This document shows positions 1 through 55,892 of a DNA stretch of 55,892 nt, one piece after another (position 1 is the stretch's first letter; every line of letters starts with the position of its first letter). The position numbers and the translations under genes are program-made. Origin of the DNA: Eubacteriales bacterium (GTDB taxonomy: Bacteria > Bacillota > Clostridia > Lachnospirales > Lachnospiraceae). The notes below the pieces were generated by a model. It did no database searches, was not told where the DNA came from, and was given only the letters and a program-made list of their open reading frames with translations. The stretch spans positions 1 through 55,892 of the forward strand of contig JAUNHB010000007.1 in NCBI GenBank assembly GCA_030524125.1. Direction: 5' to 3'.

Positions 1-53
1 GGGGCGTTGCGGCGGCGGGGCAGTGCAGGGGGGGGGACGTGCCCGGAGGGGGC

Positions 54-186
54 GGGGGCGTGCGGCTGTGAACAGCGCACGCGGGGGGAGCGGCCGGATG
101 GGGCCGGGGCGTGCGGCTGCGAACAGCGCACGCGGGGTGAAGTGGCTGAACGGGAGGTGCGTGCGGCTGCAGAGCAGCGCACGCGT
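54..186. repeat. Three hairpin-forming GC-rich repeats
   Basis: Three copies of a unit of about 30 bases lie at 54-86, 106-137 and 155-186. Each contains CGTGC-G-GCTG, a short loop, then CAGC-GCACG, so it can fold into a ten-pair stem with one bulged G. The inner pair differs between copies: T-A in copy 1, C-G in copy 3, and C-A mismatched in copy 2. No credible gene is seen in 1-310; the open frames here are low-complexity Arg/Gly/Ala translations. The function is unknown. Confidence 0.65.
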
Positions 187-198
187 TGGGGGCCGACC

Positions 199-324
199 GC
201 CGGGCAGGCTCGAAAACCTTCGGTTTTCTCGCTGTGCGGCTGTCGCCGCACAGCCGAAAGCCCTTCTATAGAGTCGGGAGAGCGAGCTCTCCCGACTCCA
301 CAGAAGTGCTTTGGCCTGCCCGGC
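199..324. repeat. Palindromic element with three internal hairpins
   Basis: A perfect 11-base inverted repeat (GCCGGGCAGGC at 199-209, GCCTGCCCGGC at 314-324) encloses three further hairpins. These are GAAAACC-TTC-GGTTTTC near 212-228, GCTGTGCGGC-TGTC-GCCGCACAGC near 231-254, and a 13-base perfect stem at 271-298. The multibranched layout suggests a mobile palindromic element or a structured RNA. I do not recognise a named family. Confidence 0.6.
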
Positions 325-330
325 TCGTAG

Positions 331-360
331 CTAAAACAAAAAGTCCGCATAAGCGGACTT
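331..360 (-). terminator. Intrinsic terminator of the SAM riboswitch leader
   Basis: On the minus strand AAGTCCGC-TTAT-GCGGACTT is followed by TTTTGTTTT. It lies 15 bases after the 3' strand of riboswitch helix P1, the usual place for the expression-platform terminator. I did not find an obvious antiterminator partner. Confidence 0.8.
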
Positions 361-375
361 GAATGGCATCAAATC

Positions 376-475
376 CTCTTATTGTTCGATTACTCGCTCA
401 GGTTAGCACCTTCCTGTTTTGCAGGGGTTGCCGGGCTTCACAGATCCTATGTATCTCCACCGCTCTGAATAAGAG
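376..475 (-). ncRNA. SAM-I (S-box) riboswitch
   Basis: Read on the minus strand, the sequence opens with CTCTTATTCAGAG, continues with a GGTGGAG segment and GAAGCCCGGCAACC, then GGTGCTAA, and closes with AATAAGAG, which pairs with the opening CTCTTATT as helix P1. These are the conserved core elements of the S-box aptamer in the right order and spacing. S-adenosylmethionine binding normally favours the downstream terminator and shuts off methionine, cysteine or SAM-synthesis genes. The regulated gene must lie left of position 1, because nothing convincing is encoded between the terminator and the window edge. Confidence 0.92.
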
Positions 476-507
476 AAAATTTCGTTATGGACTTTTTGTA
501 CAGACCT

Positions 508-536
508 AAAATACTCTGGAAACAAAAAGTTGTCAA
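508..536 (-). promoter_or_regulatory. Promoter of the SAM-I riboswitch transcript
   Basis: The minus strand has TTGACA (531-536), a 17-base spacer and TATTTT (508-513). Transcription would start near 501, about 25 bases before riboswitch helix P1. Confidence 0.8.
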
Positions 537-550
537 GTGTTTTCGTATAA

Positions 551-605
551 TTTTACAGGGTTTTACAAAAAGTTTATAAATAATCGGGGGCAGTTATGGT
601 ATAAT
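551..605 (+). promoter_or_regulatory. Promoter and candidate response-regulator site for the histidine kinase operon
   Basis: An extended -10 (TGG-TATAAT, TATAAT at 600-605) lies 33 bases before the kinase start. The -35 region is weak. Just upstream, TTTTACA at 551 and TTTTACA at 561 form a direct repeat with a ten-base period, the arrangement bound by OmpR/PhoB-type regulators. Autoregulation by the adjacent regulator is an inference. Confidence 0.6.
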
Positions 606-637
606 CGTTTGTAGTTGACAAGCGGAGGAGCAGAACA

Positions 638-1729
638 GTGAACTTAAAGACGAAGCTCATCATCACGTTTCTGGTTGTGATCGCGGTTCCGTTGTTTTTG
701 ATCTCGGTCGTTTTTCTCGGGTTTATGAGTCTGCAGCCGGCGGAGGTGGTGACGCCGCAGACGAAGGAGTTTCTGGGGGAGATGCTGCTGTCGGTCATTC
801 TGATCATGGCGATGACGTGCAGTTTTCTGATGGCGTGGATTTATCGGAGTATTCTGAGTCCCATCGAGACGCTGAAGAAGGCGACCAAGAACATCCGGGA
901 CGGCAATCTGGATTTTGAGGTGGACATCGAGGACAACGACGAGATCGGAGAGCTTTGCGCGGATTTTGAAGAGATGAGGCGCAGGCTGAAGGAGTCCACG
1001 GAGGAGAAGGTGGTCTTTGACAGTCAGAACAAGGAGCTGATCAGCAACATTTCCCATGACCTGAAGACGCCCATCACGGCGGTGAAGGGGTATGTGGAAG
1101 GGCTTCTGGACGGGGTGGCCGACACGCCGGAGAAGCAGGAGAAATATTTGCGGACCATCTACAATAAGGCCAACGACATGGACCGGCTGATCAATGAGCT
1201 GACGTTTTACTCCAAAATTGATACGAACAGGATTCCCTACACGTTCAACAAGATCAACGTGCGCGAGTATTTTGACGACTGCATCGAGGATATCGGGCTG
1301 GAGCTGGGACAGCAGCAGGTGAACCTGCAGTATGAAAATCAGGTGTCGCCGGACGTGATCGTGATCGCGGACGCGGAGCAGATCAAGCGGGTGATCAACA
1401 ACATTGTAGGAAATTCCATTAAATACATGGACAAAGACGAGCGGTTTATCCGGATCCGCGTGACGGACGTGGGAGATTTTGTGCAGGCGGAGATCGAGGA
1501 CAACGGCCGGGGCATTGCGGCGAAGGACCTGCCTTATATTTTTGACCGTTTTTACCGGACGGATACGTCCCGCAACTCTTCGAAGGGCGGAAGCGGGATC
1601 GGGCTTTCCATCGTTCACAAGATCATGGAGGATCACGGCGGCAAGGTCTGGGCGACCAGCCGTGAGGGCGAAGGTACGACCATGTATTTTGTTCTCAGAA
1701 AATATCAGGAGGTGCCAGTCAATGAGTAA
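638..1729 (+). CDS. Sensor histidine kinase
   Basis: Membrane histidine kinase of 363 residues. Two transmembrane segments (about 7-29 and 46-68) flank an external loop of only about 16 residues, so the signal may be sensed in or at the membrane. A HAMP linker follows (about 69-121), then HisKA with phospho-acceptor His140 in SNISHDLKTPI, and an ATPase domain with N box (251-262), G1 DNGRGI (288-293), F box near 300 and G2 GGSGIGLSI (317-325). All catalytic boxes are intact. The start is GTG behind GCGGAGGAG. It overlaps the response regulator gene by eight bases, implying translational coupling. The signal is unknown. Confidence 0.93.
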   Translation: MNLKTKLIITFLVVIAVPLFLISVVFLGFMSLQPAEVVTPQTKEFLGEMLLSVILIMAMTCSFLMAWIYRSILSPIETLKKATKNIRDGNLDFEVDIEDNDEIGELCADFEEMRRRLKESTEEKVVFDSQNKELISNISHDLKTPITAVKGYVEGLLDGVADTPEKQEKYLRTIYNKANDMDRLINELTFYSKIDTNRIPYTFNKINVREYFDDCIEDIGLELGQQQVNLQYENQVSPDVIVIADAEQIKRVINNIVGNSIKYMDKDERFIRIRVTDVGDFVQAEIEDNGRGIAAKDLPYIFDRFYRTDTSRNSSKGGSGIGLSIVHKIMEDHGGKVWATSREGEGTTMYFVLRKYQEVPVNE

Positions 1730-2411
1730 AATTTTAATTATTGAAGACGAAGAGGCGATCGCGGATCTGGAAAAGGATTATCTGGAGCTGAGCGGATTTG
1801 AGGTGGAGATAGAGGAGAGAGGCGACACGGGGCTTACGCGGGCGCTGAAAGAGGAGTTTGATCTGATCATCCTGGATCTGATGCTTCCGGGCGTGGACGG
1901 CTTCGAGATCTGCAGGCAGATCCGCCAGGAGAAAAACGTGCCGGTCATCATGGTGTCCGCCAAGAAGGAGGACATCGACAAGATCCGGGGACTGGGACTG
2001 GGAGCGGACGATTACATAACGAAGCCTTTCAGCCCCAGCGAGCTGGTGGCCCGCGTCAAAGCGCATATGGCCCGCTACGAGAGGCTGATTGGCAGCGGCG
2101 TGCAGGAGAACGAGATCATCGAGATCCGGGGCATCAAGATCGACAAGACCGCCAGACGGGTGTGGGTCAACGGGGAGGAGAAGGCGTTTACCTCCAAGGA
2201 GTTCGACCTGCTGACGTTCCTCGCCCAGAACCCGAATCACGTCTTCACGAAGGAAGAGCTCTTCAGCAAGATCTGGGACATGGAATCCATCGGCGACATC
2301 GCCACGGTGACCGTGCATATCAAGAAGATTCGTGAGAAGATCGAGTTCAACACCGCCAAGCCTCAGTATATCGAGACGATCTGGGGCGTGGGGTACCGGT
2401 TTAAGGTGTAG
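1722..2411 (+). CDS. OmpR/PhoB-type response regulator
   Basis: DNA-binding response regulator of 229 residues, partner of the preceding kinase. The receiver domain (1-120) has the acidic pocket EDE near residue 8, phospho-acceptor Asp52 in ILDLMLPG and Lys101 in TKPF. A winged-helix trans_reg_C domain fills 130-229 and ends in the typical GVGYRFKV. The ATG at 1722 lies inside the last codons of the kinase gene, behind AGGAGG; upstream in-frame starts would run deep into the kinase and are rejected. A shared terminator follows. Target genes are not evident beyond a possible self-regulated promoter at 551-605. Confidence 0.94.
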   Translation: MSKILIIEDEEAIADLEKDYLELSGFEVEIEERGDTGLTRALKEEFDLIILDLMLPGVDGFEICRQIRQEKNVPVIMVSAKKEDIDKIRGLGLGADDYITKPFSPSELVARVKAHMARYERLIGSGVQENEIIEIRGIKIDKTARRVWVNGEEKAFTSKEFDLLTFLAQNPNHVFTKEELFSKIWDMESIGDIATVTVHIKKIREKIEFNTAKPQYIETIWGVGYRFKV

Positions 2412-2486
2412 GAGAAGTGAAGCTGCAGCTTGACGAGCTGTTCGATTTTGCGTAGTCTCTGAACTGCAGTTTTTGTATGGAAAAGA

Positions 2487-2526
2487 AGCGCCGTCCGGTC
2501 ATCCGCAGCAGATGACCGGCGGCGCT
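2487..2526. terminator. Bidirectional terminator between convergent genes
   Basis: AGCGCCG and CCGGTCATC pair with GATGACCGG and CGGCGCT in a long stem between the response regulator and the leftward gene at 2534-2965. T-rich sequence follows on the plus side, while A-rich sequence precedes it for the other strand. Confidence 0.7.
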
Positions 2527-2533
2527 TTGCCGA

Positions 2534-2965
2534 TTATTTTTTAAATAATCTCTTGAAAAATCCTTTTTTGGGCTGCGGCTTCTCGAGTCCGCCGCGGGCG
2601 CTCTTGATCGCGGTGATGTAGATGCCGCTGACGACGACCTTGACCTCGCGCTTGAGCGGAAGCTGGTCGAAGACGGGGCCGTCCGCCACGAGAGTCATGA
2701 TCTTGGGTCCTACCTTGGCCTTGACGATCGGCATTTTCGATCGGCGCAGATACCATGGAGTCTGGTCGATCACCATCTGGGGCAGTCCCGACTGCTTCAT
2801 CCGAAGCTTTTTCTTGTCAATGATCAGCATGCTGACGGTCTGCGCCATGGCGTCCAGCTGCGCCTGTCCTTCCGCCTGCTTCTTCTCCAGTCTGCGTCCG
2901 AAGAAATACAAAGCGATTAGAACAATGACTAAGATCACAGCAATGATCAGTAATACTTTCCACAT
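2534..2965 (-). CDS. Membrane-anchored hypothetical protein
   Basis: Protein of 143 residues that I cannot assign to a named family. One N-terminal transmembrane helix (about 2-22) is followed by a Lys/Glu/Gln-rich, coiled-coil-like stretch and a compact region containing QTPWYLRRSK. It ends in a very basic tail (GFFKRLFKK). The start was chosen at the ATG behind AGGAGG (minus strand), eight bases upstream; a longer open frame runs 22 codons further without a ribosome site. It converges on the two-component operon and is probably monocistronic. Confidence 0.75.
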   Translation of the reverse strand: MWKVLLIIAVILVIVLIALYFFGRRLEKKQAEGQAQLDAMAQTVSMLIIDKKKLRMKQSGLPQMVIDQTPWYLRRSKMPIVKAKVGPKIMTLVADGPVFDQLPLKREVKVVVSGIYITAIKSARGGLEKPQPKKGFFKRLFKK

Positions 2966-3046
2966 TGTGTCTTTCGTTCCTCCTGTAACAATTTCTTGTC
3001 CCATTGTAGCATTATTTCCTTTAAAATGCAAGGAAACAGTTCTTGC

Positions 3047-3259
3047 TCAGACTGTAGACAAAGCCGGTGCTGGAGGTAATCTCCAGCACCACTGTTGTGT
3101 TACAGATAAAGTTTTTTTCATTCCTATCTGACTGAAATAAAATATCGAGGATTTCCAGTTCCTTTGAGCCAATATTTTGGCCAGTTTTTTCAGATTCATG
3201 CAGGCAAAGGTAAGCGCCGCTTTCATTTCCGTCCGGGTTTTTCCTATATTTGTCAGCCG
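3047..3259 (-). pseudogene. Transposase C-terminal remnant
   Basis: The minus strand encodes RTEMKAALTFACMNLKKLAK followed by about 45 further residues to a TGA. This is the highly typical C-terminal signature of IS1182/IS4-like DDE transposases found widely in clostridia. No start codon, DDE catalytic core or intact upstream frame exists; TAA and TAG codons cut the frame just before it. Codon use is more AT-rich than its neighbours, consistent with a decayed insertion sequence. An inverted repeat GGTGCTGGAG...CTCCAGCACC (3066-3090) lies near its 3' end. No other gene is seen between 2966 and 3318. Confidence 0.75.
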
Positions 3260-3318
3260 TTAAATTAGTTTGTTTTCAAAACTTTCTTATTGGCGTTCAT
3301 CTAAGCCCTGCTCCCGCG

Positions 3319-3753
3319 TTACAGATAAGACCGCAGATCCCGCTCCAGCTCTTCTTCTATGCAGATCAGCCGGCGGCACATGGCCTTCGCCTTTGGATCG
3401 GCACCCGGATACTGATTGAGACGCTGGTGGAGGGATTTGATCCCCATATCGCAGCCGTCAGTCATCAGACCGGCCACGGCGGAATCGCTGGCGTCCATGG
3501 CCAGCGTCATGTTCGTCTTCAGCCAGGACATGCCCTTTGCCACGGGACCTGGATCTTTCGGATCCTTTCCGTGACGGTCCAGCAGGGCATGGATCTCGTC
3601 GCCAAGCTCCTCGTGGTGTCTCCGGCTCTTCCGGAGAAGCTCTCTCATGCCGGGATCCCGGACTCTGTCCATCACCTCGTCAAAAGAAGAGACCGCCATT
3701 CTGGTTCCTGAATCGCACTCTTTTAAAAGCGCGATCGTGTCGTACTCTGTCAT
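3319..3753 (-). CDS. Ferritin-like helical protein (DUF2383-type)
   Basis: Protein of 144 residues predicted to be almost wholly helical and cytoplasmic. The sequence includes RKSRRHHEELGDEIHALLDR and EEELERDLRSYL, with paired Glu and His residues spaced as in ferritin-like four-helix bundles, and the N-terminal LLKECDSGTRMAVSSFDEV is typical of small DUF2383-like proteins of this group. A bound metal is therefore possible but not shown. The start ATG at 3753 has GAGGAGG upstream; the open frame runs far longer but has no supported earlier start. It is divergent from the CorA-type gene. Confidence 0.72.
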   Translation of the reverse strand: MTEYDTIALLKECDSGTRMAVSSFDEVMDRVRDPGMRELLRKSRRHHEELGDEIHALLDRHGKDPKDPGPVAKGMSWLKTNMTLAMDASDSAVAGLMTDGCDMGIKSLHQRLNQYPGADPKAKAMCRRLICIEEELERDLRSYL

Positions 3754-3944
3754 TGCAAAAACCTCCTCGTGAATTATGACCGCATCCGGCGCGCTCTCCG
3801 CCATGCATCCCGAAGAGCCGCGCGGCGGGGACAAAAGCAGTCTGTTAGGACTGTTCAGATCAGTCTCCGGCACCTGCCGCCTAAGGGCTGGGAAGCGGAT
3901 TTGGGCGTCAGTTACAGTATCCCTCCGGAAATGAGAAATATGCG

Positions 3945-3973
3945 TGGAAATACAGGGCTTCCCGTGATACAAT
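3945..3973 (+). promoter_or_regulatory. Promoter of the CorA-type gene
   Basis: TGGAAA (3945-3950), a 17-base spacer and an extended -10 TGA-TACAAT (3968-3973) lie about 65 bases before the ATG. The rest of the 286-base gap from 3754 shows no gene. Confidence 0.6.
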
Positions 3974-4039
3974 GTGAAATAGGGCGGCCGGAAGGACAGA
4001 CGGCGCGGACAGAACGCAGAGGAGGGAACGGCGAGGGAC

Positions 4040-4909
4040 ATGAAAAAGCAGTGGAACAGCTATGTGGAAATCTGGGATATGGCCGATTTTGAAGAAACGT
4101 ATCCGGATATTTTTCGCAGAGGCTTTGGACAGACAGGTCTGAAGCACATCCGGTTCTGCAAGGCGGATCGCCTGAACCGCTCTGTGATCGGGACGTTTGC
4201 CATCCCGGGCAGGCAGGAGCCGGCGGGGAAGAAGCGCACGTTTGGATATTGTCTGATGGAGGGAAAGCTCCTGTTTGTGGAGGAGACGGACTGCGTGCGC
4301 GGCGAGCTGGAAGCCATGGACGATTATCTGTCCGAGGAACCGCCGTCGGCCATGGTATTTTTGTTCGAGCTCATGGAATTTCTGGTTAAGGACGACGTGG
4401 TCTTCCTGCAGCAGTACGAGGAACGGCTGACGAAGGTGGAGGAGGAGCTCCTGCGCGGAGAGACGGAGGATTTTGAATGGACGATCTTTCAGATCCGGCG
4501 GGAGCTGTCGGCGCTCAGCGCTTTTTACGAACAGCTTTCGGACATGGGAGAGACGCTCCAGCAGTACGCCGCGGAGCGTGAGGCGGAGAGAGACCGGATG
4601 CTGTTCGGACTCTGCGCGGACCGGGCGGGAAGACTTTACTCCACGGTTCAGATGATGAAGGAGTATGTCATGCAGATCCGGGAAATGCAGCAGAGCAGGA
4701 TTGACGTGCGCCAGAATCAGGTCATGAAGATGCTGACGATCGTCACGACGGTGTTCATGCCGCTGTCTCTGATAGCGGGCTGGTACGGGATGAACTTTTC
4801 CGGGATGCCCGAGCTGAAATGGCCGTACGGATATCCGCTGGCAGCGGCAGTCTGTCTGGCGATCGTGGCGGCGGAGATCTGGATCTTTAAAAAGAAAAAA
4901 TGGATGTGA
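4040..4909 (+). CDS. CorA-family divalent cation transporter
   Basis: Membrane transporter of 289 residues of the CorA/MIT family, which moves Mg2+ or other divalent ions as a pentamer. A long soluble, acidic and helical N-terminal domain (about 1-228) precedes two C-terminal transmembrane helices (about 230-248 and 266-283). The signature YGMNF sits between them (GMN at 250-252), and the C-terminus ends with the usual basic run KKKKWM. Family members are often 300-350 residues, so this is slightly short but complete. Substrate preference cannot be read from sequence. Confidence 0.9.
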   Translation: MKKQWNSYVEIWDMADFEETYPDIFRRGFGQTGLKHIRFCKADRLNRSVIGTFAIPGRQEPAGKKRTFGYCLMEGKLLFVEETDCVRGELEAMDDYLSEEPPSAMVFLFELMEFLVKDDVVFLQQYEERLTKVEEELLRGETEDFEWTIFQIRRELSALSAFYEQLSDMGETLQQYAAEREAERDRMLFGLCADRAGRLYSTVQMMKEYVMQIREMQQSRIDVRQNQVMKMLTIVTTVFMPLSLIAGWYGMNFSGMPELKWPYGYPLAAAVCLAIVAAEIWIFKKKKWM

Positions 4910-4916
4910 CAGGGCA

Positions 4917-4958
4917 GTTCAGCCAGCCGCGCGGCTTTGCGAATGGCGCGGGCTGAAC
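4917..4958. repeat. REP-like palindrome (GTTCAGCC family)
   Basis: GTTCAGCC at 4917 and GGCTGAAC at 4951 frame AGCCGCGCGGCT. The right half (GCGCGGCTTTGCGAATGGCG then GGCTGAACGG) recurs at 28471-28500 with few changes, and similar parts occur at 23787-23819 and 25922-25940. Confidence 0.6.
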
Positions 4959-4997
4959 GGTTACGGTGTAACAGAGAGACCCTGGAGGAGAGAGTGT

Positions 4998-7118
4998 ATG
5001 TTACAAAAGAAGCTGCTGGTGGAGTTCTACCGGGATCAGTACAGACAGGCGGGAGAAAAAAAGCCAAGACGGGGCGTAAGCACGGGAGAGATGCAGAAAA
5101 AGAGCCAGAATCTGTTCCGGGCGCTGGCGGGAGCCAGACCCGGGCGGCTGAATTTCCGGATGCTGGAGGACTATCACCGGCAATTAAAAAATGTGGCGGC
5201 GTTCGCCTACCGGAAGAACCGGGAGGATATGGTGCGAAAGCTCAACGAGGAAGCGCTGCCAAAGCTGGCGGAGCTGGATCTCGGGCTTCTTCTTGACGAG
5301 CAGAAGGACGGGCTGGACGAGGGCTTTCTTTCTTATATAGAGCGGACCATGCCCGGGGCGATCTGCCAGGAGACGCTGTTTACCCTGTATCCCAGATACC
5401 GGCAGCATATGGTGAGCGGAAAGATCTTCGAGCTGGTTCCCACCCGCCCGGAGATGGAATTTCCGGAGGTGCGCCAGATGCACCGGCATTTTATCCTGCA
5501 TATCGGCCCCACCAACAGCGGAAAGACGTTCCGGTCTCTGGAGCGTCTGAAGCTGGCAAGCAGAGGGATCTACCTTGGCCCGCTCCGGCTGCTGGCGCTG
5601 GAGGTGTTCGAGCAGATGCAGAAATACAGGGTTCCCTGTACGATGCGCACCGGACAGGAGTGTATCGAGGAGCCGGGGAGCCGCGTCATGGCCTCCACCA
5701 TCGAGATGGCCAATTTTGACGAGAACTACGACATCGCCGTCATCGACGAGGCGCAGCTCGTGTCCGATCCGGACCGGGGCCATTCGTGGACGAAGGCAAT
5801 CCTCGGACTCAGGGCGCAGGAGATCCACATCTGCATGAGCCCTGTGGCGGAGCAGGCCATCTGCCATCTGATCGAGCTGTGCGGAGACGACTACGAGGCG
5901 GAACGGTACGAGCGAAAGACGGAGCTTCTGTGCGAGAACGAGCCCTTTGTCTTTCCGGACGACGTGAGGAAGGGAGACGCGCTGATCGCATTTTCCAAAA
6001 AATCGGTGCTGGACGTGGCGGGACGTCTCGAGGAGGTCAACATCAACGCCAGCGTCATCTACGGCAGCCTTCCTCCCGAGATCCGGCGTCGCCAGATGCA
6101 CCTGTTTCACGGCGGAAGGACGAAGGTGGTCGTGGCCACGGACGCCATCGGCATGGGACTCAATCTGCCGGTGAGGCGGATCGTATTTCTTCAGGCGGAG
6201 AAATTCGACGGCGTGAGCCGCCGTCCCCTGACGGTCTCGGAGATCAAGCAGATCGCGGGCAGGGCCGGACGGTTCGGTATCTACGATCAGGGCTTTGTGA
6301 CCGCCATGGGGGAGCGGGAGCTGGAATACATCAGGGAGCGTTTCGACGCGCCGGAGGAGCCGCTGACGCAGGTGAATCTGGGATTCCCTCAGATCCTTCT
6401 GGACATCGACGCGCCGCTGGACGAGCTTTTGAAGATCTGGCATTCCGTCACGCCCACCGAGCCTTTCGTCAAGGAAAATATCGACGAGGCACTTTATCTG
6501 TACGAGCAGGCGAAACGGTGCAGGGATATGATCGACGGCTTCGACAACAAGCAGATCTTATATAAAATGATCACGTGCCCCATCGACATCAAGGACCGGA
6601 AGGTGGTGGATCTGTGGATCGACTACTGCTGCACCTACACGGCGGACGTGGCGCTGGAAAAGCCGGTGCTGCGCCGGGAAAAGAAGGGAGGCATCCAGCA
6701 GTACGAGACGTACTACAAGCAGCTGGACCTCTACTATCAGTTTTCTCACCGGATGCAGAAGGTCATCGACGAGGACTGGCTGAGCGAGCAGCGCGAGAAG
6801 ACCGAGATGATGATCATGTCGTATCTGACCAAAGGCAAGCAAAATTACATTGCCCGCTGCCGCTACTGCGGGCGTCTGCTGCCGCTGGGATCGCCTTTCC
6901 AGGTGTGCGACAACTGCTATGTGCGGGACGGACGGTCTTTCGGACGGCGGGGAGGCCGTCATGAGCGCTCTGCCGGCGCCCCTTCGGGGAGGGAGCAAAA
7001 AGAGAAGCGCGCAGGAGAGGAGCGCCCGGCCAGCAGCGCGTCCGGAGAGGGGCGCTCCTCCGGACGCCGCAGGAAGCGTTTCTACACTTCCCGGAAGAAG
7101 GCGCTTCCGGAGGGGTGA
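4998..7118 (+). CDS. Suv3-like superfamily 2 RNA helicase
   Basis: Protein of 706 residues with a helicase core like mitochondrial Suv3, an ATP-driven RNA helicase of degradosomes. Motif I GPTNSGKT is at 170-177, motif II DEAQ (not DEAD) at 250-253, motif V VVATDAIGMGLNL near 378-390 and motif VI QIAGRAGR at 418-425. A zinc-ribbon-like C-x2-C...C-x2-C follows (Cys621, 624, 637, 640). The tail of about 65 residues is rich in Arg, Lys, Gly and Ser and probably disordered and RNA-binding. The N-terminal 160 residues are helical and unassigned. Start ATG lies behind GGAGGAGAG. A role in RNA turnover is inferred from the family. Confidence 0.87.
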   Translation: MLQKKLLVEFYRDQYRQAGEKKPRRGVSTGEMQKKSQNLFRALAGARPGRLNFRMLEDYHRQLKNVAAFAYRKNREDMVRKLNEEALPKLAELDLGLLLDEQKDGLDEGFLSYIERTMPGAICQETLFTLYPRYRQHMVSGKIFELVPTRPEMEFPEVRQMHRHFILHIGPTNSGKTFRSLERLKLASRGIYLGPLRLLALEVFEQMQKYRVPCTMRTGQECIEEPGSRVMASTIEMANFDENYDIAVIDEAQLVSDPDRGHSWTKAILGLRAQEIHICMSPVAEQAICHLIELCGDDYEAERYERKTELLCENEPFVFPDDVRKGDALIAFSKKSVLDVAGRLEEVNINASVIYGSLPPEIRRRQMHLFHGGRTKVVVATDAIGMGLNLPVRRIVFLQAEKFDGVSRRPLTVSEIKQIAGRAGRFGIYDQGFVTAMGERELEYIRERFDAPEEPLTQVNLGFPQILLDIDAPLDELLKIWHSVTPTEPFVKENIDEALYLYEQAKRCRDMIDGFDNKQILYKMITCPIDIKDRKVVDLWIDYCCTYTADVALEKPVLRREKKGGIQQYETYYKQLDLYYQFSHRMQKVIDEDWLSEQREKTEMMIMSYLTKGKQNYIARCRYCGRLLPLGSPFQVCDNCYVRDGRSFGRRGGRHERSAGAPSGREQKEKRAGEERPASSASGEGRSSGRRRKRFYTSRKKALPEG

Positions 7119-7142
7119 GCGGACCCGGCGTGAAAAAAGTGC

Positions 7143-7171
7143 TTGTGTTTTCCGGAGGAATGTGGTAGAAT
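7143..7171 (+). promoter_or_regulatory. Promoter of tRNA-Val
   Basis: TTGTGT (7143-7148), a 17-base spacer and TAGAAT (7166-7171) lie about 42 bases before the tRNA. Confidence 0.65.
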
Positions 7172-7213
7172 ACCGAAAGACGCGGGGGAGGGACGCCTCC
7201 TTTCGGAGTTTGT

Positions 7214-7286
7214 GGAGATATAGCTCAGCTGGGAGAGCATCTGCTTGACGTGTAGAGGGTCACAGGTTCGAGTCCTGCTATCTCCA
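7214..7286 (+). tRNA. tRNA-Val (anticodon GAC)
   Basis: Complete cloverleaf of 73 bases: acceptor GGAGATA/TATCTCC, D arm GCTC/GAGC, anticodon stem TCTGC/GTAGA with loop TTGACGT (anticodon GAC), and T loop TTCGAGT. The top pair of the T stem is an A-C mismatch. Discriminator base A; CCA is not encoded. Confidence 0.95.
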
Positions 7287-7292
7287 CTGGAG

Positions 7293-7320
7293 AAAAGTCC
7301 TTGGTTTCAGGGACTTTTTT
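7293..7320 (+). terminator. Terminator after tRNA-Val
   Basis: AAAAGTCC pairs with GGACTTTT across a ten-base loop and runs into TTTTTT, seven bases after the tRNA. Confidence 0.85.
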
Positions 7321-7388
7321 GCGTTATGGGAAATGCTTCCGTAATGCCCATGACATAAAAACGCTTCGCGGAAAGCAAGGGAGATCAT

Positions 7389-7658
7389 ATGACCGTCAGA
7401 AAGCATATTTTATTTTTCGGGAGAGTGCAGGGGGTGGGATTCCGCTATCACGCGACTTATAAGGCCCGGCTGCTGGGGCTGACCGGGTGGGTGAGGAACC
7501 TTCCGGACGGCAGCGTGGAGCTGGAGGCGCAGGGGGATCCGGAGCGGATCGACGATCTGATCCTCTATCTGCACCGTCAGCGGTTCATCCGGATCGACGA
7601 GATGCGGGAGGAGAAGACCGGACTCCTGGAGGAGAAGGATTTCAGGGAGCGGTGGTGA
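7389..7658 (+). CDS. acyP: Acylphosphatase
   Basis: Small cytosolic enzyme of 89 residues that hydrolyses carboxyl-phosphate bonds such as acetyl or carbamoyl phosphate. The family signature FGRVQGVGFRY contains the phosphate-binding loop and catalytic Arg19, and GWVRNLPDGSVE contains catalytic Asn37. Length and both motifs match the family exactly. The ATG is preceded by AAGGGAG. It is probably cotranscribed with the DUF3786 gene 16 bases downstream. Confidence 0.96.
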   Translation: MTVRKHILFFGRVQGVGFRYHATYKARLLGLTGWVRNLPDGSVELEAQGDPERIDDLILYLHRQRFIRIDEMREEKTGLLEEKDFRERW

Positions 7659-7674
7659 CAGGGAGGGAGAGCTT

Positions 7675-8358
7675 ATGAGCGTAAATTATCATGCCTTTCA
7701 GAGCAGAGGCGTACTTTTTTCCAACCATGAGACCGTCTGCCGTCAGTGGCGGGAGGAGTTTTCGGGCTACGATCCGGGCAGGATCGCGAGGATCCTCCAT
7801 CTGGAGGCGGACGGGCAGTTTCTGTATGTTCCGTATTTTGGGGAGCCTTACCGCCTGTGTCTGGCAGATGGACGGCTGGAGCGGCTGAAGGACGGGGAGT
7901 GGACCGATGAGTTGTATTTCAACGAGGCCATGGCCGTCTACCATCTGCTCCATTACACGAAGGACGTCCCGGTGGTGTCGGGGAAATGGGTGCCGGGCCA
8001 CACGGTGGACGGCGTCGTGTCGAGACAGCCGACGGCGGATCCGCTGCTGGATCCGTTCGTGCGGTCCTACACCGGGCGGATGGAGGAGTTAAGAGCCGCC
8101 TGTGAGGCGGCGGGCGGGACGCGCCTTTCGGCGGGAGACGTGTCCTATGAGTTCGAGGCGTTTCCGTGCGTTCATCTGCAGCTCGTGTTCTGGGATGCGG
8201 ACGAGGACTTCCCGGCGCAGGCGCAGGTGCTGGTGGACCAGTGCGTGACGGATTTTGTGCACTACGAGACGGTGGGCTGCATCCTGTCAGATCTGCTGGA
8301 ACGGATCGGCCAGGACGGACCCGCGGCTCCTACGGGACGGCGCTGCCGGACGCCGTGA
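7675..8358 (+). CDS. DUF3786 family protein
   Basis: Soluble protein of 227 residues resembling the DUF3786 family of anaerobes, whose function is unknown. Features that support this are an N-terminal half with YVPYFGEPYRL and FNEAMAVYHLLHY and the C-terminal LVFWDADEDFPAQAQVLVD, the family's most conserved stretch. The ATG has GGGAGGGAG upstream. Its 3' end overlaps the convergent kinase gene at 8330 by 29 bases, a tail-to-tail arrangement with no room for a separate terminator. The extreme C-terminus (PTGRRCRTP) may be unconserved. Confidence 0.8.
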   Translation: MSVNYHAFQSRGVLFSNHETVCRQWREEFSGYDPGRIARILHLEADGQFLYVPYFGEPYRLCLADGRLERLKDGEWTDELYFNEAMAVYHLLHYTKDVPVVSGKWVPGHTVDGVVSRQPTADPLLDPFVRSYTGRMEELRAACEAAGGTRLSAGDVSYEFEAFPCVHLQLVFWDADEDFPAQAQVLVDQCVTDFVHYETVGCILSDLLERIGQDGPAAPTGRRCRTP

Positions 8359-9712
8359 TGGAGATCGTGCGGCTGTCGTCGAAGCGCACGCTCCAGCCGT
8401 GCGCCCGAAAGATCTGACAGGAGATCCGAAGCCCCATGATATGCGGCGCAGGATCTCCTTTTTGTCCGGAAGCTGCCGCCTCCGGCGCTTCGTCCAGTGC
8501 ATGCAGCACATCCGCGGGGATCCCGCAGCCGTCGTCTGATATCCGGAAGCAGAGTCCGTCTCCCGAGGCGAAGGCTGATACGACGACGGCGCAGCCGTCC
8601 GGATTGTGGCGGATGCTGTTGCCGATCAGATTTTCAAAGGCGCGGCGCAGAAGGTGGACGTCCCCCTCGAGGCGGGCCTGCTCTGCGGCGGGCGCGAGCC
8701 GGAGCGAGACGGAGTGGGCGTCCGAAAGGCCCCGGTTGTAGAAGTCGCTGACGATGCCTCTCAGAAGGGAGGCGGGGCCAAAGAGTCCGGTGCGCAGCGG
8801 CTGCATATCGTACTCCAGCCGTGAGGTCAGGTTGAGATCCTCGATCAGGCGGCGGATCTGAAGGCTCTGGGATTCGATCAATGCCGCCTGCCGACGCTGT
8901 CCGGCGGTCAGGGAGTCGTCGGCGGCGAGAGCGGCCGCATAGCCCATGATCAGAGAGAGGGGCGTGCGGATGTCGTGGGAGACGCCGCTGATCCACTCAG
9001 TCCGGGCGTCGTCCCGCCGGTCGAGAGCCGTCTTCTGCCGGAGCAGGATCCGGGAGGTCTTGTTGATCTGCCGGGCCAGAAGGGCGGTCGTCCCCTGCTC
9101 CGGGAGACTGACGGGCTGCTGGTCCGACAGACGTTCGATGCCGAGGGCGATGCCTCTGAGGCTCCGATAGAGGCGGGAGCCAAGGAGAAGCACCAGCAGG
9201 ATCACCAGCAGGACGTTGGCCAGAAGAGCCACCGGGATCATCCCGATCCCGAAGGACAGATAGGAGAGGGGAAAGGAGATCTGATGCTTCCACAGGCTGT
9301 CTCTGGGAGCGGCGAGCACCAGAAGGCCGCAGTCGCCGATCCGGCAGGTGACCGGATAATCTTCCAGATACCACCGGGTAAAGGAGGCGACCTGAAAGAC
9401 GTCGTAGGAGCGGGGAAGCGTATCGGGCAACTGCCAGCTCCAGATCACGCTGCCCTCCTCGTCCAGGAGCATGGCCCATGCGCTGCCCCGGAGCAGCTCA
9501 TATCCCTTTTCGGACAATACGGGGCCGTCCGGCCCGGCGGAGAACTGCTCCGAGACGGCGAGGGAGGAGGCGGTCGGCTGACTGGGCTCGTGATCGGCGA
9601 GCAGCCGCACTCCCATAAAGAAATAAAGAAACAAATTCAAAAAGAGGATCAAAAAAGCGATCAGCGCCGCCGTCGTCAGATAGCGGAGCACGATGCCCGA
9701 CAGACTTTTCAC
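8330..9712 (-). CDS. Sensor histidine kinase of the antimicrobial-peptide module
   Basis: Membrane kinase of 460 residues. Transmembrane helices at about 10-34 and 148-178 enclose an extracytoplasmic domain of about 113 residues. HisKA has phospho-acceptor His246 in SGVSHDIRTPLSL, and the ATPase domain has N box (357-370) and G1 DDGCGIP (393-399). The G2 box is reduced to HIMGLRI, as in several lantibiotic-sensing kinases. The start is GTG overlapping the regulator's TGA (GTGA), indicating translational coupling. Position next to LanFEG-type genes suggests sensing of a cationic or lantibiotic peptide, as for clostridial CprK; this is inference. Confidence 0.9.
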   Translation of the reverse strand: MKSLSGIVLRYLTTAALIAFLILFLNLFLYFFMGVRLLADHEPSQPTASSLAVSEQFSAGPDGPVLSEKGYELLRGSAWAMLLDEEGSVIWSWQLPDTLPRSYDVFQVASFTRWYLEDYPVTCRIGDCGLLVLAAPRDSLWKHQISFPLSYLSFGIGMIPVALLANVLLVILLVLLLGSRLYRSLRGIALGIERLSDQQPVSLPEQGTTALLARQINKTSRILLRQKTALDRRDDARTEWISGVSHDIRTPLSLIMGYAAALAADDSLTAGQRRQAALIESQSLQIRRLIEDLNLTSRLEYDMQPLRTGLFGPASLLRGIVSDFYNRGLSDAHSVSLRLAPAAEQARLEGDVHLLRRAFENLIGNSIRHNPDGCAVVVSAFASGDGLCFRISDDGCGIPADVLHALDEAPEAAASGQKGDPAPHIMGLRISCQIFRAHGWSVRFDDSRTISITASGSAVP

Positions 9713-10434
9713 CGTTCAAATTCTCCTTCCTTCGCCAGCTTGTAGCCAAGACCTCTCACGGTCAGAAGCCACACAGGGGAGGAAGGGGCGTCCTCGATCT
9801 TCGACCGGAGTCTCCGGATATGCACCATCAGCGTATTCTCATAGCCATAATAATTTTCGCCCCACACCGCGTCGGACAGGGCGTCGAACGTGACGATATT
9901 GCCGCGGTTGTCGCTGAGCTTGCGCAGAAGCGCCAGCTCCTTGGCGGTCAGCGGGAGATCGCCGTCCGGCGTCCGCACGACGCCGCTGTCCAGATAGACG
10001 ATCCGCCTGCCAAGGGACAGGATCGCGCTCTCCGGCGGGTACTGGAGCGTGGAAAAATAGGTGCGCTTCAGGATCGCGGCGATCCGCAGCGCCAGCTCGT
10101 CGGGCAGGAAGGGTTTGACGATATAGTCGTCCGCGCCAAGCCCAAGCCCCAGCAGCCGGTCGTTGTCCTGATCCCTGGCGGACAGGAAGAGCACGGGAGC
10201 GTCCGACGCGAGGCGGAAACGCCGCATGAGGGAAAATCCGTCCCCGTCGGGCAGCATAATGTCCAGAACCACAAGCTCCGGATCGTATCCGGCGAACAGC
10301 GCCTCGGCTTCCCGGCAGCAGGAGGCCGTTTTCACAGAGGAAAATCCTTTTCGTTCCAACATTCCTTTCAGCATTTCCAGAATATGTTCATTGTCGTCCA
10401 CCAGAAGGATCCGGCAGTCATATAGATGCGTCAT
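9709..10434 (-). CDS. OmpR-type response regulator of the antimicrobial-peptide module
   Basis: Response regulator of 241 residues. The receiver domain has acidic pocket DDN (13-15), phospho-acceptor Asp58 in VVLDIMLPDGDG and Lys107 in VKPF. The C-terminal winged helix ends with LLTVRGLGYKL. It is the first gene of a leftward pair with the kinase and is divergent from the ABC transporter genes, with 181 bases between the starts. A TATACT-like -10 on the minus strand lies at 10485-10490. The probable target is the transporter promoter to the right, where TGTAAG-type direct repeats occur. Confidence 0.93.
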   Translation of the reverse strand: MTHLYDCRILLVDDNEHILEMLKGMLERKGFSSVKTASCCREAEALFAGYDPELVVLDIMLPDGDGFSLMRRFRLASDAPVLFLSARDQDNDRLLGLGLGADDYIVKPFLPDELALRIAAILKRTYFSTLQYPPESAILSLGRRIVYLDSGVVRTPDGDLPLTAKELALLRKLSDNRGNIVTFDALSDAVWGENYYGYENTLMVHIRRLRSKIEDAPSSPVWLLTVRGLGYKLAKEGEFER

Positions 10435-10528
10435 GAGAAGCTCTCCTTTCGGGCCGCAGGGGTTCGTCGCGCCCTGCCGACTTTAGTATAAGATATTTTC
10501 TTTTCTTTTTCACCGGTATGGAGAAAAA

Positions 10529-10567
10529 TTAAGGAAAATGTAAGGAGGCCGTCAGCGGCATGTAAGC
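10529..10567 (+). promoter_or_regulatory. Candidate response-regulator repeats upstream of the ABC operon
   Basis: TTAAGG (10529), TGTAAGG (10540) and TGTAAGC (10561) are spaced 11 and 21 bases apart, close to whole helical turns. They lie 50-85 bases before the ATPase start. Such direct repeats are typical for OmpR-family activators; a clear -35 is lacking, as expected for an activated promoter. Confidence 0.45.
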
Positions 10568-10615
10568 GGGGAAGCGTATGGTGGTCTTATCGAAAAGGAA
10601 AGAGAGGATCAGAAA

Positions 10616-11530
10616 ATGAACTATGTGATCGAGACCGACGCGCTGAGCAAGCGGTACCGGGACAGCGAGACGGTGGACCGCGTAAGCCTCCGGATCCGTC
10701 CGGGCTGCGTCTACGGATTTCTGGGGCCCAACGGGGCCGGAAAATCCACGACGATGAAGATGCTTCTGGGACTGGTGAAGCCGACGGGAGGACGGATCCT
10801 TCTGTTCGGCAAGGAGATGAACGGAAAAAACCGTCTGCAGCTTTTGAAAAGGACCGGATCGCTGATCGAGTCGCCGTCCTGCTACGGGCATCTGACAGGC
10901 CGGGAGAATCTGGAGATCGTGCAGACGCTGAAAGGAATTCCTGAAAAAGAGATCGATGAGGCGCTGGACATCGTGCGGCTGACTGGTCAGCAGAATAAAA
11001 AGGTAGCCGAGTATTCGCTGGGTATGAAGCAGCGGCTGGGACTGGCCGCCGCTCTGTTGGGACGCCCCGCGCTGCTGCTTCTGGACGAGCCGACCAACGG
11101 ACTCGATCCGGCGGGAATCCAGGAGATGCGGGAGTTGATCTCCTCCCTGCCGGAGAGATTTCACATGACGGTCATGGTGTCCAGCCATCTGCTGAGCGAG
11201 ATGGATCAGATGGCGGAGGATGTGGGGATCATCCATCATGGAAGGCTGATCTGTCAGGGAAGCCTGAAGAAGCTTCATGAACGGTTCCGGGGAAATGTAA
11301 GGCTCCGGACGCTGCATCAGGCGACGGCGGCGCGGATGCTGGACGAACTGGCAGTGTCCTACCGGACCGAGGGGACGGATCTGGTGCTTCCGGAGCGGCC
11401 GAAGGAGGAGCTGGCCGGACTGGTGGCCGCTCTGGCGGCGGGCGGAGCGGGGATCGTCGGCGTGGAGGCAAAGGAGAAGAGCCTCGAGGACATCTTCCTG
11501 TCCCTGACCGGAAAGCAGGTGAGCTTATGA
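10616..11530 (+). CDS. Lantibiotic-immunity-type ABC transporter ATPase (LanF/CprA-like)
   Basis: ATP-binding subunit of 304 residues. Walker A GPNGAGKS is at 37-44, the signature YSLGMKQRL (instead of LSGGQ) near 133-141 and Walker B LLLLDEPTNGLDP at 153-165, followed by a His switch in VSSHLLSE. The YSLGMKQRLG variant and the extra C-terminal domain of about 80 residues are typical for the LanF/BcrA group, which expels lantibiotics or bacitracin from the membrane. It overlaps the next gene by four bases and is followed by two permeases. No lantibiotic biosynthesis genes are nearby, so defence against foreign peptides is more likely than self-immunity. Confidence 0.92.
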   Translation: MNYVIETDALSKRYRDSETVDRVSLRIRPGCVYGFLGPNGAGKSTTMKMLLGLVKPTGGRILLFGKEMNGKNRLQLLKRTGSLIESPSCYGHLTGRENLEIVQTLKGIPEKEIDEALDIVRLTGQQNKKVAEYSLGMKQRLGLAAALLGRPALLLLDEPTNGLDPAGIQEMRELISSLPERFHMTVMVSSHLLSEMDQMAEDVGIIHHGRLICQGSLKKLHERFRGNVRLRTLHQATAARMLDELAVSYRTEGTDLVLPERPKEELAGLVAALAAGGAGIVGVEAKEKSLEDIFLSLTGKQVSL

Positions 11531-12285
11531 GGACGGGAGCGTGGAAGACGGAGCGGATGAAGCTTCGCAGGCGTCATGTGGGGCTTTTGACGGCGGTGTT
11601 CTGCGGTATCGGTATCCTGTGGGGAACGTGGGAGCTGGGAGAACGGCTGGAGCTGTGCGGAGGGGACGGCTACCGGATGCTGTTTTTGCAGCTGCCGCTC
11701 ATCGACACGATCCTGCTTCCGACGATGCTGGCCATGCTGGCAAGCCGTCTGTGCGACGCGGAGGTAAAGGGTGGGACGCTGAAGCTTCTGTGCACGATGG
11801 AGGAGAAGGGGCGGATCTTCGACATGAAGCTTTTGATGGGCATCGGGTATCTGTGTCTCTTCTGGGCGGCGCAGGCGGCGGCGACGGTTCTGTTCGCCGT
11901 CGGCATGGGCTTTGAGGTATCTCTGATTCCGGCGCATATGCTCTGCTTCGCGGCGGAGATCCTGTTTCCGAGCGCCGCCGTGCTGATCCTTCAGGTGGTC
12001 CTGTCGTTTTTCTTCGAGAACCAGATCATTCCGCTGGCCGCGGGGCTCGTGGGTTCCTTCATTGGACTGTTTGCATGGTTCTTCCCGGGAAACCCTCTGC
12101 GGGCCGCGTTTCCGTGGGGGTATTACAGCCTGCTGGGTTTCATCGGCTACGACTGGGATCCGGCCACGAGGATCACGCATTTTTACGACATGCCCTTCGA
12201 TCTGGCCATGGCGGCGGTCCTTCTGCTGGCGACTGTGGCCGGATATGCCGCCGGAAAATATTTTTTTGTGAGAAAGGAGCTCTGA
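11527..12285 (+). CDS. Lantibiotic-immunity-type ABC permease (LanE-like)
   Basis: Integral membrane protein of 252 residues with about six hydrophobic segments, including LLTAVFCGIGILWGTW near the start and a final hydrophobic helix before KYFFVRKEL. Size, N-terminal amphipathic WKTERMKLRR and operon position match the first permease of LanFEG/CprABC transporters. The start ATG lies within the stop of the ATPase gene (ATGA). It overlaps the second permease by one base, so the three genes are translationally linked. Confidence 0.85.
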   Translation: MRTGAWKTERMKLRRRHVGLLTAVFCGIGILWGTWELGERLELCGGDGYRMLFLQLPLIDTILLPTMLAMLASRLCDAEVKGGTLKLLCTMEEKGRIFDMKLLMGIGYLCLFWAAQAAATVLFAVGMGFEVSLIPAHMLCFAAEILFPSAAVLILQVVLSFFFENQIIPLAAGLVGSFIGLFAWFFPGNPLRAAFPWGYYSLLGFIGYDWDPATRITHFYDMPFDLAMAAVLLLATVAGYAAGKYFFVRKEL

Positions 12286-13025
12286 TGAACATGCTGCTGA
12301 CGTGCGTGCGTATGGAATGGAAGAAGCTTAGGCGCTCCCGGCTGTGGCTGGTGATGGCGGCGGTCCCGCTGCTTCCGGCTTTTATGGGGACGGGAAATTA
12401 TCTGAACAATCTGGGGATATTGAAGTCGGAATGGTATTCGCTCTGGACGCAGCTTTCCCTGTTTTACGCGAACTTTTTTTACGGGCCGTTGATCGCCCTG
12501 TACTGTTCCTATATCTGGCGGGTGGAGCATCTGAACCATAACTGGAACAGCCTGATGACCATGCCGGTGCCGGTGCGGAACGTGTTTCTGGGAAAGCTGT
12601 TTCCGGCGCTTGTCTGCACGTTCCTGCTCCAGGGCTGGATGGGGGTGCTCCTGATCGTCTGCGGGAAATACGCTGGGCTGTCCGGAATGCCCTCGGCGCA
12701 GATCCTGCTGTGGCTTCTGCGGGGGACGGCGGGCGGCATGGTCATCGCGTCGCTCCAGCTGCTTTTGTCCATGGTCATCCGAAGCTTCGCGGCGCCCATC
12801 GCGCTGGCTCTTCTGGGAAGCGTCGTCGGGCTTTTTGCCAGCAACGCCGGGTGCGGGCTGCTCTGGCCGTACTCGCTGATGCTGGAGGGGATGAACGCCA
12901 ACCGTTCGGAAGATATGGTGTCCAGCGGCGCGGACTTTGCGGCGGGCGTCCTGTGCTTCCTGCTTCTGTTTGTCACGATGGGGGTTCTGATCCTGAAAAA
13001 GAGAGACGTGCGGACCGGGGGCTGA
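12285..13025 (+). CDS. Lantibiotic-immunity-type ABC permease (LanG-like)
   Basis: Second permease, 246 residues, also with about six membrane segments. It shares the start pattern MEWKKLRRSRLW with the preceding permease, the usual sign of paralogous LanE and LanG subunits. The ATG overlaps the preceding TGA by one base and has AGAAAGGAG upstream; the open frame runs 70 codons further upstream inside the previous gene and was trimmed. It ends in KKRDVRTGG. It converges on the transglutaminase-like gene 23 bases away. Confidence 0.85.
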   Translation: MNMLLTCVRMEWKKLRRSRLWLVMAAVPLLPAFMGTGNYLNNLGILKSEWYSLWTQLSLFYANFFYGPLIALYCSYIWRVEHLNHNWNSLMTMPVPVRNVFLGKLFPALVCTFLLQGWMGVLLIVCGKYAGLSGMPSAQILLWLLRGTAGGMVIASLQLLLSMVIRSFAAPIALALLGSVVGLFASNAGCGLLWPYSLMLEGMNANRSEDMVSSGADFAAGVLCFLLLFVTMGVLILKKRDVRTGG

Positions 13026-13048
13026 GAGGCGGGCGGCCGCGCGCCCCC

Positions 13049-14050
13049 TCAGTCGGCGGAGACTGTCACGGACACGACCGCGTAGCCGGCGATGCCGTAC
13101 TGCACCTGCGCGCTGATCTGCCCGTAGAGAGAGAGCTCCTGCATGACGGACTGCGCTTCGTTCAGCACGAGCGTCAGCTTCTGCTCGGCCTGCTCCTCCC
13201 CGGCGTCAAAGACGAGCTGGAAGGAGAAGCTGCCGGAGGAGAGGCAGGAGCGGATGGCGTCCGCGGTTTCCTGATCGGAGGAGAGGAACCGGCAGGGCTC
13301 CTGGAGATAAGGTTCGATGGTCAGCCGGCGGTTTTCCTCCAGATACCGGGAGTCGGTGCAGGCATGGAGCTCCTCCGGATTTTCCGCAGTGTGAGTCCCG
13401 GAAAGGGTGCTGTCAGGCACGAGAAAATAGGCGTAGCTCAAGTTGGAGCCGTCGGTGACGACCTGGCCGTTCACCAGCGGATCGTCCCAGGTGACGTCCA
13501 CGTTGTACCAGACGCCGTCCACCCGCACCTGATTCCACGCGTGGCTCTGGACGCCGGTCCCGTCGTCGGCGGTCCCGAACACGAGGAGATTTTCAAGGCC
13601 GGCCTGATCGCACAGCCATCCGAACGCCCGGGCGTAGCCCTCGCAGACGGCCAGATGGTGGATGAGCGCGCCCTCGGCGGTATAGACGCTGTCCGGCAGA
13701 GATCCGGAGGCGAGGCCTTCGTAGTCGTAGTCCACGGTGACGACCAGATGATCGTGGATGGTCTTTACCTTTTCATAGTCCGACATGTCTTCGGACAAAA
13801 GCGCTCCGGAGACGGAGTCCATGGCGGACGTACCGCCGTCGGACGGGGCGGGATCCTCTGGTTCTTCCGGATCCGCCTCCGCCTCGCCGGATGTGCGCTC
13901 CCGATAGCTCTGGAAATCCTCCAGCGGTTCAGAGGTGCGGTCCGCGCTCTGCCTGATGCCGGTTCCCGGCCAGAGCGGGAGCCGTTCGGCCGCCATACCG
14001 ACTCCGGCAAGGAGCAGGGCGAGGAGCAGTATCGTTATCCATCTTTTCAT
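13049..14050 (-). CDS. Secreted transglutaminase-like protein
   Basis: Exported protein of 333 residues. An N-terminal signal or anchor helix (4-20) is followed by an acidic, low-complexity linker (35-75) and a transglutaminase-like domain (about 80-215). The catalytic triad is visible as Cys136 in LAVCEGYARAF, His170 in QSHAWNQVRV and Asp185 in YNVDVTWDDP. Such proteins act as thiol peptidases or transamidases on the cell surface; the substrate is unknown. The C-terminal 110 residues are unassigned. It has its own promoter and an AAAGGAG ribosome site. Confidence 0.88.
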   Translation of the reverse strand: MKRWITILLLALLLAGVGMAAERLPLWPGTGIRQSADRTSEPLEDFQSYRERTSGEAEADPEEPEDPAPSDGGTSAMDSVSGALLSEDMSDYEKVKTIHDHLVVTVDYDYEGLASGSLPDSVYTAEGALIHHLAVCEGYARAFGWLCDQAGLENLLVFGTADDGTGVQSHAWNQVRVDGVWYNVDVTWDDPLVNGQVVTDGSNLSYAYFLVPDSTLSGTHTAENPEELHACTDSRYLEENRRLTIEPYLQEPCRFLSSDQETADAIRSCLSSGSFSFQLVFDAGEEQAEQKLTLVLNEAQSVMQELSLYGQISAQVQYGIAGYAVVSVTVSAD

Positions 14051-14070
14051 AGAGACTCCTTTCTAAGGCA

Positions 14071-14099
14071 AGTATAGTGGAAAGCCGGCCGGGATGCAA
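14071..14099 (-). promoter_or_regulatory. Promoter of the transglutaminase-like gene
   Basis: The minus strand has TTGCAT (14094-14099), a 17-base spacer and TATACT (14071-14076). It lies back to back with the ridA promoter, ten bases away. Confidence 0.75.
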
Positions 14100-14108
14100 G
14101 GCCGTCTC

Positions 14109-14137
14109 TTGCACAAAACGGGAGAGTGGAGTACAAT
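14109..14137 (+). promoter_or_regulatory. Promoter of ridA
   Basis: TTGCAC (14109-14114), a 17-base spacer and TACAAT (14132-14137), 24 bases before the ATG. Confidence 0.75.
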
Positions 14138-14160
14138 AGGGGCATCAGGAGGACAAAGCT

Positions 14161-14529
14161 ATGAATATCATTGCAACAGACAAGGCTCCGGGAGCCATCG
14201 GCCCCTATTCGCAGGCATACGAGGTCAACGGGATGATCTACACCTCCGGGCAGATTCCGGTGGATCCGGCCACGGGAAACGTGCCGGAGGGCATCGCGGC
14301 GCAGGCCGAGCAGAGCTGCAAAAATGTGGGAGCGATCCTTGAGGCTGCGGGCAGCGGCTACGAAAAGGTGGTAAAGACGACCTGCTTTCTGGCGGAGATC
14401 GCGGATTTCGCCGCGTTCAACGAGGTTTACGCGAAATATTTCGTGTCGAAACCGGCCAGAAGCTGCGTGGCGGTGAAGGATCTGCCCAAGGGCGTGCTGT
14501 GCGAGGTGGAGGCGATCGCCGTAAAATAA
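14161..14529 (+). CDS. ridA: RidA-family enamine/imine deaminase
   Basis: Cytosolic protein of 122 residues of the RidA (YjgF/YER057c) family, which hydrolyses reactive enamine intermediates released by PLP enzymes. Visible signatures are the N-terminal APGAIGPYSQA, the TSGQIPVDP stretch, and the C-terminal KPARSCVAVKDLPKGVLCEVE with the conserved Arg100 and Glu117 of the active cleft. The length is exactly that of the family, which forms trimers. The gene stands alone, with its own promoter and a strong terminator. Confidence 0.95.
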   Translation: MNIIATDKAPGAIGPYSQAYEVNGMIYTSGQIPVDPATGNVPEGIAAQAEQSCKNVGAILEAAGSGYEKVVKTTCFLAEIADFAAFNEVYAKYFVSKPARSCVAVKDLPKGVLCEVEAIAVK

Positions 14530-14544
14530 CGGGGACGGACATGG

Positions 14545-14577
14545 AAGGGGCCGCGCGGAAAACCGCGCGGCCCCTTT
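14545..14577. terminator. Strong terminator between ridA and the dehydrogenase gene
   Basis: AAGGGGCCGCGCGG-AAAA-CCGCGCGGCCCCTTT is a perfect 13-14 base stem with A and T tails on either side, serving both convergent genes. Confidence 0.9.
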
Positions 14578-14597
14578 GACATACCCCCGAAGGGGAT

Positions 14598-15587
14598 TTA
14601 TTTTACTTCGTTGGGAGACTCCTCGCCTCTCTCGAACACGCGGACATTTTCCAGCGTCGTGCGTGCGATGGCGGACAGCGCCTCCTCCGTGAAGAAGCCC
14701 TGATGGGAGGTGATCATCACGTTGGGGAAAGACAGAAGTCTCGCGGTGACCGAGTGCTCCAGGATCTCGTCGGAGCGGTCCTCGAAGACGTTGGGCGTCT
14801 CCTCCTCGTACACGTCGAGTCCCACGCCGAAGAACTTGTGGGCGCGGATCCCTTCGATCAGGTCGTCCGTCTTGACGAGCGCGCCTCTGGAGGTGTTGAC
14901 CAGGATCACGCCGTCCTTCATCTTCATGATGGTCTCGCGGTTGATTAGGTGATAGGTGTTGTCCATGAGCGGGCAGTGCAGGGAGATCAGGTCGCTCTGC
15001 GCCAGCAGCTCGTCCAGCGTCACATAGGTTGTGAAATCCTTGATGGACGGATTTTCATAGACGTCGTAGGCGATGACCTTCATGCCGAAGCCGTGGCAGA
15101 TGCGGGCCATGGCGGCTCCGATCTTGCCGGTTCCCACGATGCCGGCTACCTTTTCATGGAAGTTGATGCCCATCAGGCCGCCCAAGCTGAAGTCGTTCTC
15201 GCGGACCTTGACATAGGCCTTGTGCAGATGGCGGTTGACGCCCAGCGCGAGGGCCATGGCATGCTCGGCCACCGCCTCCGGGGAGTAGCCCGGCACGCGA
15301 AGGACGCGGATGCCGAACCGTTTGGCGGTATCCAGATCCACGTTGTTGAAGCCCGCGCAGCGGAGAAGGATCAGCTTTACGCCGCACATATTGAGCACCT
15401 CGATGGTATCATTGCTGACGTCTGCGCTGACGAAGGCGCACACCGCGTCATATCCGTGAGCCAGCTCCGCCGTGAAGGGGGTCAGCTCAGTCTTTAAAAA
15501 TTTCACCTCGATGTCCGGGTAATTTACCAGCTCCTTGGTGAAGGACTCTTTGTCATAATTTTTGGAATCGAAAAAAATCACTTTCAT
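14598..15587 (-). CDS. ldhA: D-lactate dehydrogenase (D-2-hydroxyacid dehydrogenase family)
   Basis: NAD-dependent enzyme of 329 residues reducing pyruvate to D-lactate and regenerating NAD+ in fermentation. The Rossmann motif GIVGTGKIG is at 149-157. The catalytic residues of D-2-hydroxyacid dehydrogenases are present at the expected places: Arg234 in NTSRG, Glu263 in DVYEEE and His295 in TSHQGF. The N-terminal MKVIFFDSKNYD is typical of fermentative D-LDH rather than 3-phosphoglycerate or hydroxyisocaproate dehydrogenases, although a close paralogue cannot be excluded. Its promoter is covered by Rex-like operators, supporting a role in NADH disposal. Confidence 0.92.
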   Translation of the reverse strand: MKVIFFDSKNYDKESFTKELVNYPDIEVKFLKTELTPFTAELAHGYDAVCAFVSADVSNDTIEVLNMCGVKLILLRCAGFNNVDLDTAKRFGIRVLRVPGYSPEAVAEHAMALALGVNRHLHKAYVKVRENDFSLGGLMGINFHEKVAGIVGTGKIGAAMARICHGFGMKVIAYDVYENPSIKDFTTYVTLDELLAQSDLISLHCPLMDNTYHLINRETIMKMKDGVILVNTSRGALVKTDDLIEGIRAHKFFGVGLDVYEEETPNVFEDRSDEILEHSVTARLLSFPNVMITSHQGFFTEEALSAIARTTLENVRVFERGEESPNEVK

Positions 15588-15654
15588 GGTTTTGATACCT
15601 CCTCAACAGAATGGACTTGATGCGCCGCAGGGTTCCCTGCTCTTTACAGGTGAT

Positions 15655-15683
15655 AGTATAAAACGTTGTTAAAAAAATATCAA
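15655..15683 (-). promoter_or_regulatory. Promoter of the D-lactate dehydrogenase gene
   Basis: The minus strand has TTGATA (15678-15683), a 17-base spacer and TATACT (15655-15660), about 70 bases before the start codon. The -35 hexamer lies inside the first Rex-like site. Confidence 0.8.
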
Positions 15684-15709
15684 CCTTCAAATTGATAAAA
15701 AAATATCAA
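15666..15709. promoter_or_regulatory. Tandem Rex-like operators
   Basis: Two 18-base sites, TTGTTAAAAAAATATCAA (15666-15683) and TTGATAAAAAAATATCAA (15692-15709), resemble the Rex consensus TTGTTAAnnnnTTAACAA; the second has perfect six-base arms TTGATA/TATCAA. They are 26 bases apart and cover the -35 region and spacer of the dehydrogenase promoter. Rex is the NADH/NAD+ sensing repressor of fermentation genes. Site two also overlaps the stop codon of the upstream gene. Confidence 0.75.
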
Positions 15710-16863
15710 TCTAAAGACGAATCTTCGTCAGAATTACGGAGCGCGGCCCGCACCGGGACGCCGTTCACCTCCACCTGATCATCGATCCGGATCAGAAGGT
15801 AGGAACGTCCGTCGATGACCCGGGTCTCCAGAAGCTCCGCCTTCTCCGGGCTGACCTTCACGATCACGTCCGGCGTCTTCACCTCCAGCGTCTTCGTGCT
15901 GGTCAGGTTGGTGGCCAGAAATTCCGTCCGGTCCCCGGCGGTGCTGTCAAACTGCTCTTCAAAATGCTCCAGCACCTCCTCCGGCGCGCCGCTGGCCGCC
16001 AGCAGGCTCTTCACCTCGGGCTTGGTCAGGGTGGGCGGCTCCGGCAGATCCTTTTTCTCCTCGATCAGTTCGTTGAGATTTTCGTGGATATTCACCACCG
16101 TCTCATAGTCGCACGCGTCTCCGAGCGTTCCGGCCACCAGTTCCTGAAAGGTTTCCTTCTGCCCTTTGGCGGAGAGCGGGGTCGGGCAGCCGAAGACCTC
16201 CTCCATCATGGCGGGCTGGAGCGTCTCGGGATTGCGGGTATAGTAGAGCATGCTGTGCAGGTCGGTGTTCCGGTCGTTGAAGGCCGGGAACAGGAAGCCG
16301 GCGTCGGGGGCCTGCACGATCCAGTCGCGGATGCGGTCCTCGATGCTGTTTTTCTCCGCGTTGTAGCAAAGCCCCGCTTTGGAAAGCTTCACCGGGCAGA
16401 TGCTGCACATGAGGTATTCATACGTGTCGTCCGAGGCGTCGAACATCTCCATGCCGTCCTCGGCCCGCTTTGGGATATCGTAGGCCGCGTGGATCAGGAT
16501 GATATAGTAGTTTTCCCCGTAGGCGTAGCTTTTAATGATCTTTTCATAAAATTCTTCCAGCAGGATATCGTCGGTCAGGCGGCTGTCGCGCAGCTTCAGA
16601 AGCCAGGCCTGCGCGCCGTCGGGCATCTCCTGACCTAACGGAAATTCCAGGTTGAGAAGGTTCTTTCCGACGGTCCCGGACAGCGTCTTCCGGAAAATCT
16701 CAAAATACTTAAAGACCTCCTCCTCGGGCAGGGAGAGAAACGCCTCCTTCAGTTCCGTGCGAATCTGCTTTTCCGCGTCCACATAGCAGCCGCAGATGCG
16801 GGTGATGGCGCAGTTTTCGTTGGTAAACTGCTTTCGGATCTCCAGAGTTTCTTTCTTATTCAT
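15706..16863 (-). CDS. DUF4317 family protein
   Basis: Soluble protein of 385 residues resembling DUF4317, a family of unknown function common in Lachnospiraceae. The start MNKKETLEIRKQF, the CAITRICGCYVD segment near residue 18-29 and the SICPVKLSKAGLCYN stretch near 174 are recognisable features, with several conserved cysteines. The C-terminal part (about 320-385) is beta-rich and ends in an acidic tail. It lies upstream of, and in the same direction as, the dehydrogenase gene, but the latter has its own promoter. No function can be assigned. Confidence 0.82.
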   Translation of the reverse strand: MNKKETLEIRKQFTNENCAITRICGCYVDAEKQIRTELKEAFLSLPEEEVFKYFEIFRKTLSGTVGKNLLNLEFPLGQEMPDGAQAWLLKLRDSRLTDDILLEEFYEKIIKSYAYGENYYIILIHAAYDIPKRAEDGMEMFDASDDTYEYLMCSICPVKLSKAGLCYNAEKNSIEDRIRDWIVQAPDAGFLFPAFNDRNTDLHSMLYYTRNPETLQPAMMEEVFGCPTPLSAKGQKETFQELVAGTLGDACDYETVVNIHENLNELIEEKKDLPEPPTLTKPEVKSLLAASGAPEEVLEHFEEQFDSTAGDRTEFLATNLTSTKTLEVKTPDVIVKVSPEKAELLETRVIDGRSYLLIRIDDQVEVNGVPVRAALRNSDEDSSLD

Positions 16864-16929
16864 ATAAAATGCGCTCGCTTTCTCATAGATTTCTGTCTGC
16901 TCCGCAGGGTGCGGAACGGCCGTTCTTTT

Positions 16930-16958
16930 ATTATGGGAGCGCGCGGAAAATTTGTCAA
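16930..16958 (-). promoter_or_regulatory. Promoter of the DUF4317 gene
   Basis: The minus strand has TTGACA (16953-16958), a 17-base spacer and CATAAT (16930-16935). In the rest of the 326-base gap (16864-17189) I see only a TATACT (17120-17125) that could serve as -10 for the rightward ABC gene, without a good -35, and no gene. Confidence 0.75.
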
Positions 16959-17189
16959 TGGCGCGCAGACGGCGGACGGACGCGTTTCGTCAACTTTACC
17001 AGAAACACCGGGAAAACTTGGGCAAACGGCTGAAAAAGCAGCGGTCCGTTGCCCGTTTGTACAAACTGCGCCCGCAATCTTTGTGGGATGAAGCCATAGG
17101 AAAAAACGGGGTTCCGCGTTATACTAAAAAGCAATTACAGGAGACCGGCCGTAGAAAAATAAGGCGGCGGAAGGAAAGGAGCTTTCATT

Positions 17190-18302
17190 ATGGCAAGTAT
17201 TTCACTGCAGCATATTGGAAAAAAATATCCCAACGGATTTGAGGCTGTGAAGGATTTTAATATGGAGATCGAGGACAAGGAGTTCATCATCTTCGTCGGA
17301 CCGTCCGGATGCGGAAAATCCACGACGCTCCGTATGATCGCCGGATTGGAGGACATCACCTCCGGAGAGCTGTACATCGACGACCGCAAGGTCAACGACG
17401 TGGAGCCCAAGGACAGAGATATTGCCATGGTATTCCAGAACTACGCGCTGTATCCGCACATGACGGTGTACGACAATATGGCGTTTGCGCTGAAGCTCCG
17501 CAAGACTCCGAAGGAGGAGATCGACCGCATGGTGCGCGAGGCCGCGAAGATCCTCGACCTGGAAGGGCTGTTGGACAGAAAGCCGAAGGCTCTCTCGGGA
17601 GGACAGAGACAGCGTGTGGCCATGGGACGCGCCATCGTGAGAAATCCCAAGGTCTTCCTTATGGACGAGCCGCTGTCCAACCTGGATGCGAAGCTCCGCG
17701 TACAGATGAGAGCCGAGATCTCCAAGCTGCATCAGAGACTGGGCACGACGATCATCTATGTGACCCATGACCAGACCGAGGCTATGACGCTGGGAACCCG
17801 CATCGTCGTCATGAAGGACGGCGTCGTGCAGCAGATCGATTCCCCGCAGAACCTGTACAACTACCCGGCCAACCAGTTTGTGGCCGGCTTCATCGGATCC
17901 CCGCAGATGAACTTCTGCGACGCCGTGTGCAAAGTGGAGGGCGGAAAGGCTTCTCTGCAGGTAGGGCCTTACAGCATCGCTCTGCCGGAGGCAAAGGCAA
18001 AGGCGCTGATCGACGGCGGATACGCGGGCAAGACGGTAGTGATGGGCATTCGTCCGGAGGATCTGTATGATTCCGAGGATATGCTGGCGAAGCATGCGGA
18101 CAGCGTGATCGAGGCGGTCATCAACGTGTACGAGCTTCTGGGAGCCGAGGTCTATCTGTACTTCGAGCTGGAGGGCTCCAACATGACCGCGAGAGTCAGC
18201 CCGACCACCACCGCCAGAAACGGGGCGAAGGTCCGGTTTGCGCTGGATGTGGAGAAGATCCATGTCTTTGACAAGGAGACCGAGCTTACGATCGCGAACT
18301 GA
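17190..18302 (+). CDS. ugpC: UgpC/MsmK-type sugar ABC transporter ATPase
   Basis: ATP-binding protein of 370 residues. Walker A GPSGCGKST is at 37-45, the signature LSGGQRQRV at 135-143, Walker B VFLMDEPLSNLD at 155-166 and the switch His in YVTHDQTEA. A C-terminal TOBE/OB regulatory region fills about 235-370, as in MalK, UgpC and MsmK. No sugar permease or binding-protein genes are adjacent. This suits a shared ATPase that energises several carbohydrate importers, as known for MsmK in Gram-positive bacteria. Symbol given by family; the transported sugars are unknown. Confidence 0.93.
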   Translation: MASISLQHIGKKYPNGFEAVKDFNMEIEDKEFIIFVGPSGCGKSTTLRMIAGLEDITSGELYIDDRKVNDVEPKDRDIAMVFQNYALYPHMTVYDNMAFALKLRKTPKEEIDRMVREAAKILDLEGLLDRKPKALSGGQRQRVAMGRAIVRNPKVFLMDEPLSNLDAKLRVQMRAEISKLHQRLGTTIIYVTHDQTEAMTLGTRIVVMKDGVVQQIDSPQNLYNYPANQFVAGFIGSPQMNFCDAVCKVEGGKASLQVGPYSIALPEAKAKALIDGGYAGKTVVMGIRPEDLYDSEDMLAKHADSVIEAVINVYELLGAEVYLYFELEGSNMTARVSPTTTARNGAKVRFALDVEKIHVFDKETELTIAN

Positions 18303-18497
18303 CAGAGACGCCGGGAGAGGCGCACAAAGGAACAGAAAAAAAGAGGCTGCAGCAGTTTCAGCCTGTGGAGGAAGGGGCGTCCGCAGCCGGCGGGCAGCCC
18401 CTTCGCTGTGTCTGCGGCTTCCGGCGGGCGGCTTTCCGTCGCAGTTCAGACCGCGCCGTTCGCAAAGCCGCGCTGCCACGCTCTTTGCTGTCTAAAA

Positions 18498-18549
18498 TTT
18501 ATCGAGATACGATAAAAAGATTGACGGGGATTCTGATTATTACTATAAT
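18498..18549 (+). promoter_or_regulatory. Promoter and operator-like palindrome of the PucR-type regulator gene
   Basis: TTGACG (18521-18526), a 17-base spacer and TATAAT (18544-18549) form a strong promoter. Directly upstream, TTTATCG-AGATA-CGATAAA (18498-18516) is a perfect seven-base inverted repeat that could bind an activator or the regulator itself. The remainder of 18303-18497 holds only weak hairpins, including AGGCTG...CAGCCT after the ATPase gene. Confidence 0.75.
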
Positions 18550-18580
18550 AACAGCAAAGACATCAAATAGGAGGACAACT

Positions 18581-19663
18581 ATGGTTTCAAATCGACTGCT
18601 TCAGGAGTGCCTGGAGGATTTTGGAGATATTGCGAGGATGCCCATGGCGCTCTATGACAGGAGCCGGACCTGCGTGGCGGGATCGGAGGAGGAGCCCCCG
18701 GAGGCGGCGATCTTCGATACGTTCTGCGAGTCGGCGGCCGATATGCAGGCGCTGGGGAACCGGTATCTGTTTAAGGTCGGCGAGGAGGAGGGCGGCTTCA
18801 TCCTGTCGGTCAGCGGAAGTGGAAAGGATATCTATCCGATGGGACGGCTGGCCGTGCGTCAGCTGGAGAGACTGTTCGAGATCGGCTACAGCCGGGAGGA
18901 CCGCAACCAGTTCATCCACAACCTTCTGCTGGACAATCTTCTGCCGGTGGACATCGCCAACTACGCGCGGCAGATGCACATCGGGCCGGAGTGCCGCTGG
19001 GCCGTGCTGATGGTGGAGGGGATGGGCTGCGAGGCGTTTGACATCCAGAGCATCCTGAAAAATATCCTGGCCAACCGGCCGCTGGATTTTGTGGCTCCCA
19101 TGGAGGAGAACAGCGTGGTGGTCGTAAGGCGTTTGGAGGAGGGAGAGAGAGAGGAGCAGATCCAGGAGCTGGCCCATGTGCTGTCGGATACGGTGAGCGC
19201 CGAGACGCTCTGCAGGATCCGGGCGTCCTGCGGCACGATCGCCACATCCCTCCGGGAAGTGTCGCGGTCCTACAAGGAGGCGAGGATGGCGCTGGAGGTG
19301 GCGGCGATCTTCTATTCCTCCCGGAACGTGGTCACCTACGAGGAGCTGGGTATCGGCCGCCTGATCTATCAGCTTCCGGTCCCGCTCTGTGAAATGTTTA
19401 TCAAGGAAGTGTTCGGAAGCTACGATCCGGAGACACTGGACGAGGAGATCCTCACCACGGTCTATCAGTTCATGGAGAACGATCTGAACCTGTCGGAGAC
19501 AAGCCGGCAGCTCTACGTGCACCGGAATACGCTGGTGTATCGTCTGGAGAAGCTTCAGAAGACCATCGGTCTGGATATCCGGCAGTTTGAGGACGCCATG
19601 ACGTTCAAGATCGCCATGATGGTGTCCGATTACATGAAATATCTGAGAGAAAAGCAGAGGTGA
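18581..19663 (+). CDS. PucR/CdaR-type transcriptional regulator
   Basis: Cytosolic regulator of 360 residues. The C-terminal 55 residues carry the PucR-type helix-turn-helix: DLNLSETSRQLYVHRNTLVY and then RLEKLQKTIGLDIRQF, the hallmark of CdaR/PucR regulators. The middle has a GGDEF-like or CdaR central fold with the SYKEARMALEVA helix. The N-terminal 130 residues probably sense a ligand. The ATG follows GGAGGACAAC; the open frame extends 72 codons upstream across the promoter and was trimmed. Its position beside the shared sugar ATPase suggests carbohydrate control, which is inference. Confidence 0.88.
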   Translation: MVSNRLLQECLEDFGDIARMPMALYDRSRTCVAGSEEEPPEAAIFDTFCESAADMQALGNRYLFKVGEEEGGFILSVSGSGKDIYPMGRLAVRQLERLFEIGYSREDRNQFIHNLLLDNLLPVDIANYARQMHIGPECRWAVLMVEGMGCEAFDIQSILKNILANRPLDFVAPMEENSVVVVRRLEEGEREEQIQELAHVLSDTVSAETLCRIRASCGTIATSLREVSRSYKEARMALEVAAIFYSSRNVVTYEELGIGRLIYQLPVPLCEMFIKEVFGSYDPETLDEEILTTVYQFMENDLNLSETSRQLYVHRNTLVYRLEKLQKTIGLDIRQFEDAMTFKIAMMVSDYMKYLREKQR

Positions 19664-19671
19664 TATAGGCC

Positions 19672-21081
19672 GTGTCGGGCAGACGTAGGAGAGAAAAGAA
19701 GCAGCTGGGAATACTGTTCAGGACGATGGGAGCCACCGCGCTGGCGCTTTTGTGCCTGCTGGCGGCGGGCTGGCTGATCCTCGGCGGAAGCGGGGACGGG
19801 GAGGCGGACGCCGTGGCGGAGCAGGAGCCGCAGGACGACCCGCAGGCGTCTTATGAGCCGGAGGAAGAGGGCGCGAAGGTGGCCGTCAGTACGGTGAAGG
19901 AGATCGCCTCCGAGACGGACGACGTGACGGTCGGGATCGACGTGTCGGAATTTCAGGGGAACATCGACTGGGAGAAGGCCGCGGCGTCGGACATTGATTT
20001 CGTCATGGTGAGGTGCGGCTACCGGTCGCTCGGAACGGGAGAGATCACCGAGGACGCCTGCGCCCGGTACAATCTGCAGGAGGCGTCTGAGAACGGGATC
20101 CGTCTTGGAGCGTATTTTTTCTCCACCGCTGTCAGCGAGGAGGAGGCGCGGGAGGAGGCGCAGTGGATGTGCAGCCTCCTGGCCGGGTACGGGATCACCT
20201 ATCCGGTCGCCTACAACTGCGAGGGCTTTCAGGATCCGTCCAGCCGCCAGTACAGCCTGAGCGTACAGGAGCGCACGGAAATCGCCGCAGCGTTTCTGGA
20301 GGAGATGGAGGCCGGAGGCTACACGGGAATGTTCTATGCGGCGAGAAACGAGCTGGCGGATAATCTTTTGTGGGAGACTGACAGTCTGGAGCTTCGGTAC
20401 CGCATCTGGGTCGCGCAGTATTCCGACGCGGGCGCGGACCGGCCGGAGTATGACGGAGTATACGCCATGTGGCAGTATACCAATCAGGGCAGCGTTCCCG
20501 GGATCGACGCCTATGTGGATCTGAACGTGGCTTATTTTGGATACAGCGAGACGGCGGATGCGCTCGCGGAGGGCGCGGCGGAGCATGTGGAGGCCGACCC
20601 CGAGGTGGGAGTGACCTTTGAGGAGGTCAGCGAGCAGGTGACTTCCAAGGATGCGACCAACCTCCGGACGACGATGGAGCAGGGAGACGACAGCAACGTG
20701 GCGGGACAGCTCAAAAACGGGGAGACGGCACTTCGGACCGGCGTTGGCAACAACGGCTGGTCCCGGGTGGAGTACGGCGGAAAGACGCTCTACGCCGTAT
20801 CCAGCTATCTGACCACGGATCTCTCCTACCAGCCTCCGGCGCAGGAGCCCGACGACGGCTTTAAGACGGAATTTACGAGGGTCGCCGAAAATGTGACGGC
20901 CAAGGAGGTGACCAATCTGCGGAACCGTCCCAGCGTGGAGGAGCCGTCGCAGGTGATCGCCCAGCTCCACAACGGAGAGGTGATCGCGCGGACGGGAGTC
21001 TCCGACGTGGGATGGTCCCGGGTGGAATATAACGGACAAACATTGTACTGCATCAGCAGCTATCTGCAGACAGTGGAGTGA
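19672..21081 (+). CDS. Membrane-anchored GH25 lysozyme with two SH3-like repeats
   Basis: Cell-wall hydrolase of 469 residues. A basic N-terminus and one transmembrane helix (about 20-38) anchor it, followed by an acidic linker and a glycoside hydrolase 25 domain (about 86-285). The strand VGIDVSEFQGNIDW carries Asp90; the catalytic strand reads YPVAYNCEGF, with Glu184 kept but Asn182 where many GH25 enzymes have Asp. Two SH3-like repeats (about 322-383 and 408-469) share TNLR and GWSRVEYxGxTLYxxSSYL and probably bind the wall. The start is GTG nine bases after the regulator's stop, so the genes may be cotranscribed. Confidence 0.9.
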   Translation: MSGRRRREKKQLGILFRTMGATALALLCLLAAGWLILGGSGDGEADAVAEQEPQDDPQASYEPEEEGAKVAVSTVKEIASETDDVTVGIDVSEFQGNIDWEKAAASDIDFVMVRCGYRSLGTGEITEDACARYNLQEASENGIRLGAYFFSTAVSEEEAREEAQWMCSLLAGYGITYPVAYNCEGFQDPSSRQYSLSVQERTEIAAAFLEEMEAGGYTGMFYAARNELADNLLWETDSLELRYRIWVAQYSDAGADRPEYDGVYAMWQYTNQGSVPGIDAYVDLNVAYFGYSETADALAEGAAEHVEADPEVGVTFEEVSEQVTSKDATNLRTTMEQGDDSNVAGQLKNGETALRTGVGNNGWSRVEYGGKTLYAVSSYLTTDLSYQPPAQEPDDGFKTEFTRVAENVTAKEVTNLRNRPSVEEPSQVIAQLHNGEVIARTGVSDVGWSRVEYNGQTLYCISSYLQTVE

Positions 21082-21088
21082 CGATACG

Positions 21089-21122
21089 GCCCTGCTTTCG
21101 GCGCGTCCGAAAGCGGGGCTTT
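21089..21122 (+). terminator. Terminator after the GH25 gene
   Basis: GCCCTGCTTTCGG and CCGAAAGCGGGGC form a 13-base stem with one G-U pair, followed by a short T run. Confidence 0.7.
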
Positions 21123-21239
21123 GCTGAGCGCTCCGGCGTCCGGAGAGAAAGGACGCCTCAGGAAAAAGACGCCTGCGCGCATGGTGCATACAGGCGGGGC
21201 CATAGGGCGGCGTGCGCGCCGTCCGGAAAGAGAGGGAAG

Positions 21240-22253
21240 ATGGGACAGTACAGGGCGAACGACGATCGATACGGAACGATGAGGTACCGCCGCTGCGGAA
21301 GGAGCGGACTGATGCTTCCGGCGGTTTCTCTTGGGTTCTGGCACAATTTTGGGGATACAGCGGTCTACGACAATATGAAAAGGCTTTGCTTCACGGCGTT
21401 TGACCACGGCGTCACGCATTTTGACCTGGCCAACAACTACGGTCCGGCGCCCGGCAGCGCTGAGCGCAATCTGGGCAGGATCATGAAAGAGGAGCTCGGG
21501 GCGTACCGGGACGAGCTCATCATCAGCACGAAGGCCGGATACGAGATGTGGGAGGGCCCCTATGGAAACTGGGGGAGCCGGAAGCATCTGCTGGCCAGCC
21601 TCGACCAGAGCCTGCGGCGCATGGGACTGGAGTATGTGGATATTTTTTATCATCACCGGATGGACCCGGACACGCCGCTGGAGGAGACCATGGAGGCGCT
21701 CTGCCAGGCGGTGCGGAGCGGAAAAGCGCTGTACGTCGGACTTTCCAACTACGACGGCCCTGCGATGGAGCGGGCCTGCCGGATCCTGACAGAGCTTCGC
21801 TGCCCCTTCGTCATCAATCAGAATTCCTACAATATTTTCAACAGAAACATGGAGAGGAACGGTCTGAAGGAGGCGTCCGCGCGTCTCGGAAAGGGGATCA
21901 TCTGCTTCAGTCCGCTGGCGCAGGGGCAGCTGACGGACCGCTATCTGAACGGGATCCCGTCGGACAGCCGGGTCGTGACAGACGGAAGATTTCTCCACAG
22001 GGAGCAGCTGACGCCGGAGAAGCTGGACTGCATCCGCAGGCTCAACGATCTGGCCGCGCAGCGGGGTGAGAGTCTGGCGCAGATGGCGCTCAAATGGGTC
22101 CTGCGGGACGGAACCGTGACCAGCGTCCTGATCGGCGCCTCCAGGCCGGAGCAGATCATGGACAACCTGAAGCTTCTGGAGGGAGGGCCGTTCTCGGGGG
22201 AGGAGCTCGCCCTGATCGACCGGACGGCGGAGCCGTTCTACTACTGGAAATGA
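21240..22253 (+). CDS. Aldo/keto reductase (YghZ/Mgr type)
   Basis: NADPH-dependent oxidoreductase of 337 residues with the TIM-barrel aldo/keto reductase fold. The catalytic tetrad is visible as Asp62 and Tyr67 in HFDLANNYGP, Lys98 in ISTKAGYEMW and His139 in DIFYHHR. The NNYGPAPGSAE and GYEMWEGPYGNWGSRKHL stretches are characteristic of the YghZ/GPR subgroup, which reduces L-glyceraldehyde 3-phosphate or methylglyoxal and occurs in Kv-beta-like oligomers. The C-terminal LIGASRPEQIMDN loop binds NADP. The ATG is chosen behind AGAGGGAAG; the open frame continues upstream without support. Confidence 0.92.
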   Translation: MGQYRANDDRYGTMRYRRCGRSGLMLPAVSLGFWHNFGDTAVYDNMKRLCFTAFDHGVTHFDLANNYGPAPGSAERNLGRIMKEELGAYRDELIISTKAGYEMWEGPYGNWGSRKHLLASLDQSLRRMGLEYVDIFYHHRMDPDTPLEETMEALCQAVRSGKALYVGLSNYDGPAMERACRILTELRCPFVINQNSYNIFNRNMERNGLKEASARLGKGIICFSPLAQGQLTDRYLNGIPSDSRVVTDGRFLHREQLTPEKLDCIRRLNDLAAQRGESLAQMALKWVLRDGTVTSVLIGASRPEQIMDNLKLLEGGPFSGEELALIDRTAEPFYYWK

Positions 22254-22294
22254 CCGAAAAATTTTTGGTTTTTTCTCATTAGACATAAAAAATA

Positions 22295-22323
22295 TTGCAA
22301 AAGAAAAAAAATCGTAATAAAAT
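22295..22323 (+). promoter_or_regulatory. Promoter of the glutamate dehydrogenase gene
   Basis: TTGCAA (22295-22300), a 17-base spacer and TAAAAT (22318-22323). The leader of about 110 bases contains a large hairpin closed by CGCAACC (22354) and GGTTGCG (22404), which may affect expression. Confidence 0.7.
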
Positions 22324-22342
22324 TGAAGCGTTGAATCTGTAA

Positions 22343-23776
<1,434 letters not shown>

Positions 23777-23786
23777 ATCAATCACC

Positions 23787-23819
23787 GTTCAGCCTGCGCT
23801 GACGCGCGGCTGGCTGAAT
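23787..23819. repeat. REP-like palindrome (GTTCAGCC family)
   Basis: GTTCAGCC and GGCTGAAT frame a GC-rich core. It resembles the palindromes at 4917-4958 and 28471-28500. Confidence 0.45.
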
Positions 23820-23826
23820 CAGAAAA

Positions 23827-23867
23827 AGGCTCCCCGGAGACGTTGTGTTTCCGGGGGTCCTTTTTTT
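23827..23867 (+). terminator. Terminator after gdhA
   Basis: AGGCTCCCCGGA and TCCGGGGGTCCT pair across a nine-base loop and are followed by seven T residues. Confidence 0.9.
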
Positions 23868-23934
23868 GTTACCTTTTGCTGTTCTCATTTGTATTATTAG
23901 TGAAAGGCCTTTCAAAGAAGATAAGGAGCAGCGT

Positions 23935-24417
23935 ATGAAACCATCAGTAGAAATACTGGTTGAAAACTATCGAAGTAACCTTTATGCCGCGGCATTTAAT
24001 GTGTGTAAAAATGCGCAGGATGCCGAAGACGTCGTGCAGGATACATTCATCCAGTATATATCGCAGAAAAAGGATTTTGAATCGGAGCAGCATATACGGG
24101 CATGGCTGATCAGAGTGGCGATCAATAAGGCGAAGAACAAAAACAATGCATTTTTCAGACGAAACGTCCTTCCGCTGGAAGAGTACATGGAAACTCTGAC
24201 TTTTGAGTCGGAAGAGTCCTCTGATTTGTTTGAAAATGTAATGAAGCTGCCTGAAAAATACCGCATCGTCATTCACCTGTTCTATTATGAAGATTATTCG
24301 GTGAATGAGATCGCGGATATTTTGAAGGTGTCGCCGGGGAATGTGAAGGTAAGGCTGTCCCGCGGAAGACGGATACTTCGTGACGCACTGAAGGAGGTAT
24401 GGGAAGATGACGAATAA
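23935..24417 (+). CDS. ECF-type RNA polymerase sigma factor
   Basis: Sigma-70 factor of the extracytoplasmic-function type, 160 residues. Region 2 includes AFNVCKNAQDAEDVVQDTFI, the canonical core-binding signature. Region 4 includes LPEKYRIVIHLFYYEDYSVN and a helix-turn-helix around EIADILKVSPGNVKVRLSRG. The ATG is chosen behind AAGGAGC; the open frame extends upstream through the gdhA terminator. It overlaps the next gene by 11 bases, as usual for a sigma/anti-sigma pair. The regulon is unknown. Confidence 0.93.
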   Translation: MKPSVEILVENYRSNLYAAAFNVCKNAQDAEDVVQDTFIQYISQKKDFESEQHIRAWLIRVAINKAKNKNNAFFRRNVLPLEEYMETLTFESEESSDLFENVMKLPEKYRIVIHLFYYEDYSVNEIADILKVSPGNVKVRLSRGRRILRDALKEVWEDDE

Positions 24418-24997
24418 AGAAAAATATAAACAGGCATTCTCAGCGATTCATGCCTCGAATGATTTTTCTTTGGAGGTAAGACAAATGGAAAAAATGAGTA
24501 AGAAGTATAGATTTAAAGGAGTGGCAGCGGCGGCCGCCGTCTGCATCATGCTCTTTGGAAGCGCGACGGCTGTGTATGCCGCCGATGTGGGCGGGATCCA
24601 GCGGACTCTTCAGCTTTGGATCCACGGCGACCAGACAGAAGCAACTATCTGGTTCGACGGGAACGGGCAGTACGACATGGATTACACGGACGAGGACGGA
24701 ACGCTGCAGCAGCGAAGCGGCGGAGGCGTAGCGTTTGCGGCGGATGGAAGCGAGATCCCGGTGACCGAAGAGGACTTGATGGCGCAGTTGACCGCGCCCG
24801 AGGTGGTCTATGAGGACGACGGAACCGTGTGGGTCTACTGGTTCGATCAGAAAATGGACATCACCGATAAGTTTGAAAACGGCGTCTGCTATGTCAAGCT
24901 TGTGAGGGAGGAGGAGACCCTCTATCTGACCGTCCAATATCAAAATGGGTATGCGCTGAGCTCCCGGAAATACCCGGCTCCGGACACGTTCAATTAA
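24407..24997 (+). CDS. Probable membrane anti-sigma factor
   Basis: Protein of 196 residues with a cytoplasmic N-terminal segment of about 37 residues, one transmembrane helix (about 38-59) and an external beta-rich domain. The short N-terminal portion (QAFSAIHASNDFSLEVRQME) resembles the sigma-binding part of DUF4179-type anti-sigma factors in clostridia. Assignment rests mainly on topology and on its 11-base overlap with the ECF sigma gene. The external domain has no motif that I recognise; it could sense cell-envelope stress. Confidence 0.75.
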   Translation: MTNKEKYKQAFSAIHASNDFSLEVRQMEKMSKKYRFKGVAAAAAVCIMLFGSATAVYAADVGGIQRTLQLWIHGDQTEATIWFDGNGQYDMDYTDEDGTLQQRSGGGVAFAADGSEIPVTEEDLMAQLTAPEVVYEDDGTVWVYWFDQKMDITDKFENGVCYVKLVREEETLYLTVQYQNGYALSSRKYPAPDTFN

Positions 24998-25005
24998 AAA
25001 TATGG

Positions 25006-25040
25006 ATCGGATAGGGAAAGATTTTCTTCCCCTATCCGAT
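25006..25040. repeat. Inverted repeat after the anti-sigma gene
   Basis: ATCGGATAGGGAAAG pairs with CTTCCCCTATCCGAT over 15 bases with one G-U pair. The same hairpin, in the opposite orientation and with about one change, forms the end of the dispersed element at 29639-29760. It may act as a terminator between the two convergent genes. Confidence 0.65.
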
Positions 25041-25074
25041 CGGGATGGATGTCCGGCACGCGTTTCCGCCCGGA

Positions 25075-25734
25075 TCAGGGCTTGCACCTGCCGCAGGGAG
25101 AATATCCCTGCGCTACAAGATCGTCTCTTGAACTGTTGGAGGTGCTGTAGTTTTGAGGCGCTATCTTGGCAACGCTCGAGCACGAAGGATAGTGGAATTT
25201 TCCGGTGTTGGTGTTCAGCACATAGGACGCGGAGGTGTTTTGCTGCTCTGTGTTGTTGTAGGTAGTGAAGTTGCTGTGCCCTCCGTTTCCCGTGCTTTCG
25301 GAGGCGGGGGAACTGCCTCCGGAAGTCGTCGCTGCTGCGGCCTTCTCATCAGCAAGTCTTTGCGCTTCCGCTTCCGCGGCGGCCTTTTCAGCGGCTTCTC
25401 TGGCGGCAATGTCAACGACGTGGATCGTTATGGAGTTGCTCTGGATATCTCCGGACTGTACGTAGATTTGATAGACCCCTTCCACAGAGCCTGTGGAAAG
25501 AACGCCGTCGGCAAACCCGATGTGGGAAGAGTCGGCCTTGTATTCCAGATCGGAAAGATCGGCGTCTTCCGGCACGGAAACGACCGTAACCGGAACGTCG
25601 GTATCAATGTCATATTCCTCCTGATCATTGGCGATGGAAAGCTCTAAAGATTCTGCTTTGTCTGGCGCACAGGCGGTAAGGACCGTCCCCAGAATAAAGA
25701 TCCCGATCAGTTTACCAATAGTCTTTGGTGTCAT
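25075..25734 (-). CDS. Lipoprotein with a C-terminal cysteine-rich motif
   Basis: Exported lipoprotein of 219 residues. The lipobox VLTAC places the lipidated cysteine at residue 22. A beta-rich Ig-like domain (about 30-110) is followed by an Ala/Glu-rich coiled-coil segment, a Ser/Gly/Thr/Asn-rich linker and a compact C-terminal motif with TGKFHYPSCSS...YSPCGRCKP. This motif resembles the Ada-like metal-binding tail seen in secreted nucleases and competence proteins, but no nuclease domain is present. The start is the ATG, preferred over the adjacent GTG. It converges on the anti-sigma gene. Confidence 0.75.
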   Translation of the reverse strand: MTPKTIGKLIGIFILGTVLTACAPDKAESLELSIANDQEEYDIDTDVPVTVVSVPEDADLSDLEYKADSSHIGFADGVLSTGSVEGVYQIYVQSGDIQSNSITIHVVDIAAREAAEKAAAEAEAQRLADEKAAAATTSGGSSPASESTGNGGHSNFTTYNNTEQQNTSASYVLNTNTGKFHYPSCSSVAKIAPQNYSTSNSSRDDLVAQGYSPCGRCKP

Positions 25735-25798
25735 CACTTTTTTCTCCCTTGCAAATAGATTGGCAGGCGCTTATGCAATAGCTGTCCTGTTTTTTTTG

Positions 25799-25827
25799 AA
25801 TCTATCACATTTTTGAGAAGATGTAAA
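25799..25827 (-). promoter_or_regulatory. Promoter of the lipoprotein gene
   Basis: The minus strand has TTTACA (25822-25827), a 17-base spacer and TAGATT (25799-25804), about 65 bases before the ATG. Confidence 0.6.
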
Positions 25828-25962
25828 TAAAATGATGCCTCTTGAGCAATACGGCTATGAACAACTTTCAAAAAATGACAAAATATAAGGAATCTTCTTC
25901 CTCTCAAATAAATTTTTAACTGACGGCGCGGGCTGAACTGCTGCGAGGGCCCGGGGGCAGGG

Positions 25963-25991
25963 TTGACAATCCGCCGCCGCCCCGTTACAAT
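25963..25991 (+). promoter_or_regulatory. Promoter of the MATE transporter gene
   Basis: TTGACA (25963-25968), a 17-base spacer and TACAAT (25986-25991). A short piece of the REP-like family (GGCGCGGGCTGAAC) lies just upstream at 25925-25938. Confidence 0.8.
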
Positions 25992-26028
25992 GAGCGGGTG
26001 CAACACGAATGAAAAAGCAGGAGGAATT

Positions 26029-27354
26029 ATGAGAGATACTGCAGCGCAGGCGCATCCCTCCGTTGGGAAGGCGTTTGCGGGATATGTGTCCCAAAATATT
26101 TTGGGGATGATCGGGATGTCGGCTTATATTCTGGCCGATACGTTTTTTATTTCACAGGCGGAGGGCAGCCGGGGGATCACGGCGCTGAATCTGGTGCTTC
26201 CGCTCTACAGTCTGATCTTTGCCATCGGCTCCATGATGGGAGTGGGGTCGGCCACCCGCTTTAAGATCTGCCGGGCGCGGGAGGACGGGCAGGCGGATCT
26301 GTTCTTTTCCAATGCGGTCTGGTTTGCGCTGCTCTTCGGGGCGGTCTTTATGCTTCCGGGGATTTTCTTTCCGGACAGGGTGGTGGCCTTCATGGGCGGA
26401 GACGCGCAGATCGTGGAGGTGGGAACGCCCTACACGCGGATCTTTCTGTTGTTTTCGCCGTTTTTCATGCTGAATTATATCTTTAACGCGTTTGTGAGAA
26501 ATGACGGCGCGCCGTCGCTGGCCATGGCGGCCACGCTGTCCAGCAGTCTGTTCAACATCGTCATGGATTATATCCTGATGTTTCCGCTGGGGCTTGGCAT
26601 GGCGGGAGCCGCGCTGGCCACCGTATTTTCGCCGGTGGTGGGGATTTTGATCTGCAGCGTGCATTTTTTGTCTAAGAAAAATACGATCCGTTTCCGCAGG
26701 ACGCCGCCGTCGCCGGGCCGTCTGGCCAGATCCTGCCAGTTGGGCGTGGCCGCTTTCGTAGGAGAGCTGTCCTCCGGCGTGACGACGATGGTGTTCAACG
26801 TGCTGATCCTCGGGCTGGCCGGAAACATCGGCATCGCGGCCTACGGGGTCGTGGCGAACACGGCCATTGTGGCGACCTCGATCTTCAACGGCATTTCGCA
26901 GGGGGCCCAGCCGCTTCTGAGCGAGTGCTACGGGGCGGGAGACGGCGCCTCGGTGAGAAAGCTTCTGAAGCTGTCCGTGGCCGCGGCGCTGGGAGCTGCG
27001 ATTCTGATCATAGCGCTGGCCAACGGGCTGACGGAGCAGATCGTGGATCTGTTCAACAGCGAGGGAAATATGCAGATGGCGGCTTATGCCCAGAGCGGAA
27101 TGAAGCTGTATTTTACAGGATTTTTGTTCGCGGGCTTCAATATTGTAGGAACCGGTTATCTGAGCGCGACGGAGAAGGCGGGCTGGGCGTTTGCGACCTC
27201 CATTATGAGAGGATTTGCGGCCATTAGCGTCTGCGCTTTCGTCCTGTCGAGGCTCTTTGGCATGACAGGCGTGTGGCTGGGGTTTCCGGCGTCGGAATTT
27301 CTGACGGCGATCCTGATGACGGCAGCCATTGCGGGAAGGAGAAAAGGAACATGA
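26029..27354 (+). CDS. MATE-family efflux transporter
   Basis: Polytopic membrane protein of 441 residues with about 12 hydrophobic segments in two homologous halves, the layout of MATE/MOP multidrug exporters driven by Na+ or H+. Recognisable family stretches include AYILADTFFISQAEGSRGIT in the first helices, NYIFNAFVRNDGAPSLAMAA and, in the second half, NGISQGAQPLLSECYGAG. The ATG follows GCAGGAGGAATT. The 3' end overlaps the next gene by four bases (ATGA). Substrate unknown. Confidence 0.9.
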   Translation: MRDTAAQAHPSVGKAFAGYVSQNILGMIGMSAYILADTFFISQAEGSRGITALNLVLPLYSLIFAIGSMMGVGSATRFKICRAREDGQADLFFSNAVWFALLFGAVFMLPGIFFPDRVVAFMGGDAQIVEVGTPYTRIFLLFSPFFMLNYIFNAFVRNDGAPSLAMAATLSSSLFNIVMDYILMFPLGLGMAGAALATVFSPVVGILICSVHFLSKKNTIRFRRTPPSPGRLARSCQLGVAAFVGELSSGVTTMVFNVLILGLAGNIGIAAYGVVANTAIVATSIFNGISQGAQPLLSECYGAGDGASVRKLLKLSVAAALGAAILIIALANGLTEQIVDLFNSEGNMQMAAYAQSGMKLYFTGFLFAGFNIVGTGYLSATEKAGWAFATSIMRGFAAISVCAFVLSRLFGMTGVWLGFPASEFLTAILMTAAIAGRRKGT

Positions 27355-28445
27355 AAAAAAGATTTGTGTGGATGCTGGCGCTTTTGCTGACGGCGGCTCT
27401 GGCGGGCTGCGGGAGCGGTGAAAATGCGGCCCCGGCGGGTGAGAGCGAAGACGACGCCGGGGAGGTTCTCTATGATCCGGTGCTCTACGAGGATCTGAGC
27501 AGTACGCTCGTGTCGCTGGGGCAGTACAAGGGACTGGAGGCGGAGTTTACCGTGGCGGAGATCACCGACGAGGAAGTGGCCGATCAGGTGTGGAGCATCC
27601 AGAAAAATTATGCGGAGCTTGTGGAGGCGGACCGCCCGGCGCAGGAGCGGGATCTTCTGACCATTGATTTCACGGGATATGTGGACGGAGAGACGTCGGA
27701 AAATCTTCAGGGAGAGGGAACTTCTCTGGAGATCGGCAGCGGCGATTTCGTTCCGGGCTTTGAGGAACAGCTGATCGGGGCCAGCGCAGGGGACGATGTG
27801 GAGGTAAATCTGACGTTTCCGGAGGAGTAAAACGAGGAGGTGGCCGGAAAGGACGCCCGCTTCGAGGTTCACGTCAGCAGCGTGCAGGAGTACGATCTCT
27901 CTGACTGGAACGACGAGTTTATCAAAGAAAATCTGAATTATGACAGTCAGGCCGACATGGAGGCGTCCATCCGGCAGGAGCTGGAGGAAAACGCGCAGAC
28001 CGAGGCGGAATCCGACTGGCAGTATTCGCTGGTGGAGCAGGTGCTTTCGGGGAGCGAGTATGAGCTGGTGGACAGCGACGAGGAGCAGTACATCGACCTG
28101 ATGATGTCGGAGTATGAGACCTATGCCGCCGCCACAGGGATGGAGCTTGACGACTATCTGGGCACTTATCTGGGCGTCACGGAGGAGCAGCTTCGGGAGA
28201 TGTACCGCGCTACGGCCCGCCTCCGGGTGCAGATGACGCTGGCCTTCCATGAGATCGCGCAGCAGGAAGATCTGACCGTCACCGACGAAGAATATGAGAG
28301 CCGCCTGAGCGAGCTGGCGCAGCAGTACGGTTACGACGATCCGGCGGATGTGGAGGCCGTTTACAGCGAGGCGATGATCCGCGAGGAGCTGATCCAAAAG
28401 AAGGCCATGAGTTTGATAGTGGAAAACGCCGTGCGGACAGAGTGA
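27351..28445 (+). pseudogene. Trigger-factor-like FKBP lipoprotein, interrupted by TAA
   Basis: The frame starts at an ATG overlapping the MATE stop and encodes a lipoprotein (lipobox LAGC, Cys20) with an FKBP-type prolyl isomerase domain: DLLTIDFTGYVDGE, FVPGFEEQLIGA and NLTFPEE. A TAA at 27828-27830 stops it after 159 residues. The same frame continues without shift as NEEVAGKDARFEV and a trigger-factor-like helical C-terminal domain to TGA at 28445. In homologues the family reads FPEEY-NEEVAGKDA, so TAA replaces a Tyr codon (TAC or TAT), a one-base change. The full product would be about 364 residues. The N-terminal part could still be made as a short isomerase; otherwise it is a recent pseudogene, a sequence error or a readthrough gene. 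Confidence 0.85.
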
Positions 28446-28470
28446 GCAGCGGCGACTGAGCGCCGGAGAG

Positions 28471-28500
28471 CGCGGCTTCGCGGATGGCGCGGCTGAACGG
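28471..28500. repeat. REP-like sequence (GGCTGAACGG family)
   Basis: CGCGGCTTCGCGGATGGCGC followed by GGCTGAACGG closely matches 4930-4960. It lies between the interrupted isomerase gene and the aldolase promoter. Confidence 0.55.
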
Positions 28501-28534
28501 GTACAAAAACGGTGAAAAAACGTAAATTGCACTC

Positions 28535-28563
28535 TTGTTGATTTTCGGAAAATGTAGTAAGAT
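28535..28563 (+). promoter_or_regulatory. Promoter of the aldolase gene
   Basis: TTGTTG (28535-28540), a 17-base spacer and TAAGAT (28558-28563), about 54 bases before the ATG. Confidence 0.75.
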
Positions 28564-28616
28564 ACGGATATAGGCACACATGTGCCAAATTTGGATGAGG
28601 AAAGGAAGAAAAACCA

Positions 28617-29555
28617 ATGCCATTAGTTACAACAACTGAAATGTTTAAGAAAGCCTATGAAGGCGGCTATGCCATCGGAGCATTCAATGTAAACAATATG
28701 GAGATCGTGCAGGCCATCACCGAGGCGGCCGGCGAGCTGAATTCCCCGATCATCCTGCAGGTATCCGCAGGAGCAAGAAAGTATGCAAACCATACCTACC
28801 TTGTAAAGCTGGTAGAGGCGGCTCTGATCGAGAATCCGCAGATCCCGATCGCTCTGCATCTGGATCACGGCGCTGACTTCGAGATCTGCAAGTCCTGCAT
28901 CGACGGCGGATTTACCTCCGTTATGATCGACGGATCTCACTTCCCGTTCGAGGAGAACATTGAGCTGACCAAGAAAGTCGTAGAGTATGCGCATGCTCAC
29001 GGCGTTGTCGTTGAGGCCGAGCTCGGAAGACTGGCAGGTATCGAGGATGATGTCAAGGTATCCGCTGAGGATTCTTCCTACACCCAGCCCGAGGAGGTTG
29101 AGGAGTTCGTAAGCAAGACCGGAGTGGACTCTCTGGCGATCGCGATCGGAACCAGCCACGGCGCGTTCAAGTTCAAGCCGGGCACCAAGCCGCAGCTTCG
29201 TTTCGACATCCTGCATGAGATCGAGAAGAAGATCCCGGGATTCCCGATCGTTCTTCACGGCGCTTCCAGCGTACCGCAGGAGTATGTAAAGATCATCAAC
29301 GAGCATGGCGGAGCACTGAAGGACGCGATCGGCGTTCCGGAGGATCAGCTGCGTGAGGCTGCAAGATCTGCAGTTTGCAAGATCAACATCGACTCCGACC
29401 TTCGTCTTGGAATGACCGCCGGCATCCGTCAGGTGATGAGCGAGCATCCGGACTACTTCGATCCGAGACAGTATCTGACCGTAGCTCGTCAGAACGTGAA
29501 GGACGTAGTAGCTCACAAGATCAAAGACGTACTTGGTTCCGAGGGCAAAGCGTAA
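28617..29555 (+). CDS. fba: Class II fructose-1,6-bisphosphate aldolase
   Basis: Zinc-dependent glycolytic aldolase of 312 residues cleaving fructose 1,6-bisphosphate to two trioses. The catalytic Asp83 and zinc ligand His84 are in HLDHGADFE; Glu135 in VEAELGRLAG and the further zinc ligands His181 in GTSHGAFK and His214 in VLHGASSVP are all present, and DSDLRLGMTAGIRQ is the phosphate-binding end. The lower GC and strongly biased codons (many CTG, CCG, AAG) compared with neighbours suggest high expression. It stands alone, with its own promoter and a 17-base-stem terminator. The motifs fit fructose over tagatose bisphosphate, but the latter is not excluded. Confidence 0.95.
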   Translation: MPLVTTTEMFKKAYEGGYAIGAFNVNNMEIVQAITEAAGELNSPIILQVSAGARKYANHTYLVKLVEAALIENPQIPIALHLDHGADFEICKSCIDGGFTSVMIDGSHFPFEENIELTKKVVEYAHAHGVVVEAELGRLAGIEDDVKVSAEDSSYTQPEEVEEFVSKTGVDSLAIAIGTSHGAFKFKPGTKPQLRFDILHEIEKKIPGFPIVLHGASSVPQEYVKIINEHGGALKDAIGVPEDQLREAARSAVCKINIDSDLRLGMTAGIRQVMSEHPDYFDPRQYLTVARQNVKDVVAHKIKDVLGSEGKA

Positions 29556-29582
29556 GGACAAGCTTAAAAAAGAGATAGGATG

Positions 29583-29624
29583 GGGCTGTGAAAAAATGAG
29601 AAATCATTTTTTCACAGCCCTTTT
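29583..29624 (+). terminator. Terminator after the aldolase gene
   Basis: GGGCTGTGAAAAAATGA and TCATTTTTTCACAGCCC form a perfect 17-base stem followed by TTTT. Confidence 0.92.
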
Positions 29625-29638
29625 CGCGGGGATCGCGC

Positions 29639-29760
29639 TGCAAGCGGCTGTCGTGCTTGCACTGGTATCCATTTGCAGGGCAACGGACAGCGAATAGCTT
29701 TGTTGTGAGCCGGCTGTGGTGTCGCGGCGGATAGGGGAAGAAAATCTTCCCCTATCCGAT
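29639..29760. repeat. Dispersed 122-base structured element, copy 1
   Basis: This stretch aligns without gaps to 44346-44467, about four-fifths identical by eye. Shared parts include ACGGACAGCGAA, AGCTTTG, TCGCGGCGGA and a terminal hairpin GGATAGGGGAAG...CTTCCCCTATCC. No open frame is conserved, so this is a non-coding repeat or structured RNA element. Confidence 0.75.
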
Positions 29761-29848
29761 TGCAGAATGCAAAGTTTTGCTTCGCAAAAGGAGCCCGCTC
29801 ACACCTGAATCACGTTCTTACGCCGGGGAGAGCGAGTGTTTGAGGCTG

Positions 29849-30431
29849 ATCCAAGCAGGGATAAAAAACGTCTGCTTACATGCGAGCATGACGCAGCCGC
29901 TTTTCCTGCTTGCCGCATGGCTGGGGAAGGTTTCGATTCAGCCATGCATCTCGAAAGCCCGCTGCTTCGCAGCTCTGTCGGCGCGTGCGCGCCTGCTTTC
30001 TCGATCGGCGCTAAGCGCCGTATGGCAAGCAGAAGAAATGCCTGCTTACATGCAAGCATGACGCAGCCGCTTTCCCTGCTTGCCGCATGGCTGGGGAAGG
30101 TTTCGATTCAGCCATGCATCTCGAAAGCCCGCTGCTTCGCAGCTCCCCGGCGCATGCGCGCCTGCTTTCTCGATCGGCGCTAAGCGCCGTATGGCAAGCA
30201 GGCAAAACGTCTGCTTACATGCGAGCATGACGCAGCCGCTTTCCCTACTTGCCGCATGGCTGGGGAAGGTTTCGATTCAGCCATGCATCTCGAAAGCCCG
30301 CTGCTTCGCAGCTCCCCGGCGCATGCGCGCCTGCTTTCTCGATCGGCGCTAAGCGCCGTATGGCAAGCAGGCAAAACGTCTGCTTACATGCGAGCATGAC
30401 GCAGCCGCTTTCCCTACTTGCCGCATGGCTG
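29849..30431. repeat. 169-base tandem repeat array
   Basis: About 3.4 copies of a unit of 169-170 bases. The marker TCTGCTTACA or CCTGCTTACA recurs at 29871, 30041, 30210 and 30379. Each unit contains several inverted repeats: CTGCTTGCC...GGCAAGCAG spanning most of the unit, GCATGGCTG...CAGCCATGC, TTTCGA...TCGAAA, GCTGC-TTC-GCAGC and GGCGC-TAA-GCGCC. The last partial copy ends inside the asparaginase gene. The open frames of 60-115 codons in the array are shadows of the repeat. The bases between 29761 and 29848 show only a small hairpin (TTTTGC-TTC-GCAAAA). Confidence 0.9.
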
Positions 30432-31418
30432 AATAGAAAGGTCGAAATTTATCGGGTGGTGGAAGAGGGGGGCGGGGGCGGTGTTCTGGGCCATGGCCCA
30501 CATGAGTTTTGCGGCGGCGGCTTCGGGGGTCATGGTCCCGGTCTCCAGGATGCCGGGCTGGCCGTGGTATTTGCTTCCGACCTCGTAAACGCGAAGATCG
30601 CACCCCTCTTCGGGAACCTGCGTCGTGACGGCCAGAAGCCTTCCGGATGCGGTCCAGCGACGGATCGCCCGTTCAAAGGAACCGTCCTCGTCCGGGATCC
30701 CGCCGATGCCGAAGGACTCCAGAACGACCGCGTCGTAGTCCGCTTCGAGCAGCGGGAAAATATGCGCGGTGGTGGAGGGAAGGAGCTTCAGGGCGAAGAC
30801 TCTTTCGTTCAGCCGGTCGAAGATCCGAAGCTGCCCGGGAGAAAAGTCCGGTGGCGGAAGCATGCGCGCGATCCGTCCGTTCCCGATCCGCGCCAGCGGC
30901 GGGAAGTTCACGCTCTCGAAGGCGTGGAGGCTCCGGGTGCGCTGCTTTCTGGCCCGCGTTCCGGCGATGGCGATCCCGTCAAAGACCACCGACACGTCGC
31001 AGGAAGCGTCGTCTGCGGCGTAGAGCACGCTTTCACAGAGATTTTTCCGGGCGTCGGTGAGCGGCGCGGTCATGGGAAGCTGCGAGCCGGTCAGCACGAT
31101 GGGCTTTGCGCTCTGCTGGATCAGATAGGACAGGGCCGCGGCCGTGTAGGACATGGTATCCGTGCCGTGGGTCAGGACAAATCCGTCGTAGTCCGCGTAG
31201 CGTTCCGCGATCGCCCGGCTCATGGCGAGCCAGTGGCGGGGACGGACGTTGGAGCTGTCCAGATTCATAAGCTGCAGGACCGCAAGGTCGCACAGATCAC
31301 GAAGCTCCGGCACGCAGGCGGTCAGATCCTCGCCGCTTAAGGAAGGCGCAAGCCCGTCCGCTCCCTCTGCGGAAGCGATGGTCCCTCCGGTGGCGATCAG
31401 CAATATTTTTTTCTTCAT
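30414..31418 (-). CDS. ansA: L-asparaginase (type I/II family)
   Basis: Enzyme of 334 residues hydrolysing asparagine to aspartate and ammonia; no signal peptide, so cytosolic. The two catalytic threonine motifs are present: ATGGTIAS (Thr13) and HGTDTMSYTA (Thr86, Asp87), with the LDSSN substrate-binding segment near 54-58. The ATG follows GGAGAA; the long frame upstream crosses the promoter and was trimmed. The last six codons (IQPCGK) and the stop lie in the tandem repeat that begins downstream, so the native C-terminus was probably replaced by repeat sequence. The lost part appears to be small because the length is near normal. Confidence 0.92.
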   Translation of the reverse strand: MKKKILLIATGGTIASAEGADGLAPSLSGEDLTACVPELRDLCDLAVLQLMNLDSSNVRPRHWLAMSRAIAERYADYDGFVLTHGTDTMSYTAAALSYLIQQSAKPIVLTGSQLPMTAPLTDARKNLCESVLYAADDASCDVSVVFDGIAIAGTRARKQRTRSLHAFESVNFPPLARIGNGRIARMLPPPDFSPGQLRIFDRLNERVFALKLLPSTTAHIFPLLEADYDAVVLESFGIGGIPDEDGSFERAIRRWTASGRLLAVTTQVPEEGCDLRVYEVGSKYHGQPGILETGTMTPEAAAAKLMWAMAQNTAPAPLFHHPINFDLSIQPCGK

Positions 31419-31533
31419 TTCTCCTATTCTCCTTTCGGATGGAAGTCCGGTCATGCTGGCTCCGGAAACAGCGCTGCTTCGCGCTTGCCGGCGCGGAAGA
31501 GCCTGCACGATATAGGTTAGGTGGCGCTTAGCC

Positions 31534-31578
31534 GTGTTGCTTTGCACTTCTCCGGCGCATATGCGCCTGCTCCCGCGA
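31534..31578. repeat. Decayed partial copy of the 169-base unit
   Basis: TTGCTTTGCACTTCTCCGGC followed by GCATATGCGCCTGCTCCCGCG resembles the GCTGCTTCGCAGCTCCCCGG and GCATGCGCGCCTGCTTTCTCG part of the tandem unit. It lies in the 190-base leader of the asparaginase gene. Confidence 0.4.
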
Positions 31579-31611
31579 CGACGGCCAGGAGCCGCATATC
31601 CGGACAGGTTT

Positions 31612-31640
31612 AACATACCATTCCGGATGGGGGATGTCAA
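31612..31640 (-). promoter_or_regulatory. Promoter of the asparaginase gene
   Basis: The minus strand has TTGACA (31635-31640), a 17-base spacer and TATGTT (31612-31617). The leader before the ATG is about 190 bases. Confidence 0.75.
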
Positions 31641-31811
31641 CGCAGGAGAGCGGGACGGCGTCCGGCGGCGCGGTAAGGTGCTGCTTACCGGATGTCTGTG
31701 AGCAGCAACGGAAAGGTCTGTGTTCCTTGGTGAATTCTCACAAAACACTGGCTCTGAATTTGATGAAACCGCATAAGCAGTCATTTTGTCAAATCGGAAA
31801 TTTTCACAAAT

Positions 31812-31903
31812 GAGTAAAGGTTTACTCGTTTGTATTTCACAAAAAACAAAAAGGCTATTGACTTTTGTTTGTGTAAATGTATAATTTGGGTAAAGGATTA
31901 CTC
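31812..31903 (+). promoter_or_regulatory. Promoter with two LacI-type operators for the epimerase operon
   Basis: TTGACT (31858-31863), a 16-base spacer and TATAAT (31880-31885) form a strong promoter. A perfect 16-base palindrome GAGTAAAGGTTTACTC lies upstream at 31812-31827. A second, imperfect copy GGGTAAAGGATTACTC lies at 31888-31903, over the transcription start. Their spacing (76 bases) permits looping. The likely repressor is the LacI-family protein encoded at 37710-38714. The rest of 31641-31811 shows no gene. Confidence 0.8.
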
Positions 31904-31981
31904 AAGAGGCCGACGAAAATCCGAACAGAACTGATCAGCCGCGGAAAGCGGCGGTACCTGCATCAGAAAGGAGGAGTTTTT

Positions 31982-32857
31982 TTGAAATACGGAATTTACG
32001 CACCTTATTGGACCCACGAATGGACCTCTGACTATGAATATTTTATCCCGAAGGTGAAGAAGCTTGGCTTCGACGTGCTGGAGATCTCCTGCGCGGCGCT
32101 GGTGGAGAAATACGTGACGGATGCGCAGCTTCTGGAGCTGAAAAAAGTGGCCGACGACAACGGCATTGTCCTGACGGCCGGATACGGTCCGACCAAGGAG
32201 CAGAATCTCTGCTCGGAGGATCCGGCCATCGTGAAGAAGGCTATGGATTTCTTTCAGGCATTGCTTCCAAAGCTCCAGCTCATGGACATTAAAATTCTCG
32301 GAGGAGGATTATATTCCTACTGGCCGCTGGATATGACTATGAAGATGGACCGGGAGGGCGATCTGGACCGGGCGGTGAAAAATATGCGCATCCTCTCCAA
32401 AACTGCCGAGGAGTGCGACGTGACGCTGGGCATGGAGGTGCTCAACCGGTACGAGGGCTATATGCTCAACACATGCGGGCAGGCGCTGGAGTTTATCGAC
32501 GCGGTGGGCAGCACCCATGTGAAGGTCATGCTGGATACGTTCCACATGAACATCGAGGAGGACAATATCCCCGAGGCCATCCGCAGAGCCGGAGAGAAGC
32601 TGGGGCACCTTCATCTCGGAGAGCAGAACCGGCAGGTGCCGGGAAAGGGGTCCCTGCCGTGGGCGGAGATCGGCCAGGCGCTGAGAGACATCGACTATCA
32701 GGGAGCCGCGGTCATGGAGCCCTTCGTCATGAAGGGGGGGACCATCGGCGAGGAGATCCGGGTGTGGAGAGACATCATCCCGAACCCGACCGAGGAGAAG
32801 CTGGACCGCGACGCGGCGGGATCGGTGGCATTTCTCCGCCATGTGTTTGAGCGGTAG
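31982..32857 (+). CDS. D-allulose/D-tagatose 3-epimerase family enzyme
   Basis: TIM-barrel sugar epimerase of 291 residues. The metal and catalytic residues of the D-psicose (allulose) 3-epimerase group are at the usual positions: Glu152 in GMEVLNRYEGY, Asp185 in MLDTFHMNIEE, His211 in HLHLGEQNR and Glu246 in VMEPFV. The start MKYGIYAPYW matches the family, so the TTG at 31982, eight bases after AAGGAGG, is chosen although an in-frame ATG lies 35 codons upstream inside the promoter. Members interconvert fructose/allulose or tagatose/sorbose and sometimes act on L-sugars; the physiological substrate here is unknown. First gene of the LacI-controlled locus. Confidence 0.9.
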   Translation: MKYGIYAPYWTHEWTSDYEYFIPKVKKLGFDVLEISCAALVEKYVTDAQLLELKKVADDNGIVLTAGYGPTKEQNLCSEDPAIVKKAMDFFQALLPKLQLMDIKILGGGLYSYWPLDMTMKMDREGDLDRAVKNMRILSKTAEECDVTLGMEVLNRYEGYMLNTCGQALEFIDAVGSTHVKVMLDTFHMNIEEDNIPEAIRRAGEKLGHLHLGEQNRQVPGKGSLPWAEIGQALRDIDYQGAAVMEPFVMKGGTIGEEIRVWRDIIPNPTEEKLDRDAAGSVAFLRHVFER

Positions 32858-32978
32858 AGGAAAGAACAGAGCAAACGCGGCGCCGGCCGGAGACGGACGG
32901 AACAGATGAGACAGCAGAGGAATTCGGGCGGCGCCGCCCAAATAAAATTTTTCAGGAAGATCTAAGGAGGATGAAACC

Positions 32979-34052
32979 ATGAAGAAAAAGTTAGTGAGTG
33001 CAATGCTGTGCGCAGCGATGACAGGCGTCCTGCTGGCGGGATGCGGAGGCTCTCAGGACGGAGCGGACGGCTCCGCGGCGGAGGAGACGACGGAGGAGGC
33101 CGGGGAGACCGGAGACAGCGCCGGGGCGACGGATACGGCGGGCACGTCTGCCGCCGGGGAGGCCACCGGCGTGGTGATCGAGCCGAAGAACGGAGATCAC
33201 TACAAATTTGGATTTACGGAGATGAGCGCGGGCTCCTTCTTTGAGGCGTGCTACAACGGAGCGGCGGAGATCGTCGAGGCAAACGGGGATGAGATCATCC
33301 ACTCCGAGGGCAAAGCGGACAGCGCGTACCAGTTAAGCGTGGTCGAGGACTTTATCGCCCAGGGCTGCGACGCGGTATTCTACAACCCGTCCGACGCGGC
33401 GGCATCTGCGGCGGCGGTCAAGGCGCTGAACGACGCGGGGATCCCGATCATCAACTTTGACTCCGCGGTCAGCGACCTGTCCAAGGTCAACTGCTTCGTG
33501 GTCAGCGACAGCTATTCCTGTGGACAGATCGCCGGAGAGGAGCTGGTGAAGAATCATCCGGAGGGCGGCAAGGTCGCGGTGCTGGATTTCCCGGCTTCCG
33601 CGGCGGCGACCGACCGGGCGAATGGATTTATCGACACGGTGACGGAGGCCGGATTTGAGATCGTGGCGCAGATGGACGCAGGCGCGAAGCCGGAGAAGGG
33701 CCTGACCGTGATGGAGGACCTGATGCAGGCGAACCCGGATCTGCAGGCGGTCTTCTGCATCAACGACGAGTGCGCGCAGGGCGCTTATTCCGCCATCACC
33801 GCCGCGGGCGAGGACATTGAGATCTACAGCGTCAACGCGGGCCCCGAGGCGAAGGCGGCCATGACCAAGGACGGCGCGGACGGCATCTGGAAGTGCACGG
33901 CGGCGCAGAGACCGATCGTGATCGGACAGGAGAGCGCGAACGTGGCTTACAAGATCCTGAACGGCGAGGCTTATGACACGGAGATCCAGATCGCATCCTT
34001 CGCAGTGACGCCGGAGAATGTGGACGAGTACAACGGATCCGACTGGCAGTAG
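32979..34052 (+). CDS. Ribose-type sugar ABC transporter substrate-binding lipoprotein
   Basis: Exported lipoprotein of 357 residues. The lipobox VLLAGC places the lipidated cysteine at residue 22, followed by an acidic Ser/Ala/Glu/Thr-rich linker and a periplasmic-binding-protein type 1 fold of the RbsB family. Typical elements are GFTEMSAGSFFEAC, VEDFIAQGCDAVFYNPSDA and GIPIINFDSAVSD. It supplies sugars, or perhaps nucleosides, to the ATPase and permease encoded downstream. A hairpin between this gene and the ATPase gene probably raises its relative expression. Confidence 0.92.
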   Translation: MKKKLVSAMLCAAMTGVLLAGCGGSQDGADGSAAEETTEEAGETGDSAGATDTAGTSAAGEATGVVIEPKNGDHYKFGFTEMSAGSFFEACYNGAAEIVEANGDEIIHSEGKADSAYQLSVVEDFIAQGCDAVFYNPSDAAASAAAVKALNDAGIPIINFDSAVSDLSKVNCFVVSDSYSCGQIAGEELVKNHPEGGKVAVLDFPASAAATDRANGFIDTVTEAGFEIVAQMDAGAKPEKGLTVMEDLMQANPDLQAVFCINDECAQGAYSAITAAGEDIEIYSVNAGPEAKAAMTKDGADGIWKCTAAQRPIVIGQESANVAYKILNGEAYDTEIQIASFAVTPENVDEYNGSDWQ

Positions 34053-34076
34053 GAAACGCGGCGGAGCGGATACAGG

Positions 34077-34105
34077 CCGGGGGAGTCAGTCTCCCCCGGT
34101 TTTTC
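34077..34105 (+). terminator. Partial terminator between binding-protein and ATPase genes
   Basis: CCGGGGGA and TCCCCCGG form an eight- or nine-base stem across GTCAG, followed by TTTTT. As it lies inside an operon it probably gives partial termination or stabilises the upstream mRNA. Confidence 0.7.
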
Positions 34106-34128
34106 AAAAGGAAAGAGAGGTGCCTTCG

Positions 34129-35619
34129 GTGAGCGTATTGCTGGAGATGAAGGATATATCAAAAAGTTTTTCAGACAATAAGGTGCTGGATCGGGTGCGG
34201 CTTTCGGTGGAGGCCGGGGAGGTCCACGCGCTTCTGGGAGAAAACGGAGCCGGGAAATCCACCCTGATGAAGATTCTGGGAGGAATCTATTCCAGAGACG
34301 AGGGAGAGATCCTCATAAACGGAGAACGGGCGGATATCCACGATGTGGTGAGCGCCAGGGACCACGGGATCAGCATCATCCATCAGGAGCTGATGATGGC
34401 GCAGCACCTCACGATCGCGGAAAACGTCTTTATGGGGCGGGAGATCATGAAGAACGGCATGGTGGATCTGGCGGAGCAGGAGCGGCGGACACAGGAGTTT
34501 CTGGACAAATACGGGATGGGGCTTGGGGCCGGTACGCAGCTGCGCAGACTGACCATCGCCAAGCAGCAGATGGTGGAGATCATCAAGGCCGTATCCTTTG
34601 GCGCAAAGATCATCGTCATGGACGAGCCGACCTCGTCTTTGTCGGAGACGGAGGTGGAGATCCTCTATGACATGATCCGGACGCTGAAAAAAGAGCAGGT
34701 GGCGATCATCTACATTTCCCACCGGCTCAACGAGCTGTATGAGATCACAGACCGGACGACGATCATGCGGGACGGCGAGTATATCGGAACGGTGGTCACA
34801 AAGGAGACGGACCGGGATCAGCTCATCGCCATGATGGTGGGCCGGGATCTGTCCAGCTACTACACGAAAAACGACCATGTGCAGGATGAGATCGTGCTGG
34901 AGGTGAGGGATCTGTCGGACGGGGACCGTGTGAAGAAGGCGGACTTCGACCTGCGAAAAGGCGAGATCCTGGGCGTGGCGGGCCTCGTGGGAGCCGGCCG
35001 GAGCGAGACGATGGAGTGTCTCTTCGGCATCACCCGGAGAAAAGGCGGAAAGGTTATCTACAAAGGAAGAGAGGTTTCCTTTAAAAATCCCGTGGAGGCC
35101 ATGGAGGCGGGCTTCGGACTCGTCCCGGAGGATCGGAAAAAGGAAGGGCTGTTCCTCCAGTCCGGCGTGCGCTTCAACACGACCATCAACGTGATCCCGC
35201 AGTTCATGAAGCGCCTGGTCTGGAACCGGAGCCGGGAGGACGAGATCGTGGAGGAGAAGATCCGGGATATGCACATCAAGGTGACCGGGCCGGAGCAGAC
35301 CGTCGGAAAGCTGAGCGGCGGCAATCAGCAGAAGGTGCTGATCGGCAGGTGGCTTTGCTCCACCAGATCGGTCCTGATCCTGGACGAGCCCACCAGAGGC
35401 GTGGATGTAAAGACAAAAGCGGAGATCTATGCGCTGATCGACAAGCTGGCGGAGCAGGGACTGTCCATCATCATGGTGTCCTCGGAGCTTCCGGAGCTGA
35501 TCAATATGAGCGACCGTGTCATGGTCATGTCGGGCGGAATGACGACCGGCGTGCTGGGCCGGGAGGAGCTGAGCCAGGAGCGCATCATGCAGCTCGCCAC
35601 CATGGAAGTGACGGCGTAG
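34129..35619 (+). CDS. Ribose-type sugar ABC transporter ATPase
   Basis: RbsA/MglA-type protein of 496 residues with two fused nucleotide-binding domains. The first has Walker A GENGAGKST and Walker B KIIVMDEPTSSLS. The second has the degenerate loop GLVGAGRSE in place of Walker A, the signature LSGGNQQKV and Walker B VLILDEPTRGVD, as is normal for this class. The start is GTG with AAAGAGAGG eight bases upstream; the longer frame runs back into the binding-protein gene and was trimmed. It works with the binding protein and permease on either side. Confidence 0.93.
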   Translation: MSVLLEMKDISKSFSDNKVLDRVRLSVEAGEVHALLGENGAGKSTLMKILGGIYSRDEGEILINGERADIHDVVSARDHGISIIHQELMMAQHLTIAENVFMGREIMKNGMVDLAEQERRTQEFLDKYGMGLGAGTQLRRLTIAKQQMVEIIKAVSFGAKIIVMDEPTSSLSETEVEILYDMIRTLKKEQVAIIYISHRLNELYEITDRTTIMRDGEYIGTVVTKETDRDQLIAMMVGRDLSSYYTKNDHVQDEIVLEVRDLSDGDRVKKADFDLRKGEILGVAGLVGAGRSETMECLFGITRRKGGKVIYKGREVSFKNPVEAMEAGFGLVPEDRKKEGLFLQSGVRFNTTINVIPQFMKRLVWNRSREDEIVEEKIRDMHIKVTGPEQTVGKLSGGNQQKVLIGRWLCSTRSVLILDEPTRGVDVKTKAEIYALIDKLAEQGLSIIMVSSELPELINMSDRVMVMSGGMTTGVLGREELSQERIMQLATMEVTA

Positions 35620-35640
35620 GAGCAGAACGGAGGAGAGAGT

Positions 35641-36621
35641 ATGGAAACGAAGAGCAAGAGCGGGTCCGTCCCGTTTGTGAGAGGATTTGTGGAGAGCGTC
35701 AGGAGAAACGGCGGGATCATCATCGGACTGCTGATCATCTGCGCGATCCTGACCGTTATGTCGGACTCCTTTTTGAGTCCGCAGAACTTTTCTAATATTA
35801 TGCGTCAGATCACCGTCAACGTGATTCTGGCCTGCGGAATGACCATGGTGATCATTCTGGGAGGCATCGATCTGTCGGTGGGCTCCATCATCGCCGTGTC
35901 GGGCTGCCTCTGCTGCGGCCTGATCACCAACGTGGGAATGCCGTCCGTGGCGGCCATCCCCATCTCCATCGCGGCGGGGACCATGGTCGGCGTGTTCAAC
36001 GGGCTGGTCGTGTCGAGGACGACGATCCCGCCCTTCATCGTGACGCTGGCCACCATGAACATCGGGCGCGGCTTCGCCCGCATCTACACGAAGGCCACGA
36101 CGATCCTCGTGGATGACGAGCTGTTCACATTCATCGGAAGCGGCAAGATCTTCGGAAGCATCCCGATCCATTTTGTGTACATGATCGTGGTGATCGCCGC
36201 GTCGGCGCTGATCCTGAACCGGACGAGACTGGGCCGCAACATCTACGCGGTGGGAGACAATCGTCAGGCGGCGTCCTACTCGGGCATCCATTCCGGCAAG
36301 GTGACGCTGACCGTCTTTATCATCATGGGCTTCTTCGCGGCCTGCGCGGGCATCGTAAGCTCCGCCAGAACCTTCTCCGGCCAGTTCAACGTAGGAGAGG
36401 GGACCGAGATGGACGCCATCTCCGCGGTCGTGCTTGGAGGGACCAGCATGAGCGGCGGCGTCGGATATCTGAGCGGCACGATCATCGGCTGCGTCGTCAT
36501 CGGCGTGCTGAACAACGGCATGAACATTCTGGGCATCGACTCCTCGTGGCAGTATGTGGTCAAGGGCGTCGTGGTGCTGATCGCCGTGTTCATCGACTAT
36601 TTTAAGAAAATGAGAGAGTGA
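35641..36621 (+). CDS. Ribose-type sugar ABC transporter permease
   Basis: RbsC-family permease of 326 residues with 8-10 membrane helices. Family landmarks are MTMVIILGGIDLSVGS, the cytoplasmic loop GRNIYAVGDNRQAASYSGI that contacts the ATPase, and the C-terminal IIGCVVIGVLNNGMNILGI. It lies 21 bases after the ATPase gene with GGAGGAGAG upstream and almost abuts the nucleoside hydrolase gene. It forms a homodimer in the importer. Confidence 0.93.
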   Translation: METKSKSGSVPFVRGFVESVRRNGGIIIGLLIICAILTVMSDSFLSPQNFSNIMRQITVNVILACGMTMVIILGGIDLSVGSIIAVSGCLCCGLITNVGMPSVAAIPISIAAGTMVGVFNGLVVSRTTIPPFIVTLATMNIGRGFARIYTKATTILVDDELFTFIGSGKIFGSIPIHFVYMIVVIAASALILNRTRLGRNIYAVGDNRQAASYSGIHSGKVTLTVFIIMGFFAACAGIVSSARTFSGQFNVGEGTEMDAISAVVLGGTSMSGGVGYLSGTIIGCVVIGVLNNGMNILGIDSSWQYVVKGVVVLIAVFIDYFKKMRE

Positions 36622-36632
36622 GGAGGAGCGTC

Positions 36633-37571
36633 ATGGCAAAGGAAAAGATTTTACTGGATACCGACATCGGAACCGAGGTGGACGACGCCATCACGCTGGC
36701 GTACCTGCTGGCAAATCCGGACGCGGAGCTTCTGGGCATCACCACGGTGACGGGGGAGGCGTACGAGCGGGCAAAGATGGCCAGCGTGCTGTGCAGGATC
36801 GCAGGGAAGGACGTCCCGATCTATCCGGGCTGCGAGGATCCGATCCTGGTGCCCCAGATCGAGCTGTACGCGCCGCAGAAGGTGATCCTGGACCGGTGGG
36901 CCCATGAGACGCAGTTTGAGAAAAACCGCGCCGTGGCATTTATGCAGGAGACGATCCGGAAGCATCCGGGGGAGATCACGCTGATCTGCATCGCTCCGCT
37001 GACCAACGTAGGACTGCTCTTCGCCATGGATCCGGAGATCCCGCGTCTCCTGAAGCGGATCGTGCTCATGTGCGGCTCGCCCACCTACACCCGGTATGAC
37101 AACACGTCGGAGAAAATGAGCGCCATGCAGGACAGCGACTACATCGTGCTGGGCAGCAAGGGCGTGCTGGAAAATAACGCCCTGATCGATCCCCACGCCA
37201 CGAAGCTGGTGTACCAGGCCCCGGTGGCGCAGCATATGACCTGCGGCCTCAATGTGACCAGCCGCCTGATCATGAAGCCAGAGGAGGCGGAGGCGGTGTT
37301 CCGGCATCCGCTGCTCGAGCCGGTCATGGACATCGCGCGCGAGTGGTTCAAGGACGAGGAGCGCGTCACGTTCCACGATCCGCTGACGGCGGTGTCCGTG
37401 TTCCACGACGACGTGTGCGCTTTTGAGCGGGGCAATCTGACCATTGACACAGAGAGCCGTCTGCTGGCGGGCTTTACCTACTGGCGTCCGGACGAAAACG
37501 GCCGCCATCAGGTGGCCATGCAGGTAAATAAGGACAAATTCTTCAGCCATTTAATGGAAGTGTTCCGGTAA
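36633..37571 (+). CDS. Inosine/uridine-preferring nucleoside hydrolase family protein
   Basis: Enzyme of 312 residues that cleaves the N-glycosidic bond of nucleosides to base and sugar. The calcium-binding N-terminal motif LLDTDIGTEVDDAI has Asp9, Asp11, Asp17 and Asp18. Further family elements are ICIAPLTNVGLL, IVLMCGSP and the C-terminal FHDPLTAVSVF with the last calcium-binding Asp. The ATG follows GAGGAGCG, just after the permease stop. Its place in a ribose-type transport operon suggests that a nucleoside or related glycoside is imported and split inside the cell. Confidence 0.92.
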   Translation: MAKEKILLDTDIGTEVDDAITLAYLLANPDAELLGITTVTGEAYERAKMASVLCRIAGKDVPIYPGCEDPILVPQIELYAPQKVILDRWAHETQFEKNRAVAFMQETIRKHPGEITLICIAPLTNVGLLFAMDPEIPRLLKRIVLMCGSPTYTRYDNTSEKMSAMQDSDYIVLGSKGVLENNALIDPHATKLVYQAPVAQHMTCGLNVTSRLIMKPEEAEAVFRHPLLEPVMDIAREWFKDEERVTFHDPLTAVSVFHDDVCAFERGNLTIDTESRLLAGFTYWRPDENGRHQVAMQVNKDKFFSHLMEVFR

Positions 37572-37584
37572 ACTGTGCTATAAT

Positions 37585-37671
37585 GTTGCTATTCACAGCC
37601 GCTATGGGTCTGCGGACAGACTCGTCATGCTTGCGACGAGTGCGCATGCGGGCGGAGGGCTGTGAATAGAC
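37585..37671. mobile_element. MITE-like palindromic element with target duplication
   Basis: An 87-base segment has terminal inverted repeats (CTATTCACAGCC at 37589-37600, GGCTGTGAATAG at 37658-37669) and an internal hairpin ACTCGTC...GACGAGT. It is flanked on both sides by the octamer GCTATAAT (37577-37584 and 37672-37679), which looks like a target-site duplication. It encodes nothing. It lies between the nucleoside hydrolase and LacI genes. The flanking octamers also contain TATAAT and may serve as -10 elements, one of them in TGC-TATAAT extended form. Confidence 0.65.
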
Positions 37672-37709
37672 GCTATAATAAACCATAACAAATGTGATGA
37701 AGGTGTCGT

Positions 37710-38714
37710 ATGGTGCAGAAAAAAATATCGGTAAAAGAAATCGCGGAGATGGCGGGGACGTCCGTGGCTACGGTGTCCCGGGTCATCAATCAGAACGGGA
37801 GATTCTCCAAGGAGACGGAGAAGCGGGTCAGGGATGTGATCGAGCAGTACGGCTACCGTCCTAATCAGCTTGCCAGAAGTCTCCGGGTCAATCACACGCA
37901 GGTGATCGGGATCCTGGTCCCGGACATCACCAACGAATTTTTTGCCAGTATTACAAAAGAAGTCCAGCGGCACCTTCTGTCACAGAACTACATGACGCTT
38001 ATCTGCAGCACCAACGAGAACGTCATGGAGGCCAAGGAGCAGCTCAGGATGCTGCTGGCCCAGAAGGTCAGCGGGATCATCTACATAGGCGGAGAGGATA
38101 TCACGGAATCCATTCACATCCCGACAGTATACATCGACCGCGACCCGCGGGATATGGAGACGGAGCTGGACGAAAATTATGTGATGATCGAGTGCGACAA
38201 CATGCAGGGCGGTTATCTGGCGGGAGAGGAGCTGGCGAAAAAGGGCGCGCGCAGGATCGCGTACGTCTGCTACGGAGGTACGCTCTCCACGGTAAAAAAA
38301 AGGATCGAAGGCTTTCAGCATGCCATGGAGGAGGCCGGGATCGAGCTTCAGCCGGACTGCGGCGTGTATGTGAGCGAGGTGTCCATCGAGGAGGGAGCCC
38401 GGGCGACGGAGCAGATTCTGGAGAGCAGGAAGGACGTGGACGGCATTTTCTATATGTCGGATCTGCTGGCTGTGGGCGGCATCGGCTGTCTGACAGGCAG
38501 GGGGATCCGCGTGCCGGAGCAGGTGCGCGTAGTGGGCTTCGACGATATTTCCATGAGCCGGATCCTCTGCCCGGGACTTACGACCGTGCGGCAGCCGGTG
38601 GCGGAGTTCGGCAGGCTGGCGGCGCTGCGGATCGTGGATATGATCGGCGGCAAGGAGATCGCGCAGCAGCGGCATCGCATCCCGGTGGAGCTGGTGGTTC
38701 GGGGAACCACGTAG
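37710..38714 (+). CDS. LacI-family transcriptional regulator
   Basis: Repressor of 334 residues. The N-terminal helix-turn-helix and hinge read ISVKEIAEMAGTSVATVSRV and end with PNQLARSLR, typical for LacI/GalR proteins. The rest is a sugar-binding fold with IGILVPDITNEFFA, GRGIRVPEQVRVVGFDD and PGLTTVRQP. It lies in the middle of the carbohydrate locus, ten bases before the kinase gene. The GAGTAAAGGTTTACTC palindromes before the epimerase gene are its most likely operators. The effector may be the transported sugar or its phosphate. Confidence 0.94.
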   Translation: MVQKKISVKEIAEMAGTSVATVSRVINQNGRFSKETEKRVRDVIEQYGYRPNQLARSLRVNHTQVIGILVPDITNEFFASITKEVQRHLLSQNYMTLICSTNENVMEAKEQLRMLLAQKVSGIIYIGGEDITESIHIPTVYIDRDPRDMETELDENYVMIECDNMQGGYLAGEELAKKGARRIAYVCYGGTLSTVKKRIEGFQHAMEEAGIELQPDCGVYVSEVSIEEGARATEQILESRKDVDGIFYMSDLLAVGGIGCLTGRGIRVPEQVRVVGFDDISMSRILCPGLTTVRQPVAEFGRLAALRIVDMIGGKEIAQQRHRIPVELVVRGTT

Positions 38715-38723
38715 GAGAACAAT

Positions 38724-40034
38724 ATGAAGGCAATCGGAATTGACATCGGCACGACGACCATCAGCGCGGTCGTGCTGGAGCAAAGCACCGGGGAGGTTCT
38801 GGAGTCCAGAACCATTCCAAACGGAAGCTTTATAGAGACAGAACAGGAGTGGGAGCGTATACAGGATGCGGAGACGGTCGTCCGGAAGGCGACGGAGACG
38901 CTGGACGGACTGCTGGAGCGTCATCCGGATATATCGTCCATCGGCCTGACCGGGCAGATGCACGGCGTCGTCTACGTGGACGCGGACGGAAGGAGCGTAA
39001 GCCCCCTCTACACATGGCAGGACGGGCGGTGCGCCCTGCCGGGCCCGGACGGCCGGACGCTGACGGAGCGGGCGCTGGAAAAGACCGGCGTGCAGGCGGC
39101 CTCCGGGTATGGGCTGGCGACCCACCTGTATCAGCTGGAGAACGGACAGGTCCCGAAGGAGGCGGTCTGCCTCTGCACGATCGCGGACTATCTGGGAATG
39201 GTCCTGACCGGGAGAAGGCGTCCGCTGGTCCATGTGAGCAATGCGGCGAGTCTCGGATTTTTCGACGTAAAACGCGGAGAGTTCCGAAGGGACGCGCTGA
39301 GAGAGATGGGAGCGGACGAGGCGATCCTTCCGGACGTCACCGATAGCTTCGAGCGGCTGGGAGCCTACCGGGGGATCCCCGTGACCGTCGCGCTGGGCGA
39401 CAATCAGGCGAGCTTTCTTGGATCCGTGGGCATGAAGGAGCATACGCTGCTTCTCAATATGGGAACCGGCGGGCAGATCTCGGCGCTGTCCGGGACGTAC
39501 TTTGAGGGGCCGGGGATCGAGGCCCGTCCGCTGGTCGGCGGCAAATATCTCCTCGTGGGAGCGTCCCTGTGCGGCGGCAGAGCGTACGCGATCCTTGAGC
39601 GGTTTCTGCGGGGATGCGCGGTAGCCTGCGGCGGGGAGGACCGGCCGGCGTACGGCGTGCTGGAGGAGCTGGCCAGGAAGGGGCTTGCGCAGACCGACCG
39701 GATGGAGGTGAGGACCACCTTCCACGGGACGAGGCAGGATCCGTCCCTGCGGGGCGCGGTCGCCAACATAAGCGAGGACAATTTCACGCCGGAGGGACTC
39801 GCCTGCGGCGTGCTGGAGGGCATGGCCCGGGAACTGTACGAATTGTACGGGGTTATGCGCGGGGGCGCGGGCGTGCGCGCTGTCCGTCTGGTGGCCTCGG
39901 GCAACGGTCTTCGCAGAAATCCCGTCCTGCGCGGCATCTGCGCCCGCATGTTCGGCGCGGAGCTCACGCTGGCCCCCTACGAGGAGGAGGCGGCCTGCGG
40001 CGCGGCGAAAAGCAGCCTGCCCGCAGAGCGGTAA
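38724..40034 (+). CDS. FGGY-family sugar kinase, sedoheptulokinase-like
   Basis: Carbohydrate kinase of 436 residues with an actin-like fold. The N-terminal phosphate loop is GIDIGTTTISAV; substrate-site motifs are GLTGQMHGVVYVD and TWQDGRC, and LGDNQASFLGSVG marks the second domain. GQMHG plus WQDGR and the GYGLATH segment resemble sedoheptulokinases more than xylulokinases or ribulokinases, but this is a motif judgement. It would phosphorylate the ketose formed in this locus. The length (436) is a little short for FGGY kinases (about 450-500). Translation is probably coupled to the LacI gene. Confidence 0.87.
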   Translation: MKAIGIDIGTTTISAVVLEQSTGEVLESRTIPNGSFIETEQEWERIQDAETVVRKATETLDGLLERHPDISSIGLTGQMHGVVYVDADGRSVSPLYTWQDGRCALPGPDGRTLTERALEKTGVQAASGYGLATHLYQLENGQVPKEAVCLCTIADYLGMVLTGRRRPLVHVSNAASLGFFDVKRGEFRRDALREMGADEAILPDVTDSFERLGAYRGIPVTVALGDNQASFLGSVGMKEHTLLLNMGTGGQISALSGTYFEGPGIEARPLVGGKYLLVGASLCGGRAYAILERFLRGCAVACGGEDRPAYGVLEELARKGLAQTDRMEVRTTFHGTRQDPSLRGAVANISEDNFTPEGLACGVLEGMARELYELYGVMRGGAGVRAVRLVASGNGLRRNPVLRGICARMFGAELTLAPYEEEAACGAAKSSLPAER

Positions 40035-40114
40035 AACAATTATTTCAGGACCTTTTCAAACGCGGAGGATTGATGTATGATGACCGTATGCGAGACAGAA
40101 AGGGGAAGAAGCAA

Positions 40115-40627
40115 ATGTTGGACAAAAAAGTAGTGGAGCTTTTGAACAAACAGGTGAACAAGGAGTTTTTCTCCGCGTATCTGTATCTGGATTTTTCCAA
40201 TTATTATTATGACGAGGGGCTGGACGGCTTCGGAAACTGGTTCAAGGTGCAGGCGCAGGAGGAGCGGGATCACGCGACTCTGATGATCCAGTATCTCCAG
40301 AACAACGGAGAGAAGGTGGAGCTGCAGGCGATCGACAAGCCCGGCGCGCCGACGAAAAGCGCGAAAGGCGTGCTGGAGGAGACGCTGAAGCACGAGCAGT
40401 ATGTGACCGGCCTGATCCACACGATCTACGACGCCGCCTATGAGGCGAAGGATTTCCGGACGATGCAGTTTCTGGACTGGTTCGTGAAGGAGCAGGGCGA
40501 GGAGGAGAAGAACGCGGAAAATCTGATCAAGAGATTCGCGCTGTTCGGAGACGATCCGAAGACGCTCTATATGCTGGACAGCGAGCTGGGAGCCAGAGTC
40601 TATGCGGCGCCGACGCTGGTCCTGTAA
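40115..40627 (+). CDS. ftnA: Bacterial ferritin (FtnA type)
   Basis: Iron-storage protein of 170 residues forming a 24-mer shell. The ferroxidase ligands are all visible: Glu17 in NKEFFSAYLYL, Glu50 and His53 in QEERDHA, then Glu residues in the KHEQYVTGLI and WFVKEQGEEEKNA helices. No haem-binding Met of bacterioferritin is seen, so this is FtnA type. ATG follows AGGGGAAG; the open frame continues far upstream in the kinase gene and is a shadow there. It lies 63 bases before the DtxR-like gene, so iron storage and iron-responsive regulators may be cotranscribed. A weak promoter (TTTCAA, 16 bases, TATGAT at 40077-40082) precedes it. Confidence 0.95.
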   Translation: MLDKKVVELLNKQVNKEFFSAYLYLDFSNYYYDEGLDGFGNWFKVQAQEERDHATLMIQYLQNNGEKVELQAIDKPGAPTKSAKGVLEETLKHEQYVTGLIHTIYDAAYEAKDFRTMQFLDWFVKEQGEEEKNAENLIKRFALFGDDPKTLYMLDSELGARVYAAPTLVL

Positions 40628-40690
40628 GGAGAGGCGGCGAAAAGACGGTACGGCAGGCAGACTGCGCGCAGCAGAAACGGAGACCGGGAG

Positions 40691-41500
40691 ATGGGATTGA
40701 TAGGAACGAACATCCCTCCCAGCAGGGAGGAAAAGGAAGAGGATCTTCTGGAGAGGCTGTACCGGGCGTGGAGAGAGGACCGGCAGCTGCTGGCGGTGGA
40801 CTTTGTGATGGAGATGAACGTCAGCCGGAAGGAGTTTAACGCGCTGGTGAAAAAGCTAGTGCATTACGGATATCTGGAGGAGCCGTCCATCCGGGACGAG
40901 CTGGAGCTGACGGATCTGGGAAAGGCGCAGGGGATGGAATGCCTGATGCGCCATGAGAAGCTGACGCAGTTTTTTCAGATGATCGGCGGCATGGATCAGA
41001 AGGAGGCCCAGGAGGACGCCTGCCGGGTGGAGCATGTGATCAGCCAGAAGGGGCTGGACGGCATCGATCATTTTCTGCGGTACGGGGACGTCTGCGACCG
41101 GACATACACGGCCTCGGATCTGAGCGCGGTCTACGACGAGGGCAGCTACGAGATGCTCTCCGGAGTCTACGAGCTGGACCGGCGGGAGCCGCGGTTTCTG
41201 GCTCCGGAGAACAGCCGTCTGGAGGCGGTCGTGACGCTCGAGGTGCGCCGCGGCGCCAGCCGGTTCCTGCTGCGGCCCAGAGCGGGAGAGCCGTGCGGCG
41301 CGGTGTGGTACAAGCGCGCAGGCCGATGGACGCAGGCGGAACGGGAGAAGGGCCGGTATGTGCTCCCCACCGACATTTTCACATACACGGTCAGCGCCGT
41401 GACTCCGGTGATGGAGGCGGAGTCCGTGATCGCGTTTACGGAGAACGGGACGGAGCCGCTTTTGTCGGAATGCCGGGAGATCAACATTCATGTGTGGTAG
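40691..41500 (+). CDS. DtxR-type metal-dependent regulator with unusual C-terminal domain
   Basis: Regulator of 269 residues. The N-terminal winged helix (about 15-80) and dimerisation region match DtxR/IdeR. The primary metal-site motif reads ACRVEHVIS, with Cys111, Glu114 and His115 corresponding to the Cys102-Glu105-His106 set of DtxR, and His88 lies in MRHEKL. Iron sensing is therefore likely. Instead of an SH3-like or FeoA domain, residues of about 130-269 form a beta-rich domain, which is shared in part with the following gene product (PTDIFTYTVSA against PLSAFKIYHGQ). It precedes the haem locus and is its probable regulator. Confidence 0.83.
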   Translation: MGLIGTNIPPSREEKEEDLLERLYRAWREDRQLLAVDFVMEMNVSRKEFNALVKKLVHYGYLEEPSIRDELELTDLGKAQGMECLMRHEKLTQFFQMIGGMDQKEAQEDACRVEHVISQKGLDGIDHFLRYGDVCDRTYTASDLSAVYDEGSYEMLSGVYELDRREPRFLAPENSRLEAVVTLEVRRGASRFLLRPRAGEPCGAVWYKRAGRWTQAEREKGRYVLPTDIFTYTVSAVTPVMEAESVIAFTENGTEPLLSECREINIHVW

Positions 41501-41515
41501 GAAAGAGGACGGATC

Positions 41516-42352
41516 ATGGAATCAGGAGAGAATCTGAAGAGACAGGACCGCCCGTCCGTGCTTCAGCTGCGCTATCTGGCGGAGCTTGACCATATGGAGA
41601 AAAAGAGGGGCGTGCAGGGAATGGTGGCCGCCCGGTGCGGGGTCAACGCCTCCACGGTGAACCGGTATTTTAAGGCGTGCATGGAAAAGGGCTATCTGGA
41701 TGAGTCCTGCGGATTTACCGACAAGGGGCGCAGATGGTTCGAGCACTACCGGAAGCTGCAGAGCCGCCTGGAACGGTATCTGAAGGAGCTTTTGGGAAGG
41801 GATTCCGAGGTGCAGGAGGCCGTCCGCTCTCTGATCGAAAATACGGACAGTCATGTGCTGGAGGCGATCCTGAGCAGCCACGAGCGTCAGAATATGCTTT
41901 CGGCAAAGCGCTCCGTCGAGCTTCCGGACAATTTAAGGGAGATGCTCAGGAGACACCGGCGTCATGAGGTGCGCTTCGGGATCTACCGCATGGGACGGGA
42001 GCAGCGGCCGGGCAGGCTCTCCATGGCCATGCGCGGCTTCCGGGAGGACGCATACCTGACGGAAGAGGAAGGAGAGGCGTATCTGGAGCTGTATGTCAGG
42101 GAGGTGACGGCCGCGTCCCGGATCGACGGGAAGACCATGGAAGGACGTCTGGACTCACTGAAATACGAAGACGGGGACACGCTTCAAAATTTGCGCATAG
42201 AGAAAGAAAAAATACAGATCCCGCTCTCGGCCTTTAAGATCTATCACGGGCAGGGCGGGCGGATCAAGGGAACGCTCGCGATCACAGTGACGTGCAGCGT
42301 GGGGCAGGCGCATATGCCGGAGAGCACGGCGTTTTTAGTGTTCTGGCTTTAA
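41516..42352 (+). CDS. DtxR-like paralogue lacking the metal motif
   Basis: Protein of 278 residues related to the preceding regulator. A winged helix is visible: VAARCGVNASTVNRYFKACM then KGYLDESCGFTDKGR. The segment matching the DtxR metal site reads TDSHVLEAILS and has lost the Cys-x2-Glu-His set. The C-terminal half is beta-rich and aligns loosely with the C-terminal domain of its neighbour. It starts 15 bases after that gene behind GAAAGAGGA, so the two are one operon. It may act as a partner or as a regulator with another ligand. A terminator follows directly. Confidence 0.72.
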   Translation: MESGENLKRQDRPSVLQLRYLAELDHMEKKRGVQGMVAARCGVNASTVNRYFKACMEKGYLDESCGFTDKGRRWFEHYRKLQSRLERYLKELLGRDSEVQEAVRSLIENTDSHVLEAILSSHERQNMLSAKRSVELPDNLREMLRRHRRHEVRFGIYRMGREQRPGRLSMAMRGFREDAYLTEEEGEAYLELYVREVTAASRIDGKTMEGRLDSLKYEDGDTLQNLRIEKEKIQIPLSAFKIYHGQGGRIKGTLAITVTCSVGQAHMPESTAFLVFWL

Positions 42353-42368
42353 AATCAAAGAAAAAGAG

Positions 42369-42410
42369 AGCGGACCGCATGGGAGAGAGACGTGCGGTCC
42401 GCTTTTTTTT
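42369..42410 (+). terminator. Terminator after the paired regulator genes
   Basis: AGCGGACCGCA and TGCGGTCCGCT form a perfect 11-base stem followed by eight T residues. Confidence 0.92.
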
Positions 42411-42549
42411 GTGCAATAGGAAATTCTTCCGAGTTTCCTATTGCACAAAAAGACGCTCCGCGGGATCGCACTGCGGCGGATCGGAATCATGTCGCTTAAG
42501 CGACCCGCCGCAGGCGGAGAATCCTGCGTAGCAGGATTTTTTTTATGCC
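42411..42549. repeat. Chain of perfect hairpins ending in a terminator
   Basis: GTGCAATAGGAAA and TTTCCTATTGCAC (42411-42446) form a 13-base stem. A nested structure follows: CTCCGC...GCGGAG encloses CTGCGGCGG...CCGCCGCAG, which encloses GTCGCTTAAGCGAC. The stretch ends with AATCCTGC-GTA-GCAGGATT and T8 (42520-42549). No gene is seen in 42353-42732. It looks like a palindromic repeat or a structured leader RNA, but the family is unknown. Confidence 0.7.
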
Positions 42550-42620
42550 CGGATTCCGTAAAACCGGTCTTGCAGGGACTGAATGATCCATGCTCTGCGT
42601 GCAAAAAGTTAGTTTTGAAA

Positions 42621-42712
42621 TTGCTTAAGAAGCAATAAAAAAATATGGAAAAATATGTTGACATTAACCGGGGGACTGTGATATATATGGAATGCAAGTT
42701 AGTTAAGACTAA
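42621..42712 (+). promoter_or_regulatory. Promoter and palindromic operator candidates of the haem locus
   Basis: TTGACA (42658-42663), an 18-base spacer and TATATA (42682-42687) form a promoter 46 bases before the first gene. TTGCTT-AAG-AAGCAA (42621-42635) lies upstream. TTAGT-TAAG-ACTAA (42699-42712) lies over the start region, a position suited to repression. Which protein binds is unknown; the DtxR-like neighbours are the obvious candidates. Confidence 0.6.
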
Positions 42713-42732
42713 TAAAAAACGGGAGAAGATGG

Positions 42733-43206
42733 ATGAGTTCTGTATGGAAGATAAGAGCCGCGATGGCGGCTGTGATCATAGCGCTGGCGGGAGGAGTGGT
42801 CTATTACAATCACGCCCAGAGCGAGGTGACAAATTTCACTCCTGAATTTGAGGAGGGGCAGGAAGCGCCGGAAGCCTCGGAGGCTTCGGAGGAGCGGGGG
42901 ATCAAGATCCCCGGATATTCGGTCATCCCTGTGACGGCGGGGACGACGGAGGTGGCCGTGGATCTGACCAATCCGGAGGAAAATGAGGTTTATTTTCAGA
43001 TCACCTTCCTTCTGACGGATACCGGAGAGCAGATCTACCAGTCGAAGCTTTTGTCTCCGGGGCAGCATCTCTATGAGATCTCGCTGGACCGGGCGCTGGA
43101 GGCGGGAGAATACAACCTGACGATCCAGTACGACACGTTCAGCATGGACGAGGAGTACACCCCGCGCAACGGCGCGACGGTAAACTGCATCCTGCGGGCG
43201 CAGTAG
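42733..43206 (+). CDS. Small membrane-anchored extracytoplasmic protein
   Basis: Protein of 157 residues with one N-terminal transmembrane helix (about 7-24), a Glu/Ala/Ser-rich linker (35-55) and a beta-sandwich-like domain (about 56-157), with GYSVIPVTAGTTEVAVDLTN and FQITFLLTDTGEQIY. I do not recognise a named family. Its place as first gene downstream of the promoter at 42658, before the NEAT-like genes, suggests an accessory role at the cell surface. The ATG has GGGAG eight bases upstream. Confidence 0.72.
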   Translation: MSSVWKIRAAMAAVIIALAGGVVYYNHAQSEVTNFTPEFEEGQEAPEASEASEERGIKIPGYSVIPVTAGTTEVAVDLTNPEENEVYFQITFLLTDTGEQIYQSKLLSPGQHLYEISLDRALEAGEYNLTIQYDTFSMDEEYTPRNGATVNCILRAQ

Positions 43207-43316
43207 AGAACGGATTTCACGCAGAGGGCTCCGGCTTCGCAGGCTTGACGCGTACCGCGGATCCAAAGGCGTAAATCATACATATCAACTATATTTCTTA
43301 TAAGGAGGATTACTCA

Positions 43317-44246
43317 ATGAGTATCTTAAAGCGCATTGCCTCAACGGCACTTGCATTGACCCTGGTGGCGGGCTCGCTGGGAATGACGTCCCAGGCGGCG
43401 GGAAAGGCTGACAACGGAGACTATAAGGCGACAGTTCATTTCCACAAGGCTGGAACCACCGATCCGAGCGAGTCTACTTACAGTATGTGCGACTCTATCT
43501 TCGTTCACGAGGCGGACGTGACGCTGACGGACGACACGGCGACCGTCACGTTCTATGTGGCGTACCCTGTGCCGAGTTTTCCTGCTCAGGGAACAGAAGG
43601 GACGATCACAGATGTGAAGATGACCGTGGACGGAGTCGAGTATGAGGCGACCAGCGACATCACGACCAAGCCGACGAAGGTTTTTGATACGACTGGAGCG
43701 ATATTCGGGATCACGGCGGGCGACGAGCTGACGACGCAGGTGCTGACCGTGGAGCTTCCGAGAAGCGCGGTCGCCGACTTTGAGACGGGCATCGAGACGG
43801 AAGCTTACGTCAACGTTGTAATGAACAGCACGCAGAAGTTTGTCATGACGCTGGACGGCGTCCGCAATCCGGCGGTCGAGTCCATCCAGGACTCAATGGA
43901 CATCACCGCCGAGGTGGCGGCTGCAGAGGCTTCCTACAGCGTGACGATCCCGGAGAGCGTGGCGATCGGAACGCTTTCCGCAGAGCAGGACACGACGAAG
44001 GAGTATTCCGTAGCGCTTGAGGCTTCCAACCTGGGAGAGGGAATCGTGGAGATCTCCACCGACGCCGCAGGCACCCTGACGTCCGGCTCCAACACGCTGG
44101 CGTTTGCCAACAGCTTCGGAACCCAGAGCGCCGGCGAGAACGCGACGCTGACCGGAGAGATCACGATCAAGGCGGCGGACGTGGCTGCAGCGGCGGCCGG
44201 AAACTATACCGGAACCGCGAACTTTACGATCAGCTACTTTGAGTAA
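43317..44246 (+). CDS. Secreted NEAT-like haem-binding candidate
   Basis: Exported protein of 309 residues with a signal peptide (cleavage near SQAAG, residue 28). Residues of about 34-182 resemble a NEAT domain: YKATVHFHK, then SMC at 56-58 in the position of the helical lip, and AYVNVVMNSTQKF (Tyr164, Met169) in place of the usual YxxxY hairpin. A second domain (about 200-309) with YSVTIPESVAIGTLS and GNYTGTANFTISY is a beta-sandwich common in Lachnospiraceae surface proteins. There is no transmembrane helix or LPXTG at the C-terminus, so it may act as a free haemophore. ATG follows AAGGAGG. Confidence 0.78.
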   Translation: MSILKRIASTALALTLVAGSLGMTSQAAGKADNGDYKATVHFHKAGTTDPSESTYSMCDSIFVHEADVTLTDDTATVTFYVAYPVPSFPAQGTEGTITDVKMTVDGVEYEATSDITTKPTKVFDTTGAIFGITAGDELTTQVLTVELPRSAVADFETGIETEAYVNVVMNSTQKFVMTLDGVRNPAVESIQDSMDITAEVAAAEASYSVTIPESVAIGTLSAEQDTTKEYSVALEASNLGEGIVEISTDAAGTLTSGSNTLAFANSFGTQSAGENATLTGEITIKAADVAAAAAGNYTGTANFTISYFE

Positions 44247-44252
44247 GAGCGA

Positions 44253-44323
44253 AAAGCGGACGAAAAATCCGCTTTGACGACGACAGAACACGCGGGATTC
44301 CCCGGAGCGATCCGGGGAATCCC
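44253..44323 (+). terminator. Hairpins after the secreted NEAT-like gene
   Basis: AAAGCGGA...TCCGCTTT (44253-44275) is followed by a perfect 13-base stem GGGATTCCCCGGA-GCGA-TCCGGGGAATCCC (44294-44323). Neither has a long T run, so partial termination or mRNA end protection is as likely as full termination. Confidence 0.5.
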
Positions 44324-44345
44324 ACTGTCTTGCGCGATACGCCCG

Positions 44346-44467
44346 TGCAAGAGGCTGCCGTGCTTGCGCGGGCAGCCTCTTGCAGGGAAACGGACAGCGA
44401 ACAGCTTTGCTGTGAGCTGGCTGCGGTATCGCGGCGGACAGGGAAAGAAAACCTTTCCCAGTCCGAT
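44346..44467. repeat. Dispersed 122-base structured element, copy 2
   Basis: Ungapped match to 29639-29760. This copy has a perfect 14-base stem TGCAAGAGGCTGCC...GGCAGCCTCTTGCA (44346-44384), an inner ACAGC-TTT-GCTGT hairpin and a terminal GGACAGGGAAAG...CTTTCCCAGTCC stem. It ends 41 bases before the start of the large NEAT-like gene and so lies in its leader. Confidence 0.75.
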
Positions 44468-44507
44468 AGAGAAGGCGCGCAGACAAAGCGGGAGGAGACC
44501 GAGGAAG

Positions 44508-47345
44508 ATGAGGAAGAAGACCGTTTGGAAAATACTGGCCATGGTGATGGCCCTTGGAATGCCGCTTCAGGTGTGCGCGGCGTCGGCCGCAGCGAAAGAA
44601 GGAGCCGATGCGGCGAAGCCTTCCGCCGTGACGGAGACCTCCGGGGCGGAGGACGCGCCGACCGGGGAGCAGGAAGAAGAGATGGACGTCACGGCCACAG
44701 TGCCGTCGGCCTCCTCGCAGTACTATGTGGAGATCCCGGCGTCCCTTTATCTGGGAAATGTATCCGGGACGGACGATTATGAAAAGGAATATCAGGTAAA
44801 AGTATCCGGCGTGAAGAAATCCGGCGGGCAGGTAACTGTCTCGACCCCGGACACGGGCGAGCTGTACCGGACGGCAAAAAGCCGTTCGGCGTCAACGCTT
44901 TTGTTTTCCAACACCTACGGCACGCGGACTTATACAGAAGACGCGCAGACAGACGCGCAGATCAGAATTTCAAAAGAACAGATCAGGAATGCAGCTCAGG
45001 GTTCCTATGAAGGAACGGCGGAGTTTACGATTACATACAGCGCGGGGGATCAGGGAGAGGATCCAAAGCCCCCCGTGGATCCGGAGGAGCCGTCCGCAGT
45101 CACGGCTCCGGTCCGTCTGATGCAGTCCTATGATATCAGCCAGGAGAGCATGTGCAATCGGCTGTTTTACCCGGAGGCAGAGCTCACCGTAAACGGCGAC
45201 GGCACGGCGACGGTCAGGCTCTACTGCGTAAGCCCGATCCCGGCCTACGCCGACTCGGGAGCGCCGCTTACGGCGATGATCGTATCCGGCTCGAAGGAAG
45301 ATGTGAGCATCACGGGGACGACGGCGAAAGATTACAGGCTGACCGTGGGGGCGGATTCCTTTGCGGATGAGGTCCTCATCGAATCGAATGCGGGCGGGAA
45401 GGAGTACGGCGTGTACCCGGGATTTATTCCGGAGGCCGGAACGTATTCCAGCGATTCTTTCACGTTCACCATACCGGTCAGCGCCATCCGGAACAGCAGT
45501 TCCGGCGCGATCTATGTGAACGCTTATGTGAACGCGGTCATGAGCAGCTGGCAGTCGTTCTACCTGCTGTTCGACGTGGACGACGATTTCGGAAAGACGG
45601 AGGAGATCGAATACGGGGCGTACACGGTGTCGTCGCCGGGGCTTACGGGCGTGTCGGTATCCGGGCTGAAGGCGTACGCGGAGGAGAAAAAGGCGGGCGA
45701 GTATCTCTTTCAGGTGAGGTACGCTTCCTCCGGCGAGGATGCGGACAAGCTCGGCATGGCCGCCTGCGCGGAGCTGATCTCCGCCAGCGGAGTGGAGGGT
45801 AGCACGCAGTATTATTCCATGCTCCTGTCCTATGAAAATGAGGACGGGACGCAGCAGGTGACGGACACGGACGGACATGTGCTGGACATCAGTATCCCGC
45901 TCAAACAGAGCGGAAGTCAGAAGGCCGCGGTGTACCGGCATCACGAGGCGGGACGGGCGACAGGGCAGCTCACGGAGCTTACGGCGGAGCCGGCAAAGCT
46001 TCGGGACAACACCTGGTACTGGGACCGCTCGAAGGGAATCCTGCACATCTACGCGTCAAAGTTTTCGGTGTACGCGGTCCATCTGTCCACCGCCCAGACG
46101 TCGGGCGGCGCCTCCGGAGGCGGATCCGGAAGCGGCGGGACGTCCGGCGGCACGGACAGCGACGACGGTCTGGAAAATACGAGCTATACCGCGAAGGTCA
46201 GCATGAGGAAGGCGTCGGATCTTAACAGTGTGAGCATGTGCGACACGCTGTTCTACGACTATGCGGATCTGGAGGTCAATGGGAGCAGCACGAAGATGAC
46301 TCTCTACGTCATCGATCCGATCCCGAAATACGCGTCGGAGGGAACGCCTCTGTCCAACATTTCCTTCCGGACGTCGTCTGGCAGGGTGTCGGCGTCGCTG
46401 AGCACGAGCAAGGTGAGCCGCTACTTCCCGGCGGACAGTACGTTCATCGGATCTGCCGGAAATTACAACAGCGACCCGATCACGGTCACGCTGCCCACCT
46501 CCGCTCTGCGCTCTTCCGGAAAAGGGACGGTGATCTGCCAGGCGTATGTCAACGCCGTCATGAAGAGCACGCAGGAATTTTATGTGGTGCTCTCCGACTG
46601 GGAGGAAGGGGAGACGAAGAGCTCCGGCGAGGCGCAGACCATCGACACGGAGAACGAGGCGCAGGCGCTGACGACGCAGACCTCGGAGAGCGGCTCGTCC
46701 GTCACGACGGCCTCGTCGTCCTCGGGCGTGAAGACGGGCGTCTATCAGGTGCCCATCAGCGCGCTGAAGGAAAAGAGCGACGACTCCAGCATGATGAACG
46801 ATTATATGTACCGGTACGCGGAGCTTGCGGTGACGGAAAAGAGCGCGAAGCTTACCGTTTATATCCAGCATACGGTGGCCGGGATCGAGAGCGGAGGCCC
46901 CAGATACATTTCGTACCAATCCGCCAACGCATCAAAGACGGAGCACGCGGCCACCTTCGACGGGATCTCCTACGACAGCTTCACGCTGACGCTGTCCAAT
47001 CCGGTCCCGAACATTCTTCCGGTGACCATGTATATCAACGCCATGTCCATGGAAGTGAACGCGCGCCTCGTGCTGGATCTGAATAAAATGGCGGCGACGG
47101 AAGGACTGGACGGCGGAGACGGAAGCACGGCGGAAGCCCTGTCCGGCAGTGAGGGCGGGACGGGAACAGGAAACACAGGAAACGCGGCGGCCGAGGCGCT
47201 TGCCGGAGCCGGATCGGGCATCAGAACGGCGGCCATGCGGCTGGAGGCCGGATCGACGCTTCTGAAGGCGCTGCTTGCGCTGATCGCGCTGGGACTTCTG
47301 GGACTTGGCGGCAGCGCGGCTTATCTTAGATACAGGAGACGGTAA
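44508..47345 (+). CDS. Membrane-anchored protein with three NEAT-like domains (Shr-like)
   Basis: Surface protein of 945 residues. A signal peptide (cleavage near CAASA, residue 25) leads to a beta-sandwich domain (60-178) similar to that of the previous protein. NEAT-like domains follow at about 201-357 (SMC 214-216, YVNAVM 340-345), 556-697 (SMC 576-578, YVNAVM 680-685) and 743-860 (SMM 761-763, YINAMSM 842-848); the last, beginning GVYQVPISALKEKSDDSSMM, looks most like classical NEAT. A separate region (370-526) and a Gly/Ser linker lie between the first two. The C-terminus has one transmembrane helix and RYRRR. ATG follows GGAGGAGACCGAGG; the frame extends upstream through a repeat and was trimmed. 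Probable haem receptor. Confidence 0.8.
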   Translation: MRKKTVWKILAMVMALGMPLQVCAASAAAKEGADAAKPSAVTETSGAEDAPTGEQEEEMDVTATVPSASSQYYVEIPASLYLGNVSGTDDYEKEYQVKVSGVKKSGGQVTVSTPDTGELYRTAKSRSASTLLFSNTYGTRTYTEDAQTDAQIRISKEQIRNAAQGSYEGTAEFTITYSAGDQGEDPKPPVDPEEPSAVTAPVRLMQSYDISQESMCNRLFYPEAELTVNGDGTATVRLYCVSPIPAYADSGAPLTAMIVSGSKEDVSITGTTAKDYRLTVGADSFADEVLIESNAGGKEYGVYPGFIPEAGTYSSDSFTFTIPVSAIRNSSSGAIYVNAYVNAVMSSWQSFYLLFDVDDDFGKTEEIEYGAYTVSSPGLTGVSVSGLKAYAEEKKAGEYLFQVRYASSGEDADKLGMAACAELISASGVEGSTQYYSMLLSYENEDGTQQVTDTDGHVLDISIPLKQSGSQKAAVYRHHEAGRATGQLTELTAEPAKLRDNTWYWDRSKGILHIYASKFSVYAVHLSTAQTSGGASGGGSGSGGTSGGTDSDDGLENTSYTAKVSMRKASDLNSVSMCDTLFYDYADLEVNGSSTKMTLYVIDPIPKYASEGTPLSNISFRTSSGRVSASLSTSKVSRYFPADSTFIGSAGNYNSDPITVTLPTSALRSSGKGTVICQAYVNAVMKSTQEFYVVLSDWEEGETKSSGEAQTIDTENEAQALTTQTSESGSSVTTASSSSGVKTGVYQVPISALKEKSDDSSMMNDYMYRYAELAVTEKSAKLTVYIQHTVAGIESGGPRYISYQSANASKTEHAATFDGISYDSFTLTLSNPVPNILPVTMYINAMSMEVNARLVLDLNKMAATEGLDGGDGSTAEALSGSEGGTGTGNTGNAAAEALAGAGSGIRTAAMRLEAGSTLLKALLALIALGLLGLGGSAAYLRYRRR

Positions 47346-48335
47346 ATGACATACGCAGAAAAAAAGAGCAAAACAAAAAGGAATCTACTGGCCTGCCTGC
47401 TGGCGGGCGCGGTCCTTCTGGCCGGTCTCCCCGCGGAGGCGCAGGCGGCGGAAGAGAGCAGTAAGCTTTACACGGTGACGGTCACGGGACATTACCGGGA
47501 TCCGCAGACGCAGGAGATCTCGGACTCGGGCGGAGAGGACAACGCGGCGCTCGGGGAGTCCATGGTGGGAAGCGTGGTGGACCCCACGGGCCTGCTGACA
47601 GAGACGGAGGACGGCGACTGGACGCTGTCGCTGCGCTTCCATCTGATGAACAATATTTCCAACGTGGCGTTTCAGGCGCAGGCGGAGGGCGAGAGCGGCT
47701 GGTCGGAGGCGAGCTTTCAGAAGACCGGCTCCGGAGACGACACCGGAGATTTCTGCGTGCTGCTTCCGGCGGAGAGCTCGACTTTGAAGGCGGAGTGCTA
47801 CGTGGACGCCATGGGAAGAGACGTCGTCTTTTTCCTGACCTACGGCGACCGGCAGGAAGGAAATACGACGGATCTTGCAGAGGCGGGAAGCTTTGACGCG
47901 GTTTCCTCCGGGGCCGGTCTTGACGAGGCGGACGGGCTTGTGATCGGTACGGCCGGCTCCGGCGCTTCGGACGGCGGTCAGGATGCGGCGGACGCCGGGG
48001 ACGCCGGAGAGCAGGAGGCCGCGCTGACAGGGGAGGCCGGGAGCATCCGTCTGGGAGACAGCGTGTGGGTCACGCTGTTCGGGATCCTCTTCTGCTCGTT
48101 TTTGCTGGCGGGACTGGTGCTCCTGCTGATCGCGGGTCTGCTGATCTATATTTATTTCCTGAAGACAGGGATCCTTGAGGTGAGACTGGCGGATCCGAAG
48201 CGCAGAGGCGGCGCGCGCGGACGGAAAGCGGACGATCCTGACGAGGAGGACTGGGAGGACGAAACGGACGACGATCTGGATCTGGGCTTTCTCGACGACG
48301 AAGACGAGCCTGACGACGAGGAGGAAGATGGATGA
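47346..48335 (+). CDS. Shp-like membrane-anchored haem-binding protein
   Basis: Surface protein of 329 residues. A signal peptide (to about residue 35) precedes a domain (40-170) resembling Shp of streptococci, which passes haem to the ABC importer using two Met ligands. The Shp-like start YTVTVTGHYRDPQTQEISDS leads to ALGESM (Met73), and the hairpin is CYVDAMGRDVVFFLTYGD (Tyr152, Met156); the spacing of 83 residues is close to the 87 between the Shp ligands. One transmembrane helix near 237-268 is followed by a very acidic cytoplasmic tail (over 20 Asp/Glu), which is unusual. ATG directly follows the stop of the NEAT-like gene. Confidence 0.82.
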   Translation: MTYAEKKSKTKRNLLACLLAGAVLLAGLPAEAQAAEESSKLYTVTVTGHYRDPQTQEISDSGGEDNAALGESMVGSVVDPTGLLTETEDGDWTLSLRFHLMNNISNVAFQAQAEGESGWSEASFQKTGSGDDTGDFCVLLPAESSTLKAECYVDAMGRDVVFFLTYGDRQEGNTTDLAEAGSFDAVSSGAGLDEADGLVIGTAGSGASDGGQDAADAGDAGEQEAALTGEAGSIRLGDSVWVTLFGILFCSFLLAGLVLLLIAGLLIYIYFLKTGILEVRLADPKRRGGARGRKADDPDEEDWEDETDDDLDLGFLDDEDEPDDEEEDG

Positions 48336-49240
48336 GAAGAAAAATCGGTCTGTGCGTCCTTCTGGCAGCGGCGGCGCTGCTCACGGGCTGCGCGGTGCGG
48401 CAGGGAGGAAGCACGGCGAACGCGGGAGCCTCGGAGGGTCTGAACGGAGACGAGCTTCGGATCGCGGCCACGAGTCCGGCTGTGATGACCATTTGCGAGA
48501 GGCTTGATCTTCCGCTGGTGGGCGTACCCACCAGCTCGCTGACGGAGGTTCCCGAGCGGTATCGGGACGCCACAGAGCTTGGAAGCCCCATGAGCCCGGA
48601 TATGGAGATTTTAAAGAGCTTAAGCCCCGACTGGGTCTTAAGCCCCTCTTCGCTCCAGAGCGACCTGCAGCCGAAATATGAGGAGGCCGGGTTAAACTAT
48701 GCCTTTTTGAATCTGAAAAGCGTGCCGGGCATGTACAAATCCATTGAGGAGCTGGGCGCGCTCTTTGGAAAGGAAGCGGAGGCGCAGGCTCAGATCGACG
48801 AGTACACGGCCCTCTATGAGGAGCTGGAAGCCAGCCATGAGGGCAAGGAGGGGCCGACCGTGCTGCTCCTGATGGGCATTCCGGGCTCCTATATCGTGGC
48901 CACGGAAAATTCCTACGCGGGCAGTCTCGTGGAGCTGGCCGGGGGAAGGAATGTGTACGCCGGGACGGATCAGGAGTTTTTGTCGGTCAATACGGAGGAT
49001 ATGCTGGAGAAAGACCCGGACGTGATCCTGCGGACGGCCCACGCCCTGCCTGAGCAGGTCATGGAAATGTTCGCGGAGGAGTTTGAAACCAACGATATCT
49101 GGAAGCACTTCACGGCGGTGCAGGAGGGGCGCGTCTACGATCTGACGGCGGGTTATTTCGGCATGAGCGCCACCTTTGACTACGTGGACGCTCTGGAGGA
49201 ACTGGATGAAATTTTTTACGCACAGGAGGATGACGCATGA
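48332..49240 (+). CDS. isdE: IsdE-type haem ABC transporter lipoprotein
   Basis: Substrate-binding lipoprotein of 302 residues, lipobox LLTGC (Cys20). The fold is the two-lobed type of iron-complex binding proteins, with LRIAATSPAVMTICERLDLP and RYRDATELGSPMSPDMEILK. IsdE of Staphylococcus binds haem with Met78 and His229; here Met87 in GSPMSPD and His237 in RTAHALP lie in the same motifs. Haem as ligand is therefore well supported. The ATG overlaps the Shp-like gene's stop (ATGA), and the stop overlaps the permease start in the same way. Confidence 0.9.
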   Translation: MRRKIGLCVLLAAAALLTGCAVRQGGSTANAGASEGLNGDELRIAATSPAVMTICERLDLPLVGVPTSSLTEVPERYRDATELGSPMSPDMEILKSLSPDWVLSPSSLQSDLQPKYEEAGLNYAFLNLKSVPGMYKSIEELGALFGKEAEAQAQIDEYTALYEELEASHEGKEGPTVLLLMGIPGSYIVATENSYAGSLVELAGGRNVYAGTDQEFLSVNTEDMLEKDPDVILRTAHALPEQVMEMFAEEFETNDIWKHFTAVQEGRVYDLTAGYFGMSATFDYVDALEELDEIFYAQEDDA

Positions 49241-50244
49241 ACCGGGGACAGGCGAGGGCGGCGGGAAGAAAAATAGCGGTGACGGCGGTATTTCTGGCCG
49301 CGCTCCTTGGACTTTTCTTTCTGTCTGTCAATCTGGGCAGCTTAAAGGTGAGCTTTGGAGAGCTGTTCCGCGGCCTTTTTATCGAGGCGGACGAGCAGGT
49401 ACAGACCATTTATGACCTGCGTTTCCCGCGGATTCTCATTTCCATGCTGGCGGGAGCGGGCCTGGCGGTGTCGGGGGCTCTTTTGCAGGCGGTGCTCAAA
49501 AATCCGCTGGCAGACCCGGGCATCATCGGCGTGTGCAGCGGCGCGCAGCTTGCCACCGTGCTTGTGGCGGCGCTTCTTCCGGGACTTTACGGGGCGGCTC
49601 CCCTTTTCAGCTTTCTGGGCGGCCTTCTGGCCTTCTGGATGGTCTATCTGTTTTCGCGGAAAAACGGCTTCTCCTCCCTGCGGCTGATTCTCGTGGGAAT
49701 CGCGGTGCAGGCGCTCTTTTCGGGCCTCTCAAACGCGCTGAATTCCTTCAGCGGCGGCAATATTTCTACGGTCACCTCCATCGTGGAGGGAAATATTACG
49801 ATGAAAACCTGGAGCGACGTCAATACGCTCTGCTGGTTTGTGATTCCCGGCCTTCTGGCGGCGCTGCTTCTGGGAAGGTGGTGCAATCTTCTGGGGCTGG
49901 AGGACAAGACGGTGCGGGGGCTTGGCATGAATGTGAGCCGGATGCAGCTGATCATCAGCCTCGTGTCGGTTCTGCTGGCCTCCAGCTGTACGGCCATCGT
50001 GGGCGTGGTGGGCTTTCTGGCTCTGCTTGTTCCCCATATCGGACGGCTGCTGGTGGGGAGCGATCACAGGTATCTCCTGCCCTTTTCGGCCATCCTCGGA
50101 GCGCTGATCTATCTGGCGGCCGACACGGCGGGGCGCACGATCGCCTATCCGTATGAGATCAGCGCCGCTATTTTGATGAGCGTCATCGGCGGTCCGGTCT
50201 TTATCCTATTGCTGCAAAGGAGCACGATCACACATGGAAAATAA
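49237..50244 (+). CDS. isdF: Haem ABC transporter permease (FecCD family)
   Basis: Permease of 335 residues with about ten membrane helices. FecCD family landmarks are RFPRILISMLAGAGLAVSGA, LLQAVLKNPLADPGIIGVCSGAQLA (split here only for length) and, near the C-terminus, GFLALLVPHIGRLLVGSDHR, the coupling segment to the ATPase. It overlaps the lipoprotein gene by four bases and the ATPase gene by 11, giving a tightly coupled importer operon. Haem specificity is inferred from the partner lipoprotein. Confidence 0.92.
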   Translation: MNRGQARAAGRKIAVTAVFLAALLGLFFLSVNLGSLKVSFGELFRGLFIEADEQVQTIYDLRFPRILISMLAGAGLAVSGALLQAVLKNPLADPGIIGVCSGAQLATVLVAALLPGLYGAAPLFSFLGGLLAFWMVYLFSRKNGFSSLRLILVGIAVQALFSGLSNALNSFSGGNISTVTSIVEGNITMKTWSDVNTLCWFVIPGLLAALLLGRWCNLLGLEDKTVRGLGMNVSRMQLIISLVSVLLASSCTAIVGVVGFLALLVPHIGRLLVGSDHRYLLPFSAILGALIYLAADTAGRTIAYPYEISAAILMSVIGGPVFILLLQRSTITHGK

Positions 50245-51016
50245 AAATGCCTTTGAAGTCAGAAATCTGTCCTTTGCCTATGGGGAGAAGCAGATCGTGA
50301 AAAACTTAAGCTTCGACGTTCCGAGAGGAAAGGTCGTCACGCTCATGGGAGCCAACGGCTGCGGGAAATCCACGCTGTTCCAGCTGCTCACGAAGAATCT
50401 GACGCCGGGGGCCGGAAGCATCCGCATGAACGGCGAGGAGATCTCGAGGATCGGCCTGAAAAGCTTCGCGCAGCAGGCGGCCATCGTGCACCAGTACAAT
50501 ACGGCCCCGTCGGACATCACGGTGGAGCAGCTGGTGGCCTACGGGCGGACGCCCTTTTACCGCTTCGGACAGGGACGGCGCACGGAGGAGGACGAGCGGA
50601 TGATCGAGCGGGCTCTCCGGATCACGCGGGTGGACGCCTTCCGGGACAGGGCGGTGCATCAGCTCTCGGGAGGGCAGAAGCAGCGGGTGTGGATCGCCAT
50701 GGCGCTGGCCCAGGGAACGAGGACGCTCCTGCTGGACGAACCCACCACCTATCTGGATGTGCGCTACCAGATCCAGCTTCTGCGCCTGATCCGCGCTCTG
50801 AACCAGAAATACCGCACGACGATCCTGATGGTGCTTCACGACATCAATCAGGCGGTCAGCTACAGCGACGAGATCATCGCGCTGTCGCCGAAGGGAGAGC
50901 TGGTGGCGCAGGGAGAGCCCCGGAGCATCATCAACGAGGCGAATCTGAAAAAGATGTACCGCATCGATCTGGAGACGAAGGATTGGGATGGACGGCGCTT
51001 CGTCCTGACTGTATAA
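50234..51016 (+). CDS. Haem ABC transporter ATPase (FhuC/HmuV-like)
   Basis: ATP-binding subunit of 260 residues. Walker A GANGCGKST is near residues 37-45, signature LSGGQKQRV near 140, Walker B TLLLDEPTTYLDV and switch His in VLHDINQAV. DEPTTYLD and the C-terminal lengths match ATPases of iron-siderophore and haem importers. It starts inside the permease gene behind AAAGGAG. It is followed after 15 bases by the DUF454 gene. Confidence 0.93.
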   Translation: MENKNAFEVRNLSFAYGEKQIVKNLSFDVPRGKVVTLMGANGCGKSTLFQLLTKNLTPGAGSIRMNGEEISRIGLKSFAQQAAIVHQYNTAPSDITVEQLVAYGRTPFYRFGQGRRTEEDERMIERALRITRVDAFRDRAVHQLSGGQKQRVWIAMALAQGTRTLLLDEPTTYLDVRYQIQLLRLIRALNQKYRTTILMVLHDINQAVSYSDEIIALSPKGELVAQGEPRSIINEANLKKMYRIDLETKDWDGRRFVLTV

Positions 51017-51031
51017 TAAATGAGGTGTATC

Positions 51032-51439
51032 ATGAAAAATCCATTGAGAATTTTGTGGCTGGCCGCCGGCTTTTTGTGCATGGGGCTTGGAATCTTAGGC
51101 GTCGCGCTGCCGGTGCTTCCCACCACGCCCTTTTTGCTGGTGGCGTCCTTCTGCTTTGCGAAGGGCTCGGACCGCTTTCACCGCTGGTTTACGAACACGG
51201 GACTCTATAAAAAGCATCTGGAGGGCTTCGTGCAGAACCGGGCCATGACGCTCCGGGCGAAGCTGACGCTTCTGATCCCGGTGTCGTGCATGCTGCTTCT
51301 GGCCTTTTTCGCCATGCAGAATCTATATGGAAGGATCGTGATCGTGCTGCTGATCGTACTGAAATACACGTATTTCTTTACGCAGGTGCGCACGATCCCG
51401 GCGGGGGAGACAGTGGAAAACAGGCGGAATCTGCCATGA
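51032..51439 (+). CDS. DUF454 (YbaN-family) inner membrane protein
   Basis: Membrane protein of 135 residues with the conserved N-terminal signature AAGFLCMGLGILGVALPVLP followed by TTPFLLVASFCFAKGS, which defines the DUF454/YbaN family. Two further hydrophobic segments near 80-120 complete about four helices. Family members often lie beside haem and iron genes, but their biochemical role is unknown. The second in-frame ATG (51032) is preferred because GAGGTG precedes it; the first is four codons upstream. It overlaps the next gene by four bases. Confidence 0.88.
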   Translation: MKNPLRILWLAAGFLCMGLGILGVALPVLPTTPFLLVASFCFAKGSDRFHRWFTNTGLYKKHLEGFVQNRAMTLRAKLTLLIPVSCMLLLAFFAMQNLYGRIVIVLLIVLKYTYFFTQVRTIPAGETVENRRNLP

Positions 51440-51795
51440 GGGATGTGGAAAAGAAGCGCAAAAAAGAGCAGTACGTGGTGGAGGAGATGATCCGCCTGTA
51501 TTGCCGGAAACATCACAGGGAAGATCTGGAGACGGTGCAGGCAGGGCAGCTTTGCCCTGTCTGTCAGCAGTTGTCCGACTATGCCAGACTCAGGAGCGAG
51601 AAATGTCCGTTCATGGAGGAAAAAACCTTCTGCGCCAACTGTAAGGTACACTGCTACAAGCCGGAAATGCGGCAGCGCATCCGGGAGGTCATGCGCTTCT
51701 CCGGGCCGCGGATGCTGCTTTATCATCCGGTGCTGGCCGTCTGGCATCTGATCTGCAGCAGGAAGGAAAAACGAAAAGGAAAAGGGAATGATTAA
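51436..51795 (+). CDS. YgbA-type cysteine-rich protein (nitric/nitrous-oxide-stimulated promoter family)
   Basis: Small cytosolic protein of 119 residues of the YgbA_NO family. The conserved cysteine pattern is LCPVCQQL, EKCPFM, FCANCKVHCYKP, and the C-terminus has MRQRIREVMRFSGPRMLLYH, the family's most conserved part. Seven to eight cysteines suggest an iron-sulfur cluster, zinc or haem iron site; nothing is proven here. In enterobacteria the gene responds to nitric oxide. The ATG overlaps the DUF454 stop, and the stop overlaps the next gene by eight bases. Confidence 0.9.
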   Translation: MRDVEKKRKKEQYVVEEMIRLYCRKHHREDLETVQAGQLCPVCQQLSDYARLRSEKCPFMEEKTFCANCKVHCYKPEMRQRIREVMRFSGPRMLLYHPVLAVWHLICSRKEKRKGKGND

Positions 51796-53578
51796 AAAGA
51801 GACTGGTGGACCTGTTGTCCCACGCGAAAAAATATATTGCATACCATGTTTTGTGGCAGTGGATCGCGCTGCTCACACAGATCGCGGCCGTCTGGGCGAT
51901 CGCGGGCCTTCTGGAGACGGCTTTGACGGTGCCCGGATCTGCGGGCATGGGCGGCGCATGGAGCATGCTCAGCGCTTCCGGGGCGGCGTCTCTTTCGGAA
52001 GCCGCTCTTTCCACGGCGCTGATTCTGATTCTCTGCGCCGCCGTCCGCTTTTTCTGCGAAAAGCAGCAGGCCCGCGTCTCCTATCTGGCAAGCGCGGACG
52101 TAAAGAAACTGCTTCGACGCAAAATCTACGAGAAGATGCTGCGTCTGGGCGCGGCCTACCGGGAGCAGGTATCCACCTCCGAGGTGATACAGGTCTGCAC
52201 CGAGGGCGTGGAGCAGCTGGAGATCTATTTCGGGAAATATCTGCCCCAGCTTTTTTACAGCCTTCTGGCTCCGCTCACGCTCTTTCTGGCGCTGAGCCGG
52301 GTGAGCATGAAGGCGGCGCTCGTGCTGCTCGTCTGCGTGCCGCTGATCCCGATCTCCATTGTGCTGGTACAGAAGTTGGCCAAGCGGCTGCTGAACAAAT
52401 ACTGGAGCATCTATACGGGGCTTGGGGATTCCTTTCTGGAAAATCTCCAGGGGCTGACCACGCTCAAAATCTATCAGGCGGACGAGAAGAAGGCTGAGGC
52501 CATGGACGAGGAGGCCCAGAACTTCCGCAGGATCACTATGAAGGTGCTGACCATGCAGCTTAATTCCACCAGCGTCATGGACATCGTGGCCTACGGCGGA
52601 GCGGCGGCAGGCATGATCATGGCCGTCAGCGAATTTTTAAACGGTCGGATCGGCATTGGCGGAGCGCTGCTTATCATTTTGCTGGCTTCGGAATTTTTTA
52701 TTCCGCTGCGGCTTTTGGGCTCCTTCTTCCATATCGCCATGAATGGTATGGCGGCCAGCGACAAGATTTTCGCGATCCTCGATCTGCCGGAGCCGGCGTA
52801 CGGAGAGCGGGAGATCCCGGAGGGCGAGGCGGAGATCCGGCTTCGCGGCGTGCGCTTCTCCTACGAGAGCGACAGGGAGATTTTAAAGGAGATCGACCTT
52901 ACGCTGCCGCCCAGGAGCTTCGTTTCTCTGGCGGGAGAATCCGGCTGCGGAAAGAGTACCATAGCCGGGCTTCTGGCAGGGAAAAACAGAGGCTTTACCG
53001 GGGAGATCACCATCGGCGGGGAACCTCTTTCCGCCATCAAAGAGGAGAGCCTGGCAGAGCACATCGTGCTGGTGCGTCACGACAGCTATTTATTCAAGGG
53101 AACGGTGGAGGATAATCTTCGGATGGCGAAGCCGGACGCGAGAGAGGAAGAGATGGAGGCAGTCCTCGATAAGGTGAAGCTTCTGGACTTCCTGAAGGCC
53201 CAGCAGGGGCTTCGGACGCCGCTTCTTGAGCGGGCCGGAAATCTCTCCGGCGGGCAGAGGCAGCGTCTGGCCCTGGCAAGGGCGATCCTTCGGGACGCGC
53301 CTGTCTATATTTTTGACGAGGCCACCAGCAATATCGATCTGGAGAGCGAGGAGCTGATCATGGAAGTGATTCATGAGCTTGCCAGAAGCAAGACCGTGCT
53401 GCTCATTTCCCATCGTCTGGCCAATGTGGTGGACTCGGACTGCATTTATTTCCTGTCGGAGGGACGGATCGAGGAGCATGGAACCCATAAGGAGCTGATG
53501 GAGACGGACGGCGGCTACCGCCGCCTGTATGAGAGCCAGCAGAAGCTGGAGCAGTATGGAAAGGAGGCGAGGGCATGA
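51788..53578 (+). CDS. CydD-like ABC transporter half (permease plus ATPase)
   Basis: Fused exporter-type protein of 596 residues: six-helix membrane domain (about 1-320) then ATPase domain with Walker A GESGCGKST, signature LSGGQRQRL, Walker B VYIFDEATSNID and switch HRLANV. The ARxSYLASADVKKLLRRKIYEK segment and overall form resemble CydD of the CydDC heterodimer, which exports thiols and binds haem in Escherichia coli. The partner follows with ATGA overlap. As no cytochrome bd genes are nearby, a role in moving haem or a reductant at this haem locus is more plausible; this is inference. Confidence 0.85.
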   Translation: MIKKRLVDLLSHAKKYIAYHVLWQWIALLTQIAAVWAIAGLLETALTVPGSAGMGGAWSMLSASGAASLSEAALSTALILILCAAVRFFCEKQQARVSYLASADVKKLLRRKIYEKMLRLGAAYREQVSTSEVIQVCTEGVEQLEIYFGKYLPQLFYSLLAPLTLFLALSRVSMKAALVLLVCVPLIPISIVLVQKLAKRLLNKYWSIYTGLGDSFLENLQGLTTLKIYQADEKKAEAMDEEAQNFRRITMKVLTMQLNSTSVMDIVAYGGAAAGMIMAVSEFLNGRIGIGGALLIILLASEFFIPLRLLGSFFHIAMNGMAASDKIFAILDLPEPAYGEREIPEGEAEIRLRGVRFSYESDREILKEIDLTLPPRSFVSLAGESGCGKSTIAGLLAGKNRGFTGEITIGGEPLSAIKEESLAEHIVLVRHDSYLFKGTVEDNLRMAKPDAREEEMEAVLDKVKLLDFLKAQQGLRTPLLERAGNLSGGQRQRLALARAILRDAPVYIFDEATSNIDLESEELIMEVIHELARSKTVLLISHRLANVVDSDCIYFLSEGRIEEHGTHKELMETDGGYRRLYESQQKLEQYGKEARA

Positions 53579-55362
53579 GCGGCGGAAAGGATGCGAAGAT
53601 CATGGACAGCCGGACGGAGAGGAAACCGGACGGCAAGTCAGGCGCGGAGCGGCGCAGCGCCGGAAAAATCATGTGGAGCCTCATCGGACTTGTGAAGCCC
53701 CTGCTTCATATTATGGCGCTGGCGATTCTGCTCGGGACAGCCGGGTATCTCTGCGCGATTTTTCTCACGATTCTGGCGGGGAAGGCGCTGCTGTACGGAC
53801 TTTCGGCGGCAGGCGGCCCGCTGGCGGAGGCGGGGCTTTTGGCAGGCGGCGCCGCGTCCGGCGCGGCCCGGGCCTGCTTTATCGTCCTGATCGTGCTGGC
53901 GGTCGCCAGAGGTCTGCTCCATTACGCGGAGCAGTACTGCAATCATTTTATCGCCTTCAAGCTTCTGGCCATCATCCGCCATCAGGTGTTCGCGGCCCTG
54001 CGGAGGCTCTGCCCCGCGAAGCTTGAGGGACGGGACAAGGGAAATCTGATTTCCATTATCACCACGGATATTGAGCTTCTGGAGGTGTTTTATGCTCACA
54101 CCATCTCGCCTGTGGCCATCGCCGTGCTGACCTGCGGCATTATGACGGTATTTATCGGGAGCCATCACGTGCTGGCCGGGGCGCTGGCGCTTCTTGGTTA
54201 TGTGACGGTGGGCCTTCTGATCCCCTTATGGAACGGGAAAAAGGGCGGGAGCAGAGGCATGGAGTACCGGATGAAATTCGGGGAGCTGAACAGCTTTGTG
54301 CTGGACTCTCTGCGCGGACTTGACGAGACCCTGCAGTACGGGCAGGGAGAGGTAAGGGAGGCGCAGATGCTGGAGCGTTCGAATCTTCTGGCTGGGGATC
54401 AGCGGGAGCTTGGAAGGCTCGAGGGAAATCAAAGAGCCGTCACGAATCTGGCGATTCTCGTATTTTCCTTCGGGATGCTCTTTTTGAGCCTCTGGCTCTA
54501 CAGCCGGGGCGAGATGGATTTCGCCGGGCTTTTGACGAGTACCATTGCCATGATGGGCTCCTTCGGCCCGGCTGTGGCTCTCTCCAGCCTCTCCAACAAC
54601 CTGAATCAGACGCTGGCCAGCGGCGAGCGCGTGCTCTCCATTCTCGAGGAGCAGCCTCTGGTAGAAGAGATTCCGGAAGGGGCGGGCGCGGACTGGAACG
54701 GAGCGGCGCATTTCACCGGAGCGGAGGCGGAGCGCGTGACCTTCGCCTACGAGGACGAGACGATCCTGAAGGATTTCTCCCTGTCCATGGAGCCGGGAAA
54801 AATCATCGGCATCCACGGGGCCAGCGGCTCGGGAAAATCCACACTTTTGAAGCTTCTGATGCGGTTCTGGGACGTGCAGGCGGGAAGCGTGCGGGTGAGC
54901 GGCGAGGATGTGCGCCGGATTCCCACGGGACGCCTGCGGGACGCGGAGAGCTATGTGACCCAGGAAACCCATCTGTTCCACGACTCCATCGCCAACAATA
55001 TCGCGGTGGGAAAGCCCGGGGCCTCCCGGGAGGAGATCGTGGCCGCGGCCAAGAAGGCCTCCGTCCACGAATTTATTGCGAAGCTTCCCAAAGGCTATGA
55101 TACGGAGGTGGGCGAGCTTGGCGACACCTTATCCGGCGGAGAGAAGCAGCGGATCGGCATCGCCCGCGCCTTCCTCCACGACGCACCCTTCCTGCTCATG
55201 GACGAGCCCACCAGCAATCTCGACTCGCTGAACGAGGGCATCATCCTCAAATCTCTCCGGGAGGAGAGCGCGGAGCGGACGGTGGTGCTGGTGTCCCACC
55301 GGAGCTCGACCATGAATGTGGCGGATGTGGTGCATGAGATGGAGACGGGGAGGGTGTCGTAG
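53575..55362 (+). CDS. CydC-like ABC transporter half (permease plus ATPase)
   Basis: Partner of the preceding protein, 595 residues. A charged N-terminal tail of about 30 residues precedes a six-helix membrane domain and an ATPase domain with Walker A GASGSGKST, signature LSGGEKQRI, Walker B FLLMDEPTSNLDS and switch His in VSHRSSTM. Two intact ATP sites are therefore possible in the heterodimer. It closes the haem-locus operon of tightly overlapping genes that begins with the large NEAT-like gene. Confidence 0.85.
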   Translation: MSGGKDAKIMDSRTERKPDGKSGAERRSAGKIMWSLIGLVKPLLHIMALAILLGTAGYLCAIFLTILAGKALLYGLSAAGGPLAEAGLLAGGAASGAARACFIVLIVLAVARGLLHYAEQYCNHFIAFKLLAIIRHQVFAALRRLCPAKLEGRDKGNLISIITTDIELLEVFYAHTISPVAIAVLTCGIMTVFIGSHHVLAGALALLGYVTVGLLIPLWNGKKGGSRGMEYRMKFGELNSFVLDSLRGLDETLQYGQGEVREAQMLERSNLLAGDQRELGRLEGNQRAVTNLAILVFSFGMLFLSLWLYSRGEMDFAGLLTSTIAMMGSFGPAVALSSLSNNLNQTLASGERVLSILEEQPLVEEIPEGAGADWNGAAHFTGAEAERVTFAYEDETILKDFSLSMEPGKIIGIHGASGSGKSTLLKLLMRFWDVQAGSVRVSGEDVRRIPTGRLRDAESYVTQETHLFHDSIANNIAVGKPGASREEIVAAAKKASVHEFIAKLPKGYDTEVGELGDTLSGGEKQRIGIARAFLHDAPFLLMDEPTSNLDSLNEGIILKSLREESAERTVVLVSHRSSTMNVADVVHEMETGRVS

Positions 55363-55387
55363 GGAGGTGGCAACACTGTAAAAAACA

Positions 55388-55416
55388 TTGCATTTGTTTT
55401 GAAAATATGCTACGTT
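55388..55416 (+). promoter_or_regulatory. Promoter of the small membrane protein gene
   Basis: TTGCAT (55388-55393), a 17-base spacer and TACGTT (55411-55416), 33 bases before the ATG. It suggests that the next gene can be transcribed apart from the haem operon. Confidence 0.55.
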
Positions 55417-55448
55417 GGAAATATCAAATAAGAACGGGGGAAATCCGA

Positions 55449-55754
55449 ATGCAGATTTCAGAACTGGGTGATGTTATGAAGTATTATTACTTCGCCATGA
55501 TTCCATTTTACTGTCTGACGCTCCTGAATCTGGCCGCCGTGATCGGTGCAGGACGGCAAAAAGGAAGCGGCGTCAAATTTGCGGTCACGGAAATCTGCGT
55601 ATTTTTAGCGCTGGCTTCCCAGTATTACTTTTTGGGCGTGCTGGCGGACAATGGCGCGGATATCCGCACTTGGAGCATGCAGATGCTGCTGCTGACCGGA
55701 CTGAATGTGCTGGCCCTTGCCGCGGGCGTTGTGCGCCTGAAAAAACGCCGGTAG
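55449..55754 (+). CDS. Small three-helix membrane protein
   Basis: Hypothetical protein of 101 residues with three hydrophobic segments (about 12-31, 45-63 and 74-94) and a basic end LKKRR. I do not recognise a family. The ATG at 55449 follows GGGGGAAATCC; an in-frame start 14 codons upstream overlaps the promoter. It lies 86 bases after the CydC-like gene. Confidence 0.7.
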   Translation: MQISELGDVMKYYYFAMIPFYCLTLLNLAAVIGAGRQKGSGVKFAVTEICVFLALASQYYFLGVLADNGADIRTWSMQMLLLTGLNVLALAAGVVRLKKRR

Positions 55755-55843
55755 CCTCAGCGCGGAGATTTGGGGGCTAAAGGGCTGCCGGAGAAAAAGG
55801 AATTTCTGGAGCAGTCCGTCTGAAAAAATATCTCTTTTGGGGC

Positions 55844-55865
55844 AATCGGTTAATACCGATTTTTA
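55844..55865 (+). terminator. Probable terminator at the right edge
   Basis: AATCGGT-TAAT-ACCGATT forms a seven-base stem running into TTTTT. The bases 55755-55892 otherwise show no gene. Confidence 0.6.
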
Positions 55866-55892
55866 GCCCACTTCTTATGAGAAAAGACATCC

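Follow-up and report, generated by a model that had tools for sequence, protein, structure and literature searches.

A predicted haem-import operon of the Shp/IsdE kind in a Lachnospiraceae genome

Haem is the iron-containing pigment found in blood and meat, and most work on its import through NEAT and Shp proteins has dealt with pathogens. Among the published gene orders that we found, the closest is that of cht of Clostridium perfringens, which the available text of PMC5026354 describes as an operon encoding a NEAT protein, an Shp-like protein, a binding protein, a permease, an ATPase, and two permease-ATPase fusions. The cht genes are expressed under iron limitation, the cht NEAT domains do not have the haem tyrosines, and according to the authors ChtE and ChtA keep the ligand residues of Shp and HtsA. 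In the streptococcal sia/hts system, the Shr/Shp operon is controlled by MtsR, a DtxR-family repressor, and Shr has leucine-rich repeats between two NEAT domains (PMC6593403, available part).

We analyzed a stretch of 55,892 nucleotides (the window), in which positions 42733–55362 are read here as an Shp/IsdE-type operon for haem import (Table 1). Comparison between this locus and the known systems, as far as the accessible portions of the cited papers describe them, revealed that (i) the locus shares with cht the operon components listed above and the NEAT domains without haem tyrosines, whereas cht differs in its sortase, its published Fur box, and a gene for haem oxygenase five ORFs upstream, and the locus here in lacking a sortase signal, in its palindrome, in having DUF454 and YgbA genes within the operon, and in encoding a haemophore-like protein (PMC5026354); (ii) it shares with sia/hts, compared here for Shr, Shp, and SiaABC, the Shp family, the residues of the Shp-to-lipoprotein hand-over, and a DtxR-family regulator, MtsR there and a candidate here, whereas its receptor shows no sign of being Shr (PMC6593403); (iii) it shares with staphylococcal Isd the IsdE-type lipoprotein, the FecCD permease, and NEAT-like receptors, but has Shp, no sortase signal, no YxxxY motif, and no IsdG seen in the locus; (iv) it shares with the clostridial NEAT group of Honsa et al. 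the lack of YxxxY and a conserved Met in the β7-β8 region (PMC4143258); and (v) its half ABC exporters are paired, as in the CydDC exporter of cytochrome bd assembly and the PefCD haem exporter (PMC4837585), but the CydD-like protein scores under the CydD cut-off, and searches for cytochrome bd found none. Its own features relative to these systems are probable docking residues, a probable iron switch, and an extra gene set.

Table 1. Features of the predicted haem-import locus and its left flank.
Feature	Position	Strand	Evidence or remark
Ferritin, native to the genus, marking the left flank of the island	40121..40627	+	Pfam Ferritin 4.2e-39
DtxR-type regulator candidate reg1, 269 aa	40691..41500	+	Fe_dep_repr_C 1.9e-11
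Winged-helix protein reg2, 278 aa	41516..42352	+	wHTH Pfam 2.5e-6
Likely promoter, TTGACA - 18 nt - TATATA	42658..42687	+	By eye; not listed by the promoter scan
Probable operator, palindrome TTAGTTAAGACTAA	42699..42712	+	Sole such site in the window
157-aa accessory protein, N-terminal hydrophobic segment by eye	42733..43206	+	Conserved with the haemophore-like gene
Secreted haemophore-like protein, 309 aa	43317..44246	+	Alignment and profile links
Membrane-anchored three-NEAT-like-domain protein, 945 aa	44508..47345	+	Pfam NEAT, profile comparisons
Shp-family surface haem protein	47346..48335	+	PF11545 E=2.5e-42; PDB 2q7a 1.3e-13
IsdE-family haem-binding lipoprotein	48332..49240	+	TIGR03659; PDB 5joq 1.8e-73, 2q8p IsdE 6.5e-68
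FecCD permease	49237..50244	+	PF01032 2.6e-83
ABC ATPase of the importer	50234..51016	+	PF00005 (ABC_tran) 5.4e-34
DUF454 protein	51020..51439	+	PF04304 1e-36
YgbA-family protein, seven conserved Cys	51436..51795	+	PF11756 (YgbA_NO) 5.8e-45
CydD-like half ABC exporter	51788..53578	+	TIGR02857 399.8 bits, below the 435 cut-off
CydC-like half ABC exporter	53575..55362	+	ABC_membrane and ABC_tran; homologues paired with a CydD-like gene

The gene set given for this region in a preliminary description of the same DNA was recovered in full: its ORFs were all found in place, all on the same strand, with hardly any gaps from the Shp gene onward. The overlapping start and stop codons reported from that gene on exist at most junctions (gaps of –4, –4, and –11 nt, and, after DUF454, –4, –8, and –4 nt), but not at every one, because the gap between the ABC ATPase and DUF454 genes is +3 nt. 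For the three-domain protein, ATG 44508 is the likely start rather than TTG 44274, and for YgbA it is ATG 51436, from which the –4 gap before it is counted. The named families also hold: the Shp-like protein scores 144.6 bits against PF11545 (cut-off 26.4), the lipoprotein scores 379.9 bits against TIGR03659 (cut-off 298.65) and has the expected Met and His ligand residues, and the FecCD permease, the ATPase, the DUF454 protein, and the YgbA-type protein all have Pfam matches. The CydDC-like genes encode paired half ABC exporters as described, with the CydD-like protein under the CydD equivalog cut-off. The Shr/Shp-like relay that had been proposed is supported as a surface-to-cytoplasm relay of the Shp/IsdE type in Lachnospiraceae, but not in its Shr part: the Shr layout of two NEAT domains and leucine-rich repeats was looked for with Pfam (E up to 1), and the three-domain protein is not assignable to Shr because NEAT is the sole domain found in it. 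A search with an anti-phage library gave no match.

From the observed gene families, gene order, residue conservation, and a recurring palindrome, we infer haem binding, a direction of transfer, and repression by iron, and we consider it very probable that the locus is an iron-repressed haem-import operon with a haemophore-receptor-Shp-IsdE-permease relay, Met ligands, and DtxR-type control. In this relay, the secreted haemophore-like protein and the anchored three-domain receptor would capture haem outside the cell and hand it to Shp, the IsdE-type lipoprotein would receive it from Shp, and import into the cell would be by the FecCD permease and its ATPase. Met87 and His237 of the lipoprotein would ligate haem and the five NEAT/Shp-like domains would use Met pairs, as in streptococcal HtsA and Shp, and a DtxR-type repressor at a TTAG-N6-CTAA palindrome would switch the operon by iron.

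The 309-aa protein contains a signal peptide (by eye), a Met-Met NEAT-like domain, and a C-terminal domain. The 945-aa protein starts with a domain shared with the haemophore-like protein, which is followed by NEAT-like domains 1, 2, and 3 and, at the C terminus, by a hydrophobic segment with a basic tail; the Shp-family protein also carries a hydrophobic segment, with an acidic tail. As previously reported, sortase signals are lacking, in that no LPXTG-type anchor was found in the surface proteins of the window (Pfam, E up to 1), and the same library does find one in the relative L123. The NEAT assignment made at the outset is borne out by Pfam for the long surface ORF, which exceeds the PF05031 cut-off (36.2 bits versus 32.8, the best stretch lying in domain 3), but not for the 309-aa protein and domains 1 and 2, which have no Pfam match. 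These are assigned, by profile only, to the NEAT/Shp group. The first round of an iterative search from the 309-aa N-domain picked up domain 1 (E 2e-42), domain 2 (2e-53), and a portion of domain 3 (6e-4), and by the third round the search had extended to NEAT domains of L097 that Pfam confirms. Profile-profile comparison gave 91.8% for domain 2 versus domain 3 and 92.0% for domain 2 versus Shp, and lower values for domain 3 versus Shp (14%) and the 309-aa N-domain versus Shp (35.6%). When a profile of 13 domains was compared with the PDB, the 2 best and most other sensible matches were NEAT structures, with weak E-values (best 0.0033), and the third match was one designed protein; the 309-aa family profile gave no PDB match, and the single-sequence PDB search with the 309-aa protein gave only one, which was meaningless. 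The 157-aa first ORF, with no NEAT match and no family over the Pfam cut-off, travels with the haemophore-like gene in L023, L049, L050, L051, L063, and L072. In relatives such as L023, L026, and L072, an FMN_bind flavin domain (SGATYS sequence) is fused to the NEAT receptor; nothing joining flavinylation, heme, and NEAT domain was found in the open-access literature.

The methionine pair that corresponds to the Shp ligands is kept in all five NEAT/Shp-like domains, with the second Met of domain 1 one column off. One putative ligand is in an SM[CMV] motif and the other in a YVNAVM/YVDAM strand; the SM Met and the late Met are invariant in 13/13 aligned NEAT-like domains, and in the hhalign alignments of domain 2, domain 3, and the 309-aa N-domain, both coincide with the methionines of Shp. 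In the 2q7a alignment, Shp Met73 and Met156 are 87 residues apart, the spacing of Met66/Met153 named in the available text of PMC5026354. YxxxY occurs in none of the five domains, the four NEAT-like domains of the window having been checked at the corresponding strand. The wider set has it in 36/215 non-Bacilli versus 95/108 Bacilli domains, and the reversed control is uninformative because the pattern reads identically backwards; for any late Met, the count in this set has Bacilli as its sole control. An M..Q motif, present in 119/215 domains, was not kept as evidence, since its reversed control was also common (75/215). Honsa et al. suggested Phe as a possible ligand, with Met contacting a haem vinyl group (PMC4143258, available part), whereas the alignment of the NEAT-like domains with Shp favors Met. 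The haem iron is probably held by two methionines at the five domains, and these Met-Met domains offer a simple binding test.

Matches to siderophore, citrate, and B12 importers were also obtained for the permease and ATPase, as might be expected if the ligand were another tetrapyrrole or an iron chelate; such a ligand is very unlikely, given that the lipoprotein exceeds the IsdE equivalog cut-off, that Met87 and His237 are Met and His in 79/79 aligned proteins, and that Shp Met73 and Met156 are invariant in 64/64. Beyond haem import as such, we can envisage an all-Met relay for ferrous haem that works without oxygen, a proposal that we hold to be rather improbable. Soft Met-Met sites would then stand at each surface station, the CydDC-like exporter (thiol) would keep the envelope reducing, together with the NEAT-fused flavin domain in L023, L026, and L072, and DUF454 and YgbA would be part of a new oxygen-free route taking iron from haem.

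Each of six related loci has two or three TTAG-N6-CTAA sites at the corresponding position. By automatic call, the palindrome lies no more than 450 bp from the operon start in 31/63 non-Bacilli loci (29/60 without three duplicate records) and 0/24 Bacilli loci, against a background rate of 0.038 per 490 bp; the call misplaced the operon start in the window and in L072, though both have the site. In this genome (G000), GTTAG-N6-CTAA occurs at 8 places, including feoB and a DUF3793-flavodoxin pair, while five of the 8 are away from classic iron genes or were not identified; there are 13 matches, some counted twice owing to the palindrome, versus 3 with the reversed pattern. That the promoter palindrome is common to feoB and the flavodoxin gene argues for iron nutrition, and with its recurrence in related loci the operon looks iron-regulated. 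Co-location and recurrence suggest that a DtxR-type repressor probably acts at the palindrome; a FUR-family gene, also near feoB in this genome, encodes a rival candidate binder. The candidate reg1 has matches in 15/16 congeners, all partial and at 26–33% identity, and reg2 has a homologue in 17/52 named Shp loci.

The earlier statement that there is no haem oxygenase stands in part. None was seen among the locus proteins scanned with Pfam, and in a genome-wide search that covered HutW/ChuW-type enzymes, these exceed the curated cut-off in 0/26 locus genomes; sub-cut-off matches occur in 26/26 of these genomes, and just 1/14 controls is over the cut-off. Both results would suit the import of haem for use as an intact cofactor, with the CydDC-like pair serving cytochrome assembly. 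This use is unlikely, however: the palindrome is shared with feoB, the CydD-like protein scores 399.8 bits against a CydD cut-off of 435, and cytochrome bd subunit I was found in 0/299 family and 0/17 genus genomes, with 10/14 controls positive and the present genome 80% complete. In the iron-repressed import operon that we favor, the DUF454-YgbA-CydDC block most likely protects against or disposes of imported haem or porphyrin, or supplies reductant, and does not assemble cytochrome bd.

These genes recur together in Lachnospiraceae, and each of the seven YgbA-family Cys residues is kept in 97–100% of 35 aligned proteins. It is quite possible, if somewhat short of probable, that the block is a self-contained module for iron stress that just happens to sit in the operon. 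It does occur without Shp, as in L158, where it lies alongside FeoB, a FUR protein, and a P-type ATPase, and DUF454 is present in 50/279 Shp-negative genomes; but DUF454 is present in 18/20 Shp-positive genomes (Fisher p=5e-11, uncorrected for kinship), within 10 kb of Shp in 13/20. Among named loci with versus without Shp (the latter including L054, the record of which starts at the lipoprotein gene), DUF454 occurs in 34/52 versus 1/26 and the CydDC-like gene in 29/52 versus 2/26. DUF454 is raised under iron restriction in Avibacterium (PMC7970244, available part), and the open-access literature yielded nothing joining any two of DUF454, CydD, and YgbA. The apparent tie of haem import to these genes, with no cytochrome bd found, provides a handle on possibly mis-assigned families.

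The left flank is native to the genus and the haem locus itself is patchy. Positions 22000–41900 have matches in 16/16 congeners (up to 86% nt), and the ferritin gene has matches, among those listed, in four congeners (67–77% nt); the three congener ferritin loci compared encode no haem-locus protein except a generic ATPase match in one, and in one whose ORFs were listed, other genes follow ferritin. The right end of the island is beyond the contig. Shp was found in 20/299 Lachnospiraceae genomes and 0/16 congeners, and a second, partial copy of the locus, 74% identical, is on a 3.8-kb contig of this 80% complete genome. The lack of Shp in the congeners, the second copy, and the incompleteness of the genome might point to a mis-binned piece of another organism, but the congener matches of 22000–41900, and a short repeat there that is common to many other contigs of this genome, make mis-binning highly improbable.

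The predicted haem importer occurs patchily across Lachnospiraceae and also in named species. Named carriers include Fournierella massiliensis and Robinsoniella peoriensis, gut anaerobes, and the gut receives haem from meat or bleeding; a search of the open-access literature for NEAT domain with heme in Lachnospiraceae found nothing. Over 18,095 bases, no difference separates L030, a member of the family, from Robinsoniella peoriensis L052.

The haem locus is a genuine haem-import operon whose type is known but whose setting is new; its functional assignments are all predictions. All open reading frames of the preliminary description were recovered at their coordinates; two start codons, those of the three-domain receptor and YgbA, are now placed at 44508 and 51436, respectively. 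Shp, IsdE, FecCD, the ATPase, DUF454 and YgbA all lie well above the curated profile cut-offs. The best solved relative of Shp is 2q7a (E = 1.3e-13), itself Shp. The lipoprotein is closest to the IsdE-type structures of Lmo2184 (5joq, 1.8e-73) and IsdE (2q8p, 6.5e-68). The haemophore-like protein and the receptor share a domain (36% identity), C-terminal in the former and N-terminal in the latter; no family was found for it, and it is possibly a docking domain.

Features of the haem locus and its surroundings
Feature	Coordinates	Remarks
Intergenic repeat	about 29770-30440	units of ~160 bp
reg1, candidate DtxR-type regulator	40691..41500	DtxR dimerisation domain present
Palindrome TTAGTTAAGACTAA	42699-42712	perfect; shortly downstream of likely promoter
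Haem locus	42733-55362 (+)	
Haemophore-like protein	43317..44246	309 aa
Three-domain receptor	44508..47345	945 aa, membrane-anchored

The surface proteins had been described as NEAT-like. This stood for the long receptor, in which one NEAT domain barely exceeds the curated Pfam cut-off, but Pfam alone did not recover the 309-aa protein or receptor domains 1 and 2. A profile search was iterated from the N-terminal domain of the 309-aa protein. Round 1 retrieved domains 1 and 2 and, weakly and in part, domain 3 (6e-4); round 2 brought domain 3 to 5e-18, and round 3 reached the three NEAT domains that Pfam confirms at a Bacillus locus (L097; 1e-17 to 3e-32). The hhalign percentages, which are comparisons between family alignments, were high for the 309-aa N-domain against domain 2 (99.8%) and domain 3 (82.9%), for domain 2 against domain 3 (91.8%) and Shp (92.0%), and for domain 1 against Shp (80.4%) and domain 3 (79.4%); they were low for Shp against the 309-aa N-domain (35.6%) and domain 3 (14%), and for Bacilli NEAT against domains 1 and 2 and the 309-aa N-domain (3 to 17%). 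A profile of 13 NEAT-like domains gave 10 PDB matches at E up to 1. Four of these look like chance; the other 6 belong to NEAT or Shr proteins, namely two chains titled "Iron Transport-associated domain" (E = 0.0033 and 0.0041), two titled "Conserved domain protein", which we take to be IsdX1, one IsdA and one streptococcal haemoprotein receptor. Our reading is that the 309-aa N-domain and the receptor domains are divergent NEAT/Shp-group members.

Two methionines are invariant in all 64 Shp relatives (64/64), and their distance of 87 in the 2q7a alignment equals the spacing of the Shp ligands Met66 and Met153 given in PMC5026354. Five columns are invariant among the 13 aligned NEAT-like domains (4 from the window), including the Met of the SM motif and the late Met. 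In hhalign, both Met fall on the Shp Met for the 309-aa N-domain, domain 2 and domain 3, and the late Met of domain 1 is one column off. In a wider set, 201 of 215 non-Bacilli domains carry a Met in the late segment versus 27 of 108 in Bacilli, and YxxxY occurs in 36/215 versus 95/108. These counts extend the observation of Honsa et al. (PMC4143258) that clostridial NEAT domains are without YxxxY and keep Met. The lipoprotein Met87 and His237 are kept in 79/79. Met-Met sites along the whole surface chain are probable.

With the IsdE-type protein as query and one genome per species, 78 related loci were obtained, 52 of them with a Shp gene. Genes for the 157-aa protein, the haemophore-like protein, a further surface protein, Shp, IsdE and the permease occur together in several taxa, namely Fournierella, Gemmiger sp. 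An194, a Faecalibacterium bin, Scatomonas, genome G258 and Falcatimonas (L063, with a 443-aa variant). A Pfam scan of 20 proteins encoded at other loci, most of them upstream of Shp, put 15 over the NEAT cut-off and the 594-aa protein of L026 below it; four had no NEAT match (two haemophore-like proteins, the L063 variant and the L051 receptor). At L023, L072 and L026, the NEAT-type surface protein also bears FMN_bind by Pfam; with our own profile, the fusion of a NEAT-type surface protein to FMN_bind with SGATYS, a flavin attachment motif, was seen in all four of L023, L026, L072 and L088. A word search of two flavinylation papers returned no mention of NEAT.

Upstream of the operon lies a palindrome that resembles DtxR/IdeR boxes. 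Two or three TTAG-N6-CTAA sites occupy the same place at each of six related loci. An automatic call found the palindrome no more than 450 bp from the operon start at 31/63 non-Bacilli loci versus 0/24 Bacilli loci (29/60 non-Bacilli after removal of three duplicate records; background 0.038 per 490 bp). Two of the misses, the window and L072, were caused by wrong operon starts. Genome-wide, GTTAG-N6-CTAA gave 13 matches at 8 places, one an adjacent pair, versus 3 control matches. Contig 66 of the assembly (L206) carries two of these places: one site starts 16 bp before feoB, and the adjacent pair precedes a DUF3793-flavodoxin pair by 18 bp. Further sites lie near a NuoE-like gene, an enolase gene and a gene for an ABC transporter (named by eye); no gene was assigned at two of the 8 places. 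The palindrome is probably an iron-regulon operator. A FUR-family gene lies between feoB and the DUF3793-flavodoxin pair. The congeners have only partial matches to reg1 (26-33% identity).

The DUF454-YgbA-CydDC-like module is linked to the haem operon. DUF454 occurs in 18/20 Shp-bearing versus 50/279 other Lachnospiraceae genomes and YgbA in 9/20 versus 26/279, counts that include two DUF454 genomes and one YgbA genome below the family cut-off; where both are present, they lie within 1 kb in 23/30. In 25 of 39 picked DUF454 neighbourhoods (23/36 in Shp-negative genomes), a same-strand CydDC-like gene lies no more than 2 kb away. Because cytochrome bd subunit I was found in 0/299 family genomes, a role of the CydDC-like pair in bd assembly is very unlikely here; it may instead be a porphyrin or haem exporter, PefCD-like in role, or a thiol exporter. 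The block also exists in Lachnospiraceae without Shp (L145-L183); at L158 its neighbours include feoB and genes for a FUR protein and a P-type ATPase.

The family sample comprised 299 genomes, one from each genus, and 20 of them have Shp. Since only the window's own genome among 17 of its genus has Shp, but the left flank has matches in 16/16 congeners, the island looks gained by the window's lineage, or lost by other lineages. A short contig of this assembly (contig 82; L041/L002) holds a second, partial receptor-Shp-IsdE copy with ~74% nucleotide identity, rising to 95% over the last 100 bases; either duplication or strain mixture may account for it. The intergenic repeat also occurs on many other contigs of the assembly and in one congener (G312).
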